A program made the translations under genes and the position numbers. From contig OY757015.1 of assembly GCA_963580285.1 (NCBI GenBank), positions 130,321,688 through 130,385,687 on the forward strand: DNA of 64,000 nucleotides, given 5' to 3'. The notes under the pieces are model-generated. The model was not told the origin of the DNA. It saw only the letters and a program-made list of their open reading frames with translations, and searched no databases. Origin of the DNA: Lucinisca nassula (lineage: Eukaryota > Mollusca > Bivalvia > Lucinida > Lucinidae). Shown here one piece after another: positions 1-64,000 of this stretch. Position 1 is the stretch's first letter, and every line of letters begins with the position of its first letter.

Positions 1-101
1 GCCAATCTAGACGAAAACAAGACGGACAGGAAGTACACAGCGCTGGATCTTTTCAAATCTATGTTTTTAACGAAAGTGACTCTGTTATTGTTTCTTAACT
101 G
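1..101 (+). CDS. SLC22-family transporter, internal exon (TM7 start; 5' half of gene off window)
   Basis: This is the first of six exons that join in phase into the C-terminal half of an SLC22 major-facilitator transporter (solute carrier for organic cations, anions or zwitterions at the plasma membrane). It reads in frame 1 as 33 codons plus two bases. It holds the end of the central cytoplasmic loop (ALDLFKSMFLTKVT) and the start of TM7 (LLLFLNW). SLC22 proteins usually have a similar leucine-rich LFxxxxLxKxTLLLFxxW segment here. The exon ends AACTG|GTAAGA, a consensus donor in phase 2, and the missing base of the Trp codon is supplied by the exon at 12539. The true 5' border of the exon and the first six membrane segments lie upstream. 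The subfamily (OCT, OCTN, OAT or an invertebrate-specific branch) cannot be assigned from this half, so no symbol is given. Confidence 0.88.
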
Positions 102-170
102 GTAAGACCTTTCAACTTATAGCAGCGCCAAAAACTTCTGCAACTGCAAACTGTCGTGGCATTTGGACAG
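102..170. other. Start of SLC22 intron 1 (102-12538)
   Basis: The intron begins GTAAGA at 102 and ends TTTCAG at 12538, about 12.4 kb. It is filled with the repeats listed below. No additional exon fitting the SLC22 protein was seen in it, and the flanking exons already join without a gap. Confidence 0.75.
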
Positions 171-447
171 CATTCATCACGGGAACAAGTCCGTGAAATG
201 AAGACCCCACTAAACCCCATTTTATATAAAGAAAACTGGGGTTTACAGGTATAGGGTATACATTATTTTTCTTATTTCTACTCCAAGACATAGGTTGTGA
301 GTACTCGATAGAATGAGGCGGTTCTAACAAGCACCCACAACCTATGTTTGGAGTACAAATAAGCAAACTATCACAATTTTTCATGAAAAATCTACCACTT
401 TGGAAATATGAAAGAATGCACTATTTCCCACGGATGCGTTGTCGTAA
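171..447. mobile_element. Hairpin MITE, family II
   Basis: This is a non-autonomous inverted-repeat element. One side carries an 'aacaagtccgtg' end and a CCCC-ACTTT / AAACTGGGG sub-palindrome. The centre is a long imperfect hairpin: TTCTACTCCAAGACATAGG and its complement flank a short loop near 305-320. The other end is 'cacggatgcgttgtcgtaa'. Similar ends occur at 1921-2181 and in half copies at 4010-4170, 5985-6060, 55720-55930 and 60680-60850. No coding potential is expected. Confidence 0.6.
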
Positions 448-1412
448 TTTAACTCTCCGAGTACTATGGACATTTCTACAGCAGACTTAAATTTCTGTTT
501 TTATTATTTTTGCAAAGGAAATTACTTGAAATCATCATGTTAACAAGTCCGTGCAATAAACATCCCTCTAAACCCTACATTTGTTCTAAAGTTATGCTCA
601 TTTATATTTGAAACATACCTATTCTCCTCTAAGAGTAACCTCCCCTGAATTTTCTTTGATTTTAACCCGCAATGCAATATTCTGTGATGTCAGTGGCTTT
701 AAACTTTACAAAAAATAATTATAAACACCATATATTCCATTTTGTAGTTGCCTAATACAGTTTGATTACTGTGTGTCTTGTTCATAATTCATCCGCAACT
801 ATTATTGACATTTATACCTTTGGCGCAAAGGATTAAGCCTTTTACCGTGCGCTGACCTTCTCGGCTTACCTGTACAGAATCATTTGTTGGAAATAGCTGG
901 CGCTTTAATGGAAAACAATTTTTAAACAAATATAACTTTTTTATTATACAATTTGACAAACATGTTCCGATTTAATCTAATTGTCCGTTTAAATTCCTTT
1001 AAAACGATATCAAATAAGTGCAACTTTTATTTAATTAGCTGCCGGCATTTTTATTTTCAAATTAATAACCCTTAATCCTTACTTGAACCATACAAAACTG
1101 TGGAAAAACAACGACAGTACCCTACTTTAACGGCTAAAATCCGCACTTTCTGTTAATATTATGAAAAAACGCCCGTATCAGACGCAATGTGTTTACAATA
1201 GTGTGGAATTTTATAGCAATTATAATATTTCAAGATAATATTTAATAACGGCATTTTGCGATTTAATTTGGAGCCTATTCAGAAAAAGCTTTATCGTCTG
1301 CACACGCGTGTAATCCCAAAGCGGGTCATTTTCAATCGACTGTAAAATCAACACATCTTCGCCTGGGCATCTCCTTGGAATGTAAATCAATCTAAGAATG
1401 CGGTGTCTAATC
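448..1412. other. AT-rich intron, nothing recognised
   Basis: Low-complexity, AT-rich intronic sequence. I see no transposon protein, SINE head or convincing ORF. Short ORFs on either strand have no recognisable domain. Confidence 0.5.
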
Positions 1413-1418
1413 TGCATC

Positions 1419-1461
<43 letters not shown>
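1413..1461. repeat. (TTTA)n microsatellite
   Basis: About twelve uninterrupted TTTA units, seen directly. Confidence 0.95.
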
Positions 1462-1920
1462 TTCACGTAGTTTTTTTTATTTCCATGTCCCGATTAGATT
1501 TTTGCACATTCTTTATACTTACTACGCAAATTTAAATAAACATTGCTAGTAATAAGATTTATGATTACATTTGTTTGTTTTGTATGTTTGTATGATTACA
1601 GCTGAAAGAAAGAAAGAAAGAAAGAAGCCCATGTGAATTCGTCACTAAATTTCTAAAAAGTTAAAAATTTATCTTTGTTATAATTTATATCTTATTTCCA
1701 TTACTCAGATACAGGCTAATCTGACATTTCGTTGTTCGCACATTGTTTTGCTGGAATACCAGAGGAATGTTTGTTTTATATTACTTTTTTTTTTTTTTGT
1801 AACACTGTTTGATTATTTAAATGCTATTGTGAATTCAGTCTGGTAAATATAAAAAAAAACCGTAAAGATGCCATTAATGCCTATGTTAATTGTTTTGTAT
1901 TCATTATTATCATCTTGGTT
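1462..1920. other. AT-rich intron with a short (GAAA)n tract
   Basis: It contains five GAAA units near 1606-1625 and a T-run at about 1783-1798. Nothing else is recognised. Confidence 0.5.
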
Positions 1921-2181
1921 GCAATGAACACCTCATTAAAAACTGCTATATTTAGAGAAAACTGGGGTTTACTGTGGTATTCATTTTATTTCATTTCTTG
2001 TCCAAAACATAGGTTGTGGGTACTCGTTGGAGCCACCTCAATGAGGTGGTTTTAACTATGTTTTAAGTATTGATGAGTTTACTTTGACGAATTAATTGTT
2101 TTTGAGATATATTTACTTTGACGAATTAATTGTTTTTGAGATAACAAAAATGCACTATGCCTCACGGATGTATTATCGTAA
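1921..2181. mobile_element. Hairpin MITE, family II
   Basis: It shares AAACTGGGGTTTAC, the ACATAGGTTGTGGGTACTCG stem with a CCTCAATGAGG centre, and the CACGGATGTATTATCGTAATG end with the copy at 171-447. The right arm of the hairpin is cut short. A 35-bp stretch is tandemly duplicated at about 2075-2145. Confidence 0.55.
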
Positions 2182-2754
2182 TGTGATTATTATTATTCTA
2201 TTCATTTATGTATAATCTAATGATTATTAGAAAAGTTTCTTATTTATTTATTTATTTCAACTATTAAATGATTTAAGATAAGGTGTGTACCCTTTTTCTG
2301 GTGTTCTTTCCATGATGCTGTGAAAAAGAACATGCATGTAAACCAAACTTTATACAAAACAGTCAGGTAATCAGGAATCAGTACGATTTTACACAAAAAC
2401 ATAGGTAGAAAGTACTTGAAAGAACCATATCAGCTTGGCGGTTCTGTGCCCATATATTTTTTTCAGCTCACTCGGGGATGGGAGGGGGGGGGGAACATCA
2501 CTGAAGACAATTATCGCTTTTTATGACACACGTAATGTGCATTGTATACCAGCTACTGCCCGTCAGGAAGCCTGACGATTAATGGACACGCGCGCAATGT
2601 ATACTGAATTACCGTCTTTCCGGAGAGATTAAAATTTATCGAATGACTTTATTCATATGCATTAAGTTCTAAGCAGAATCGGTACTATTTAGATAATGAG
2701 TATCTATTATTATTATTATTATTATTATTATCACCATATCTTGGATCCAAAATA
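2182..2754. other. Intron, nothing recognised apart from short repeats
   Basis: It contains a G-run near 2485-2494 and a (TTA)n tract of about nine units at 2704-2732. No gene or known element is seen. Confidence 0.5.
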
Positions 2755-3056
2755 CATGTTTGTTTGATTTGAGGTTTAACGACCCCGTCAACACTGTAAA
2801 GGTCATTTTGGAGACACTGCTTCCAATTTTGTGGGACTTTTACCCGACAATGAGATGGAATGATATCTCAAACCCTGTCGCCCAATGAAACCAATAGGGT
2901 TTATAAGCATGGACGGTCCGACTCGCACCGCTTTGCCTGGGCAGGCTTAGATCCTCTAAGCGGTTTACCAGTACTAGTGTGCGGTCGGTTTCAGCTCTGC
3001 GCGGACGCATCATGCAGCCCATCTATTTCTTCAAGCCCCGATGGGCGGGGGCCGTG
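2755..3056 (-). mobile_element. SINE family A, near full length
   Basis: A ~300-bp interspersed repeat that recurs at 3304-3586, 4556-4708, 21045-21210, 44157-44325, 44655-44887, 47967-48265, 54126-54200, 54417-54604 and 57562-57830. One end is TTTGATTTGAGGTTTAACG and the other is GCCCCGATGGGCGGGGGCC. The orientation is taken from the copy at 47967-48265, whose 12-bp target duplication and CAAA-rich tail place the 3' end at the TTTGAGGTTTAACG side. The head is structured but is not an obvious tRNA. Confidence 0.65.
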
Positions 3057-3108
3057 AAATATACATGTATACTGGGTCCAAGTTACGAGAATACATCCGT
3101 TTGACATA

Positions 3109-3245
3109 GTACATTCTTATAGGTTGTGGGTTTTTGCTAGAACCGTTGCTTTGAAATTTATTTTAATTGCTTCAACAGACAAATACATATTATCCAAGAT
3201 TTGCTAGAGCCGTTCTATAGAGTACCCACAACCTATGTCTTGTAC
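3109..3245. repeat. Decayed hairpin MITE
   Basis: The inverted pair TATAGGTTGTGGG and CCCACAACCTATG is separated by about 100 bp. It matches the stems of the family II hairpins. Confidence 0.5.
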
Positions 3246-3303
3246 AGAAGAAAAGGTTTGGGATGATTGCTGGAAACGCTTCATTGACAACATAGTCTTT
3301 ATT

Positions 3304-3586
3304 TTGCCTCCATCAACACTGTATAGGTCATTTTGGGGACGTTGCTTCCAATTTTGTGGGACTTTTACCCGACATTGAGGTGAAATGACATCCCAAGCAC
3401 TGTCGCCCAATGAAACCAATAGGGTTTATTAGCATGGACGGTCCGCCTCGCACCGCGGTTCCTGGTCAGGCTTAGATCCTCTAAGCGATTTACCAGTACT
3501 AGTGTGCGGGCCGGATTCAGCTCTGCGTGGAAGCATCATGCAGCCCATATATTTCTTCGAGCCCCTATGTGCGCGGGGGGGGGGCT
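3304..3586 (-). mobile_element. SINE family A
   Basis: Second family A copy, about 550 bp from the first and in the same orientation. It is aligned from CATCAACACTGTATAGGTC to the G-rich head and lacks the last ~20 bp of the tail. Confidence 0.65.
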
Positions 3587-3725
<139 letters not shown>

Positions 3726-4009
3726 TATTGTGTCAATGAAGATCTGCCCGCCTGAAACTCAGTAATTGCTTTAAAATATGCCACCAGTAATATGTTTAGG
3801 AAAACCTTTTACTTTCTAAATCTTCAGAAACGCATTGTCTTTATTCAGTATTTTTTGCGTACAACTCGATATGACAACAATATCATTCTATGTCTGCGGC
3901 GTAAAACAAATTAAATAAAAAAAAAGTTGTAAATTATTATATTATCTAAATGCACGGCCAGTATTGTGGCCAAAAACAACAACAACAACAAAAAAGTAAT
4001 ATTCAGCAT
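3726..4009. repeat. Intronic duplication, copy 1
   Basis: This segment recurs, diverged, at about 5066-5765. Shared landmarks are TTATTGTGTCAA, TGCTTTAAAATATG, CACGGCCAGTATTGTGG and the GGCGTAAAACAAATT block. A GATA tract borders copy 1, and a CAGATAGATAATC remnant sits at the matching place in copy 2. This points to local segmental duplication rather than independent insertions. Confidence 0.65.
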
Positions 4010-4170
4010 TTCAGCAGCCTCACTGAGGCGGTTGGTTCTGACTAGTACCCACAACCTATGTCTTGGCTTAGAAATAAAGAAAATAATGTATACCACCGAA
4101 GCCCCACTTTTCTCTATATAAGTGGGGGTTAGAGGGTTTTCATTACACGGACTTGCTATCGTGATGATAA
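4010..4170. mobile_element. Half copy of hairpin MITE, family II
   Basis: It contains CACTGAGGCGGTT, CCCACAACCTATGTC, the CCCCACTTT / AAGTGGGGGTT pair and an ACACGGACTTG end. The left hairpin arm is missing. Confidence 0.55.
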
Positions 4171-4555
4171 ATCGGTGGTTATTTAAGCAAGAAGTGTAAT
4201 CTCGGATGAGACCCGGCGTCTTAATTGTTCATTTTAGATGAATTATTCTGGTTATATGATATTACTTTTTAAATACAACTACAGGTCAAGTTGCCACTTA
4301 CTGTGGCTACTGTGTTTAACAGCGCGCGTCACGATACTTGGTGATAATTCGATTATCGACAGGTAGTCGGAAGTGTGCTTACTCAATGTATTGATCGATT
4401 AACAATCCATCATGAACGATTTTATCGACGAGCGTCATCTACCTGAGCAGAAAGAAAGAAAGAGCGCATATGATGAAGTTATCGTCAAAGATGTATCGTC
4501 AAAAAAAGAAAGATTTACTCGTTTTGCACGAAAAAAAATAAGGAAGAGAAACATT
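4171..4555. other. Intron, nothing recognised
   Basis: No repeat family member, ORF or RNA gene is recognised here. Confidence 0.45.
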
Positions 4556-4708
4556 GTTTTGTTTGTTTGATTTGAGGTTTAACGTCCCCGTCAACACTGT
4601 AAAGGTCATTTTGGAGACGTTGCTTCCAATTTTGTGGGACTTTTACCCGACATTGAGATAAAATGACATCTCAAGCCCTGTCGCCCAATGAAACCAATAG
4701 GGTTTAAG
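4556..4708 (-). mobile_element. SINE family A, tail half
   Basis: It carries TTTGATTTGAGGTTTAACGTCC through CCAATAGGGTTT and then stops, so about half of the element (the head) is missing. This fits 5' truncation on insertion. Confidence 0.6.
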
Positions 4709-5065
4709 AAGAGAAACATATAAACTAGCTAACAGACATTTGCAGCACAGGCCGCCACAATTACCTCTTCACGGGAAAGAGAATAATAAAGTATTCTTAT
4801 TGATTGTTGCTTGTTTAAAATATAGACTGTTGGACCTCATTAGAATCGCCTCGACGAGGCGTTCTTACGTGTGCTCAAACTCTGTGTTATCATCATAAAT
4901 GAGAATATAACAATATTTCATTTGTATTTTCAAATAAATAAATAAATAAATAGAAAGAAAGAAAGAAAGATGAATATTATTTGTGAACAACTAAAAACTA
5001 GAATTGTATTATGCGAAGTTGTTTATCAATGGTGGCATGATAAGGCTTACTGAGTCATTAAACAG
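4709..5065. other. Intron with a decayed hairpin and short tandem tracts
   Basis: A degenerate GAATCGCCTCGACGAGGCG hairpin centre is present near 4840-4865. (AAAT)n and (GAAA)n tracts lie at about 4932-4970. No gene is seen. Confidence 0.45.
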
Positions 5066-5765
5066 ACAGATAGATAATCGGCCATTATTGTGTCAAGACA
5101 GATTTATCCGCATTAAAATCAGTAAGAGTATCTCCTCTGTATTTCTATGCTTACAACTCAGACTCAAGGTTCTCGTCCTAACGGATACATTACAAAAACA
5201 CGCCTATACAAATACATTGTAAATTTAACCACCAAACAATGAAAATTTTCAGATGAAAAATTGTGTTATTTTTTCATATTTCTGCTCAAAACACAGATTG
5301 TGGGTACTCGTTAGAACCGCATCGGCGAGGCGGTTCTGTCGCGTGCCCAAAATCTATGTTTTTGAGCAGAAATAAGAAAAATAATTTATACCCCTCCAAA
5401 CCCCAGTTTTACTGTACGAAAGTGGGGTTTAAGGGGTCAAATTTATATCGCCATCCTTTCGGGATGTAGCTCGATATAACAGTTATTTCACAGGCCGGTA
5501 CGTAAACCTTGCAGACAACAATAGAAAATATATACTTCTATATAACTGCTTTAAAATATGCGACCAGTAATAAATATGTCTGAAAACTTTTAATTCGAAA
5601 TCTTCAGCAAAGCACTGTCTGTATTTTTGGCATGCAACCCGATACTCGATATTACAACAATATTAAAGTCTGTGGCGTAAAACAAATTTAATAATTATTA
5701 AATGTTATAAATAAATATATTATCAATATGCACGGCCAGTATTGTGGCACAAAACAACAAAATAA
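5066..5765. repeat. Intronic duplication, copy 2, split by a MITE
   Basis: Diverged second copy of 3726-4009. It is interrupted by the hairpin element at 5188-5466, so the duplication is older than that insertion. Confidence 0.6.
5188..5466. mobile_element. Hairpin MITE, family I
   Basis: The family I consensus is a ~270-bp element with ends CATCACGAAAACACGCCTA and its complement TAGGCGTGTTTTCGTGATG, around a ~110-bp hairpin built on TTCTGCTCAAAATATAGATT, TGTGGGTACTCGTTAGAACC and their complements. One flank has AAACTGGGG / CCCCACTTT, and the other is T-rich with TTTCATCTTAAAA. This copy starts CATTACAAAAACACGCC and has a degraded right end (TCGCCATCCTTTCGGGATG). The 68-codon ORF inside it is only the hairpin read through. 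Confidence 0.75.
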
Positions 5766-7227
5766 AGTAACATTTACATTTCAGCAGATTAGCGTTTTAG
5801 TCACTTTCTGCTGATCCGCAGTCTGCTAAATTCAGCAGGTTTTTCAGCGTATTAGACAGGCCCCATTAAGACAGCATATCCGCGTGACATAGTGTTTTTT
5901 TTTTTTTTTTTTCTTTTTTTTTTTCTTTTTCGTATCTCCAAAATGGCAATTCATATCTCACAAACGATTATCTACTATGTCTTGGTGCAGATATTAGAAT
6001 TGTAAAGTAGGGGTTAAAGGGGTTTTCATTACATGGACTTGTGATTATGTGGCATTTCTAAACAATGTCAATTAAAATAATTCAACTGACACCCACCATA
6101 AAGTATTAAGTTTTTTTTTTTCCTTCTTTTTTTTTCTAATATATAAAGAACAATATTTCATTCCAGCACACACAAAAATAGGATTTTTGAGAACCAATAA
6201 TATTTTGTGTTAAGCACAAAAAAGACCTACTTTTAAAAGAGTAAGTTTTTTTAGTAACGACAGAAAAGAACTTTATTTGGAGATAAACTCAGATCACACC
6301 AAAACTGCCAGTCCGAAATTAACTAGACATCAATTGACATGAGCGATTCTCGTTCAGTATCCCCCGGGGTCATAAAAGCGAAACTGATTTCACACACAGC
6401 CAGCTCATAACACAGTTGAGATTACACAACAGGTACATATTATAGGCCTTAGTCAAAGGGAGACAATCCAATATTGACTTGTAGTGTTACTATCAGGGAA
6501 CAGGTGAATAGATTAAATGTCAGATATAGTTGGCCATGTTAGGATATAAATAAAAAATTCGATTGCGAAATTCAAGCTTAAATTTACAATTAAAGTAGTT
6601 TTTTAATGTTTAAAACTACTATTTAATTCAAAATTTCATTCCAGTGTTTTTACATGCCTTTTGAACAGATCAGTAAGTTCTGTATGTTATATCACACACT
6701 TACATATACAGGAACTTCAATTTAGTTTAAACTTTATTTTATTTGTATAACTAATACATATAAACTCAACACATAAAAGCTATGAAATTACAATGTTACA
6801 CAAATGGGATTCAGGAGAAAGTCGTTCGACTTTTGAAAAGTCTGTATCCCACCTTGCTTAAAGTGAAGACAAAAGTTATACGTGATTTAGCTTGAAAACA
6901 AGACCCTAAGTACTTTGTTTCATAGATTTGTGTGTCAACATTCCTTTGAAACCAATCTGCTGCAGGCTCCACGGGGAGTGGATAAGTTCTTATTCCAACA
7001 CTATGTTTTACCAACTCACGACCTTGCACATGCAAGCAAAGACAAAACGTGCTTTGTCAGATTTAAGCCTCTAGAACATTTGCAATGTAGCATTAGTATC
7101 TATCAAAAACGTTAGATAAGTGTGAAACACGAGCAGAGCAGAACAAGAGATCCATCTTATGTACTTTCCTAATGGGATGTATTATCCTACAAACAATTGA
7201 AGTAGGGTTTAAACTAAATTCGTCAGT
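5766..7227. other. Intron 3' of the LINE, mostly unassigned
   Basis: A poly-T stretch lies at about 5898-5928 and a family II MITE tail (GTAGGGGTTAAAGGGG, ACATGGACTTGTG) at about 5985-6060. The part from about 6700 to 7227 may be the 3' untranslated region of the minus-strand LINE that follows, but its end is not defined. An open minus-strand frame of 74 codons at 6811-7035 has no domain I recognise. Confidence 0.4.
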
Positions 7228-8122
7228 TTATTTGAAACGTTTTGTCTTTAGTAGAAATTCCTGCACAGCAAGGAAGACCTGTTTATTCTGGTGTAAAGAA
7301 AGCGCTGAACTGCCAAAGAGCAGCAGCTTAAGAGTGGGGCGACAAATCTCCGATACTGTATCGAGTAGATCTTGTCTTTGGTTGGTGTAACGATTACAAT
7401 TTAACATAAAGTGGTCTGTATCTTCTATTGAGCCACAAACACACAGAGGGTTATCAATAATATTTTTAGAGAAGAGATGCTGGTTTAACGAGCTACATTT
7501 TGTCCTAAGTCTTGCATGATAAATTTGTCCAAGTCTTTTTCCACAAAGGTAATATTTAGGAGGAATTTCTAGGTTTGTATTTAGCTTTCGTTTGAAGGAA
7601 TCGCTAGAAGGAGAATCACTTACTTCGCTTGGGAGGTCGTTCCAGTCTCTGATAACAGATGGTAGAAAAGAATTATAATATTGTTGTGAGTTGGCGTGTA
7701 TAGTACTAATGTTTGATGCATTACGCAGTTGATATGCTGAGGTATTACCAACTGAAGGCGGTACCAAAGAGGAAAGGTACTCAGGAACTAGGCCATTTTT
7801 CATTTTAAAAAAACATCTGAAGTTTATGCTTTTTCCTTCTGGACGATAGTGATTCCCACCCAGTTTCAGTGTGTAGAGCATCGATAGAGACAAGTTTAGT
7901 TGCTCCTGTGATAATCCGTGCAGCTTCGTTTTGGATTTTTTCAAGCTCGTTAACTTCATAATGGGTGCAATTGTCCCAGACTACGTCTGCATATTCCAAA
8001 AGAGGTCTTATAAAGGAGATATAGATAGTCTGTAGCGATTTCCTATCAAGGGTAAACTTGTGTTTTCGCATTACATTAATACGAATCCACGCCTTTGACT
8101 TGATATATTCCAAGTGCTCGTG
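7228..8122 (-). pseudogene. LINE C-terminal region with Cys/His motif
   Basis: This part continues the reverse transcriptase frame after a premature TGA. It has a thumb-like segment (FIRPLLEYADVVWDN, LEKIQNEAARIITG), then a frameshift at an A-run near 7805. The last ~190 codons end in a cysteine/histidine motif (CVCGSIEDTDHFMLNC) typical of the C-terminus of LINEs of this group. The final codons are at 7228. Confidence 0.8.
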
Positions 8123-9810
8123 TCATGTACAATCGTTTGTAAAGATTAACCCAAGATGTTTGTGTGAACTTACTTCGTTACTTTGTGTTTTATTCATTAG
8201 AACTAGGGGATGATAAGGTTTATGGCGCTTTCGTGAAAAAGTAATGGACTCTGACTTTGCTGGGTTAAATGTGACTAACCATTTTGTTGCCCATTGGTGT
8301 ACTTTGAGAAGGTCGGAATTCAGCTGATGAGCAGCTTGGTCTGGCTTTTCTACTATTACGTAAAGACTAGTATCATCTGCAAAGAGTCTAATAGATGAAT
8401 TTATATCCTCAACGATATCATTAATGTATAAAAGAAAAAGAAGAGGACCAAGAATAGAGCCTTGAGGAACACCGGCTTTGATAGATGCCCATTCAGAACT
8501 GACTCCCGGCAAAACAACTCTCTGCTTTCTGTTATCTAGGTAGTTTTTGAACCACTGTAAGAGAGATCCAGTAATACCAGCCCTTTCAAGTTTAAAAAGC
8601 AAACCTTTATGCCATACCCTGTCAAAGGCTTTGCTTATATCACAGAATATGGCTCGGACTTCTTTTCCTTCATCGAGTGCTTTACAAAAAGTATTATAAA
8701 TAACTATTAATTGATTCACTGTTGAATCGCCTGGAATAAAACCCGATTGCATTGCTGTAATAATATGATGATCGCGAAAGAAATTGAAGACATGTTTGTG
8801 TATGATTTTTTCCAAAACTTTTCCGATTGTGCTCAAGAGAGAAATAGGCCTGTAGTTAGTTACGTCCGAAGGGTCATTTTTCTTGTAAATAGGCGTCACA
8901 TTGGCTTGTTTCCATATGTCTGGAATCCGGCCCACAGAAATAGAAAAATTAAATAAATCAGACAAGGGAGATGAAAGTGGCTGTGCAAGTTCCTTGAGAA
9001 GTTTATTGTTAATAGAATCTGGTCCTGCTGCTTTGCCAGTTTGAAGGGCACGGAGAATGGATGAAACTTCTTCAGGTGTTGAAACTATTGATTCAAGTAT
9101 ATTAGTGGGTACGTTTGCTGTATGAGGCAGGAATGCATTACTTTCATCTAGCTCAGTTTGTTGTGCAAAATATTGATTTAGAGCTTCGGCTTTTTCACAT
9201 TCAGAAGAGTATATTGTACTTCCTCTTTTGAGTGGGGGGATTGTGGATGTCTGTTCAGGCTTTATAATTTGTTTTAACGTTTTCCACCAATCTTTAGGGC
9301 CTAAGTTTGTATTCGCTAATTTATTGGCTAATTTCCTAATGTCATCATTTTTTGATTTCCTTATTTCGTTGGTTAATTTGTTTCTAATATGTTTGTAATT
9401 TTCGAAGTCGTGTACATTGTTTGTTCTCTTATATTTGTCATACAAGCGTTTCTTTTTCCGTATTAATCGTTTTATATCGTTTGAAAGCCAAGAGGGATCT
9501 GACTGTCTTATTTTTATAATTTTATTAGGTATATGCTTGTTGGCCAGCAGACAAATTTTATCTGTAATATTTCCTGCATAGGTATCGATATCATCATTTT
9601 CGAATGATTTCCAGTCAGTTACCTCCAGGTCATTTGAAAATGCTTCATAGTTACCTCGGTTGTATAAATAAATTTTCCGGGTATAAACTGGGGTAGTGGC
9701 TTTTTTGAAGGTCAGTACACAATATATAGGACAATGATATCTTATGTCCTGACCAAGGAATGGTTCACCGACACCACTTAATAATATATTATTTTTATTT
9801 CCAGTTAAAA
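8123..9810 (-). pseudogene. LINE reverse transcriptase
   Basis: The open frame from 9445 to 8123 carries the reverse transcriptase blocks in order: GKAAGPDSINNKLLKEL, NYRPISLLSTIGKVLE, QSGFIPGDSTVNQL, AIFCDISKAFDRVWHKG, GVPQGSILGPLLFLLYIND and the catalytic FADD (8372-8383). The same frame is open upstream of the first ATG at 9445 to about 9810, so that ATG is internal. The enzyme would copy element RNA at a nicked chromosomal target. It ends at a TGA where related elements continue. Confidence 0.88.
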
Positions 9811-10580
9811 AAGATCTATTATAGAGGAGGAGGATTCTGTGTAATGCGTTGGTTCCTTAATTAGCTGATGAAGGCTAAATTGTTTACAAATATCTTTTAC
9901 TTTTTTGTTGGCAGATTGTTTTAATATGTCAAAGTTGAAATCTCCAGTTACTAGAATATTTCGTACATTTGTTTCAAATGCCTGGCCAATAGAATCTTCA
10001 ATCGACGACCATATGGCATTCGTTGAATTAGGCGGACGATAAAACGTACCGATTAGTTGTTTCTTACTATTTACCATGACTTCTATCCAAATACACTCTA
10101 TGTTTGGCAATTCAAGATCGTTTCGTCTGCAGGAGTAGGTATTGTTTTAACATATACGCAGATTCCGCCATAATTTTCTCCAAATCTGTCACGCCTAAAT
10201 AATTTGTAGCCTTTAAGATTTAAAACGTCATCCGAAGTTCTTTGATCCAGCCAAGTTTCAGTAATACATATAACATCAAAGTTTTGAAGTTCAGCCTCAA
10301 GTAGATCTAATTTATTCACGATGCTTTGAACATTATAATGGACAACTGAAAACTTGTCTTTAATTATTTGGTCTTCTACGCTTGTAAAAGAGCTTTCAGA
10401 AGAGGAGGAAGGAGTCGTTGATGGACCAGGATTCAGTTCTATTCCTGATATAAAAAGCAGTGACATGATTATCAAGATATCAAAATAGTTAAGAGGCTCA
10501 ATACATTTGGTCTTTGCTTGACGACTATAGTGCAACCCTATCCGCATTCTATAAATAGCAAGTGGTATCATGTTATACAA
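9805..10580 (-). pseudogene. LINE endonuclease with 2A-like NPGP remnant
   Basis: Two overlapping frames (10580-10098 and 10110-9805) make up an apurinic/apyrimidinic-type endonuclease. It shows YNVQSIVNKLD, ICITETWLD, YGGICVYVK, GTFYRPPNS, GDFNFD and SSSIIDLF. A one-frame slip near 10105 breaks it, and another near 9805 separates it from the reverse transcriptase. Just before the domain, at 10422-10448, the peptide SGIELNPGP resembles the 2A ribosome-skipping motif (D-V/I-E-x-N-P-G-P) found at this place in some animal CR1/L2 LINEs, but the Asp is missing. Confidence 0.8.
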
Positions 10581-11157
10581 TCTGTTAAATGACGAAAAAG
10601 TTTTGAAGATGCGGAAGGGTGACTTCTAGTGTGAAGCTCTGTACGACAGATGGCAAGGTGTAAGCAGTTTTCCCCGTGGTGCAGCAGCAGTAAATTCAAA
10701 GGAACAATTACACATAACAGACACACAAATATATACATACACTTGATAGTTACATAAATGGGAAACGGAATAGATATATTTGCATAGATTAAATACTATA
10801 ATCGTATGCATGTAAGTGTTCATATTAAAACAATTTATATTTTGTTGTTGATGTAATCAAGAATTGTCCTGACCGCTGCTAGTGGAAGAAGGCAAATTAC
10901 GTCGGTTGCTTAATTATGGAATGTAACTACATACGGGGAACACGGCGCCCCAGAAACATTCCACCAACTCCCAAACTGTGTCACGACGCATGAGCAACAT
11001 TGCATCAGCGCCGATGCAACGTTCTTACACCGCATCGACGCCGAAACGACGTCACCGGAACACCGTATTCCCGACTAGTATAAAGATAATTTCATATTCT
11101 GACTTACCAAAAGTATATTCCAAAAGGCTGTTCATTACGATTATATATGGCTGTAAT
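10581..11157. other. Intron 5' of the LINE, unassigned
   Basis: It may contain the 5' untranslated region of the minus-strand LINE. Nothing else is recognised. Confidence 0.4.
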
Positions 11158-11275
11158 CATCACGAAAAAACGCCATTATAATTTTGACCCCCAACCCCAC
11201 CTTTACATAGTAAGATCGGGGTCCACAGGGGCAAACCCTATTCTTGATATTTCCGCTCAAAAGAGAAAATAATCA
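11158..11275. mobile_element. Hairpin MITE, family I, left fragment
   Basis: It starts CATCACGAAAAAACGCC, followed by ATAATTTTGACCCCC, a decayed CCCCACCTTT arm and TTTCCGCTCAAAA. The hairpin is then lost. Confidence 0.55.
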
Positions 11276-11692
11276 GATTCTTTTTCCTTTTGTTCTTCAT
11301 TTTTTGGTTGCTTTTCAATATATTTTAATAGGCATGTTTTCGTTATGGTGACAAACCGGGATATACAGATACCATTTACAACGAAGATATATGGTGTTGT
11401 ATGATGAGAAAGACCTGCCTTCAAGTTCCGTTGACTCGCTCATAATATATTTAAAACTCAAAAGATAATTTCATTAATATTGTTATTCAGGGCCCGTGCC
11501 ACATACTAACCTACCACGGGTATGAGATTACTAGGCAGTACTAATACTGATAAGGCTTCAGTACATACCCATTAACCCCTCCTGCACCAAATGGAATCTT
11601 CCACCCAACATACAGCAAGAGTCCACCCCAAAACCCAGGGGCGCCAGGCTGCGTTCTCTTCAAAAGCTGTGTGGAAATTGGCTTACAATTTT
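11276..11692. other. Intron, nothing recognised
   Basis: No element or gene is recognised. Confidence 0.4.
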
Positions 11693-11800
11693 GCAAACAG
11701 TGCAGACCCTGACCAGACGCCGCATTCTTCGGCGTCTGAACTTGGCCTGCACTATTTGCCAACTACCCGTATTGTGGTTTCCGGCACCAAATGGATTTAA
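11693..11800. repeat. Short hairpin repeat, family C
   Basis: A compact inverted repeat, GACCAGACGCCGCATTC followed by TTCGGCGTCTGAACTTGG, flanked by GCAAACAGTGCAGACC and CTATTTGCC and ending with a CACCAAATGGATTT tail. Related copies are at 11940-12003, 17653-17735 and 17893-18003. Confidence 0.6.
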
Positions 11801-11939
11801 AAACAAGTTTACTCTGACCGCAAAACAATTAGCTACGACAATGAATGCAAACATACGCATGACATTAACAACATATTGTGGATTTATATCATTATTTCTG
11901 TTGAAGTGACTGCTAACTTAATCCTTGACGTTAAATACT

Positions 11940-12003
11940 TAAAACAGTGTAGGCCCTGATCCGACGCCGCGTTATATGGCGCCCGTTCCAGGTCTACTCC
12001 GAA
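11940..12003. repeat. Short hairpin repeat, family C
   Basis: It contains CAGTGTAGGCCCTGATCCG, ACGCCGCGTTATATGGCG and CAGGTCTACT, with the inverted GACGCCGC / GGCGCC pair. Confidence 0.55.
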
Positions 12004-12294
12004 CACGAGTCCAGTCCAGGTCTTACAAATTGCCAGCCCTCTGACATAGTAAAAGTAGAAGCTGCTCGGCTATTTAATGCCGGTTGCTGCTAGTCGTGTG
12101 GACATCAGTATCATATTTAGAACTTCAATTTAAATTGTTTTAAAAATGTTTAAAATTCCCCTTAAGCTTCGCATCCATACCTGAGAATGACTATGCAAGA
12201 TAGATTTTTTTCTCGCAGAACAGTTTGGGACATATTTTGCAGAACACTTCGCATTGCAATTTTTAACTTTTTACGACACATTTTGTCGTTACAT
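12004..12294. other. Intron, nothing recognised
   Basis: No element or gene is recognised between the family C hairpin and the SINE. Confidence 0.4.
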
Positions 12295-12307
12295 CGAATG
12301 TCGGGAT

Positions 12308-12472
12308 GAGTGAGTGAGTGTTTGAGTTTTACGTCCCACCAACACCAAGATCATACGGAGACGGGCCTCGGTTAAAAGACTCAACCGAAAGTCTGGAGAA
12401 GCCCAGGATCGATCCTGCGATCCCTGGTTTATAAGGCGAGTAGCTTAATCACTACACCACGAAGGCTTCTTG
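12308..12472 (-). mobile_element. tRNA-derived SINE, family B, with 13-bp target duplication
   Basis: On the minus strand it begins AAGCCTTCGTGGTGTAGTG, has a B-box-like GGATCGATCC and ends GGGACGTAAAACTCAAACACTCACTCA. It is flanked by a perfect 13-bp direct repeat, CGAATGTCGGGAT, at 12295-12307 and 12473-12485. It stands only ~50 bp upstream of the next SLC22 exon, so it may lie close to the branch-point region. Confidence 0.85.
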
Positions 12473-12538
12473 CGAATGTCGGGATAAAGAGGCTTGGCTG
12501 TATAATACCGTATCTCTATCAAATATTTTTACTTTCAG

Positions 12539-12673
12539 GTTTGCCCTTGGTTTGATAGCTTATGGTATAAGTTTTGGGATTCAAAGACTGTCAGGAAATA
12601 TATATCTAAATATGTTTCTCTTCACCGTGGTAACAATACCGGCGAAGCTCATCACAGTCTGGCTCATAAATAG
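12539..12673 (+). CDS. SLC22 exon (TM7-TM8)
   Basis: The acceptor TTACTTTCAG|GTTTGCC opens an exon of 135 nt (1 + 132 + 2). It finishes the Trp started at 101 and encodes FALGLIAYGISF (rest of TM7), the loop GIQRLSGNIYLN, and TM8 (MFLFTVVTIPAKLITVWLIN). The short LSGNIYLN-type loop and the small-residue/proline pattern IPAKL are usual for SLC22 TM7-TM8. The exon ends AATAG|GTAATG in phase 2, and the Arg of the NRFGRR motif straddles the junction with 17195. The join is by sequence inspection only, but phase and protein fit on both sides. Confidence 0.93.
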   Translation, partial: VCPWFDSLWYKFWDSKTVRKYISKYVSLHRGNNTGEAHHSLAHK

Positions 12674-13177
12674 GTAATGGAGGCCCCCGCCTAACATATT
12701 TTACATCACATTTGATACAATTTGAGAAACGTAATGAAAGCGTTTGTATACTCCCGATTATTTTTCACGTATAATTGGAGGGTTTGAAGCCTATAAGGGC
12801 CCTTTTGTCTAAAGTTTTATCTTTTCTGGAGAAGATGTTCTATGAAGATTTTTCTATCTTTTCGTCTTTGAGTCATAAGCAGAGCAAACCCATTTCAGCA
12901 ATTTAAGCAATTATCTGCACATGATCGATTGATTGTTTTGGTCTTAATGGCATGTCAACCATTGTGGGTCATTTTGTGCCATCTCCAAGAGAAAGGGAGA
13001 AACGAGATAGTAGAGACAACATAGGAGATGAAAGTGAAGGATACTGGAGAAAGACAAAAATGAATGGAAGTGTTGAAACAGTAAAAATAAAAACACTCCC
13101 CATCAACCCTTACCTGCTGCAAGCACAGCAGCCATTGCCCTACAGAAAGCAAATATCAGTTGGACGCCCAGTTTTGC
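12674..13177. other. SLC22 intron 2 start, nothing recognised
   Basis: The intron runs 12674-17194. This first 500 bp has an open frame at 12952-13185 with no recognisable domain, which I treat as chance. Confidence 0.45.
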
Positions 13178-13632
13178 ACCATTGACCTAGGGGCATATGT
13201 CATTTAGAAGTTTTTCTATTTTCAGCTTAGGCAGCCATTTTCTTCAGTGAAGTTAAACCATTTTAGCAATATTGGTAGCGGGTCAAAAATGGAGAATTTC
13301 TGTGAAATAATATTGAAATTGGATTAATAACCTAGGAGTTGTCCTTTAAAGATTGTCTATTTCTTACTCTGATGGCCATTTTGCTCAATGAAGTGGAAGC
13401 GTTTTAACAAGTTTGGTTGAGGGTTACCAAAGGATCATCTCTGTGAAATTATTTTGAAATTAGACCATTAGCCTAGGAGCAGATGTCATTTTAAGGTGTA
13501 TTTTTCTTCTATTTTTAGCTCTAGCTGCCATTTAGTTCAGCAGAGCAAAAGCATTTTAGCTATTCTGGTAGAGGAACATTCAAATTATTTTGAAATCGGA
13601 CCATTAGCCTAGGAGGAGATCTCGGTTGAATG

Positions 13633-13686
<54 letters not shown>

Positions 13687-15290
13687 GGCGCTGGTGGCCA
13701 TTTCGTTTATCAGAGTGGAACCGTTTTAGCAGGTTTGGTAGAGGATAGTCCAAGCAGCATTCCTGTGAAACTGTTTTGAAATCGAACCATTAGCCTAGGA
13801 GGATTTATTATTTAAAGGTTTATCATCTTTTAGCTCAGGTGGCCATTTTGTTAAGAAGAGTAGAATCTTTTTAGCAATTTTAGTAGAGGGTCACTAAAGA
13901 AATACTCCTATTAAACTATTTTGAATTCGGACCATTCTCCTATGAGATGTTGTTGAAAGGTTTTTCTAAGTTTTAACATTTGCCGGCCAACTTGTTTAGC
14001 AGAGCAGATCCATTTTAGCAATTCTGTTAAAGGGTCAATGTAAAATTATGTGATTTTGTTTCGAAATCCGACCATTAGCCTAGGAGGAGATGTCATTTAA
14101 AGTATTTTTACTCTTTTTTTTAGATCTGATGGCCATTTTGTTCAGCGGAGCGGAACCATTTTAGCAAATTTGGTAGAGGATCATCCAAGAAATATTTCTA
14201 TGAAATGTCATTTAAATGTTTTTCTAAGGTTTTTCTATTTTTAACTCTGGCGGCCATTTTGTTCAGCGGAGCAGAACCATTTAAGAAATTATGGTAGAGG
14301 CTCACCCAAGGAACAATCCTGTGATATTATGTGAAATAATTTTTGAAATCAAACTTTTAGCCTAGGAGGGTATACCGTTTAAAGTTTGTTTTTTCTTTCT
14401 TTGATCTGGTGGCCATTTTGTCCAACGGAGCGAAACCCTTTTACAAGTTTGGTAGATGGTCACCCAAGAAATATTAATGTGAAAATATTTTTAAATCGGA
14501 CCATTAGCCTAGGAGGAGTGTCGTTTAAAGGTGTTTCTGAGGTTTTTTCTATTTTTAGCTTGGCGCCCATTTTGTTCATCGGAGCTGGAATATTTTAGCA
14601 GTTTTGGTAGAGCATCACGCTAACACGCCTATAAAATTCTGACCCCCTTGAATATGTTCTATAAAAGGGTTATCCTTTGGAAGCAAGGAATGCACCACAG
14701 AACTTGAAAATATGCAGTGAATATGTTTTCTGGGCCAGAAATTATGTATAGTAAAACTGGGGTTTACAGGGGTAAACCTTATTTTTCTTATTTCTGCTCT
14801 AAAATATAGATTGTCGGTACTCGTTAGAATCGCCTCGATGAGGCGGTTCTAACGAGAGCCCACAATCTATATTTTGAGCAGAAATAAGAAAAATATCACA
14901 ATTTTTCATGTTAAAATTTTCTTTTTTGCGGCAATAATGTGACAATGTATTTACTTAGGCGTATTTGCGTAATGGAGTCTTCAAAGAAACATTCTTGTGA
15001 AATTATTTTGAAATCAGACCGTTAACCTAGGAGGGGATGTCGTTTAAAGGTTTTTCTAATTTATGCTCCGGTGGCCATTTTGTTAGCGGAGCGGAACCAA
15101 TTTAATAATTTTGGTAGGGAATCACCCAAGGAATATTCCGGTGAAATTATTTTAAAATTAGCACTTTGGTTTCGGATGAGATGTCATTTGAAGAAATTGT
15201 TGACGGACTTACAGACGTACGGACGACGGACAATCAGCGATCACAATTGCTCACCTTGAGCACTTCGTGCTCAGGTGAGCTAAAAGTAAC
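13178..15290. repeat. ~145-bp tandem array ending in a GGTGAGCTAAAA hairpin
   Basis: About twelve diverged units, each with ACCATTAGCCTAGGAGGAG, GTCATTTAAAGGTTTTTCTA, GGCCATTTTGTTCAGCGGAG, CGGAACCATTTTAGCA and GGTAGAGGGTCACCCAAG. Unit starts are seen near 13178, 13322, 13463, 13602, 13786, 13932, 14072, 14351, 14502, 15018 and 15160. A (TTA)n tract (about 13630-13686) sits in one unit and a family I MITE (14613-14974) in another. The array closes with ACGGACGACGGAC and the hairpin GCTCACCTTGAGCAC / GTGCTCAGGTGAGC followed by TAAAAG. This looks like a non-autonomous element with an internal satellite, perhaps a Helentron derivative. Confidence 0.75.
14613..14974. mobile_element. Hairpin MITE, family I, inside the tandem array
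   Basis: It starts CATCACGCTAACACGCC and ends GGCGTATTTGCGTAATG. The hairpin around CCTCGATGAGGCGG is nearly perfect (arms ending in AGAAATAAGAAAAATA). About 100 bp of unrelated sequence lies between the left terminus and the AAACTGGGG block, so this copy is rearranged or has its own insertion. Confidence 0.7.
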
Positions 15291-16464
15291 GGTTCAAAGA
15301 CTGCCAGCTCGACGAATGAGTCACCATGTAACTTCACCATGGAACTAATACGTCGCTTACTTGTCTCACTTAGTCTAATAATTTATCAAAATAGAAAATT
15401 AATTGAAACACACTTGATTGGATGGGAGTCCTTACAACTGAAAAATGAAAGCATAGGTCACACTGTACGATGGAAACACTGACCATTTTAAAAATCATTT
15501 TTATCTGAAAGAACGTAGGCACAGACCGGTTGGTTACATCGAGAGTTCTGGTCGTAATTCACGCGGAATCTCAAAGAGAGCTGTTTTGTTTTGTTTTTTT
15601 AATCCGTGGGCGTTTGGACGTCGTCTCAGGTTTACCTTTTGGTTAAACTTTTCTTCAAAGTGTTAGGTTACCTTTATTCCTCAGTAGCTTCTTATAGGGA
15701 ATAATGCTTCATTGGAGGCAATTTTTAGGTACCCCTTTCAATGCATACATTGTTCTTGTTGTTTACAGAGAGAAAACCAAGTAAACACTCACACTACCAA
15801 ACTTGACAATACATTCTACCAAAGAAACAATGTCATGTTAAGCAAACATGTTTCCTTATATCCGCGCTTGGGAAATTTTCCTTAGTACTGTAATACACCT
15901 CTAAAAGGGTGCTAAAACAGATTATGTTTCACATTGTAATAACACATCCGTAAGAAATAAGTGAATTTTTTAATAACTCCATAACGGTCAATTTTCTGAT
16001 GAAAAGTTGTGAATTGAGTTTCTGTGTTTCGCATTACTTAGTTCAGTGAGTTGAACGAGATGCCAACTCGGCTTGTCGCCTGTGATTTTTTTTCTTGTTA
16101 AGATGTGTTTGTCACTCTTTCCCTTTGATGTTTGGGATAGGCATATGTTGGACTTAAATCTCTTCTTTAACATGGTCTATAGGAACCCGAATTTTATGGT
16201 GACTTAATATATAATTGCAATTACTTCAGCACCGAATTTCCTAAAATCATTCTTTGATATAAAAAGATTGAGTACAACATAAATGCTATACGACAGACTG
16301 CGTGCATGGTAGTTTACTCAATCACGGTTGACAACTTTGCTTTCCTCTTTAATTGCACGCCGGTAGTTCAGCCCTCAGATTCTATGACGATTCCAGCGTA
16401 AAGGCTTACTGAGAATTAGAGAGAGTCGATTTTATGATTGTTGGTTGGTCCCTGATGATCCACG
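15291..16464. other. Intron 2, nothing recognised
   Basis: No repeat family recognised, no convincing ORF. Confidence 0.45.
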
Positions 16465-16532
16465 TAAAATCGATTGAAGCCCCCAGTGGAATTCGTTTCA
16501 ATGACCGTTCCAAGGCGGCTCTTTATTTTCCA
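16465..16532 (+). repeat. Fragment of repeat family R
   Basis: It matches 63597-63660: AAAATCGATTGAAGCCCCC, AGTGGAATTC and ACCGTTCCAAGGCGG are shared. The rest of the family is seen only at the right end of the window. Confidence 0.6.
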
Positions 16533-16616
16533 ATCTCACTGACATAAAAGTGTAGGTTAAGTTACATCACTGCATCGTGATTTTATTGTTTTTATCAAAT
16601 CTGTATTGATGGAATA

Positions 16617-16778
16617 TTTAGAAGCCTCAGTGGTGCAGTGGTTACGCTACTCGCCTTGTAAACCAGGGATTGCAGGATCGATCCCGGGCTTCTCCAGACT
16701 TTCGGATGAGTCTTTAAACCGAGGTCCCGTCTCCGTATGACCTTAGCTGTTGGTGGGACGTAAAACTAAAACTCACTC
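16617..16778 (+). mobile_element. tRNA-derived SINE, family B, with 12-bp target duplication
   Basis: It begins GAAGCCTCAGTGGTGCAGTG, has a B-box-like GGATCGATCCC and ends GGGACGTAAAACTAAAACTC. It is flanked by a perfect 12-bp repeat, ATTGATGGAATA, at 16605-16616 and 16779-16790. It is in sense orientation in SLC22 intron 2, ~415 bp before the next exon. Confidence 0.87.
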
Positions 16779-16790
16779 ATTGATGGAATA

Positions 16791-17194
16791 ATTTTCTTAG
16801 AATTGCCGGTCTCATCAACGGGCTAAATAGGCCAGGAAAAACAAGAAATGCACAATGTTTCAAATGGTTATTACAAAGTTTTAGAGTTTATTAAGAAAAC
16901 AGGAAAGCCCTGAGGGACACACTTACGTGAAAGAATGGAACTAGATTAACGCGAAAAACAATGAAACAAGAAAAACATACAATAACATACATCAAGACCT
17001 CCCCATAACACGGCTCATTAAAGATGGAGAGAAAAAAAAACAGAAATTTTTTTTTCCCTTCTCCTCCCTCCTTTTGATACCTATAACCGTGCTATAAAGT
17101 AGCAGTGGGATATATATAAATAGTTAGTATAAGTTTATCACCGCAAAAAACCCAAACTTTTGGACGTATGTACAATCACAGTCTTATTTTGTAG
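16791..17194. other. End of SLC22 intron 2, unassigned
   Basis: It includes an A-run followed by a T-run and pyrimidine-rich tract (about 17030-17075). The acceptor at 17191-17194 reads TTTTGTAG. Confidence 0.5.
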
Positions 17195-17277
17195 ATTTGG
17201 TCGCCGGGCCAGCGCCATAATGCTTTTTGTTGTCACAGGCACCTCAGCGTTCATTGTAGGCATTGTACAGTATGTCG
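17195..17277 (+). CDS. SLC22 exon (FGRR motif, TM9)
   Basis: An 83-nt exon (1 + 81 + 1) between TTTTGTAG|A and GTCG|GTAAGT. It completes the Arg and reads FGRRASAIMLFVVTGTSAFI, then VGIVQYV. The (N)RFGRR sequence after TM8 is the second copy of the major-facilitator cytoplasmic loop signature, placed as in other SLC22 proteins. The rest is TM9. The last base starts a codon (GAT, Asp) finished at 18016. The donor is a perfect GTAAGT. Confidence 0.93.
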
Positions 17278-17652
17278 GTAAGTTGGGTCGCCTTTTTTGT
17301 AGAAACAAAATCATGTGATTCAGAGCACCATGTTATTCAACTAATAAACGGAGCGCCCGTTACGCATATATCGTATGTGCGTATTTGTAAACATATTATC
17401 ACATGGATAATAGCATTTTCATTACATACTATAATGGCTGCTCTTATAAAATTTTTAACTGCCATCGGGAACAAATTCTTTATTTTATGAGTACTGCCAT
17501 CTAGCCGAATGACTATTTTCGATTGGTTTTCCTTATTATGCGTAATGATATTTTTGTTCTGGCTGTGCTACTGTCACTATTATATTACGAAGAACTAGTC
17601 CGCTTCCAGTTTCAGAGGAATCGGTGGAAAACTGTATTAAAATCTTTTAATG
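17278..17652. other. SLC22 intron 3, first part
   Basis: The intron is 738 bp (17278-18015). Nothing is recognised before the two family C hairpins. Confidence 0.5.
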
Positions 17653-17735
17653 TAGTAAACAATGAAGCCCGCGATCAGACGCTGTGTCCTGTGGCGCCTG
17701 ATCTGGGGCTACCCTGTTTGTCAGCGGCCCTTTAA
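17653..17735. repeat. Short hairpin repeat, family C
   Basis: It has AAACAATGAAGCCCGCGATC, AGACGCTGTGTCCTGTGGCG and CCTGATCTGGGGCTACCC. The arms GATCAGACGC and GCGCCTGATC are inverted. Confidence 0.6.
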
Positions 17736-17892
17736 ATCCTTGTCCTGCTGAATAAATTATTTTCGCCTTACCTGTTTCTGACTGTCAAACAGTCTCATTA
17801 TTAGATATTGTCTTCCATGTATTTAATTCTTGCTATAAGAAAATTAAGGTTGTGTTTTCTTTAAAATTTATTTAGCAAATGACTGAACTTTT

Positions 17893-18003
17893 AGCAAACA
17901 ATGGAGGCCCTGATTAAACGCCGCGTTCTTAGGCGTCTGATCTGGGCCTACTCTGTTTGTCAAGGTATCCCTTTCGGGGTTTCTGGTACTGAATGGGTTA
18001 ATT
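17893..18003. repeat. Short hairpin repeat, family C, against the exon
   Basis: It has AGCAAACAATGGAGGCCCTG, a GACGCC-type stem and GTCTGATCTGGGCCTACTC, and ends GGTACTGAATGGGTTAA. The repeat stops 12 bp before the SLC22 exon at 18016, so the region where a branch point would lie is repeat-derived. Confidence 0.65.
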
Positions 18004-18015
18004 TCTTTGCGCCAG

Positions 18016-18133
18016 ATACTGAGAAGAAAGATGCCCTAACAAATGGTTTTGCAATACTAGCCAATCTTGGAATATCAACGATCTGGGGTGCTATCCAGAC
18101 AATGACAGTGGAAATATATCCGACAGTAGTCAG
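18016..18133 (+). CDS. SLC22 exon (TM10, EIYPTVVR motif)
   Basis: A 118-nt exon (2 + 114 + 2) after the short acceptor TTTCTTTGCGCCAG. It encodes DTEKKDALTNGF, then TM10 (AILANLGISTIWGAIQTMTV), and finishes with EIYPTVVR, one of the best conserved SLC22 motifs. The final AG joins G at 37571 to complete Arg. The last ~20 bases of this exon and the first ~10 of the intron form the unit of the tandem array that follows. Any read-through past the first donor meets TAA at once (AGG TAA), so only the first donor gives transporter. Confidence 0.93.
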
Positions 18134-18370
18134 GTAAATAGCAATATATCCGACAGTAGTCAGGTAAATAGCAGTATATCCGACAGTAGTCATGTAAATA
18201 GCAGTATATCCGACAGTAGTCAGGTAAATATCAGTATATTCGACAGTAGTCAGGTAAATAGCAGTATATCCGACAGTAGTCAGGTAAATAGCAGCATATC
18301 CGACAGTAGTTAGGTAAATAGCATTATATCCGACAGTAATCAGGTAAACAGCAATATTTCCGACAGTAGC
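18112..18370 (+). repeat. 30-bp minisatellite of an exon/intron junction (8 tandem donors)
   Basis: The unit TATCCGACAGTAGTCAG|GTAAATAGCA is repeated with few changes at a strict 30-bp period. GT dinucleotides of the donor-like motif fall at 18134, 18164, 18194, 18224, 18254, 18284, 18314 and 18344. The copy at 18194 reads CATGTAAAT instead of CAGGTAAAT; the one at 18344 reads CAGGTAAAC. The first copy is the real end of the SLC22 exon. The period of ten codons creates a long but meaningless minus-strand ORF. Confidence 0.95.
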
Positions 18371-21044
18371 GTAACGTGCCGAGGGTCTAAAAAGGACTTC
18401 TGACTTTATGACGGTCAGTTCTCGACTGATTCTCGACGGCAGACTCACCTCTGACTGTCGACCACCAGAATGACTGATGACTGTTAGTTATTGGTAGCGT
18501 GGTTACAGTCAACCGCAGACTAATCGTGGACAGTAATGTTATGTCAACAGTCTGAATGATGGATGCCCCTTTGAACTAGCTCCACCAAACTGGCTGCTAT
18601 CTATATTCATTCTCAAATAAACGGCAATGGACGGACGACGGACTACGGACAGTGATCACACTAAAAGTTCCTCGTGTGCAGCTACAGGGGAACTAAACAG
18701 GACTTCGCCAACCAAACATTTACATCATTAACTTAAGCATATTCATAAGTTATCACAAAGATTCAAATAAACTTCAACAATGCTGTGTTTTTATTTATTT
18801 GAAACTTAGACGGATAACACAATAGATTAAGGAATGCAATTCTGATTTATATGGTTGGGAAATGCATCTTAAGGGTGCTACTGTGTGGCTCTGATAAAAT
18901 AAAGAACAATGCTTCCAAGCAGGCCAAGTACAACTAGTTACATACACAGTAATTTGACTCACAGTTTCTTTGCAAATGTGGACTCTCTCCTTATGCCTTC
19001 ATCATTAACCCTCCAGAGCTTGCATACATAGATATATTTATATATCTCAAATTACAAAAGAAATAATTAGGAAAAAAATATTTATTCCACCAAAATTATC
19101 CAAAATGCCTCAGAATTAAGATGAACTAATTTAGAATGTTTTCCCCAAAGCCTTAAACTAATATTGAAATTAAAAACTTTTTCTCTTTAAGAATAACCCA
19201 AAAATTCTTACACACCTTAAAAACCAACCTAACCCAAAGAAATCAAAATGGTCGAAGTCCCAGAGAACTCTATGGGATTCTTTATATAGTCCCACAGTCC
19301 CACATTCCCCCATCTCCCTCTTTTCCCACATAAGTTAACTTCTCCCACAAATCCAACGCTCAAACTGTATGAGGGAGAAAACAAAATCGAGGCTTGGAAA
19401 GTCACTCCTATACACTTTAAGTTAATAAAACATGGCTTTTCTGAATGAAGTATGTTCAGTCTTTAAAACAAATAAAATCTTTGATAGTTAACATTTAGTT
19501 TCCTCAAAAAGGCACAAAAATCGGTTAAGAATAAAGTTTGAAATATAAGTTTGAACATCAAAGTTTGAGGTCTACAGGTGATTCCAGTATTGATTTACAT
19601 CCAGAAGAAGCTGACTGAGTTACTTTTAGCACAGTCTCCAAGCAACAAGTACAACAATATACATCCTGGCAGTTACCAGCCAAAACAATGATGACAACTG
19701 GCCTCCTAACTTAAGAAAGTTTTAAATTCAAAGTAAAAATAATACAGTTGAGCTGAGATTTCGGCTAGATAAAATGATTGAACCTTGTATATCTTGAACG
19801 CATTCAACAGTATGGGAAGTGTCAGTCGAAGGATAAAACTTTAAAATAGAAATAAAATGAAATGTTCTAAGAGAAATAAGGACAAATACCTGCCATGACT
19901 CTAGGCAACAAAACGGAATCCCCTTTTACAAAACCATTAGATCCTTGCCCCCTTTTTATTAGGGTGGCCCATTCCACAGGACTGTACTGCAAATTGTCTT
20001 GGAAATTCAGCCTCTGTAGTCAGTACTGCCATGGGAGGCAAACTAATGAAATCATAATTTTCCAAGGAAAACTGTCTGCTACAACTGGGTCATTACCATA
20101 AATCTTTAAACTGATTAGTTTACTAACAGGTTGCTGCTTAACATTTGCTCTACAATGAGTGGAGCCCTTGGGTTTCACATTATATCCCCCCACCCCATAC
20201 ACACACACACACACTTTTATGTTTACACCAAAATCCATAAGATTTGTCCATGAAAGATATCAAGGGTTGTCAGCCACCCGTTAGTCCACACTTCCATGAC
20301 ACATATTTATCAATACTTGAACAAGTTTGATCAAAACTTGGAGCCATATTGACTTCTAGAACCACGGCAGAGTTTCATGATAACTTTTCCCCCCAACACT
20401 AATTTTATGGTTTACTCGCAGACAAAGAAATGAAATTCTTCATCCCTAGTTTACTCCCTCTTCTACCTAGACAGAGACTGTTAAACTATAAACATAGAAA
20501 CTCTGTCATGGTTTTGGAATATATATGCAACCAACCTGCCTGCTTGTCAGCATTTTTTCAGCTTCATCAATATGAAGGTAACAAAGAAATTAAATATAAG
20601 ATAACAAAGAAATTTGCACAACCCTTACTATATGAACTGAATTATTCGCTAACTTCTTTGACCAGAGCCAACACAGATTATTTCATTTGCAAGACAGTAT
20701 TGAAGTATAAAACACATGTTTTTATTATGGATATAAGCTGATGAGATAATAAAAAAATGGTCTTGACTAGACTAACTTGAAACATTATAAGCACTTATAG
20801 AATATAGTTGAGGGCTAAAGATGATACATGTTAGGGAACTCGAACACCCAGCTCCCCAAAATCCTCATCCACAATATCGCATTTTAATAATACGTGCTTT
20901 ACTATTATTTTGACAGTGACCACACCGGTCACATGATACATCATGTGTTTTGTATCTACAGACTGTCTTGCACACACACATTTACACCCATGACATTTGG
21001 CCATGAATTTACCAACATATGTTCACTGGTACTTGTGAATTTAT
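18371..21044. other. SLC22 intron 4, unassigned stretch
   Basis: Intron 4 runs 18134-37570. This part holds an ACGG-rich tract near 18628-18650 like the tail seen at 15202-15222, a short (CA)n at about 20200-20214, and otherwise AT-rich sequence. No transposon protein or host exon is recognised; the 103-codon frame at 20430-20741 has no domain. Confidence 0.4.
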
Positions 21045-21210
21045 AGGACTCAAAGGCCCCAATCCATCAGGGCTTGTAGAAGAAGACCGGGCCCCATGGC
21101 ACCCCCACTCAGAGCAGAAACCATCCGCACATATATGAGTACTTATAAACCGCTTAGAGGCTCCAAACCCGCCTATGTAAAGAGGTGCAATCTGGTTCAA
21201 CATCTCCAAA
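21045..21210 (-). mobile_element. SINE family A, old head fragment
   Basis: Its GCAGAAACCATCCGCACATAT, ACTTATAAACCGCTTAGAGG and CAGGGCTTG blocks line up with the head of the copy at 47967-48265. It is strongly diverged. Confidence 0.45.
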
Positions 21211-22264
21211 AGGCTATGCAAACAAATTCTAGGACACACAATGATTATTGCCTTCAGATATTTGTGCAGAAACCTTATAAGTTTGTTCAGATAGTTTCTT
21301 TCAGTTCTATAGCACAGCTAATTATTGAATGCCCCAAGTTCATCTAGTGTGAATTTCTTATATGTAGTTCTGCTGTTGTTTTATCAGTCTTGCTGTGTTT
21401 TGTCAGTCTCCTTGTTCCATTACCAATTTATCAACATCTTTTACATAGAAAGTTTACTTTAGGCACTTTATTTATTTATTTTTGAGCATAGAACTTTCAC
21501 AACTTATTTACTTTTTGCTTTCTTTCACTATGTGCCTTGAATATGCATAGCACACAAGTAGGCAACATTTGAGAACTGTCACATTGCATATCAGAAGCAA
21601 AGAATATGGGATATACACTCAATATTGATATTAAGTAAAGAAAATATAACAAGGGGGTGGCACTTTAGAGGCTACCGCAAGAACAACTAGATTGTGCTAG
21701 TGTCAAATTCACGACCACTCTGCCCAAGGAAAGCACAGATCAACCAGTATAAGCTGCATATCACAAACCGGCCTACACATGAGCAAATCAGGACCCACAT
21801 GGAAGGTCACTTTGTGTTATACAAAACTAGCTGTGTCTCTACCCCACAAGGACAAAGAAGTCAGAGAACAGGCTCTATCAGATTCGCCATGGTTCTGCAG
21901 TATTCTTTCATAATGAATGTCCAGAAACTAGGACGGTGTATGTAACAACAGTTAAAACATATAATTATGGGGAAGGGTGATTTTTATAGAAATGTTGCCT
22001 TTATGTGTGAAACCTTAATTTTTTCGTTTATTGCCTTCAGGGCACACTTCGTATTACATTGAATGACAGTCCTTTACTTCTTCCTTTTATTCTTCCGTAT
22101 TTCTCCAAGTACTAATGGCAGTTTAGATGCACCTTGATTTTCATAATCATGGCTATCTCTCTTCCGTTTTATGTCCTCTTCTCTCTGTTTGATCTCGTCT
22201 TACTTCTTTCTCTCTCCTTCTTCTTCTCTCTCTCTTCTCCTTCTTTCCTCCCTGGCATTTGTTC
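21211..22264. other. Intron 4, unassigned
   Basis: Nothing recognised. A CT-rich tract at about 22140-22260 may encode the basic tail of the minus-strand ORF that follows. Confidence 0.4.
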
Positions 22265-23574
22265 TTAAAATGTTGCGAGATTTGTCAAATTATCACTTAT
22301 TAAATTTAGTGCATTGGTCTGTTCTTTCATTTCTGTTTCTACGGTTTTCTCTAGGCATCTTACAGTTCTGCTATTTCTCTCTAACTCTTCCTTTAACTTC
22401 TTATTTTCTTCTTTCAATGTATCCATCGTGGTGTTGAAATGTTTTTTGGATATGAAATTATTTTCTGCCTGTTGTTTATTTAATTTTACTATCCGACAGT
22501 CATCCCTCATAGGAGGCAGTGTATTTTTTCAATATTTCCTAAACGTTAGTTCATGAGGTTTTCTTCCTCAATTGGTTCAGCACTAGATGGGCCTTGTTTA
22601 GGTGACAGAATCTCCATTTTGTCCTTGCTTCCTGTCTGGCTCGCTATGAGGGGCTTTGAAACATCAGGGGTCTCTGAGGAAGTTAAACTTGAGGCCGGAG
22701 TAGTGCGCTTTGACATTTCTTCTTGTCCAGCAGATCCCTTGGGGAGGTCATTTGTGGTATCATGTAAAACCCCAGGTGATTTGTGGCCCGTCTGTTCCTT
22801 CTCTGTGATTGATAGATCCAGAGACACATCATTCTGATTCTGAGAGGTCTGTGTTAAATCCAGGGGTTTTTCAGTGCTGCTACTCCCATGTGCATGGTTA
22901 GATGGGATAGTCTTCTTTAACGTGGTTTCCAAGTTGGGCCCCAGTAAGCGACTATCAGGTCTGGCAAGACTTCCCGGTGGCCCTGAATACCCCAGCCTTG
23001 CTGCACCTAGAAAAAGTGGCATGATCCCCAGCACAGGCTGGCCGTAAACCTGAACCTGAGGGGAACGCTTTCTGCAGGCATCTCGACTGGGTTGGGATCA
23101 CTCAAAACTGGAGCATCTCTCATCTGGATTGCAGGTCCTACTGGCACCAGTTTAACAGCCTCATATGATGTGGTAACCATAGCTGAAGTTGATGGGACAT
23201 CTTTGTCAGGTGAGATACCCGGCAGTGTGCCTTCTCCCTGACTTGTGGCATGTGGTGACTTGACTGCAACCCAATCACGTATGGCTTTGAGTTCTCCATA
23301 AGGAAACTGGGTGAATCAGGTATTTCCCTGTTGAGTCAAAGAGTCTATTCGCATGCCACCAATAGTTGCTGACGTGATTGTCTAAGTCGCCTCTCTTAGT
23401 ACAATGGAACTTGCATAGTTGGCAGTAGAAGGGTAACTGGTCAGGTCTAAGGTGTGTATTCCTGGTGTGGTTCTCGACCCTCGCCTTCTCGTCTTTGTAT
23501 TCTTTGCCGGTTGCCAGACAGTAGCGGCACTGATAATCTCTGCCACCATTGTGTTTGTTCTTCTGTTCTGACAT
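22265..23574 (-). pseudogene. Decayed C2H2-finger / coiled-coil ORF, probably transposon gag
   Basis: Three minus-strand open pieces lie in order. (1) From a Met at 23574: two finger-like motifs, CRYCLATG...NHTRNTH and CQLCKFHC...NHVSNYWWH (the second is C-x2-C-x12-H-x6-H). (2) 23034-22546: a Pro/Ser/Thr-rich linker of about 160 residues. (3) 22510-22265: a coiled coil (TLKEENKKLKEELERNS). Stops or frameshifts separate the pieces. The order (fingers, disordered linker, coiled coil) and its place among antisense retroelements suggest a gag-like protein, but no protease or polymerase is attached to it. A broken host gene is not excluded. I do not recognise the exact family. Confidence 0.5.
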
Positions 23575-24344
23575 CTTGAGATTACAAATAGACAAAGAAC
23601 GAATCCAATAATGTGAGGAAAAGAGGGACCTTAAGAGACACACCTTAACACCTTGAAGATTTTGGATCTTAATGTTCTGTACTTGGTTCGATTTGGTTAC
23701 TGGGATAGACTGATATGACAATCGGGTCTACAATGTCATACGAACCATGTGCAATCTTGGACCTTAACAAATAGAGACAACCCGAGAGACCAGAAGAAAT
23801 CTGTTTCAAGAAACATAAACATCAGCTGTTTGTCAGTGAATAAAGAAGCATAACACACACGCACACAAGTCAGTAAAGAAAAGAATTTTTTAGTCTATGA
23901 GCTGTTGTTCTCTCTAATTCAATTGGCTGCTATTGTCTTGTAGTTGCGGAGATGTAACATTTGCAGCTTCCACTAACACCAAGTCATCAACATAGCAGTT
24001 CAGGAGCATGCATGTGCTAAAGTGCTTTCTCCTAAGTGGTCGGGTGGTCCTGTCATGAGATCTCAGACTGGTCATGAGGAACTCTGAGCGGCCTTCTAAC
24101 TTAGTGACTGCATCAACCACAAAGTTAAACATGTATAATACCCAATATTCGTAATTGACTGTCGTTGATAATGCAGAATGTTCTCAGTTCTAAAAATCTT
24201 TATTGTTGAAATAGACATTTTTTGTTTTACGCCTGGGCAGGACCTGAAATCTTTACTCTTGTGCTGGTTACATAACTTCGGGTTGATCCTGTTGTATGAC
24301 TGTGATATCTCATTTATCCAACCTGTGATAATCTTAATCTGTAG
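23575..24344. other. Intron 4, unassigned
   Basis: A 72-codon minus-strand frame (24132-23914) contains LLNCYVDDLVLVEAAN. A YVDD string suggests polymerase, but the surroundings do not fit, so it is left unassigned. Confidence 0.35.
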
Positions 24345-24511
24345 TTTCTGGCCATTTTGTGGGAAAGTAACTGTCCTTATGGCCTTCCTTTGTTTAGGTT
24401 TCCATTATGGTCTGGTCGCTTAATGTTTGTATTTCTTTCCCTTTGGTGTCTTTTATGGGTGGAGTAAGTTAATTGTATCAATTCCTGATCTTTGTTTTAC
24501 TTCTACTTTGA
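24345..24511 (+). repeat. Repeat family R, second fragment
   Basis: It shares TTTGTGGGAAAGTAACTGTC, CTTATGGCCTTCCTTTG, GTTTCCATTATGGTCTGG and CCTGATCTTTGTTTTACTT with 63734-63895 in the same orientation. The two diverge after TTCTACTTT. It could be part of an LTR or an unknown element; no coding function is inferred. Confidence 0.6.
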
Positions 24512-24631
24512 TCTGCAGTTTTTGTCTTAATCTGCACTGTCCAGTCTTAATTTGTACCTTCTAGTCTTAGTCTGCACTGTCTAGTCTTAATCTGTACTTT
24601 CTAGTCTTACTCTGTACTTTCTAGTCTTCTC
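24512..24631. repeat. 20-bp minisatellite, ~6 units
   Basis: The unit is close to CTGTACTTTCTAGTCTTAAT, with a strict 20-bp period and base changes between units. It is flush against the end of family R. Confidence 0.85.
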
Positions 24632-24896
24632 TCCGACTGAAATTTCTTTTTGTTTTCTCTACACTGCAATAGAACGGGTTTGAAGGACAATTCAGTGCAT
24701 CAGATAATCACACCAGTTGCTCTTGAACTGTAATTCAAAGTAATTATGATTTTCATTTTATTTAGCAACCTGTTCCTGAGCCCAAAAAGAACAAAGTGTG
24801 CCACTGTAAGTATCGCACGGCCCTGTTAACATGCATTAAAGCAATTTAAAGGGAAGGCTCTAACGGAAATGAAAAAATCCCTTGCATATTACTGTT
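24632..24896. other. Spacer between the two minisatellites
   Basis: Nothing recognised. Confidence 0.4.
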
Positions 24897-25808
24897 CTGT
24901 CTTCTAGTGAGTTCAAATCAGGAAAAAGGTTTCCAGACTGTAGAAGATTCTCTTTTTGTCTTCTGGTGTACTTCCACTAGACAACACTTTCAGAACATAG
25001 CAAATGATATTTACCACTTGTCTTCTGATTTTCTCCGATCAGACCACAGGCTCAAACTGTAATAATAAATATCGTCCGTCTTCTGATGTTCTCCTATTAG
25101 ACCACAGGCTCAGACTGTAATAAAAAATATCTTCTGTCTTCTGATGTCCTCCCATCAGACCACAGGCTCAGACTGTAATAAAAAATCTCTTTTGTCTTTT
25201 GATGTTCTCCCATCAGACCACAGGCTCAGACTGTAATAAAAATACCTTCTGTCTTCTGATGTTCTCCCTTCAGACCACAGGCTCAGACTGTAATAATAAA
25301 TATCTTCTGTCCTCTGATGCTGTCCCACCGGACCACAGACTCAAACTATAATAATAAATATATTCTGTCTTTTGATGTTCTCCAATCAGACCACAGGCCC
25401 CGACTTTAATAAAAAATGTCTTCTGTCTTCTGATGCTGTCCCATCAGACCACAGACTCAAACTGTAATAAAAAAACTCTTCTGTCTTCTGATGCTGCCCC
25501 ATCAGACCACAGACTCAAACTGTAATAATAAATATCTTTTGTTTTCAGACCTCCCATCAGACCACAGGCTCAAAGTGTAATAAAAATATCTTCTGTCTTC
25601 TGATCTCCCATCAGACCACAGACTCAAACTGTAATAAAAATATTTTCTGTCTTCTGATCTCCCATCACACCACAGATTTGGATTGTAATAAACAATCTGT
25701 TTTCTGATGTTCTCCCACCAGACCATAGGTTTGGACTGTAATAAAAACATCTGTTTTCTGATGTTCTCCCACCAGACCACAGGTTTGGACTGAAATAAAA
25801 AATCTGTT
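24897..25808. repeat. 50-59-bp minisatellite, ~16 units
   Basis: Units of the form TCTTCTGATGTTCTCCCATC, AGACCACAGGCTCAGACTG, TAATAAAAAATATCTTCTG. The clearest fourteen run from 25021 to 25808, with two older diverged units before them. Lengths range from about 50 to 59 bp because of small deletions. Most units contain AATAAA on the plus strand. The minus-strand frame at 25849-25502 (repeating WSDGRSEDR) results from three shorter units and is not a gene. Confidence 0.92.
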
Positions 25809-25949
25809 ACTCCAGCGTGGCAGAAAAATAAATCAAACACAATTGACAATCACTTAATCTTAAAACTACTGAGAAAAAATCGGTCTTGAAGATATGGCTT
25901 TTTAGTTCCATTTCTGTGATTCCAGGGTGGCCTTGACTATCTTGGCCCA
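25809..25949. other. Junction of minisatellite and gypsy 3' end
   Basis: No LTR could be recognised here, so the 3' border of the gypsy element is undefined. Confidence 0.4.
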
Positions 25950-27187
25950 CTCCTGGACATTTTCCCATTTGTATGGTTTTTATTTGTTCTGATGCAGTAC
26001 TTGCTGCAGTCCAGACTGTGAAAGCTGGACTTTAAAGTCAAGGTCATTGTACTTCTGTGTTGTTATGCAGGGACCCCTGTACAAGGCCCGTAATTTTGGA
26101 GAAATTCCAGGATTACTAGCCTCTATTTCATCCAACTGTTCTCCTTGAAGATAGGATATATCATTCGTAAGAGGCTACAATTGAATCGCTCAGCTTGGCC
26201 GTTGCATCTGGGGTTTCTCGGTGAGGTCCTTGTTTTCTTGATTTCAAGAACTTTACACAACTCGGCCATAATAGAACTTTCAAAGCATTTTCCTTGGACT
26301 TAATGCAGAGTAAGGGGGCAGCCATATCGTGCTATAACCTCATTGAATAGTTTGTTGGCACACGTTTTGGCGGTCTGATCTGGCACTGTCATGATCTCCA
26401 CCCACTTTGTGTGCAGTGGTCAGTGGCTAACAAAATATACCGATTGCCACATGGTGTAATGGGGAAATGGTCCCAAAAGGTCAGTAGAAATTCTATCTAG
26501 TAGAGCACCAACCTGCATCCTTCCCAAAGGTGCACGGGATTTACGTTGTGGTGGCTTTATGGAGGCTAATACATCACACTTTACTATCCACATGTGAACA
26601 TCCTCCCTAAATTTGTACCAGTAAAACCATTGTAATACTTTGCCTTGGGTCTTCTTTTGACCTAATTGTCCTGATATTAGGGAATTGTGAACTTGTGCCA
26701 AGATTTCCTTTTTAAGCACTTTTGGGACAATGAATTGCAAATTGCAATCAGTTGCATCTTTGCGGTAGAACAACTTGTATAAGCATCCGTTTCGCAAAGT
26801 CAGAGAATCCCATATGCTCCGATAGTGCCGGGTGGCTGAGCTCAGCGCTACCACTTCAGAGTGGGGAGGTATTTCACCTTTGAATATGGCATTCATAATA
26901 GGTGCCAGTTCAGGATCCGTTGATTGCGATCTGTGAATTCTGGCCAAATCTTGATCAGATAGCCATTGATTTAAAGAGGTGCTAGTGGTCTTTGAAGGAC
27001 CCGGGAGAATCTGGCCAATGTATCCCCCAGTCTGTGATCTAGTGTTGACTGCTCGGACACTCTCAGCTTGTTCTGTGTGCTGTTCAGATGCCTGATTGGT
27101 CATTATTCGAGTATCACCTTGCATCTCTTTGTATCGCTTGGTGCACTTTGCACAGGGTCCGCACTTCAATGATTCAAGATTATCCAC
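25950..27187 (-). pseudogene. gypsy integrase
   Basis: The frame 27187-26420 holds CGPCAKCTKRY, the N-terminal zinc-binding region (AQVHNSLISGQLGQKKT, where a second His has been lost, then a damaged CDVLAS region) and the start of the core with ISTDLLGPFP (first catalytic Asp). Other frames continue it to about 25950: WVEIMTVPDQTAKTCAN, FESSIMAELCKVLEIKKTRT and NGQAERFN (the Glu). The second catalytic Asp is lost at a stop near 26300. It cannot be active. Confidence 0.8.
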
Positions 27188-27628
27188 TTCTGAGCAGTCA
27201 CAGTCCCCGGGATCCGGACAACGTTAAGGAAGTCCACATTATCGTGTTTTTCCATTGCGGAATTCAATGCTGAAATCATACGCAGAGAGTATCTCAATCC
27301 ATCCGGCCTTTTGGTTCTTTTAGCCGGAAAAGGTAGGTTAAAGCTTGGTGGTCACTGCGTACTTAAAGTTTCTCCCAAGCAGATACAGTTTGTAGTATTC
27401 AGTGAAATACCTGATAGCAAGTAGCTCTTTATCAGTTATACAGTAATTACTTTCTGATTTATTGAGGGTCCTGCTTCCATAACTAATGACTCTCTCCTTC
27501 CCGTCTTGTATCTGGCTAAGGATACCAGCAACCTGAGTATCACTGGCATCAGTATCTTAAATAAACAAGCCACCATTGTTAATTGGGTAGGCCATTATAT
27601 CCGAGCTGGTTAGTTTTGCTTTTAAAGC
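27188..27628 (-). pseudogene. gypsy RNase H
   Basis: With interruptions, it reads NNGGLFI*DTDASDTQVAGIL (TAA within the motif), ERVISYGSRTLNKSESNYC and TDKELLAIRYFTEYYKLYL. Asp (DTDASD) and Glu (KELLA) positions are recognisable. Two stops in the first 40 codons and frame changes after 27350 make it a relic. Confidence 0.7.
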
Positions 27629-28674
27629 TTAAAAGGACTTCTTGCATTGGTCAGTCCAAACAAAAGGCTGATTCTTATGTGTTAATTGTATCAGTGGTCT
27701 AACCAGGTCACTGTAACCCTTAATGAAACGACGGTAATAACTACCAAGGCCGAGTATTTGCCTAACATGTGTGGGAGTTTTAGGAATAGGCCATGCTTTC
27801 ACCTTTGCTAGATTTTCTGGATTCGGAAGAACTCCCTCTGTAGAGACATTATGTCCTAAAATGTTTACTTGTGTTTGCAACAGCCGACATTTTTCTGGCT
27901 TCAGTTTTAAGCCAGCCTTTTTCTTTCGCGTCAAAACCTCCTCGACTCTATGCATGAGCTCATCAAAATTTGCCCCGTAAACCAGCACATCATCAACATA
28001 TATGAGGCAAGTGTGCCACTAAAGGCCATTCAAAGCTATTTCCATAAGCCTTTGAAAGCAAGCAGGACTATTGGAAATTCCCATTGGCATAGTTACATAT
28101 TCGTATAAGCCAAACTTGGTGCAGAATGCACTTTTGCGTACATCCGATTCGTTTATTGGGACCTGGTGGAAGCCGAATGTAAGATCGAAACTTAACAAGA
28201 ATTTAGCACCTGTAATGTCATCCAAACAGTCATTAACCCTTGGCTTTCTTACAAATGATATTGAGCCTCCATGGTCTAATTTTTCCCGACCGCTTGCTTA
28301 CAAGACATATTGGGCTAGCCCAGGGTGAGGTACTCTTCCTAATGATCCCTTGCTCCTCAAGTTGTTTTAAGACGTTCTCTTCCTCGGCTGCAAAAGCAAC
28401 AGGGATTCTGCGAGGGGCATGTTTTATTGGAGGATGGTCACCTACATCTATTGTGTACTCTATTAAATGTGTGAGGCCAAGGTCAAAATGTTTCTTGGAA
28501 CTTGTTCAAAGTCTGAGCTATCTTGGCCTTCTCGGCCTCTGTTCTGTCGGTACAGGCAGTCCGATAAAGATCTTGAAGGTGCTCAGGCGCTGGTTCTTCA
28601 GCAACCCTTCTCAATCCCGCACGACAGTTTTCGGATGGAGTATGTGTTGTTTCGCATGGAAATGTGGGTTGTGA
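27629..28674 (-). pseudogene. gypsy reverse transcriptase
   Basis: The frame 28225-28019 carries FDLTFGFHQVPI, KSAFCTKFGLYEYVTMPMG and SPACFQRLME. A TAG at 28019-28021 interrupts it, and the same frame goes on with the catalytic YVDD (27989-28000), then KKKAGLKLKPEKCRLLQTQV, LGHNVSTEG and FIKGYSDLVRPLIQLT (the connection to RNase H). The N-terminal part upstream of 28225 is present but frameshifted. Confidence 0.85.
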
Positions 28675-29122
28675 GATTGTAGCTTTAGATGCACAGTGTG
28701 TGGTGATGTATTGGGTTGCAGGGTATGAATTGACATTTCGGAATGTCGGGTAGGTGGATATGTCTTGGGATACTAGATGTGGATTGTTTGTTTTTAGATG
28801 CCCGGTGTGTTAGAACGTTTTGGGATGTTAGGTGTGAATTGTCAGTTTTGGATACCTGGTGTGCTGGTATGTTTTGGGATGCTAGTTTTGAATTGTCATT
28901 TTTCGGATACTTGGTGTGTTGGTATGTTTTGGGATGCCTGGTTTGAATTGCCATTTTCAGATGCTCGGTTTATTGGCGTGTTTTAGGATGCTAGGTGTGG
29001 AAGTGTATTTTCCTAAAAAACTGTGGAAATTTTCATCACATCCTCAGCAGTTCCAATGGCAGTGTCTTGGTTTATTGAGATGTCATTTATGTTGGGTTTG
29101 CAATCTCACTTTATGGGCGCCA

Positions 29123-29700
29123 TTAAAAGACAGCACCGATCTTAAACTCTGGACCTGGTTCTAAGAGAACAGGAGTTTCCTGCTGGTCGTCCCCCTCTAG
29201 CCTGCTGATGAAAACTTCTATTATCTTGCCAGGGATAACAAATCGGTCTGCAGCAGCGATTCTACGAATCTTGGGAGCAGAGCCCACTGTAATGCATGGT
29301 ATTTTCATGCCCATAAACAGTAAAGCACATTCATCATACTGTAAATGAGCCCCACCCATGCTTAAAAGGTCGTGCCCAAATAAACCCTCATCTTCAATAT
29401 TCGCCACTACAATGTCTGCCTTGAATTGGAGACGAGCTAACTCGATAGTGAACTCTGCGGTTCCTTGCGGTTCCTAATCGTGACAGACCCATGGTTTTAG
29501 ATAATACAGGCCTGTTTGACCGCGGAATTGGTTGATAAACTGTTTTGGATATAACAGTTTTAGTCGCCCCTGTATCTTTTCTGCCCTCCAAAAATGCCTC
29601 CAAGTAGAACCCATTACTGCGAACTTTTCCTTTCAATGAAGAGCCCTCGCACATTTTTTCTATTGTTAAAACTGCGGGTGCAGAGCAGTTCCAAAGGTCA
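29123..29700 (-). pseudogene. gypsy protease region
   Basis: The aspartic protease signature DTGAT lies at 29562-29576, followed by KTVISKTVYQPI. The continuation is in the frame 29407-29123 (GLFGHDLLSMGGAHLQYDEC), after a shift near 29400. Retroviral-type proteases use D-S/T-G at the dimer active site, and the DTG here is intact. The region between 28675 and 29123 is a poorly conserved linker, including a 62-bp-scale imperfect repeat (GGTGTG...TTTTGGGATG) at about 28740-28990. Confidence 0.65.
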
Positions 29701-29754
29701 GATAACCCTTCAGTTGATGACGCCTCTATGGATCTTAATACGGAGGTTTTCTGG

Positions 29755-30411
29755 TCAGTTTTGCCCCCTTCCGACGATCTTCTTGAGTGTTGTTTTAGTG
29801 AGCCCGATGAGTCTTTCCCACCATCCTCCATACCATGGGGCCAGCTTTGGAATGAACTGCCATTCTAATCCCATGTTGGCGAAAGTCGTTTTCATGTATG
29901 TAGAGGTGGACAGGAAAGTTGTCGCATTGTCCGACATATTAATATTCGGTAAGGACTTCCGGCTGACAAATCTTCGAAAGGCTTGAAGGAAGGAGTCTGT
30001 CGACATGCTGATGACAACTTCTAAGTGTACAGCTCTGGTAGTGGTACATGTAAATAAGCAAATGTACGCTTTGTCTTCGTTAGCGTTAGGTTGACGTATG
30101 CTCAAAGCGCCGGTGAAGTCAATGCCAGTTACACTAAACCGTGGCTATTCTTCTACTCTAATCTTTGGAAGTGGCGGTGGGTCAGGTGCTCTATATGGTT
30201 TCCCATTGACTCGTCGACATTTGTGGCATGCGTGGACAACGGAGTTGACGACCTGTCTAATAGCAGGTATCCAGAACTGTTGACGAATGTGCGCTACTGC
30301 AGCATTTGAACCAGAATGCTTATGATGCTCATGTGCGTCGCGAACAATCAGTCTGGTCAGTTGCTGTTTCTTTGGCGTCTTCAACGTTGGCATTATAGAT
30401 TCTCCCACCAC
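29755..30411 (-). pseudogene. BEL/Pao integrase
   Basis: It has the N-terminal zinc-binding pattern HEHHKHSGSNAAVAH with CHKCRRVNG, and the core with CTTTRAVHLEVV, SDNATTF (second Asp) and WYGGWWERLIG (Glu). The two open pieces 30411-30145 and 30105-29755 are in different frames; the first Asp lies near the break. It stops at about 29755, where a BEL integrase would continue for a C-terminal domain. Confidence 0.85.
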
Positions 30412-30452
30412 ATCGAATGCAGCCCGACTTATCTAGAAATAGTCGTAGCTGT

Positions 30453-31419
30453 TTAACAAGTGGTAGTCGTGACGTCATGGACTTCAAAAGTTGCAAGATC
30501 GTCTTGAAAAGCGGCTAACTGACAATCGTGCAACAGTTTTCCCTCTGCTTCCTTGATATCGTGTGCAGACAAGATTTCCGTTTTGCGAGCTTGTTTCTGG
30601 ACTCGGCAGTTAGAAATAAATCTCAAGACGTAGGCTGTCACACGTAGTAGGATCGTGTAGCAAATGTACCTATCCACGTTTCTGACGTTCAGTATGTTCG
30701 TTTCGGCTAAACTATTGTTTTCGCACGTGGTCGTCGCGTCACCTTGCAAATGGGCGGTTACTGTAGCGTCGTTCTCAAGTACAGACTGAACGGTGAGGTT
30801 TTCACAACTCCACACTGGCCAAAGGTTACGTTCACAGATTCATGCTGGTCCGAGCTCTCACAGGTCGTTGCTTTTCAGTTGGTCGGCGGATTTCTCGTGT
30901 CAAAAGATCTGCAGGACTGTCGTGTGTTGGGCAGTATTTCCATTTATATGGATTTGTTATCTCGCGAATCTCTGTGACACGTCGGGCAACAAAACGTTTC
31001 AAAGGTTTTGACGTTGAGAGCCAATGCAGGACAATCTGGCTGTCTGACCAAAATGTGATCTCTGTCGTAGGCAAGGATTCTTGTAAATGTTTCGCAAGAC
31101 GGGCTCCAGTAAGAGATGCCATAAGCTCTAGCTGTGGAAGAGACAAAGTCTTCAACGGTGCCACGCGGTTCTTTGCAATAACAAGTATTGTATTGTAATC
31201 GTTACAGATGTATGCTGCAGCTCCGTATGCTCTGATACTTGCATTAACAAAAATGTGCAATGAAATATCGTTGTTTCTGCCTGGAAGTAGTTTTCTGCTC
31301 AACTCCATAGCTGCTATGCTGCTCAAGTCATGTGCAAGTTGACTCCAAGTATCTTGAAAATGGGTCGGCAGCGGAACATCCCAGTCATATTTCAGCTTCC
31401 TTAATTCTTGCAGCAGCAA
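30453..31419 (-). pseudogene. BEL/Pao RNase H and linker
   Basis: Frame 31419-30832: LKYDWDVPLPTHF, SLHIFVNASIRAYGAAAYI, LPQLELMASLTGARLA, FWSDSQIVLHWL and FVARRVTEIRE. The first catalytic position reads Asn (FVNAS) where Asp is usual; Glu (LPQLEL) and Asp (SDSQ) are kept. Frame 30815-30453 is the linker between RNase H and integrase. Confidence 0.82.
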
Positions 31420-31596
31420 ATAGGCGCGAATTGTAACTGGACTGAGTAATCCGTCAGGATAGGAAAGTCGTGTGCAGCAAAAGTGAGCGTGTCTGTTGCT
31501 GGTTCCCAGTGCAACCCTAAGACTTTGTTGACGACCCCGTTATCTAGGACGCCTTCCCATCGCGCTTCTTCTCTCAGGGTGCTGCTGTTTGATGTC

Positions 31597-32480
31597 CTAC
31601 GATCTAAGGTTCATCCCTGCTTCAGACAAAAGACTTCTTGCATCACGAAAGTACTGCAGGGCATCTGATTCTCTCCGAAAGCTAGAAATCACGTTGTCAA
31701 CGTAGAGGCCCCTTTCTATGGCGTGAGAAGTGTCGATATTCTTGTTGAGCTGCAGATGTTTGAGAAGCGTAGCATTCAGCATAAAGGGGGAACAGGTTGT
31801 ACCAGATAATACAGACTTGAAGCGGTATGTAGCAAATTGACTGTTTAGATTTGCTGAATCATAAAGCCATTTTTTTTTTGGGGGGGGGGGTTGGTTTTAC
31901 GGCCCTTTCAAGATTATTTCGGTCATATCGATCCGATCGTTAATCAGAGGTGGGCGAAAACCGGAGTACCCGGAGAAAAACCACCTAACCTTCCGCTGCA
32001 GAACTTGGCGTCTCACATGTGACCCGAGCGAGGCTCGAACCACAGCGGTGAGAGACCTAATTATTAAGAGTCAGCGCTCTTAACCACTAGGCTACGGAGG
32101 CCCGTCATCAAGCCATAGGAATCTCGTAAAATCACGGTCTTTCTCGTGAAGTCCAACGTGCAGGAATTCTTTTTCCATGTCAGTGGTCACTGCAAATGCA
32201 TTACGTCGAAATCTCACTCAGATGCTGGTTAAGTTGTTTATAACTGTAGGTGTTGATTTAAGACAGCCATTAAGGCTAGGGTGGTTTTGAGACTGACGAC
32301 AACTGCAGTCATACACAATTCTGACTGGCGTAGTAGATTAATCTTTCTTGACTGTGCGGTGGGGTATCTAGTGTACTTGCGACGGCGGTTCTTTCTCAAC
32401 AGGCACCTTCTCCATAAAGTCCCGTCTCTCCCGATCCCTGAAGATCATACCTTTGCAGGACTTCTGGTTCCCGATGTAAT
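31597..32480 (-). pseudogene. BEL/Pao reverse transcriptase, split by a SINE
   Basis: The N-terminal part at about 32480-32110 includes RDFMEKVPVE and TPVRIVYDCSCRQS in minus-strand frames. The part after the SINE includes FATYRFKSVLSGTT, then frame 31782-31597 with GLYVDNVISSF (YVDN in place of YxDD) and SEAGMNLRS. A variant YVDN may be a lineage feature of some BEL elements rather than damage. Confidence 0.75.
31871..32104 (-). mobile_element. tRNA-derived SINE with perfect A and B boxes
   Basis: On the minus strand it begins GGGCCTCCGTAGCCTAGTGG. The A box TAGCCTAGTGG is at 32084-32094 and the B box GGTTCGAGCC at 32032-32041. A body with TTTTTCTCCGGGTACTCCGG follows, and it ends in a C/A run (plus-strand T10G10). 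The flanks TCATAAAGCCAT (31859-31870) and TCATCAAGCCAT (32105-32116) are a 12-bp target duplication with one change. It is inserted in the BEL reverse transcriptase. Confidence 0.87.
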
Positions 32481-32487
32481 CGGTTAA

Positions 32488-33028
32488 AGGTGCATTATTG
32501 AGCTATCCGGAAAAAACGCTTCCAAAAATAAAATACATTTTGCCGGTATTTTTCTTTAAAACAATAAAAATGAATGCATTTTATGCAAAAATGCGAACAA
32601 TTATGATGACAGGTAAACGAATTTGAAAGAGATTCCCTAACTAGGTTTCGAACACTAGTTAGATCTATTTTTAGTTCGTGACAAAAATAGAATCTCCATA
32701 TATGACATTATGCGACGTTCATTTTTCGCCTTGTTTGCTTAGGCCATGCCTGAATCGGAAAAAAAAATATGACGCTGAATACCATGCCATAAGTATTGAC
32801 ACCCTGAGACGATACTGTCGCCATGTATGTGTAAAGTGACAGATTTATTTTTAGAACAGAAATTCCGAACACATGTTCAGAGCGAAGGGTAAACAGGAAT
32901 GAAAACGACCATTTTCACAAAGTTCTGAAGCTGTATTTGGTTCCAAAAGTGTACACATGACAAAGGAGTATGCATTGAAGATAAAAAACAGAAAAAAAAT
33001 TTAGACCCGGTAGCTCAATAATGCACCT
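32488..33028. mobile_element. TTAA-flanked MITE, piggyBac-like
   Basis: The ends AGGTGCATTATTGAGCTA and TAGCTCAATAATGCACCT are perfect 18-bp inverted repeats, each flanked by TTAA (32484-32487 and 33029-33032). TTAA duplication is the hallmark of piggyBac. The 541-bp interior has no transposase. It is inserted between the BEL protease and reverse transcriptase. Confidence 0.85.
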
Positions 33029-33126
33029 TTAATGGTACTCCCAGTTCTTTTCAGCGTGATGTCGTAGTTTGACGGCAGGGCTGCATGGTCTTGTTTCCAA
33101 GGTAGTTTTGCATAGTATCTGTCGTC

Positions 33127-33934
33127 TCATAGCTCAATTGACTCGTCCTGGTACTGCTTCGTGTAATCCGTAGCTTTCTCATCTGATTTTTCAGAGACTA
33201 TTCTCATGCTTTTTAGACTCCAAAAGCGCTCAAGTGCATTCTCTTCCGGTATACGGATACGGGAGGTGATGACGTTCTCAAAGTGCTCGGTTGGTCTCCC
33301 GTTATTACTGGTAGGTGTGTCCGAAACCAACCCTGACAGCAGATATCCAATCTTCGACGGCTGTAGGTCCATTACCGCGAATGATTTCATCTACGATGTC
33401 CCAGTAGTGATCTGTGCAGATTAACAAGGAAATGGTAAATGCGGTATCCCGTGTTACCGGGTATGCGAGTGTTAAACCTGGAAGATATGGTAAGTCCCGG
33501 ACAAATTGTAGTTTGCTAGAGTCGATTGGTGCTGCTATGGACGGTACAATCAGCACGCGGATAGGAATCTTCTGATAGGAATCAGTCATCAGAAATATAG
33601 TTGATGTCTCTAAGTGATGTACCGCGTTGCTGTTGCCCCCGAATGTTGACAAGCAAACTGTCTGTGTGTCATCTCTGGGAAGTTGTAGGTCATCGGCTAA
33701 ATTAACAGTTATAAATGACCTTTGGGCGTCTTCGTCAAATAAAATGGGTGCGTCACAGTGGGTGCTTGAATAACTAACGGTGGATATTGCTGTCTTCAGT
33801 AGTACTCCCGCGGGCGACTGTGGTGTTGCTGCATGAAGAATAGCTGCACCATTTCTCGACGTCTGTATATCCGTAGGAGGGTTGTTGGGTTGTTGATTAG
33901 ACGGCGACGTCTGACAAATACTTGTATGGTGCAT
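33127..33934 (-). pseudogene. BEL/Pao protease region
   Basis: Frame 33934-33305: AGVLLKTAISTV, APILFDEDAQRSFIT, LPGLTLAYPVTR and TDHYWDIV. BEL proteases usually have DxG/DxGSQ here; this copy shows DEDAQ, so the glycine is changed. An overlapping frame (33390-33127) holds the downstream part (PSKIGYLLSGLV), implying a shift near 33350. Confidence 0.75.
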
Positions 33935-33959
33935 TCTGCGGCATTTCTGTCATCTGCGT

Positions 33960-34873
33960 TTAGATTTGCAGGCTGAAACTTGATGTCTCACTAAGCAGCT
34001 GATGCACAATTTGTTCCTTTTTACAACCGCTATACGAGCTTCTGCGTTCGCATATTTCTGGCAATTTACGGCTACATGCGGTCCATGGCAAAAGAAACAT
34101 TTGACAGGCGGTCTGGGCTAAACGCTCGGTTCCGCTGAATCGGATCTGTTACTCTGCTGTGGTTTGGACATTGCACCCGCGAAAAATGAGGCTGTAGAAC
34201 CGTATATTTCAACGTCCGGATGATTTCTAGGAAACCCGGCCTCAATAATGTTGATTTCTCTGTTTATGGCCCGTCGTAACTCATCAAGTTGCCAATTGCT
34301 GTCTCCGTGTTCACGTGCAAGAATTTTCATAATTTCGCCCCGAAGTTTGTCCAAAACGATTGGTACGAGCAAGCTACCATAAGTGTCTTGATGGACTCCA
34401 AACCACGAATATACGTCTCCATCTTGTCGTAAAATGTCTCAGGCAATGCATACTATCAGTCGGCGTCGGCATTTGTAGCAAAGCTTGCAGAATGGAATGA
34501 GTAATCTTGTGCTGCTGACTTTCAGCAGATCCACGGCACGTGCATAATTGGCATTGGTGAGTGCAAATCCATCTATAGTTCTCGTGGCATCCGACTCTAG
34601 CTGTGATTTAAGATAGCTAAACTTCTGCACATCAGTAATGTTAACATTTAAGTGAATTGTAGACTCAAACGAATCCCAAAATGTCTGCCACTGTAAAATG
34701 TCACCATTAAATGTAGGCAATGAAAGTTTGGACAATCCATGATATTGTGAAGAACTTGACGAGGTCTGGCTTAGAGTTCTCTGAATCACCAGCGGACTCG
34801 GGGGTGCTAAAGCAGTAGACGACTGAGCTGCATGTACATCGGTCACGGACTGAGCATCCCTAGCACTCAACAA
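33960..34873 (-). pseudogene. BEL/Pao gag with zinc knuckle
   Basis: Frame 34873-34439 has LSKLSLPTFNGDILQWQTFW, DSFESTIHLN and KFSYLKSQLESDATRTIDGF, typical of BEL/Pao gag. It shifts frame near 34500 and continues in 34372-34118 (LVPIVLDKLRGEIM). A CCHC-type region (KCFFCHGPHVAVNC and CISCLVRHQVSAC) follows at about 34105-33965. Confidence 0.8.
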
Positions 34874-35197
34874 TGGCGGTAAGTGCCTCGCATCTGCACC
34901 CCCCCCATTGACTTTTGCTGTACGAACGGAGTTCTCGTATGCTAATTTCTAAGTTTAACGTATAATCCTCACCTTAAATAATTTCCTCTTCAATCATAGT
35001 GCAGTTTATATTTTACTTTTGGTCCTTTGAGATCAGCGTGAATATTCTGAGAAATCAGAAATAAATTATTGGTTTTGACTCATATTATAGACAGGTTTTT
35101 AATTATTTGGACCCCATTTTGATTTATATCAGTCTTTGATAGATTGCCTATTTGAAATCCGCAAAATTGCAGTATGTTTCCTTTGGCTTTCTTTGCT

Positions 35198-35258
35198 AGA
35201 TCATTACAGGGTCACTGATGAGGCTTTATTAGCCGAAACTACGTAGTATGACCCATCT
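35198..35258 (+). ncRNA. Type I hammerhead ribozyme, copy 1
   Basis: All core positions are present: CUGAUGA (35215-35221), stem II GGC-loop-GCC (35222-35234, loop UUUAUUA, or GGCU/AGCC with UUAUU), GAAA (35235-35238), a short stem III ACU..AGU, and cleavage triplet GUA (35246-35248). Stem I is GGGUCA (35209-35214) with UGACCC (35249-35254), extended beyond a 7-nt bulge by AGAU/AUCU. Predicted cleavage is after A35248. Stem III is tiny and self-complementary (CUACGUAG), as in other retroelement hammerheads that may work as dimers. Confidence 0.9.
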
Positions 35259-35576
35259 GTCTTATTAATGTTTTCATTGCTCTTAAAGGAACTCATTTTT
35301 GATTTTTATTTGCCTTCACTGCAGCTGGTGTTGTGCCGTGTGGCGGCCGTAAAACGTCTCCCCGTACATCAACCATAGTGCTGTTTATATTTTACTTTTG
35401 GTCCTTTGAGATCAGCGTGGATATTCTGAGAAATCAGAAATAAATTATTGGTTTTGACTCATATTATAGACAGGTTTTTTATTATTTGGACCCCATTTTG
35501 ATTTATATCAGTCTTTGATAGACTGCCTATTCGAAATCCGCAAAATTGCAGTATGTTTCCTTTGGCTTTCTTTGCT

Positions 35577-35637
35577 AGATCATTACAGGGTCACTGATGA
35601 GGCTTTATTAGCCGAAACTACGTAGTATGACCCATCT
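35577..35637 (+). ncRNA. Type I hammerhead ribozyme, copy 2
   Basis: Identical to copy 1 over the whole folded region, with CUGAUGA at 35594-35600 and predicted cleavage after A35627. Cutting at both sites would release RNA 35249-35627 (379 nt). Confidence 0.9.
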
Positions 35638-35690
35638 GTCTTATGAATGTTTTCATTGCTCTTAAAGGAACTCATTTTTTATTTTTATTT

Positions 35691-36009
35691 ATGCACATGC
35701 ATGTTTTAGCCATAAACACATGGGTTACGTTTGTTTCCGTGAGACTGAAAAGATGGGCTATCTTTCAAAGCAAAATTCACGAGCCATTGTTTCATTTAGA
35801 ACAGACCTCACACTTTCGACGCAAAATGAAGTAAAATTAAGTATGCAACCTATCATCGCAAAATGATTTTTTTTTTTTTTTTTTTCATTTTGATCAAACA
35901 TCTTATGAAGTAAAAACTGCATTTTATTTCTTTTCGCATCGACTAAGCCGGCGCAAAATGAAATAAAAAGTTAAAAACATTACTTCTTTACTTCATTTTA
36001 CATTGTATC
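35691..36009. other. Intron 4, unassigned
   Basis: It contains a poly-T run at about 35868-35886. No gene is seen. Confidence 0.4.
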
Positions 36010-36320
36010 ATAATTCAGTGGCTAGTTCACTTGCCTCTGATGCTAGAGGACCCCGGTTCGATCCCCAGCGTTGGTAATTATTTCGGTGTCCTAACACCCT
36101 CCATATACCATTTCCAGGGATGAATGTCAATAAAAACGTTCTTCGGATCAGCACGTTAACTGGAGCCCCCATATGCAGCGAGAGTCATCCCCTGTTGAAG
36201 GTTAAAGTCCCTACCATAATTACATCATTACTGTCTAGGATTTCTCCCTTCAAACCTGGTGTGTACCTTATGTGCACCTGTGAGTAACGGTCATATGTGA
36301 CCAATCGCAGTTTAAGTAAT
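36010..36320 (+). mobile_element. Probable tRNA-headed SINE
   Basis: A degenerate A box (GTGGCTAGTTCACTTG) and a perfect B box GGTTCGATCC (36055-36064) are followed by a non-coding body. No anticodon arm or acceptor stem is sound enough for a functional tRNA. The 3' end and target duplication are not clear. Confidence 0.5.
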
Positions 36321-36548
36321 TTGCTAGAACAAAACACTTTCTAAATGGGTCTGGTTAGCATACGTTTTTCACATGGCGATGGGAGTTTCTGTTAAACTCT
36401 AATGGCATCCCACTGTAAAGTGCTTTTCTTCTTTTTCTACCCTGCTTAATGCGTGTTAGGCCCGTCTCAAATCATATAGCTTTAACGTATACCCAATTCA
36501 TTTAGGCATCAGCTCAAGGTCTACAATTAACGATATATTATAGCAGTC
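36321..36548. other. Intron 4, unassigned
   Basis: Nothing recognised. Confidence 0.4.
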
Positions 36549-36551
36549 TTA

Positions 36552-37431
36552 ATTCGGCTCTAACACTGTCACGACTCTGACCACGATCGTCCACGACTGT
36601 CCACGACCAATGGGGACCATGAAAATCGTGGCAAATCGGAGCATACACGGTTCCGATTTCACTACCCTACGAATACTCACGACATTGCTGCGCCACTTCT
36701 ACGGACAATCACGATTGCTGTACGATAATGGAGCCGATTTACAACGATCCTCCACGATCGACCACGATGTATTACGATCCTCTAGGATTCTTCTACGACT
36801 GCACCACGATTGCTTCAAGATGTCAGACGATCATACACGATTTCTCACAATCCCTGCAAGACTGCTCTACGACCAAGGCCGAATTGGCACGATGATCAAA
36901 GACTCAGTACGATCATGGAGGAATCGATACGATTTACTCACGATTAACCAAGACTTCTCCCGATTCGTCAGGATTTATAACGATCTGGGTATATAAAAGT
37001 GTTCGTCGGGATAAATCGTGCTAGCTTCGTCATCAATCGTAGTGCATTCCTGGTGAATCTTGCATTGTCGTGAGCAGTCGTCGTGATATCGTAGTAGATC
37101 GTACGGCAGTCGCAACGGAATCGTAGAGGCGTCGTAGATGATATTGTCTCGTCGTAGCGCAATCGTGGTAGAATTCAGTCACGATTATTGGCGATTGGCT
37201 ACGATTACCACGACGACGGCTCACGACTGAGCTACGATATGAAAAATGATGCCGACTCGTCATGAATGTTTTGAACATGTCCAAGACAGTCGTGGTCACT
37301 CCCGAACTATCACGATCAACCACGATTCCTCAAGATCTCTTCCGACTTCTCTACGACGTTGTTCACGATTTACCACGATTTAAAAAATCGTGGTGAGTCG
37401 TGGCCAAAATCGTGACAGTGTAAGAGCCCCT
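36552..37431. mobile_element. PIF/Harbinger-like non-autonomous element made of CACGA motifs
   Basis: Ends GGCTCTAACACTGTCACGA (left) and TCGTGACAGTGTAAGAGCC (right) are inverted repeats, and TTA is duplicated outside (36549-36551 and 37432-37434), as for PIF/Harbinger. The 880-bp interior is packed with short CACGA/TACGAT motifs 10-12 bp apart. They point one way in 36565-37000, mostly the other way in 37010-37170, and switch again after. Several open frames through it are by-products. Confidence 0.75.
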
Positions 37432-37570
37432 TTAGAAACTAATGTGTACTGCCGAGACGGTTCCATGGAAAAATGTATACTTTCGTATACTTCACTTTTC
37501 CCCTCATAGAGTAGATATTTTAGAAGTCTGCAGTACACAGACTTTAAATTAAAAATATATTTTGTTTCAG

Positions 37571-37643
37571 GAATATTGGTTTTGGTGTCTGTAGTACCCT
37601 GTCTCGTGTTGGAGCTGCTTTAGGACCACAGTTGGTTTACTTG
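37571..37643 (+). CDS. SLC22 exon (TM11)
   Basis: A 73-nt exon (1 + 72) between TTTGTTTCAG|G and TACTTG|GTTAGT. The first base completes Arg of EIYPTVVR; then come NIGFGVCSTLSRVGAALGPQ and LVYL. The (R)NxGxGxCSxxxRxG pattern directly after YPTxxR is standard for SLC22 and opens TM11. It ends in phase 0, matching the start at 41160. The donor GTTAGT is weaker than the others in this gene. Confidence 0.92.
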
Positions 37644-37785
37644 GTTAGTTACCTCCTTATATAGTTTCCTGATTGAAGAAACATAAATCGTAGTTTTTTT
37701 TTTTTAATTTGTTAAAACTTTCAAGACATGAGTACATATAATCTGTACTTTCAACAGATACACATACACACATACAGTGTTTATA
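37644..37785. other. Start of SLC22 intron 5 (37644-41159)
   Basis: It contains a T-run at about 37693-37705 and a short ACACATACACA tract. Confidence 0.6.
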
Positions 37786-38239
37786 TCAGGGGGAACAACC
37801 TACGTCAGTGAAGTGACGTCATAACCATTCGTAGGTTTGCCGGCGTTTACTACACAAAAGGCAATTGTCACAACAAGTAGGCGCATTCGGTGCATTAGGA
37901 CATAAAAAAAACAAACATACTGAAATCTGTCTCAGAAATGTGCCCTTTTCTTTAAATAATTCGACACAAGCTGATTTGGCAATGATGTCGGAACTACAAT
38001 TGTTTACAGCGCCGAATCAGATCTTGTGGCAAATCTATCGAAGCATTTTCAATGTTTCTAGGTGGAATTAGCTTACTGGTGGGATGCAAATATTGTTCGT
38101 TACCAGCTGAAGTGTGTTTTCTGAAGACTCGTAATGTACATATCTAGTTTGAAGCATTTTATTTACCCTATCTACACCAATATGGCCGCTCCTGAAATGG
38201 GTACGACATCTCTGCTATGACGTAGGTTGTCACCCCTGA
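37786..38239. mobile_element. Inverted-repeat DNA element with TATA duplication
   Basis: The left end TCAGGGGGAACAACCTACGT and the right end ACGTAGGTTGTCACCCCTGA pair with two mismatches. TATA flanks both sides (37782-37785 and 38240-38243). The 454-bp interior is non-coding. Superfamily uncertain (a TA-type target, or a 4-bp duplication). Confidence 0.75.
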
Positions 38240-38531
38240 TATATGTAGGCTGTGGCTGTAGTTAGCCTCTTGTTAAGATAAACCTATATGTTATCGGTTT
38301 TATACACAGATTCAATGAAAACGCACCACTAGTACTATACCTCAAACTTTAATTGATTCACAATATTTCCAGCATTTGATCACGTTTAATGAATTATCAC
38401 TAACGTATCCACAGACTCACTACAGAGTTACAGCATATCATTGGATGCAGAGATACCGAGACTCGAGTAAGTCAACACACCCGAAAAATCAAAATCACAT
38501 ATCCTAATACCGGGTATGTTCACCATTAGCA

Positions 38532-39670
38532 TCAATTGTTGCTTGGCATCGACGCCTCAAGCTTCGAATTAAACGCTGTATCTGCTCTTATGTGATGTGG
38601 CCTCATTCTTACTGTAGCGCCATGGCAAGCTGCTGACGGTTGATTGGTAGATGACATCGGCTGTACACACGTTTTCCGAGCCGGTCCCAAAGGTGCTTTA
38701 TTGGGTTTAAATCCGGGGAAAACGCAGGCCAATGAAGAACTACATTTTAATATTTGTAAAGATTCATACATCAATATGCGCAAGCTATAACTACCACGAG
38801 ACCTGCTTTTTATCGTTTTCTTTTTTATTGTACATATCTTTGTTTTTTACAGAGGGCTACAAGGTAGACTAGCGTGCAGCTAATTGTGAGACTGTTTAAA
38901 TAAAGCTATATAATTAAACATGCACAACATTTTAATTACAAAGTCCATGATTAGCCTCGCAGAATGAGCTCGTGCATTGTCCTGTCAGAAAAGCGTTACG
39001 TCACCATTATTGTGTAAAACCGGTACCACCTCAGGCTCTTGGGTTTTGTGGCGTCATGAGATCCCTCTCCACACCATTATGCTACCACCACCCCAACGTA
39101 ACACCTGTTTAACACAACAGTTTTGAAATCGCACCCCACGCCAACGCCATACTTCACGCTGCCTATCAAACATTTCAACACAAACCGGGATCGTCCGTGA
39201 ACAGTACACCACGCCAATGCTGTTGTGTCCATCGGATACGCTGTCGACACCAATTAAAGCGACTGATTCGACCAACAATTAAAGCGACTGATTCGACGTT
39301 CCGTCGTCAAAACGTTCCCCCTATACGTCTTATGGCTAGAAATACCGCGTTACTGGAGACGCTGCCGTACAGTTAATGTACTTACGCGTAAGTTATGGGT
39401 TCCCACTGTCTCCTGGGCAGTTTCCACAGCCGTTCTGAATCGGTCGCGTAAAGGACTCAAAACACTGCACCGGTCCTGCTGACGTGTAGTAACACGTTCA
39501 CGTCCAGGACGTTGTCTTACGTCCAGAGACCCCGTGGCGTTGTGCTTTTCAATCAACCATGCAATCGTTGTGTGCGAACAACCCATACGCTCTGAAACTT
39601 GGCGGTGTGAAAGCCCACCTTCAACCATACTGAGGGCACGATGACGATCGACGTTACTTAGACGTCCCAT
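38532..39670 (-). pseudogene. Tc1-like transposase, broken
   Basis: The N-terminal paired-type HTH is intact in 39670-39350 (MGRLSNVDRHRALSMVEGG, HRQVSERMGCSHTTIAWLI). Frame 39278-39054 contains RQREVWRWRGVRF and VLRWGGGSIMVWRGIS (core). The second Asp region QDNARAHSARLIMDF is near 38990-38945. After the inserted DNA comes WPAFSPDLNPIKHLWDRLG, where the third acidic residue (usually Glu in NPIEHxWD) is Lys. Several frameshifts, the insertion and the E-to-K change make it inactive. Confidence 0.82.
38752..38936. mobile_element. 185-bp insertion with 10-bp target duplication inside the transposase
   Basis: ACATTTTAAT occurs at 38742-38751 and again at 38927-38936, at exactly the borders of sequence foreign to the transposase. 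The insert ends in AAATAAAGCTATATAATTAAA-like sequence. It is unclassified; it may be a small SINE. Confidence 0.6.
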
Positions 39671-39917
39671 TGGCTTGTTTTATGCTTTTCAACGCAAAGA
39701 ATGTGCCGAAAATATCGTGATTACGAAAATTTTGCAATTTTTGCATTTTGCATGTGCGCATGCAGATCATGAAAACCACTCAGTATTCGTGGAAAACAAA
39801 TTCATGCTTCGGCGACAACTTTGTAATACCGTATTTATCAGTTGAAAAGTCAGTAATTTTTACCTTAAACTAAAAAAATCAAAATTCTAAACCGGTACGT
39901 GTTTTCATTGAATCTTA

Positions 39918-40721
39918 GCATATAGATTTATCTATTGTTTAAAACATCGACAATGACACCAAATCATGCAAAATAAGAAGGAGAAGACGAAGTAGATAGA
40001 GCCGGCCTGCAGAGCGGTTCTAAAGAGTACACACAATCTATGTTTTGAGCAGAAATATGAAAACAATTCAGGATCTTTATCTGAAAAAACTTATTATTTG
40101 GTGGTAAATCTTTACCAAATAAATTTGAATAGGCGTGTTTTTGTAATGGGGTAGCTCCCCTTTCCGCGCCTTGTCTTTTAAACATAGATTTTCTGAGTCC
40201 ACATGGCCTTGATCCTTACGTCATGGACTGGGGCTGGTGTACTGATGAACAAAAAGATTGTACTACCCGTTATATTTATCATCATGTACATTTCGCCCAG
40301 CTTCCACAGAGTTGGATTTGCAAGGGTATGCATAAGTAATCTTATAGGTCGTAGATATGTGTATTCTGTACCAGCTCATCCAATGTTTAAGCCCTTAACG
40401 GAAGTCTCAACCCTATGTGGACTAGCTGTTGGATGGGATGCAATGACCTAAAAATAAAATACAATTATGTCAAAGAATATACATTTTTTTTTTTTTTTTT
40501 TTACAATGGATTTTTTCATCTTAACCATCTTTTAACATGCACATTTGTTCCAAATAGGTTTATCAGTCACAGCAACGAATTTCAATGTCAAAGGGTGAAG
40601 ATCCTGATCAGATGGGTAATGTTTATACTCAGCATATTTTCCGCCATTTGTATAAGGAAGACACTTTTCAGGGGTTCCTGTACCTTGTCGTGTGCACTTT
40701 GTCCCGCTGAAAAAGGGATTC
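39918..40721. other. SLC22 intron 5, with a half MITE
   Basis: The part 40013-40149 is the right half of a family I hairpin MITE (AGCGGTTCTAAAGAGTAC through ATAGGCGTGTTTTTGTAATG). A T-run lies at about 40485-40502. The frame at 40203-40451 (hydrophobic, 82 codons) is not supported as an exon. Confidence 0.5.
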
Positions 40722-40783
40722 TCCTCTTAAAGGAAAGAATTTGCTCCTCAGGAGCGCATTCTTTCCTTTAAGAGAAGACCCCT
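40722..40783. repeat. Inverted repeat, ~27-bp arms
   Basis: The arms TCTCCTCTTAAAGGAAAGAA and TTCTTTCCTTTAAGAGAAG face each other around GCTCCTCAGGAGC, giving a nearly complete hairpin. Confidence 0.8.
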
Positions 40784-40810
40784 CTTGGTATGGGATACAA
40801 ACATATTTTG

Positions 40811-41159
40811 AAAGCGTTACCTCTCCTGAAGCTATGTGCAATCTTGTCTTCTTTTGTAGGAAAGCGTTGCGTCTCTTGAAGATATATGTAACCTTGTCTT
40901 CTTTTGCAGGAAAGCATTGCGTCTCCTGAAGATATATGTAATCGTGTCTTCTTTTGTAGGAAAGCGTTGCGTCTCTTGAATATATATGTAATCTTGTCTT
41001 CTTTTGTAGGAAAGCGTTGCGTCTCCTGAAGATATATGTAACCTTGTCTTCTTTTGCAGGAAAGCATTGCGTCTCATGAAGATATATGTAATCGTGTCTT
41101 CTTTTGTAGGAAAGCGTTGCGTCTCCTGAAGATATATGTAATCTTGTCTTCTTTTGTAG
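40811..41159 (+). repeat. 50-bp minisatellite of a splice acceptor (7 tandem acceptors)
   Basis: The unit GAAAGCGTTGCGTCTCCTGA, AGATATATGTAATC, TTGTCTTCTTTTGTAG repeats at a strict 50-bp period. Each ends with a pyrimidine tract plus TAG or CAG then G. The AGs end at 40859, 40909, 40959, 41009, 41059, 41109 and 41159; the last is the real acceptor of the terminal SLC22 exon. The exon start GAAATGTTTGTTCCTGGA resembles the unit start GAAAGCGTTGCGTCTCCTGAA, so the unit probably spans the acceptor and the first exon bases. Confidence 0.93.
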
Positions 41160-41303
41160 GAAATGTTTGTTCCTGGAATATTATATTTCTGTTGTGGTGG
41201 GGTATCTGTGCTGTGTATTTGTGGACTGTTCTGGTTGCCGGAAACAAAAGATTCTAACCTGAGCGATAAACTCAACCAAACAATAAAATTTGAACAAAAA
41301 TGA
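41160..41303 (+). CDS. SLC22 terminal exon (TM12, LPETK motif, stop)
   Basis: It runs 47 codons and TGA (41301-41303) after TTTTGTAG, in phase with the previous exon. It reads EMFVPGILYFCCGGVSVLCI (TM12), then CGLFWLPETKDSNLSDKLNQ and a short hydrophilic tail TIKFEQK. LPET(K) after TM12 is diagnostic of SLC22 and sugar-porter-like transporters; the acidic tail is short. Choosing any of the six upstream acceptors adds repeat-encoded codons that run into a stop or shift the frame, so 41160 is the only start that yields the conserved end. Confidence 0.93.
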   Translation, partial: EMFVPGILYFCCGGVSVLCICGLFWLPETKDSNLSDKLNQTIKFEQK

Positions 41304-42016
41304 GTACAATTAACTCTTTTACACACTTAGTTCTTGAACTAGACTATTTCATCTTTAAATTTAGACAATTCCATTCTTGTAAATAGCCACAGATAAGAAC
41401 ATCAGTTTACATAAAACAGTAATTGTTTACTTCTGGATAATGCTGTTCAAAGCTATCAAATCTGCATCTTTAACAATACGGTAACCTTTCAGACGCCACG
41501 AGCAACTGTATCTGAAAATGTCGTCTGTTTATGTCGTCTGCTGATTATTTTGCAAACATTTCAATTATTTTTTTTTCATTCGAGCAAACAGCGTGGATCC
41601 TGATCAAATTAACATATGGGTTAATCCCCATGATTTGGTACAGCAGAAACTTCCGTTCTACTTCTGTCATTATTAATGAGCCCCGCCAAGCGAATTTGTG
41701 TCTTCGAGCATTCCGTCATGACAAGTTTTAACTGCGCATGCCCAGCCATTCAGAGGGGCCAGGGATATAGCTTTCTGTCTGAAGGTTCCTCTTGACTCAC
41801 TGCTTGTATGAGCGAGCAGCGAAGGTTCTGGCGAGACTGCGCGGATGCGCAGGCTCGCCTGAACCTTCGCTGCTCGTATAGGCGATAAGTACAAAAATCG
41901 CTTGACGGGACCCATTTCATGTGTTGTGTATATCTGTGTTGTTTTTCGAAGAATGAAATAAATATGTTTAAACTAAAAACCACTTTTATAGCAGAACAGG
42001 ACCATAGGCACTACGT
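41304..42016 (+). other. Likely SLC22 3' untranslated and flanking sequence
   Basis: The nearest downstream AATAAA after the stop is at 41957-41962; if used, the 3' UTR would be about 670 nt and would include the strong hairpin at 41814-41875. This is inferred, not proven. Confidence 0.35.
41814..41875. repeat. GC-rich hairpin, 29-bp arms
   Basis: The arms GAGCAGCGAAGGTTC-GGCGAG-CTGCGC and their complement pair with two mismatches around a 4-nt loop (GGAT, 41843-41846). It stands out in AT-rich surroundings. Confidence 0.9.
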
Positions 42017-42029
42017 ACGTTCATTCTTT

Positions 42030-42302
42030 GCCGGCCCCGGTAGCTCAGTCGGATGCGCGTCTGACTGGTGATCAGGAGGACGCGGGTTCGATACCTGCCA
42101 GGGTCGGTAGCCTTCTTTTGTCTCCCTTCCGCTGATTCAAGAAGGACAGTTGTCAGTTTCTTGCGAAAGAATAAGCACTGTACTGGTTAACCGCTTATGT
42201 ATAAGCCCAGTCTGCCCAGGATAAGTGTTGATAGGTAAACTACCGGCTCAAAAATGACCTATTGACTGGGCCGTTAAACTCCAATACAAACAAACAAACA
42301 AA
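42030..42302 (+). mobile_element. tRNA-derived SINE, family D, with 13-bp target duplication
   Basis: The head is tRNA-like: acceptor arms CCGGCCC / GGGTCGG, A box TAGCTCAGTCGG (42041-), B box GGTTCGATACC (42085-42095), anticodon-like loop CTGGTGA. A body follows and a tail GCCGTTAAACTCCAATACAAACAAACAAACAAA. A perfect 13-bp duplication, ACGTTCATTCTTT, flanks it (42017-42029 and 42303-42315). The intact boxes and exact duplication suggest a young insertion. Confidence 0.92.
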
Positions 42303-42315
42303 ACGTTCATTCTTT

Positions 42316-43504
42316 AAGTTAGAAGCGATCGATATATAGGCCAGTACATTTAGCGGGAATGACCCTTGACCCACAACTAATTCCTTGAGAAATGTTATCA
42401 ACAGTTTAAGTATCGGGAAGGTGTCCTGATTTATAGAAAAAAGTCCTCAAAAATCCGAGGGGAAAGGGTATTTTTTTTTTTTTGGGGGGGGGGTGAAAAA
42501 AAATACGAAAAATGAAGAAAAGTCAGAAAAACCAGGCGTATGTTAAACAATAAATACTTGACTTCATTAAATCATCAAAAATGAATATTTCTATCTTGGG
42601 GAAAAATACTAAAAATTCTGGAGATAAAAGTTTTCTTTTATTTTTTTATTTTTATTTATTTATTTTTTTTTTTGTGTGTGAAATTTTCGAAAAACAAGTA
42701 TTAGCTTTTATAAAGCTTGAGTCTATGCTAAGGACACATTAATTTGTGTAGAACTAAAATGTGCCAGTTACCACAAAGTGTAAAAACAGTCACATATCAA
42801 ATGAGGATTTACAAATCTTATCACCAATGTCACATAAAACAAAATTTCCGATTTTTTTCACTATCAATTACAACTAATTGTATTTCATGCCTACATTTAC
42901 GGTTTCTTCATTTCGCATTCTAGTTTAAACTTTCATTTTACATTCTAGGTTAACGTCATGAAAAAACAAGCTGCCAAGATTGCCGTCTAAAATGTAAACA
43001 TTAAGACTTGGATTTGGGAAGAACTAGATAAAGGCAAATATATGTTAATTTTGCAAGTGTGAGAGCAATCGTGCATATCCATGTGATAAACTTTAGGCAG
43101 CTTTCAGGTAATTGCTGGGTTTCAATATGCAAGTGGGCGTTCCAGTATGATCAGAGTTGGGGTGTCCTGGGGTAACCAGATGGAAAATGAAAAGTAGAAC
43201 CAGTCTACAGAATACCAGTCATGACCTTTCATTAAATGCTTCCGGAGCAAAAGCTATCATTAAGATTGTCTACACCCGTGGGCGTAGACAATAAAGGAAA
43301 GTCGCTTAAAACAAGAAAAATTAATATCACTGACATATATCTTAAAAGTAAGTCCATATCGGTACTTAACTTCATGAAATCATTAAAAAAATGATAGTTT
43401 CTGTGCAAAAGATAGTTTTTTTTATTGGGAGGGGGGGGGGTCTGGGGGTGGAAAGGGGAAAAAAGGAAAATCAAAAGCAAACGGATCACGAAAACATCTA
43501 TATA
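42316..43504. other. Intergenic, unassigned
   Basis: It holds T/G-runs at about 42471-42492 and 43412-43440, and a TTTATTT tract near 42640-42672. No gene is recognised. Confidence 0.45.
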
Positions 43505-43615
43505 CTTGAAAAACCTGGGGTTTAGGGGTTATATATTATTTTTCTGCTCAAAAATATAGCTTCTGAGATTGTTTATACTCAATAGAACTGTCTCATCTAT
43601 GTTTTGAGCAGAAAT
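43505..43615. mobile_element. Decayed hairpin MITE
   Basis: AACCTGGGGTTTAGGGG, TTTTTCTGCTCAAAAATATAG and TATGTTTTGAGCAGAAATAAG are recognisable; the outer ends are gone and the right arm runs into a SINE. Confidence 0.55.
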
Positions 43616-43955
43616 AAGTGAGTGAGTGTGTTTGAGGTTTACATCCCGTCAACAGCAAATGTCATATGCAGTGGTTCCAAAACATTTCGGCATCTAGATT
43701 TCAAGGAAAGATGGGAGTGTGATTTTCAATGTTATCTGAATAAAGCCCTCACAAATTTTTCAAGCGTAGCAGGGGAATAATGTCTAAGTAAACGGAAAAA
43801 TCCCCACTACCCGTCTATTGATTAAACCCCTGCATACGGAGACCTGACATCGGTTTAAAGACTCATCCGACAGTGCGGCGAAGCCCTTAAATCGAACCCA
43901 CGACTCCTGGTTTATGAGGCTGGTAGCTTATCCACTACACCATGGAGGCTTCTTT
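43616..43955 (-). mobile_element. SINE family B with extra internal sequence
   Basis: The plus strand starts AGTGAGTGAGTGTGTTTGAGG and ends CACTACACCATGGAGGCTTC, the family B outer ends. A block of about 150 bp between them (about 43660-43810) is absent from the other three copies. Confidence 0.65.
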
Positions 43956-44156
43956 TAGCAGAAATAAGAAAAATAATGTACATGTACACGCCCTAAAACT
44001 CCCCACTGCCCCACCCACCTAGGTGTAAATGGTTAGCAGTGGTGTAAAAGTCAACTGCCTCTCCCTCGTGCGCGTGAAAACATCCGGAATGAGTGTTCGG
44101 GAGCGATAAATTAAGCTTGAGGCTTTCATCGCAATCGAACTAAAATAAATTAGGAA
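43956..44156. other. Spacer between SINEs
   Basis: Nothing recognised. Confidence 0.4.
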
Positions 44157-44325
44157 CCGCGGTGCGAGGCGGACCGTCCATGCTTATAAACCCTATTGGT
44201 TTCATTGGGCAACAGGGCTTGAGATCTCATTTCATCTCAATGTCGGGTAAAAGTCCCACAAAATTAGAAGCAACGTCTCCAAAATGACCTTTACAGTGTT
44301 GACGGGGACGTTAAACTTCAAATCA
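44157..44325 (-). mobile_element. SINE family A, tail part
   Basis: GGACCGTCCATGCTTATAAAC through GACGGGGACGTTAAACTTC and CAAATCAATCACAAACAAC. The head is missing. Confidence 0.65.
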
Positions 44326-44397
44326 ATCACAAACAACAAAACTAAAACTCCAGTAGGAGGGGGTTTCTATCGAGTACCCACAATCTTTTGAGCTGAC

Positions 44398-44653
44398 ATT
44401 ACGAAACACGCCTAAACAAAAACATTGTCAATTGTTCAGCCCAAAAATGGAATTTTAAGATAAAAAAATGATGTTTTTTCTTAATTCTGCTCAAAACATA
44501 GATTGCGGAGCTCGACAGAACCGCCTGAACTTGGCGGTTCTACCGAGTACCCACAACCTATGTTTTTGAGCTGATATAAGAAATTTAATATTTATCCCTG
44601 TACTATATAATAGTGGGGTTCGAGGGGTCAAAATTATATAGGCGTGTTTTTGA
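44398..44653. mobile_element. Hairpin MITE, family I
   Basis: CATTACGAAACACGCC to ATTATATAGGCGTGTTTTT. Its hairpin centre is CCGCCTGAACTTGGCGG, different from the usual CCTCGATGAGG but still paired. A truncated hairpin arm (CTATCGAGTACCCACAATC) precedes it at about 44367. Confidence 0.7.
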
Positions 44654-44654
44654 C

Positions 44655-44887
44655 CACACCCACCTGGGCTTGGAGTAATAGATCGGGCTGCTAATGCTTC
44701 CGAACAGAACTGATACCGACCGCACATGAGTACTGCTAAACCGCTGAGAATATCCAGAAAAGTTGCTGCGAGTCAGCCTGTCCATGCATTTAAACCCTCT
44801 TGTAATCATTGGGCGGCAGGGATTGAGATGTCATTTCATCTCAATGTCAGGTAAAAGTCCCACAAACTTGGAAGCAACGTCTCGTTT
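44655..44887 (-). mobile_element. SINE family A, diverged
   Basis: It runs from CACCTGGGCTTGGAGTAATAG to GGAAGCAACGTCTC, abutting the MITE. The tail is lost. Confidence 0.6.
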
Positions 44888-45055
44888 TCGAGATGAATAA
44901 GTAAACCTCAGAATTTTTCTCTGGATTTTGGGGGGTGGTCAAATCTTCTAATAGATTTGAATATGCGTGTTTTCGTTATGTTGTTTATGACCCCAACTTT
45001 AAAAAATTGGAGGGACATATTGCTTCTGGTTCGTCCATTCGACTTTCCGTTACGC

Positions 45056-45495
45056 CTTTGATGCATAGCATAACGCAAGAAACGTGCATGCTAGGGTTTT
45101 GAAATTTCATATAGGCCTATCGATTCGTCATGGAAAATTAGCTAAAGTGTATTTTTTTTTCTTATCCGGATTATGCCCCTTTCAAAAGTTATTGCCCTTT
45201 GATTTTTTTTACAAAATCTTGTCAGCAAAATATCTCAAAATCTATTCGAGCTAGAACCTTGTAAGTCGGTGACGAGTAGATGTCCTGATAAACTTTTGAC
45301 TAAATTCCGAAAAATACTTTGTGGCTAATGGCCCTTTTTCACTTTGGGTACATTGTAGGCCTATGCTTTGTAATGCATAGCAAAACTTTAGAACCTTGTA
45401 TGCCAGGGTTTTGAAATTTCATATATAGATTCCTCATGGCAAATTAGCTGAAAGATATTTTTCTCATCCGGATTTTGCCCCTTTTAAGGTTGTTT
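45056..45495. repeat. Diverged tandem duplication, ~310-bp period
   Basis: ATGCATAGCA, CAGGGTTTTGAAATTTCATAT and CTCATCCGGATTTTGCCCCTTT occur at about 45058-45190 and again at about 45369-45490. Confidence 0.7.
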
Positions 45496-47040
45496 GAGTC
45501 AACCTTTGTGTTCAGTCAGCTCAAAACAGTTATTGTGTGCAATGTTGGCAGACAAAATGTGTAAATAAATTTCAAGGGGGTACACCCCTTTTATTTTTCC
45601 CGCCTGTTAAAAAGTCAGCGGCCAATTTCTATTGCAGTAAGTAGATAGGACAGTGTTACAATTGTTCTGATTGTGATTTTTGAGTGGTTGCTTCCACAAA
45701 GTCAAACATAGCTATCAAAATATTACGTGCGCCATGTTACCGGAATACACCGTATGCATGTATTTACGCTATTAATTCATTTGATTCTGATGGCACAAAT
45801 GTGCTTCCATACATTAAAATTTTGTCATGAGACATTGACAAATGTATTTTCCGACCAAAAAAAAATGTTTATTCTTACAACTTGAACATAGATCTTGTTA
45901 ATCAAAAGCATACAAGGAAAATATAATGGCATGTATCAAAAAAATAGAATGTTGAAAGACTGCACTTTATCAATTTCTGACGTAAGTTTTGTTTTTGATG
46001 ACGTCATTTGTTTGCGCGTGAGGCGCCTTACAGCCAGTAAAACAGTGTATGGTGCTGTTATCTGGCCATTACTTATTAAATGCTTTTTCTGCGGATTAAA
46101 TCCTAATTTTCTCAGAACTGGCGCGGATATTTGTGAGGACTTTTTTTGGTAATTAATATAACATAGCCCTGTGTTTTGGTGTTAAAAGAATTTCTCAAGG
46201 AATTAGTTGGACCATAAAAATTAAAGAACCTCGCCTAATATTGAGAATTGCGAATTTTTATAGTTTTATACTATTCTCAAAGATTTGTGCACTCCCAGTA
46301 GAACCTAACACGCACCAGAGTAGAAGTGGAGGCAATGATCAGGAATGCCCAAGAAGGTATTTTAGTTCACATTAGAGATGAAAATACATTTGATTTGGCG
46401 AGGACCCGGTAGCGTTCTATCGCTGATTTTTCACTCTAAGTACGCTCGTACAAAGGGGTTCATAACATCGTTCAGAATTGAAAAAAAAAAGAAAAAAAAA
46501 ATTTAATACATTGAGAAAAGGTATTTGAAGTTTTTCTATGAACACTTGGGCTAAATGCCACCGTATGGGGAGAATGGAAAGTAGTAGGGGTGAGGGGGCG
46601 GTATGGAAACAAAATTATAGGACAATATTCAAAATTATGGGGACGCTTTGCTGTGTTGTTCCTATAAGCTTTGTCCCCATACCTTCCCCGCTTTATCTAA
46701 GCTTGACTAGGCTAGATTGGGACTTGGGTAGTCAGTAGTGTCCAGGCTGGATACCTTCTGCGTTGGACATAGTCATTAGACTCTTTGTCCCTATAAATTT
46801 GATGTCCCTGATATGTTTGACTAAAGTAGGCCCTAGAAATGACTTAGACCTTGCCCCGAAAAGTTTTGTACCTTTAACTTTCAGGGACAAATGTGGTAAA
46901 GCTTGAGAAAAACTTTGTCTCTGGTGTTTGTTGCTGGAAATGTTGTTATGTGACAAACTTTCAAGAGGTCAAGGGATACCTGAAGTTGACATTGTGATGG
47001 CCTTGTGTCTCATCACTTAATAGTGCCATATTATTGGTCT
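45496..47040. other. Intergenic, unassigned
   Basis: An A-run lies at about 46480-46500. The 85-codon frame at 45895-46152 and others have no domain. No gene is called. Confidence 0.4.
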
Positions 47041-47650
47041 CTTTACTTCCACGTCTCCACATCGCAAATGTGTAACATCCACATCTCCACATTGAAAGTG
47101 TGTAATTTCCACATTGAAATTGTATAACTTCCACATCTCCACATTAGAATGGTGTAACCTCCACATTACATCCACATTGAAACTGTGGAGGTAATGTGGA
47201 GGAAATATGTATGTAATGTGGAGAATTTGGAGAATCTCGATCTACAATGTGGAGATTCCACATGTTCACATCTACACATTCGGCAATTTTGCAACCCGCC
47301 CTTTCATTATGAAAACACGCCTATTCAAATATATATTGGAAATTTTACCACCAAAAAAAATGAAGATTTTTCAGATGTTAATTGTGATATTTTTCTTATT
47401 TCTGCTCAAAATATAGATTGTGGGTACCCGAGGCGGTTCAAACGAGTACCCACAATCTATATTTTAGAGCAGAAATAAGAAAAAATAAGGTTTACCCCTC
47501 CAAACCCCAGTTTTACTATATAAAAGTGGGGTGCGAGGGGGTCAAAAGTATATAGGCGTGTTTTCGTGATGTAAAATGCTCAATATGGAGCAATATGGAT
47601 GTGATGCAGAGAATATGGATCCACAGTGTGGAGATTCTACATGTCCACAT
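47041..47650. repeat. CCACAT-rich degenerate tandem region, split by a MITE
   Basis: Short units such as TCCACATCTCCACATTG with AAAGTGTGTAA recur, then appear inverted (AATGTGGAG). The flank GATTCCACATGTTCACATCTA before the MITE is echoed by GATTCTACATGTCCACATCTA after it (about 47630). Confidence 0.65.
47305..47571. mobile_element. Hairpin MITE, family I, well preserved
   Basis: CATTATGAAAACACGCCTA to TAGGCGTGTTTTCGTGATG. The hairpin arms are nearly perfect, but the centre is shortened to CCCGAGGCGGTTC. Confidence 0.8.
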
Positions 47651-47954
47651 CTAACATTTTACAATTTGACTTAGAAAACCGACTTCCGTGACAGGCGGCG
47701 GGTACGACAAGTCATAAATTGAGGCTCTTCATCAATAGAAACGTGTCTGTCAAGCGTCAAGTGTTTTGGCAAATATATTGAAGGGCGTCTTAATGAAAAC
47801 GCGATAGATGGGCGGGCCGGGAAGTTTAAGTAAAACTCACAGCGAATGAAGTGAACTTGGCACCACATATATTGTTACTAGACCCGTCAGAAGTTATCAG
47901 TTGAAATGTCTTTTTCTCCGTATAGGCCTATTTTCGCGCGGTAATAGTTTTTTC
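47651..47954. other. Intergenic, unassigned
   Basis: Nothing recognised. Confidence 0.4.
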
Positions 47955-47966
47955 AATGACATTTAT

Positions 47967-48265
47967 CGGCCCCCGCCCATCGGGGCTTGAAGAAATAGTT
48001 GGGCTGTATGATGTTTCAACGCATAGCTGAAACCGACCGCACACATGTACTGGTAAACTGCTTAGAGGAACTAAGCCTGCCCAGGCAAAGCGGTGCGAGT
48101 CGGACCGTCCATGCTTATAAACACTAATAGTTTCATTGGGCGACAGGGCTTGAGATGTCATTACACCTCAGTGTCGGGTAAAAGTCCCACAAAATTGGAA
48201 GCAACGTCTCCAAAATGGCATATTCAGTGTTGACGGGGGCGTTAAACCTCAAATCAAACCAAACA
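47967..48265 (-). mobile_element. SINE family A, full length, with target duplication
   Basis: From GGCCCCCGCCCATCGGGGC to GGGCGTTAAACCTCAAATCA, ending in an A/C-rich tail. AATGACATTTAT (47955-47966) and AATGACATTCAT (48266-48277) flank it, a 12-bp duplication with one change. This copy fixes orientation and length for family A. Confidence 0.82.
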
Positions 48266-48277
48266 AATGACATTCAT

Positions 48278-49849
48278 AGTGTGTATTACCAAGAGCATCG
48301 TGCTATGAATAACACTTACCCGACTGACTGACGGTTGTTTTTAAGGTAACCGGGCGCCATGGGCACATAGGGGCTACCCCCAGTTCGCCATCTGGGATTA
48401 GTTGTAGGTACTGCTCTTTTCCCTAGGTTGCCAATATGCTGACTCCTGTCTGCTTGACAGTTATCAGCTAGCCGATTGGGAGTTGGGTGACTGCTTTCGC
48501 GGAGGATGTGAGAAGTAGGTCAATCCCACCTCCCACATCCCCCGCTCAAGATGTCATGTAGGCACAGAACGCACCCAATGTTAAGCGTTTGTCCTGTAAA
48601 ATGGGCAGTCCTCTGGCGGGGTTCGAATTTTGAATGCAGATGCAGACCAATGGTCGGGCTCTAGAATGTGGTGACACGTTGCCAATTCCGGCTGCAAAAT
48701 GTGTCAGTACACAGCCCTTGTCTGACCGAGGAAAAAAGCTTCTCATGCATTATCGGTTTTGGCTTCCATTAGACTCTACCCCCACCCCTGCCGTGGTAGA
48801 GAAAACGCCTTGGACACGGTGCTTGTTAAAGGGTGATAATGCATGTAATTTTGAATTTTGAACGGCGGCCAAAAGTGAGCCAGGAAGGGTTACTATTAGA
48901 CCAGCCAATTTCGGCTATTGCAAAATGTCCTAGTACCCGTGCTCTACCACCTTGAGAACACGCCTATGCTGTGTCGCTACCCCCCAGGTCTCTACAAGGA
49001 TAATCTTGGTAGTACCATGTACTGCTGGCCCCTACTTTCGTCGCGTTGAGATGTCATATGTTGGTGTTTTGGTTGTTGCTTTTCTCTTAGTTTGTAGTTA
49101 ATTCAGCCAATCAGTGTGCAGTTGTTGACTTCTATCGTGGAGGATGCGAAAGGAGGTCAATCCTATTTTGCTTCTTAGCTTTTCATTTTCTGAAAAGGTG
49201 ATGCTTTCATCGACGTAGGATGTCGAGTTCTTATAAATTCGTAAGTGGGTCAATTGGGACCGGACCGCCATATTTGCATATCATTTTCTCATCCTCCGTG
49301 AAGGAGGATATCATAATGGGGATATATGGATTGTAATACATTATGGATCAGTACTGATTGTATGTGGTAGTGTTGTAACCCTCTTTTGTTCAGGAGCAGT
49401 GTGGTTAGAATTATAATGTTTACACATAGGCGTGTCTTTTAGTGGTGAAAAGTTATGTGGTTTGGCAAAGGCGAGTATGTGGCTAACCAGCCATTGTGCA
49501 ATTTCGCTTTTATTTCATTTTGAACGGTCGGTCTAAAAGGCTTTTTTAAGGGTCTTCCTGTGTCCAAATCCCTATCAAATTTGGTCATTACCGTTGCCCC
49601 GCCTATTAAATTGTTCTGTATTTGACCTACTCCAGAGATGTATGCTCCGTTCTGACAGCATGCTGTCTTCGCTTCGCACATTTCCGGGTTTCATCAGGAG
49701 GGTGTCCCCAAGGGAGCCTCTACGAGGCAGCCTTCTGGGCACCCAGCTGATGACTTCTCGGTAGCTGTCCTACACGAGGTATGGTGGGAATCCCCGTCAA
49801 GGATCCCCATGTACCTGCAAGAGAAATTATGATTAGTGTGTATTGGAGT
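48278..49849. other. Intergenic, unassigned; partly duplicated
   Basis: Two regions share wording: GGAGGATGTGAGAAGTAGGT at about 48499 and GGAGGATGCGAAAGGAGGT at about 49140, plus GCCAATTCCGGCTGCAAAATG and GCCAATTTCGGCTATTGCAA. This suggests an old duplication of ~640 bp. No gene is recognised. Confidence 0.4.
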
Positions 49850-49893
49850 TAGGGTTAGGGTTAGGGCTAGGGTTAGGGTTAGGGTTAGGGTTA
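49850..49893 (+). repeat. Interstitial (TTAGGG)n
   Basis: Seven TTAGGG units with one GCTAGGG variant. TTAGGG is the animal telomere repeat; here it is interstitial, as sequence continues for more than 14 kb on both sides. Confidence 0.95.
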
Positions 49894-50078
49894 CATAAGC
49901 CTAAGTTTAGACTTGTCTATCACCGATGTGTTGCGTCGGCGGAGCACTCATAAGTGCAAAGCAAATGAGCCGCAACCACAGCGCCCCGCTTCGGCTCAAC
50001 CGGCTCTAGTCCAAGTCATGTAGGGTAGGGTCTGTAAGAGGTAGAAGCAGTGCTCATGTAACCACTGTATAAGAATGT

Positions 50079-50418
50079 GTGGGTTTTGTGTTCCCCCCCC
50101 CCCGCACCCATGCAACCGGGGACCCAGGGCCACCGCCCCGGGAACGGCCAGTCCGCCCAAAGTGGGGGAATCATGTCCCCAGGGGCACCAGCCCGTGGCC
50201 CCCAGGTGCACGGAGAGGCAGAAATATGAGAATGGGGCCTATATCTATGGGTTTTGTGTTCACCCCCGCACCCATGCAACCGGGGACCCCGGGCCACCGC
50301 CCCGGGAACGGCCAGTCCGCCCAAAGTGGGGGAATCATGTCCCCAGGGGCACCAGCCCGAGGCCCCCAGGTGCACGGAGAGGCAGAAATATGAGAATGGG
50401 GCCTATATCTATGGGTTG
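50079..50418. repeat. GC-rich tandem duplication, 168-bp unit
   Basis: Two nearly identical copies begin GGGTTTTGTGTTC (50081 and 50249). They contain CACCGCCCCGGGAACGGCC, AGTGGGGGAATCATGTCCCC and GAAATATGAGAATGGGGCC. The region is far richer in G+C and CpG than the rest of the window. Frames across it are artefacts of composition. Confidence 0.9.
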
Positions 50419-51250
50419 GGCAGCATAAGCAGCACTGTTAAATTCTTAGTAAAAATAATTCACCTGTTCGCGACGGCGCAGGCCAGAAGCACAACGCGGT
50501 CACGGTCTGATTGGGATAACCCCCACCTAGGTTGCAACCAGCCCATGCCCCAGCAAGCACGCGATCACGACCAGGCGCAATTTTTGATTTTGAATGATTT
50601 GTTTAGAGAGAAACTTATAAGTTACTTCAGTTGATTCGCCCGACCCAGACACACAGAAGAAACTGCCTGCCAAAATCGAGAGAACCAATGAATATAAATC
50701 ATTTTCCGGCACACATAGCCATAGCGACCAGTGCGCCTGAACAGGAATATATAGGTTCACAAATCCGCACACGCCAAACTACATACAAGCACTTTTGGCA
50801 TATACGGATGTGCAAACCTAATGCATTCAGGATGTCCTGAACACAGTTCTGGGCATCTACATGTAATTAAGACTGGTTATGGAACAAGGCACAGGGAACC
50901 AGATTGCCTCCCGCAGTCAGTAACCTAACGTTAGCAGCATTGGTTGGCTCTCTGATTGAAACCTAGAAACCTTAGTCCCACGCCCAGCATAATTAGATTG
51001 AGAGATTCATATTGCTTTATGTTCTAGTTTAGAGAGTGGGGGAATCCTATCTCCGGACAACCTCCCCCCGAGTCCCTGGGGGCAAGGATATATGGTGTTA
51101 TTGGTTTATGGCCAGGTGGTTATTGGAGGCTGTGTCTGTAATAGAAAGAAACATGCAGTATTAATGATCGCTGCATGAAAGGATTCCAGTGCTGGAAGAG
51201 AAATAAACTTGGATTAGTAATACATGGTTACTCTTTTATACTGCAGCTGT
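50419..51250. other. Intergenic; may include the 3' UTR of the next LINE
   Basis: No ORF of interest. The minus-strand LINE ends its coding at 51251, so part of this stretch is likely its 3' untranslated region. Confidence 0.4.
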
Positions 51251-52125
51251 CTATATTTTATCGAATAACTCAGTGTCTTTCAAAAATGTAATGATTGCCT
51301 CAACTATCTGAAGCCTAATGTTTCGTGGGGGGTTAAGTAGGTCTTGTTCATCAAAAGTGTTGTATCCCAATATAAACAGTGCAGCTTTTAATTCCTGTCT
51401 GGGTTCTATATTTCCTTCACAGTGAAAAAGGATATGTTTGATGTTATTTTGTTCATCTTTATCACATCTATTACATTTGATGTGGTTTTGATTAAATACA
51501 CAATGGGTCCCTAGTTTACTATGGTTTAGACGCAAACGTGTGTAAACTGCGTCATGTTTTCGGTTATCGCTGTAATGGGTAGTAGTATTTTTAACCTTAG
51601 GTTCCAGTCTATGGTAGAAGCGACCTTTACTTTGTGGGTTGTCCCATAATTTTTGCCATTTTGTCATAATGGCCTGGTTAATTGCCGGGTATATTTCTGT
51701 TTTGGTCGGTAAGGTCTGATCGTTTTTACCGTTTGTCATTGCTGATTTGGCACTTGAGTCTGCCATTTCATTTCCTGGGATATCTACATGGGAAGGAATC
51801 CATTCCAGGTAGATATTGTTGCCTTTGTCTTTGGCTGAGTCTAAGAGTAGAAGTATTTTGTTTATTTTATCTGGTCTTGTTTTTGATTGGCCAGGTTGGA
51901 GGGCTTGTATTGAGCTGAGGGAGTCTGTAAGTATGACTGCCTCCGGGATGTTATTATCGATGATCCATTTAATGGCATGTTCTATTGCTATCAGTTCAAT
52001 AGTAAATATAGACAGGCTCGGATTGGTTTTGAGTTCGATATTCAAGTTTTCATCAGGGACCGAAACTGCTGCTCCTGCTGTTTGTTTTTCAATATCTTTG
52101 CTGCCATCTGTATATATCTGTAATC
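51251..52125 (-). pseudogene. LINE RNase H and C-terminus
   Basis: One frame, open from about 52125, includes DGSK (52097-52108, first Asp), FTIELIAIEHAIKWII (Glu), ILTDSLSSIQAL (Asp) and WIPSHVDIPGNEMADSSAKS (His, last Asp), so all RNase H catalytic positions are kept. The C-terminal CNRCDKDEQNNIKHILFHC is a typical Cys/His motif of I-group LINEs. The frame ends normally at 51251. Confidence 0.87.
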
Positions 52126-52934
52126 TACCCCTATGTTTTTTTTTTCTATATAGTTTATACTACTTTGTTTCATAATTGTTATGTCATTTTCGCCTTTTTT
52201 CCCAATAATGTCCTTGATTGTACAGGAGGGGGGGGGGTTGTGCTTTAAGTCACACTTGTTTCTATAATGGGGTGGTTCAATATCCTTAGGTATGTTCAGC
52301 TCAGCTATGAGCTTCTGAACTGTAACGGAGTATGGTCGGTATTGGTGTGCCTTTTTAGTAGTTTGGCACCCATGTTCCCCAATGAGGTCATTTACAGGCA
52401 GATTTTTACCCAAAGGCGAGGAACGTGCCCAATATTTTAGGATTAATTCCTCTCTTCTTAAATGGAGTGGTTTTATGCCACATTCAACTTCGAGTGCATT
52501 AATCGGGGTGGATATAAATGCCCTTGTTGCAATGCGAAGGGCTTGGTTTTGTACTGTGTCGAGCTTTTTAAGTTGGGCTTGTGAGGCAGAGTTATAGGCT
52601 TGTGCGCCATAATCTAGTTTACTTAAGATGAGGGCTTTGTATAGGTTGATAAGGGTATTCTTATCAGCACCAAAAGTTGTGCCCGTGACCAAACGAAGAA
52701 TGTTTAGGTCCTTCTTACATTTCTGGATGATCTGTTTTATGTGCTCATCCCATCTGAGTGCTTTATCAAGGATCATCCCTAGAAAGTTTACATTGTCCAC
52801 AAATTCAAGTTTTTCGCCAAAAAGTTTGAGATCGAATTTGGAGGTGTCGATATTTTTTTTACGTCTAAAAAGTATGGCTTTAGTTTTAGTGTTGGACACC
52901 TTAAACCCCCACGCCTCAGCCCAAAATTCGATTT
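52126..52934 (-). pseudogene. LINE reverse transcriptase, thumb and linker
   Basis: In the frame 52992-52042: KLEFVDNVNFLGMILDKALR, WDEHIKQIIQKCKKDLNILR, LILSKLDYGAQAYNSAS and KLDTVQNQALRIATRAF. It is one frame off the palm domain before it and the RNase H after it. Confidence 0.83.
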
Positions 52935-53768
52935 TTTGAGTGCTTTTTGCAGGGCATCTACGGCGCAACTGGGTGAATAATGTTTTCTCCATATTGCGCT
53001 ATCGTCTGCAAACTGCGACAGCTGCAGTCTTTCTTCAGGGTCGAGATTCTCTTTTAGTGAAACCATGATTATATTGAAGAGAATGGGACTAATAACACTT
53101 CCCTGGGGACAGCCATTTTCTAATTTGTGCTGATTTGATGTTTCTTGTCCCACCCTTACTTGATTTTTTCGATTGTGGAGGAAATTGTGTATCCATTTGA
53201 GCATGTTTCCGTTTATGCCAAATTGTTTCAGTTTACAGATGGTTCCTGTTGACCACATGAGGTCAAAGGCTTTTTCCAGGTCTAGAAAGACGGCAGCTAC
53301 TATCTTATTTTCCATAAAGGCCATATTTATCTCAGAGTCTAGTCTGGTTAGTTGATCAGTGGTAGATCTGTTGGGTCTAAAACCGGATTGAGTGTCAGCC
53401 AGGTGCCCTTTGTTTTCTAAATGGGCCGTCAATCGTTTAGCAATCATGGTTTCCATTGTTTTACAGATACACGATGTAAGTGATATAGGTCTGTATGACC
53501 CTGGTTCCAGTTTATTTTTATTTGGTTTCATAATAGGTATGATGGTGGCAAGTTTCCATTCAGGTGGGAGTTCTCCTCTTTGATAGGAGATATTCATAAG
53601 TTTCAATAGTTCCATTTTGGAGTTATCGGGTAGTTGTTTGAGCATTTCATAATGGATTGTATCCGCTCCTGGTGTTGATTCCTTTTTGGACGATAGTGCA
53701 GTTCCCAGTTCAAAAAATGTGAAGGGTCGTTTTTTTGTTAAAAAAGGGGTTATATCAAAGCCTGCCAT
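52935..53768 (-). pseudogene. LINE reverse transcriptase, fingers and palm
   Basis: It shows STPGADTIHYEMLKQLPDNS, SYRPISLTSCICKTMETMIA, DTQSGFRPNRSTTDQLTRLD, VAAVFLDLEKAFDLMWSTG, NGCPQGSVISPILFNIIM and the catalytic FADD (53001-53012). A shift near 52935 ends the reading frame. Active-site residues are intact. Confidence 0.87.
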
Positions 53769-53800
53769 AAGTTGGGATAGAGTGTATGAGAAATGTATTA

Positions 53801-54125
53801 TTTATGGGGATAAAGATTTGTCATTTTTCATTTTCCACACTTTATGTCATTTTTCACACTTTATAAGTTTATAAGCGGTATATGAAATTCAGCTCCGGTC
53901 AGGAATCAGACGAGATGCCCCTTATGCAGGTAGAGCCATGTCTACAGTTATCAAGTCTAACATTAATAAATTCCAGTCCATTATCTAGAAATATTCGCGT
54001 TTCACTGTCAGACAACTGGCACAAAGTACAAACTCGGATTGAGCATCTGTCCACTTAGGTTTGCGGAGATAAAAGCTCGCAGGATACCCAATATGCTCGC
54101 CGATGAGCAGAAATTAGCAGATTTT
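53801..54125. other. Intergenic, unassigned
   Basis: A short local repeat (CATTTTTCAYTTTCCACACTTTAT) lies at about 53822-53868. Nothing else. Confidence 0.45.
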
Positions 54126-54200
54126 CTTTGATTTGTGGTTTAACGCCCCCGTCAACATTGAATAGGTCATTTTGGAGACGTTGCTTCCAATTTTGTGGGA
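54126..54200 (-). mobile_element. SINE family A, tail fragment
   Basis: TTTGATTTGTGGTTTAACGCC to TTCCAATTTTGTGGGA, about 75 bp. Confidence 0.6.
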
Positions 54201-54416
54201 TGTAGTGTTCAAATGCATCTGAAACCCACCAAAAAACTTTTCCTTTCAGTAAGTATTTTCTAAATTACTTAAGGTGTGTAGAACGTCAACCACTAGCCTT
54301 AATTGTTATTCCATGCAGTTGTCTATCACTTTAACCCAGTCTGTTACAAAATATAACATGAACCATGGATACCGTCAGTGTTATGCTACTTACATGTGTG
54401 TTGTTTCTTTCTTTTT

Positions 54417-54604
54417 TAAAGTGGTACGTCCCCTTCAACATTATATATATCCTTTTAGAGACATTGCTTTCAATCTTGTGGAACTTTCGCCCAACATTGA
54501 CATGAAATGACATCTCAAACCCTGCCGCCCAATGAAACCAATAGGGTTTATAAGCATGGACTCACACCGCTTAACCTGGGCACGCTTAGTTCGTATAGTT
54601 TTAG
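54417..54604 (-). mobile_element. SINE family A, fragment
   Basis: GTACGTCCCCTTCAACATT through CCAATAGGGTTTATAAGCATG; the head is missing and the tail altered. Confidence 0.6.
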
Positions 54605-55076
54605 TAATTCGTTTTTACAACATTAAACAAACAAGTTTTTTACCGTAACAAGCACTCTCTGAACTGTAAAAATGCTATATTGAAAATGATGAACTGTTTG
54701 GACTTTTACAACGACAGTTGTGACATCATGACCGGCACGCAAATAACACATCAGCAAAAACATTTGGAGCAGGATATAGCCCTGGTGAACACCCATATCA
54801 GTACCTTAAATGAAAAGTATTTGAAGAGAAGTGTTCGCTGGGGCCGCAACCTGATTCTTTGTGAACAATAACTCAGGGGTCAGCATCGCACCACAAAAAA
54901 TCACACAAAACAACAGTCTACCACAACCTCTATGATAGAGTACACCCTTCCAAAGAGGAAGCTTGTAAATGGTTCCGGTTGCTGTGTACTTCCATACAGC
55001 TAGATCTACAGTGGTTGTTGTACACTGAGGTTGTTGGTGCAGCTGACACTCGGGATATCAAGAGATTGAAGTAATC
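54605..55076. other. Intergenic, unassigned
   Basis: A 63-codon frame at 54680-54871 has no recognisable domain. Confidence 0.4.
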
Positions 55077-55359
55077 ATCAACAAAACACGCCTATATATA
55101 CTTTTGACCCCACTTCAACCCCACTTTAATGTAGTAAAACTGGGGTTTACAGGGGTAAACATTATTTTTCTTATTTCTGCTATAAAATATAGATTTTGGG
55201 TACCCGTTACAACCGCCTCAACCAGACGATTCTAACGTGTGCCCATAATCTATATTTTGAGCGGAAATAAGACAAATATCACAACCCTTCATCTTAACCT
55301 TTGCATTTTTCGGCGGTAAAATTTGCAATGTAGTTTGCATAGGGGTGTTTTCGTTATGC
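55077..55359. mobile_element. Hairpin MITE, family I
   Basis: CATCAACAAAACACGCC to CATAGGGGTGTTTTCGTTATG. The central loop differs (CCTCAACCAGACGATTC). Confidence 0.78.
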
Positions 55360-55408
55360 ATAAACCATCTTTTCTTACCATCACATTAACATCTCCGTGT
55401 AATAAAAC

Positions 55409-55663
55409 AGTACGCAAACACGCCTATACAAATACATTGCCACCTTTATCGCCGAAAAAATGAACATTTTATGCTGAAAAAAATGTGATATTTTTCTTAT
55501 TTCTGCTCCAAATATAAATTCTGCTCCAAATATAAACAGTACCCACAATCCATATTTTAGACCAGAAATAAGAAAAATAAGGTATACCCCCGGAAACCCC
55601 AGTTTTACTATATAAAAGTGGGGTTCAGTGGGGTCAAAATTATATAGGCGTGTTTTCGTGATG
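55409..55663. mobile_element. Hairpin MITE, family I, opposite orientation
   Basis: CGCAAACACGCCTATAC to TATAGGCGTGTTTTCGTGATG, only ~50 bp after the previous copy and inverted relative to it. Its left stem is replaced by a short tandem repeat of ATTCTGCTCCAAATATAAA, which destroys the hairpin. Confidence 0.75.
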
Positions 55664-55719
55664 ATCCGTCTACAAACAAATTGATATAAAGCAATTTTGG
55701 GTGGACGGGAGTATTAATG

Positions 55720-55930
55720 ATTTTTCAGATTTCTGTTCCTAGACATAGGTTGAATTACTCTTTAGAACTGCCTCGATGATGTGGATATAGCGAGCACCCT
55801 GAACCTATGTCTGGAGTAAAAATAAGAAGAATATAGATGATTTTCATCAGCACATGAACCGTTTTGGAGATATGAAAGTTTGTACAACATGGACGTGTCA
55901 GCATAATGCACATAGTAATGTTCATAGCAT
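55720..55930. mobile_element. Hairpin MITE, family II
   Basis: TTTCTGTTCCTAGACATAGG and CCTATGTCTGGAGTAAAAAT form the arms; the end is ACATGGACGTGTCAGCATAATG. Confidence 0.55.
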
Positions 55931-56022
55931 TACTTTCAATTTAATGTTTGTTCCTTGTCTTAAATATTGACCATGTGTTTTTTCCTATACTCTGTTTCAT
56001 GTTTATAATGTCGCTTTCAAGT

Positions 56023-56302
56023 CATCACGAAAACACGCCTGTATAATTTTGACCCCTTGAACCCCACTTTTATATAGTAAAACTGGGGTTTCCGGGGGTA
56101 TACCTTATTTTTCTTATTTCTGCTCTAAAATATAGATTGTGGGTACTCGTTAGAACCGCCTCGATGAGGCGGTTCTAACGAGTGCCCACAATCAATTTTT
56201 GGAGGAGAAATAAGATAAATATCACAATTTTACATCATAAAAATTTCATTTTTTTCAGCGATAAAGGTGGCAGTGTATTTATATAGGCGTGTTTGCGAAA
56301 TG
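56023..56302. mobile_element. Hairpin MITE, family I, reference copy
   Basis: The most complete copy: CATCACGAAAACACGCCTG to TATAGGCGTGTTTGCGAAATG. Its centre GAACCGCCTCGATGAGGCGG is perfectly paired. Confidence 0.85.
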
Positions 56303-57561
56303 TGATTGAAGTGATTACTTAATTAATTGTGCCTTCTACTTCTTCATCATCTTACAAACACAACTGTTATACTATTCGATTACACAAACACATATCATGC
56401 ATTTATGACAAGACAAATTAGTTCATAACTGTGAGTGGTGTGTGGCATGTCTGCTACTAGCCTTACAAACATATGAGTGGTGTGTGGCATGTCTGCTACT
56501 AGCCCTTAAAAATGTCTGCAATATAACAAGTATCTACCGTATAAAACCATTAAGTTTTAAATGCCAGAGTTAAGTTGATATTAGCACATGTCACGAATGA
56601 TATACTTAATGATTTTAATGATTCCCCAACCTGTGTTTTAACAGCAAGTGAATAACAGGTAAGTTTTATAAACATTATAGTAAACACTATTACCAAACTA
56701 CACATTTGTTTTCCCTTAACAATTATATTCCCCGTTATCAATTGAACAGTTGACCTTTCAATACAAAGAAACAAAATAGATGGTTACACTCTGACATGCA
56801 TAACAAGGCTTTCATTGTTATTTTATGGAACAGTATTTAGGTAAAAACTCAATTATGCAACATTGAGATTGCAATATGCAATTTTGATATTGTGTTATGC
56901 TTTATTCAGTTACAATTGTGCAACACTGCATTATGATATTCATTTTTGTAGTCTGATTTTGGAATTTGTGTAGTTTTCTTTCTGTTTCTCGTCCTATTTT
57001 GCAACTTGAAATTCCGATTCTGCTTCTTCTAGTTCTCATTATTCTCGTTCAGTGGCGCTGTGATCGTTCTTTCGTACCGTTCCCGTAAACGTCCGCCTGT
57101 ATTCGGCAGATACCCCAAAAAATCTGCAAGCGTATTGGTGACACGGAGGAGTGAAAGAAATGAGAGAACTATATTTTTGGCATAAAACGGACGATTTGGG
57201 GACACTACACCCTTCCCGATAAAATCATTTACACATAATTTTTATTTTATATGTCAGACCAGGAATCAGCTTTGCTTGGTTTGTTTTGTGTCCAAGTTTT
57301 ATCTAAATATATCGCAAATGTGTTCAGGCCATTGCACCTCTAAAATATAAATTTGTTTTAAATACTTATACTAATTGTGTATGGCGCAGAAAGGCTCTGT
57401 CCAAATCGTGTAGACTTTTGTGAGACTGCTCCTTTATGATCACTTGAAAGCAAACATAGCTACAACTCTCTTTCGTGAAAACTACGACTTACGTTCCCTC
57501 TAACATTTATTTCTGATTTAGGCCATATCCAACGGAATTTCTAAAACTAGGCATTTTGGTT
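56303..57561. other. Intergenic, unassigned
   Basis: A ~40-bp tandem duplication (GAGTGGTGTGTGGCATGTCT) lies at about 56431-56508. No gene is recognised. Confidence 0.45.
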
Positions 57562-57830
57562 CTGTTGTTTGATTTGATGTTTTAAGGTCACCGTCAACAC
57601 AATATAGGTCATTTTGGAGACTTTGCTTCCACTTTTGTGGGACTTTTACCCGACACCGAGATGAAATGACATATCAAAGCCCTGTCGCCCAATGAAACCA
57701 ATAGGGTTTGTAAGCACCGCTTTGGCTCGGTAGACTTAGATCCTCTAAGCGGTTTACCAGTACTGGTGTGCGGGTCGGTTTCAGTTCATGCAGCCCATCT
57801 ATTTCTTCAAGCCCCGAGGGCCGGGGGTCT
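57562..57830 (-). mobile_element. SINE family A, near full length
   Basis: TTTGATTTGATGTTTTAAGGTC to CAAGCCCCGAGGGCCGGGGG, with small internal deletions (GGACGGTCCGACTCG and GCGCGGACGCATCA are missing). Confidence 0.65.
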
Positions 57831-58070
57831 GATTCCCTGTTTATTTTGTCACATGTTTATATAGATGTTCGTAACTGTTAGTGTTAAATGCATTCATTAA
57901 TTTATAAGAAAATAGAAAACTATCTGACTTTTTATACTAGATTTTTGGCTTCAAGTGACAAAACGCAAAGGTTTCCACTTTTTTGACAAAACATGACGCG
58001 AAGCAAATACTTTCATACCGGAGTGCAGGTGGAAAACCCGCACCTGCTACAATGTAACAGATCAAGCGCT
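57831..58070. other. Intergenic spacer
   Basis: Nothing recognised. Confidence 0.4.
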
Positions 58071-58240
58071 GGAAGCCTCTGTGGTGTTGTGGTTATGCTA
58101 CTCGCCTCAGTAACCAGGGATCGCAGGATCGACCCCGGGCTTCTCCAGAATTTCGGATAAGTCTTTAAACCCAGGTCCCATCTCCGTATGACCTTAGCTG
58201 TTGGTGAGACGTAAAACTAAAAACGCACTCACACACTAAG
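58071..58240 (+). mobile_element. tRNA-derived SINE, family B
   Basis: GGAAGCCTCTGTGGTGTTGTG, B-box-like GGATCGACCCC, tail GAGACGTAAAACTAAAAACGC. Only a short possible duplication (AAGCGC) is seen. Confidence 0.78.
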
Positions 58241-58250
58241 CGCATCCCAC

Positions 58251-58520
58251 CATTAAACACATCTTTATAATTCTGACCCCCCCCCCTCACACACACTTGA
58301 TCCCCACTTTTATAGAGTAAAACTGGGATTTACAGGAGTAAACATTATTTTTCTCATTTCTACTCCAAAATATAGATTGTGGGTACTCGTTAGAACCGCA
58401 TCGAAGAGGCGCTTCTAACGTGTACCCAAAATGTATATTTTAAGCAACAATCAGAAAAATATCATCACGACTTTTCATCTTACAATTTTTGTTGTTGTAT
58501 TTTTCGGCGGTAAAATGTAC
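58251..58520. mobile_element. Hairpin MITE, family I, diverged
   Basis: CATTAAACACATCTTTATAATTCTGACCCC, then the ATAGATTGTGGGTACTCG hairpin. The right end is decayed. Confidence 0.65.
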
Positions 58521-60357
58521 GAATCTAATGCATCAAAAACATTTTTTTCTAGATTCTGTACACTTTAATAATAAGTGAATAAATAAATACAAATAAATAA
58601 TGTCGTTAAGTTCCGCCAGGTAAACCTGGGTACGCTGTACGCGGTCTAACTGTAATAAAACAAGAAGAAGAAAAAACTTTGGCGTAGACCTAATACATGG
58701 AAATACATGTAAGTACAAAATGGTTTGGATTCAGCCACTCCATTTGCCAAATCGTTACATGTAGAACTTGAAGAAATATGTAGTAGGCTGGTTAAGACAG
58801 TCGCGACACTAGCTCAGCAAGGTTTTGCTGACTGAAGACAGACGGACGGACGAACTGACAGACGACCAGCTAATATTTTTGCGTTGTGATTCTGTTGGAT
58901 GAAAGCCATCATGCCCAAGTCTAACTTATGACGACAGACGGACATATGAATACGACAGCTGTCATTGTGACCACAGGTGCGTTTCTATGGTTGTGGGTCG
59001 GGGCTGAGTATTAGTAAGTTTTTACATCAGATTGACAATGGGAATTGCGGCACTGGTTGTTGTATACCAGTTTCCCCGTATGGTCAGCTTGTAAGGTCCC
59101 AGGGAACGAATCCATGCCCGCGAACAGGGAGACCATCGCTCGGTAACTCCCTGAGCGGACATATACGTACTTCTATAATATCCAAACATTTGAGTTTTGA
59201 GTGAGGTTGCAATTAGTAACTAATATCTTTATAAGTAACACCTCAGAAGGATCAGATTTATGAAAATTGTATGAATTAATCAATTTTAACAATCTATGCT
59301 CATTTCAGATCCATGGATTCGGCACAAACTAATCCCTCATGGTAATTTATTTTAGTAAATATTCAACGATAGAGTATTTTCCCCTTCGTCAAACAAGTAT
59401 TAACTTTTAAATAAAAATCCTGTTTCTCATAAATATATAAATAAGGAACCCCGCTGTAAAATTTATTTTAAAGATGCAAACGTACACATTATTTTAAATA
59501 TCCGAATTATTATATAGCTGGATAAAATTTATTGCTGCTGGCTTGAATTTTGCCCCTGGAAAAGCGAATGCGATCTTCTCAAACGGACGCTTGTCATCGG
59601 AAAAAAATACGGCAAATCCACGGACATTAACGAACGTTACCGTCACCTAAATGACTGGTACCCCGTCTAACCACAGCAGAATCGAAACTGAATATTGCAA
59701 AATAGGACGTCCAAATGCCATATTTAAATACAATGGTCTCAAATTAGAATGTGCATGTTGCATATTCGAATAAAGTAGTAAGATATGGAAAGGTTCATAA
59801 TGCAAAGTGCGGTTTCAACAATTCATTTTGTAATTGCACATTGCATAATTGAGTTTTTACCTTAATACTGTTCCATATTATTTAGTCATTCAATACAGTT
59901 CTTCATTTATTAACGTTTCAGTAGTAGTCTTAACAGTTTACATAATTCACTAACAACCATATAAAATGGTGTCCTATTTGGACAATTTACAAGTTCACAA
60001 CGTCACAAATTATACTGCATTTTTTGATGACTACATGCATTTAAGCTTCGCACATAGCATATCCAATGAATAAATTTTACATCTTAGTGCCTTTCAGACA
60101 TCATATGCAGTGACCCACATCAGTTACAACCCTTTCCATTACGATGTGGCTGGCTGAAAAACACCACAGTATTTAGCATTGGTATGTCAGTTGCTATCCT
60201 GTTACCTTATTCCGTTCACATTTCATTTCCTGTTGAGATTCTTTTATTCAGTTGCTTTTAATTTTTTTAACGAAATAACAAATTCTGCAAAAATGCTCAT
60301 GTCCGCATATAGGCTTTGCCTAAGTTCATATCACCTTGCCGGCACCATTACGATAAC
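58521..60357. other. Intergenic, unassigned
   Basis: ACGG-rich tract at about 58845-58865 (CAGACGGACGGACGAAC). Otherwise AT-rich, no gene. Confidence 0.45.
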
Positions 60358-60642
60358 ACATCAATACGAAAACACGCCTATACAAATACATTGTAATCTT
60401 TATTGTCGCAACAAATGAAGATTTTAAAATGAAAACTTGTGATATTTTTATCATTTCTGCTCAAAAAATAGATTGTGGGTACTCGATAGAACCGCCTCAT
60501 CGAGGCGGTTCTAACGGGTACCCACAATCTATGTTTTAGAGCAGAAATAAGATAAGTAAGATTTACCCCTGTAAACCCCAGTTTTACTGAATAAAGTTGG
60601 AGCTCAAGGTGGTCAAAATTATATAGGCGTATTCTCGTGATG
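60358..60642. mobile_element. Hairpin MITE, family I, well preserved
   Basis: CATCAATACGAAAACACGCC to TATAGGCGTATTCTCGTGATG. The centre is CCGCCTCATCGAGGCGG: the loop pair differs from the usual CCTCGATGAGG but pairing is kept. Confidence 0.82.
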
Positions 60643-60679
60643 GTATCCTTTCATTTCTTCATGAAGGTCAATTTTCTGA

Positions 60680-60850
60680 TGAAAATGTGTGATATGCTCC
60701 GAATATAGGTTGCCAGTGCTCGTTAGAACCGCGGTTCTAACGAGTACCCACATCATATGCTGTGGAGGAGAAATTAGCAAAATAATATATAACCCCTGTT
60801 AACCACTATTTAAACTGGGGTTTAGAAGGGGATTCATTTTACGTAGTTGT
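60680..60850. mobile_element. Hairpin MITE, family II
   Basis: The perfect CGTTAGAACCGCGGTTCTAACG centre is flanked by weaker stems, then AAACTGGGGTTTAGAAGGGG. Confidence 0.6.
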
Positions 60851-61033
60851 TTGCATGATTCATCAACAGCCTCATATACAGTAAAAATCCTATATTAAGA
60901 CCACCGCTGGGACCGCTTTTGAACAGTCCCAAAGGTGGTCTCTGACCAGAGCACCTCTATGCAGAAAAGACAAAGAAAGAATAACTGCAACCTACTAAAT
61001 AGGCTTCTTTCATCCTTTTTCCATCTCTGTAGT

Positions 61034-63490
61034 TTTTTAGCTCACCAGAGCCGAAGGCTCCGGGGGAGCTTATAGGATAGGCAGTTGTCCGTCGTCGTCG
61101 TCGTCTGTCGTCCGTCGTCTGCCGTATGTCGTCGTCGTCTGGCGCAACACGTTCAAACGACATCTCCTCTGAAGCCTCTGGGCCGATTGGGCCAAAATTT
61201 TATGTGTAGCATCCTTGGGTTGGGGGATTGAAAGTTTGTGTTTTTATGAAAATCGGCTCATTAGTTTGGTTGCTATGGCAACTTGTAGTTTCCATAGACT
61301 TATAATGGGGAAAATTGAAAAATGGAATTTACTGCCAAGCCTCTGCAGATATTTTGACAAAACTTGCATAGAGATGTTCCATAGGCAATCTACTATCTGC
61401 CGTATGATTTTAGGCCTTCTGTTCATTTTTATTGGTTGCCATGGAAACCAAAATGCAAAAAATAGAAAAAAATACTTAAAAAATCATCTCCTCAGAAACC
61501 ATATTATCCAGGAGGCTGAGACTTTATGAAAATATTCACCATATTTGCCTTTACAGGTTTTGTGTTTTTTATGACATTTGGCCTTTTTGTTTTGTTGCTA
61601 TGGTAACTTAGAGTTTCCATTGACTTATAATGGGGAAAACTGAAAAATGGCATTTACTGCCAAGTCATTGCAGATATTTTGACAAAACTTACATGGACAT
61701 GTTCGTTGAGTAAACTTCTCTCAGCCATAATGTTTTTATGTCAACCTGGGGGTCCCCTAGGTTGTGACGGGGCCATGCCCCGCCCCCTCCACTTCATAAA
61801 ATGCCTTATATCTCAGAAACCTTACAGATCCCAACCCCTAAACCATATATATTCTTGTTCCTTATGATAAGCTGCATTAAGTGACACCAACCTGGGGGTC
61901 ACCCGGGATGTGCCGGGGACATGCCCTGCCCCCTCTATTTCATAAAATGCCATTTATCTCACTGAGAAACCACTCAGATGCTAAGATGCATTAAGTGACA
62001 CCAACGTGGGGGTCCCCCGGGATGTGCCGGTGACATGCCCCACCCCCTCCACTTCATAAAATGCAATTTATCTCAGAAACCATTGAAATCCCCACCCCTA
62101 AACAATAGATACTTTTGTTCCTTATGATAAGATGGACTAAGTGACACCAACCTGGGGGTCCCCCGGGATGTGCCGGGGCCATGCCCCCCCCTCCCCCACT
62201 TCATAAAAGGCCCAATATCCCAGTAACCTTACAGATCCCCACCCCTAAACCATATATATTCTCGTTCCTCATGACACGTCGCATTCAGTGACGCCAACTT
62301 GGGGGTCCCCTGGGATGTGCGGGGGCCATGCCCAACCCGCTCCACTTCATAAAAGGCTAAATATTCCAGAAACCTTACAGATCCCCACCCCAAAACCATA
62401 TATATTATTGTTCCTTATGATAAGACACATTCAGTGACACCAACCTAGGGGTCACCCAGGTTGTGCCCGGTCCACACTCCACCCCTCGACTTCACAAAAG
62501 ACCATATATCTGAGAAACTGTTCAGAGCCCACCCCTAAACCGTATATATTCTTGTTCCTTATGATAAGACGCAAACAGTGACATTAGCGTGGGGGTCCCC
62601 CCGGGGTTCCACGGGCCATGCCCCACCCCTTCATTAAAATCCATACATCTCAGAAACCGTTCAGATCTCCACGGCTAAAACATATATATCCTTGTTCCTG
62701 GTGATAAGACTCCACTTTATAATAGGCCATATATCTCAGAAACCATTCAAATCCCCATCCTGTAAACACATATATTCTTGTTCATTGTTATTAGACACAT
62801 TCAGTCAACCCTGTCTTGTGGGGTCCGCAGGGGCCATTTCTCTCCATTCCACTTCATAAAAGGGCCTCATATCTCAGAAACCGTTCAGATCCCCACCATT
62901 TAAACCTTATATATTCTTGATCTTTATGATAAGACATATTCAGTGACAACAATCTTTGGCTTTTCTGGGATCTGCCATGCCCGAATCCCTCCATTGCTTA
63001 AAAGGCCTTACGTCTCAGGAACCATACATATCCCCACCACTAAACCATATATGTCTCTGTTCCTTTTTATAAGACTCATTTAGTGACACCAATCAGGGCT
63101 CCATTGGGCAGTGCCCACCTGAGTTCTGGTTTATGAAATTTGGCTCTTTGGTTTGTTTGCTATGGCAAGTTAAGAGTTTCCATTGACTAATAATGGGGAA
63201 AATTGAAAAATGACAATAATGCCTCTCAAGATATTTTGTCAAACTTTCATAGAAATGTTCCTTTAATAATGTTCGTTTTGGCCTATTGCCACAGATGGGA
63301 AATTGTCAATTGTCATCTGTTGTCTTCAAGCGACATCAGACCTCTGAAGCCACTAGTCTGATTGGGTCGAAATTTTATCTGTAGCAGCCTTGGAGGCAGG
63401 GCTTCCATGGTTAATTAAAATACATTGCTGCCAGTGGGCAGTGGCCCCCTGAGCTCTGGTGAGCATTGTGGCCAATGGGCCTCTTGTTGA
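61034..63490 (-). mobile_element. Long non-autonomous element with GGTGAGCTAAAA end and ~145-bp array
   Basis: The left border on the plus strand is TTTTTTAGCTCACCAGAGCC followed by GAAGGCTCCGG (a hairpin). Then come a GTCGTCGTCG tract, CGACATCTCCTCTGAAGCC and GGGCCGATTGGGCC, blocks common in bivalve genomes. The other side ends CCTGAGCTCTGGTGAGC and GGGCCTCTTGTTG. TTGCTATGGCAAC-type repeats recur at 61265, 61595 and 63160. Between them lies the tandem array below. No protein is coded. Confidence 0.65.
61739..63120. repeat. ~145-bp tandem array, ~10 units
   Basis: Each unit has GTGACACCAACCTGGGGGTC, GGGATGTGCCGGGGCCATGC, CTCCACTTCATAAAATGCC, ATATCTCAGAAACC, CAGATCCCCACCCCTAAACC and ATATATTCTTGTTCCTTATG. 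Unit starts are near 61739, 61879, 61995, 62140, 62288, 62434, 62578, 62812, 62951 and 63090; units decay toward the right. Confidence 0.9.
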
Positions 63491-63596
63491 TTTGTATGTT
63501 CTCGGAGATGTTCCATTGATGAGTTAGGAAGCCTTCATGCGGACTAAACAAAATTAGTGTATACCGCGACAGAGGTAAGGGCGAGGAATATGGCCA
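63491..63596. other. Spacer
   Basis: Nothing recognised. Confidence 0.4.
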
Positions 63597-64000
63597 TGTA
63601 AAATCGATTTAAGCCCCCCAGTGGAATTCTTTCCATTGACCGTTCCAAGGCGGTTCTTCTGTTGCAGTTTATTTATGTTGTTGTTTGTTACTTACTGTGT
63701 GTATCACTTGTGTCTTTTTATTTTGGATGGCCATTTGGCCAATTTGTGGGAAAGTAACTGTCCTTATGGCCTTACTTTGTTTAGGTTTCCATTATGGTCT
63801 GTTCGCTTCATGTTTGTGTTTCTTTCCCTTGGTGTCTTTGATGGGTGGAGTAAGTTAATTGTATCGATTCCTGATCTTTGTTTTACTTCTACTTTTCTAA
63901 AAGCTGATTTAGACTTAATTTTAGGTGGTCTTAGCAGCGGAATTTTACTGTATATTATATTTTCATTGGCAACCCAACAAAATGCCTTTTTTGTTTGATT
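63597..64000 (+). repeat. Repeat family R, longest copy, runs off the window
   Basis: It begins GTAAAATCGATTTAAGCCCC. The first 65 bp match 16465-16532 and about 63734-63895 matches 24345-24511. The open frame across it (63621-63998, hydrophobic) also occurs in the non-coding copy at 24.4 kb with changes that do not look codon-conserving, so I treat it as a repeat. It might be an LTR; its other half is outside the window. Confidence 0.55.

Follow-up and report, generated by a model that had tools for sequence, protein, structure and literature searches.

The stretch of DNA analysed here, referred to as the window, comprises 64,000 nt of the forward strand of the bivalve Lucinisca nassula (GCA_963580285.1, OY757015.1:130,321,688-130,385,687), whose genome of 2.93 Gb is assembled in 696 contigs. 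Its + strand carries parts of an SLC22-like gene, which we located by tblastn with an OCT1 transporter protein sequence as the query. An exon at 12539-12673, the 3' part of another at 18063-18133, followed by a 5' splice donor at 18134, and a further exon at 37571-37643 are colinear with the query, and AG and GT signals are present at those of their edges that were readable. The matches are weak when taken singly (tblastn E 0.11, 0.16 and 2.6); the joined translation of the three exons matched 33 solved sequences, all of them SLC22 members or related SV2 proteins, with OCTN2 as the best match (E 2.6e-13). Two motif searches for SLC22 missed the gene, and a Pfam scan of the + strand, read through stops in 8 of the 9 frame stretches of 20.0-64.0 kb, returned one sub-cut-off chance match and overlooked the single known SLC22-like exon of that region (37571-37643). 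The last two exons enclose an intron of 19.4 kb (18134-37570), which contains a retrozyme copy in sense orientation, so that the placement asserted in a preliminary description of this DNA, based on inspection of the sequence, is borne out by three colinear exons. The end of the exon at 18063-18133 and its splice donor also make up a 30-bp minisatellite of 8.5 copies (18115-18369); as the array includes the donor, a donor-like site repeats along it, mutated in some of the copies. Elsewhere in the window we observed a tRNA-Thr (GGT) at 42032-42107, recognized by ARAGORN and by the Rfam tRNA model, and, on the - strand, pieces of a non-LTR-type reverse transcriptase, endonuclease and RNase H at 8126-10625 and 51254-53801.

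The retrozyme copy occupies positions 34990-35690 on the + strand (701 bp, or 1.85 units). It consists of a complete unit of 379 bp (34990-35368) and a partial one of 322 bp (35369-35690), which, according to comparison with the rest of the family, terminates at the common 3' end discussed below. The direct repeats with a period of 379 bp, initially described as 321 bp long, extend over 322 bp (34990-35311 and 35369-35690) at 97.5% identity with 8 mismatches, while the repeat finder reports 300 nt at 98%. The 57 bp missing from the terminal unit correspond, by the same family comparison, to 35312-35368 of the first unit and would lie on the 3' side of the point where reverse transcription is inferred to begin. 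The unit has a GC content of 37% and no Pol III boxes by simple consensus, and no open frame of at least 100 aa exists within 34990-35690; the element thus encodes neither a reverse transcriptase nor a GIY-YIG endonuclease.

On both sides the copy is bordered by other repeats. To its left lies a decayed piece of a BEL/Pao gag gene (DUF1759; 34442-34948, - strand), identified by homology to paralogues that extends to the 5' junction of the retrozyme and is lost past it. Four BEL/Pao paralogues continue past the junction via TCAATC, without a match to the right flank of the window, which points to a short overlap at this junction; because the paralogues share TCAATC with the element, the junction can be placed only within 34990-34995. 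The gag piece is part of a fragmented BEL/Pao element on the - strand (29758-34948), in which gag DUF1759, a weak DUF1758, a peptidase A17 and a weak integrase core can be discerned and whose gag homology terminates at the retrozyme. The right flank (35691-36300) belongs to another repeat family, for which 816 candidates were found; 40 of these were scored, and many of them begin at 35694; a box-B-like GGTTCGATCCC near 36050, noticed by eye, suggests a tRNA-derived SINE. The empty site of the window copy was not recovered, the right flank being itself a repeat, and no target-site duplication of 6 bp or longer was found at the copy.

According to the general layout of type I hammerhead ribozymes, a descriptor search assigned two identical motifs of 61 nt to the + strand of the element, at 35198-35258 and 35577-35637. 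Each comprises, in this order, CUGAUGA, the stem II hairpin, GAA, the palindromic ACUACGUAGU that forms stem III, GUA, and stem I, which has 6 bp and 4 outer pairs. The palindrome ACTACGTAGT of the first copy (35238-35247) pairs in the predicted fold with its counterpart in the second copy (35617-35626), placed by both the descriptor and the predicted fold. A relaxed type I descriptor, applied to both strands of the window, finds exactly these two motifs and none in 300 dinucleotide shuffles, and a 34-position pattern allowing up to 3 mismatches finds 2 matches, compared to 0 in 100 shuffles; the complete core attributed to both repeats at the outset is therefore present. The positions then proposed for cleavage also agree with ours: it is predicted to occur after A35248 and A35627, and would thereby release an RNA monomer of 379 nt, defined by position only (35249-35627).

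The covariance-model check envisaged in the preliminary description gave scores below threshold. In the Rfam search of the whole window no hammerhead reached the gathering score, the best values being 20.3 bits against a cut-off of 48.5 (type III) and 19.6 against 56.3 (RAGATH-1), and the element is thus not filed under any of the Rfam hammerhead families. In our judgment this shortfall is outweighed by the descriptor results and by the genomic evidence presented below; the Rfam hammerhead models presumably suit the shape with a short stem III poorly. Exact-pattern scans of viral and of bacterial/archaeal contigs gave 0 matches.

Prediction of secondary structure, with energies computed without tertiary contacts, favours as the preferred form a double hammerhead in which two copies of the motif share the palindromic stem III. 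The lone motif is predicted to misfold (-14.0 kcal/mol, versus -9.4 to -13.2 for the hammerhead fold), and the monomer fold is disfavoured (z -0.74); for two motifs together, the unconstrained structure of minimum free energy (MFE) is the double hammerhead with a shared stem III of 10 bp (-42.3 versus 2 x -14.0 kcal/mol). When the 701-nt RNA is folded, its MFE structure joins the two palindromes in cis, with part of stem I engaged in other pairs; the full double hammerhead lies 1.2 kcal/mol and two single hammerheads 11.9 kcal/mol above this minimum. Given the predicted misfolding of the lone motif, both members of the tandem pair are probably needed for cleavage. For the predicted circle of 379 nt we obtained -78.5 kcal/mol (z -0.72), a value equalled or bettered by 39 of 200 shuffles.

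The copy in the window is one member of a large, non-coding, non-LTR retrozyme family. The genome-wide count of copies suggested earlier was carried out with the hammerhead-core pattern, which has at least 23,399 dispersed matches in the host genome (11,689 + 11,710), as against 0 for a control pattern. A similarity search with the window unit, in which 40 of 2,366 candidates were scored, gave full-length matches of 93-96% identity, the window itself aside. Units in the genome usually measure 383 bp (379 bp in the window), and the size of the copies varies between a fraction of a unit and 7 units, the latter in locus L030. Two samples of loci were compared: L001-L030, which were chosen for their resemblance to the window unit and overlap in part, and L031-L080, picked by an intact core from the first 9 Mb of one contig. 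From their 98 chains we removed 9 of less than 100 nt and 7 duplicates; the remainder represents 82 copies at 74 loci, with the 3' end visible in 78 copies and the 5' end in 80. Among the core-picked copies with both ends visible (n=53), 26 are shorter than one unit, 19 have 1-2 units and 8 have two or more. The core and stems I-III are retained in 158 of 193 unit rows (91 of 105 if picked by similarity, the others having been chosen for the core), a tally in which overlapping loci are counted twice (193 rows, 67 distinct). One of the core-picked copies (L031, near position 2127) terminates directly in a telomere-type CCCTAA array, and an interstitial GTTAGG array is found in the window at 49848-49893. 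Two pairs of copies (L015/L053 and L009/L049) appear by eye to reside in the same host repeats at near-identical places, and such pairs could supply empty sites for the mapping of insertions.

Elements of this kind have already been published from animals, and the Lucinisca family, with a sequence of its own, is an additional member. Non-LTR retrozymes with type I hammerheads and units of 350-390 bp are known from Mytilus galloprovincialis (Cervera and de la Pena 2020, PMC7229834). The element described here has a core with three stems, a repeat within about 150-450 bp, a GC content below 50% without coding capacity, and many dispersed copies, as is characteristic of metazoan retrozymes. In the available text of PMC7229834 we find agreement in unit length, type I hammerhead, short stem III and tandem copies, as well as in the GC content (37% here), the lack of coding sequence, the thousands of copies and the presence of Penelope-like frames in the genome; the difference lies in the sequence of the family, described here from genomic DNA. 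The hammerhead repeats of newt and axolotl (330-350 bp), as described in the same source, likewise have a weak palindromic stem III and favour the dimeric hammerhead, the difference being the number of motifs, 126,247 in axolotl. Plant LTR retrozymes are similar in that ribozyme-made circles have been proposed as their intermediates (PMC4918200), and differ, as described in PMC7229834, in that they possess LTRs, have hammerheads of type III and generate target duplications of 4 bp. With its anatomy, its genome-wide family and this close fit to the published metazoan retrozymes, the initial designation of the element as retrozyme-like holds, and we regard 34990-35690 as a well-supported retrozyme copy.

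The sense orientation and the two identical motifs could be taken as signs of recruitment, with the intronic copy serving to cut the SLC22 pre-mRNA or to regulate it. However, the genome contains no fewer than 23,399 core matches, in view of which a single sense copy in a 19-kb intron is unremarkable, and the sites at which its units differ show a distribution compatible with chance. As pointed out in the preliminary description, the 61-nt fold is free of the 8 differences; this is true but uninformative, with a probability of 18% by chance. Across the family, the hammerhead is not more conserved than the remainder of the unit (2.6% versus 2.2% divergence; 1.9% versus 1.9% and 5.8% versus 2.4% in subsets), and together with the 18% these figures leave selection on the hammerhead unsupported. 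One-sided transitions in stems I-III keep the pair in 19 cases and break it in 5, a weak signal given that the mutation rates of the family itself predict about 60% keeping, that the core-picked sample is conditioned on part of the motif, and that 23 transversions break pairs. Recruitment therefore appears hardly credible to us, and the copy is probably a passenger in the SLC22 intron, its placement incidental.

The most informative feature of the family is a common 3' end. In 68 of 78 copies the 3' end falls within unit positions 322-332 (21 of 24 similarity-picked and 47 of 54 core-picked copies) and in the other 10 outside this range, whereas in 2000 trials with randomly placed ends no 11-nt window contained more than 11 of the 78. 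The end of the window copy at 35690 (L001) coincides with it. Since the cleavage site follows unit position 260, the common 3' end lies about 66 nt (63-71) downstream; an end at 260 itself would not have excluded a locus from the core-picked sample, because the pattern stops at 260. Genome-wide, 15,436 exact 24-mers end at position 326, of which 7,151 (46%) continue for 10 nt further, a proportion whose control is local only, drawn from the core-picked loci, where 28 of 44 continue past 326 compared to 40 of 48 at the control site. The six positions of weakest continuation among all 383 are 319-324 (median 0.78). Among all windows of the unit, the 57 nt located 3' of the inferred start are the least variable in the sample with 46 units; in that with 18 units they take rank 23 of 383.

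The 5' ends, on the other hand, are scattered, although not fully uniformly, with 27 of 80 in positions 321-383 (Rayleigh p about 0.002) and no clear peak near the cleavage site (4 within 258-268, compared to 2.3 expected). Copies of 327-383 nt, which would correspond to a stop after one full turn, show no significant excess (9 versus 5.0 expected, p 0.11). At 67 loci we found no target-site duplication above a mismatched-pair control; 4-bp flanking repeats occur at 11 of the 67, compared to 8.4 expected, which does not amount to a duplication of the plant type. In published metazoan retrozymes target-site duplications exceed 4 bp when present, that is, they are optional (PMC7229834, available text). 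Neither the scattered 5' ends nor the common 3' end, some 66 nt beyond the cleavage site, were found in the portion of PMC7229834 consulted, and the common 3' end was likewise absent from that of PMC7761336, in a comparison covering these two accounts of animal retrozymes. Relative to these two sources the common 3' end is new; it may be in print elsewhere.

All 68 copies with the common 3' end are at least 105 nt long and hence span the cleavage site at 260, so that the linear cut monomer cannot have been their template, and since the common end lies downstream of the cut point, the template must be sought in a circle or an uncut multimer. The distribution of ends thus suggests an RNA template, either circular or an uncut multimer, on which insertion is primed at a constant internal position. 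It also bears on the possibility that the family is an ordinary satellite, dispersed and homogenised by processes acting on DNA, with the hammerhead as a relic. The resemblance of tandem units within a locus would agree with such an origin, but the copies are dispersed, almost half of the core-picked ones (26 of 53) amount to less than one unit, a single 3' end is common to 68 of 78, and the core with its stems is kept in 91 of 105 similarity-picked rows, counting overlapping loci twice. We consider a satellite origin very improbable.

If the template was an RNA, the variants of the tandem units provide a clue to its form. In a comparison of 39 multi-unit loci out of 67, pairs of units share 4.09 private variants within a locus compared to 0.25 between loci, and diverge by 2.3% and 4.9%, respectively. 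At four of the 39 (L006, L048, L069 and L072) the units have no private variant in common, L048 being two separate copies. The shared private variants imply that the units of most multi-unit loci were copied from one template. This could be a circle, or else the uncut linear multimeric transcript of an existing array, in which case the ribozyme would be unneeded for mobility. An uncut multimer accounts equally for the tandem units and for the spanning of the cleavage site, it agrees with the lack of a clear peak of 5' ends at that site (4 in 258-268, 2.3 expected), and it has a precedent in the Penelope-like element of Anolis, which used unprocessed RNA in vitro (PMC11167929). However, the units of L007, L015 and L025 are identical while sharing 3-5 private variants, and the 7 units of L030 diverge by 0.2%. 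Identical units fit one circle, whereas an older source array should transmit its own differences. We therefore favour a circle as the template and consider an uncut multimer rather unlikely.

As the retrozyme encodes no enzyme, candidates for an autonomous partner were sought in the host genome, which contains at least 138 GIY-YIG matches (150 of 746 candidates scored), with open frames of up to 820 aa and five same-strand pairs about 3.8-4.0 kb apart. In one frame (L085) a weak reverse transcriptase match (NCBIfam E 5e-05, under the cut-off) precedes the GIY-YIG domain, and reverse transcriptase motifs are also recognizable by eye. Pfam identifies nothing but the endonuclease in either L085 or L086, and the L085 frame has no counterpart among solved structures. 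Judging by the layout of a reverse transcriptase followed by GIY-YIG, these elements appear to be Penelope-like. A further GIY-YIG family of this type (L087, G000:C6:63494200-63495100) apparently carries a distinct frame upstream, in which RG repeats are frequent. We searched for a link through shared sequence and abandoned it: the stretches of L085, L086 and L087, which do not include pseudo-LTRs, have neither a hammerhead nor similarity to the retrozyme unit, and a Penelope-like partner is thus unproven. It could also be argued that what we regard as an independent retrozyme is in fact a fragment of the pseudo-LTR of a Penelope-like element, given that Penelope-like elements carry hammerheads and tandem structure (PMC7761336, available text). 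To this we give very little credence, in view of the head-to-tail repeats with a 383-bp period, up to 7 units in L030, without an intervening coding part, and of the lack of similarity to the Penelope-like stretches examined, pseudo-LTRs not being among them.

A Penelope-like element may nonetheless be the partner of the independent retrozyme proposed here, as suggested by what is known of such elements. The purified Anolis protein starts reverse transcription internally, 111-118 nt into the frame, and requires RNA 3' of the start site; the hammerhead of that element cuts at 26 and is dispensable for insertion in vitro (PMC11167929). The start thus lies, by simple arithmetic on these values, 85-92 nt downstream of the cut, compared to the inferred 63-71 nt in Lucinisca. 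Like the hammerhead-bearing Penelope-like elements of that study, the retrozyme has tandem copies and 3' ends attributable to an internal start downstream of the hammerhead; unlike them, it has no reverse transcriptase or endonuclease. For animal retrozymes, cleavage, circles and ligation by RtcB have been demonstrated, and copying of the circles by a Penelope-like reverse transcriptase has been proposed, both according to the available text of PMC7229834.

The explanation that accounts best for these observations as a whole, to which we would assign a probability of roughly three in four, combines a copy of a retrozyme family, a double hammerhead, a circle, priming at a fixed site, and a passenger in an SLC22 intron. 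In the fold adopted by a transcript with at least two units, the palindromic stem III would be common to two hammerheads; this double hammerhead would cut both sites and free a unit-length RNA, to be circularised by a host RNA ligase. A reverse transcriptase borrowed from an autonomous element, most likely a Penelope-like one, would then nick the target DNA and begin to copy the RNA at a constant internal position, about 66 nt downstream of the point at which the cleaved ends were joined. The enzyme would travel around the circle for part of a turn to several turns and stop at variable points; the resulting copy would be constant in its 3' end, variable in its 5' end and composed of tandem units. 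The more general proposal, that animal retrozymes are inserted by target-primed reverse transcription from a fixed site on the circle, by a borrowed Penelope-like enzyme and over a variable number of turns, is tentative and falls a little short of even confidence.

The return of animal retrozymes to DNA is an open step of their cycle, for which the published model proposes a borrowed reverse transcriptase that copies a primed circle. Among our results it is the fixed internal 3' end that merits further study, as it names both an RNA stretch and a start site and thereby makes the insertion step testable. If circles are indeed copied into the target from a fixed site, the genome of Lucinisca would hold a direct record of RNA circles being copied.
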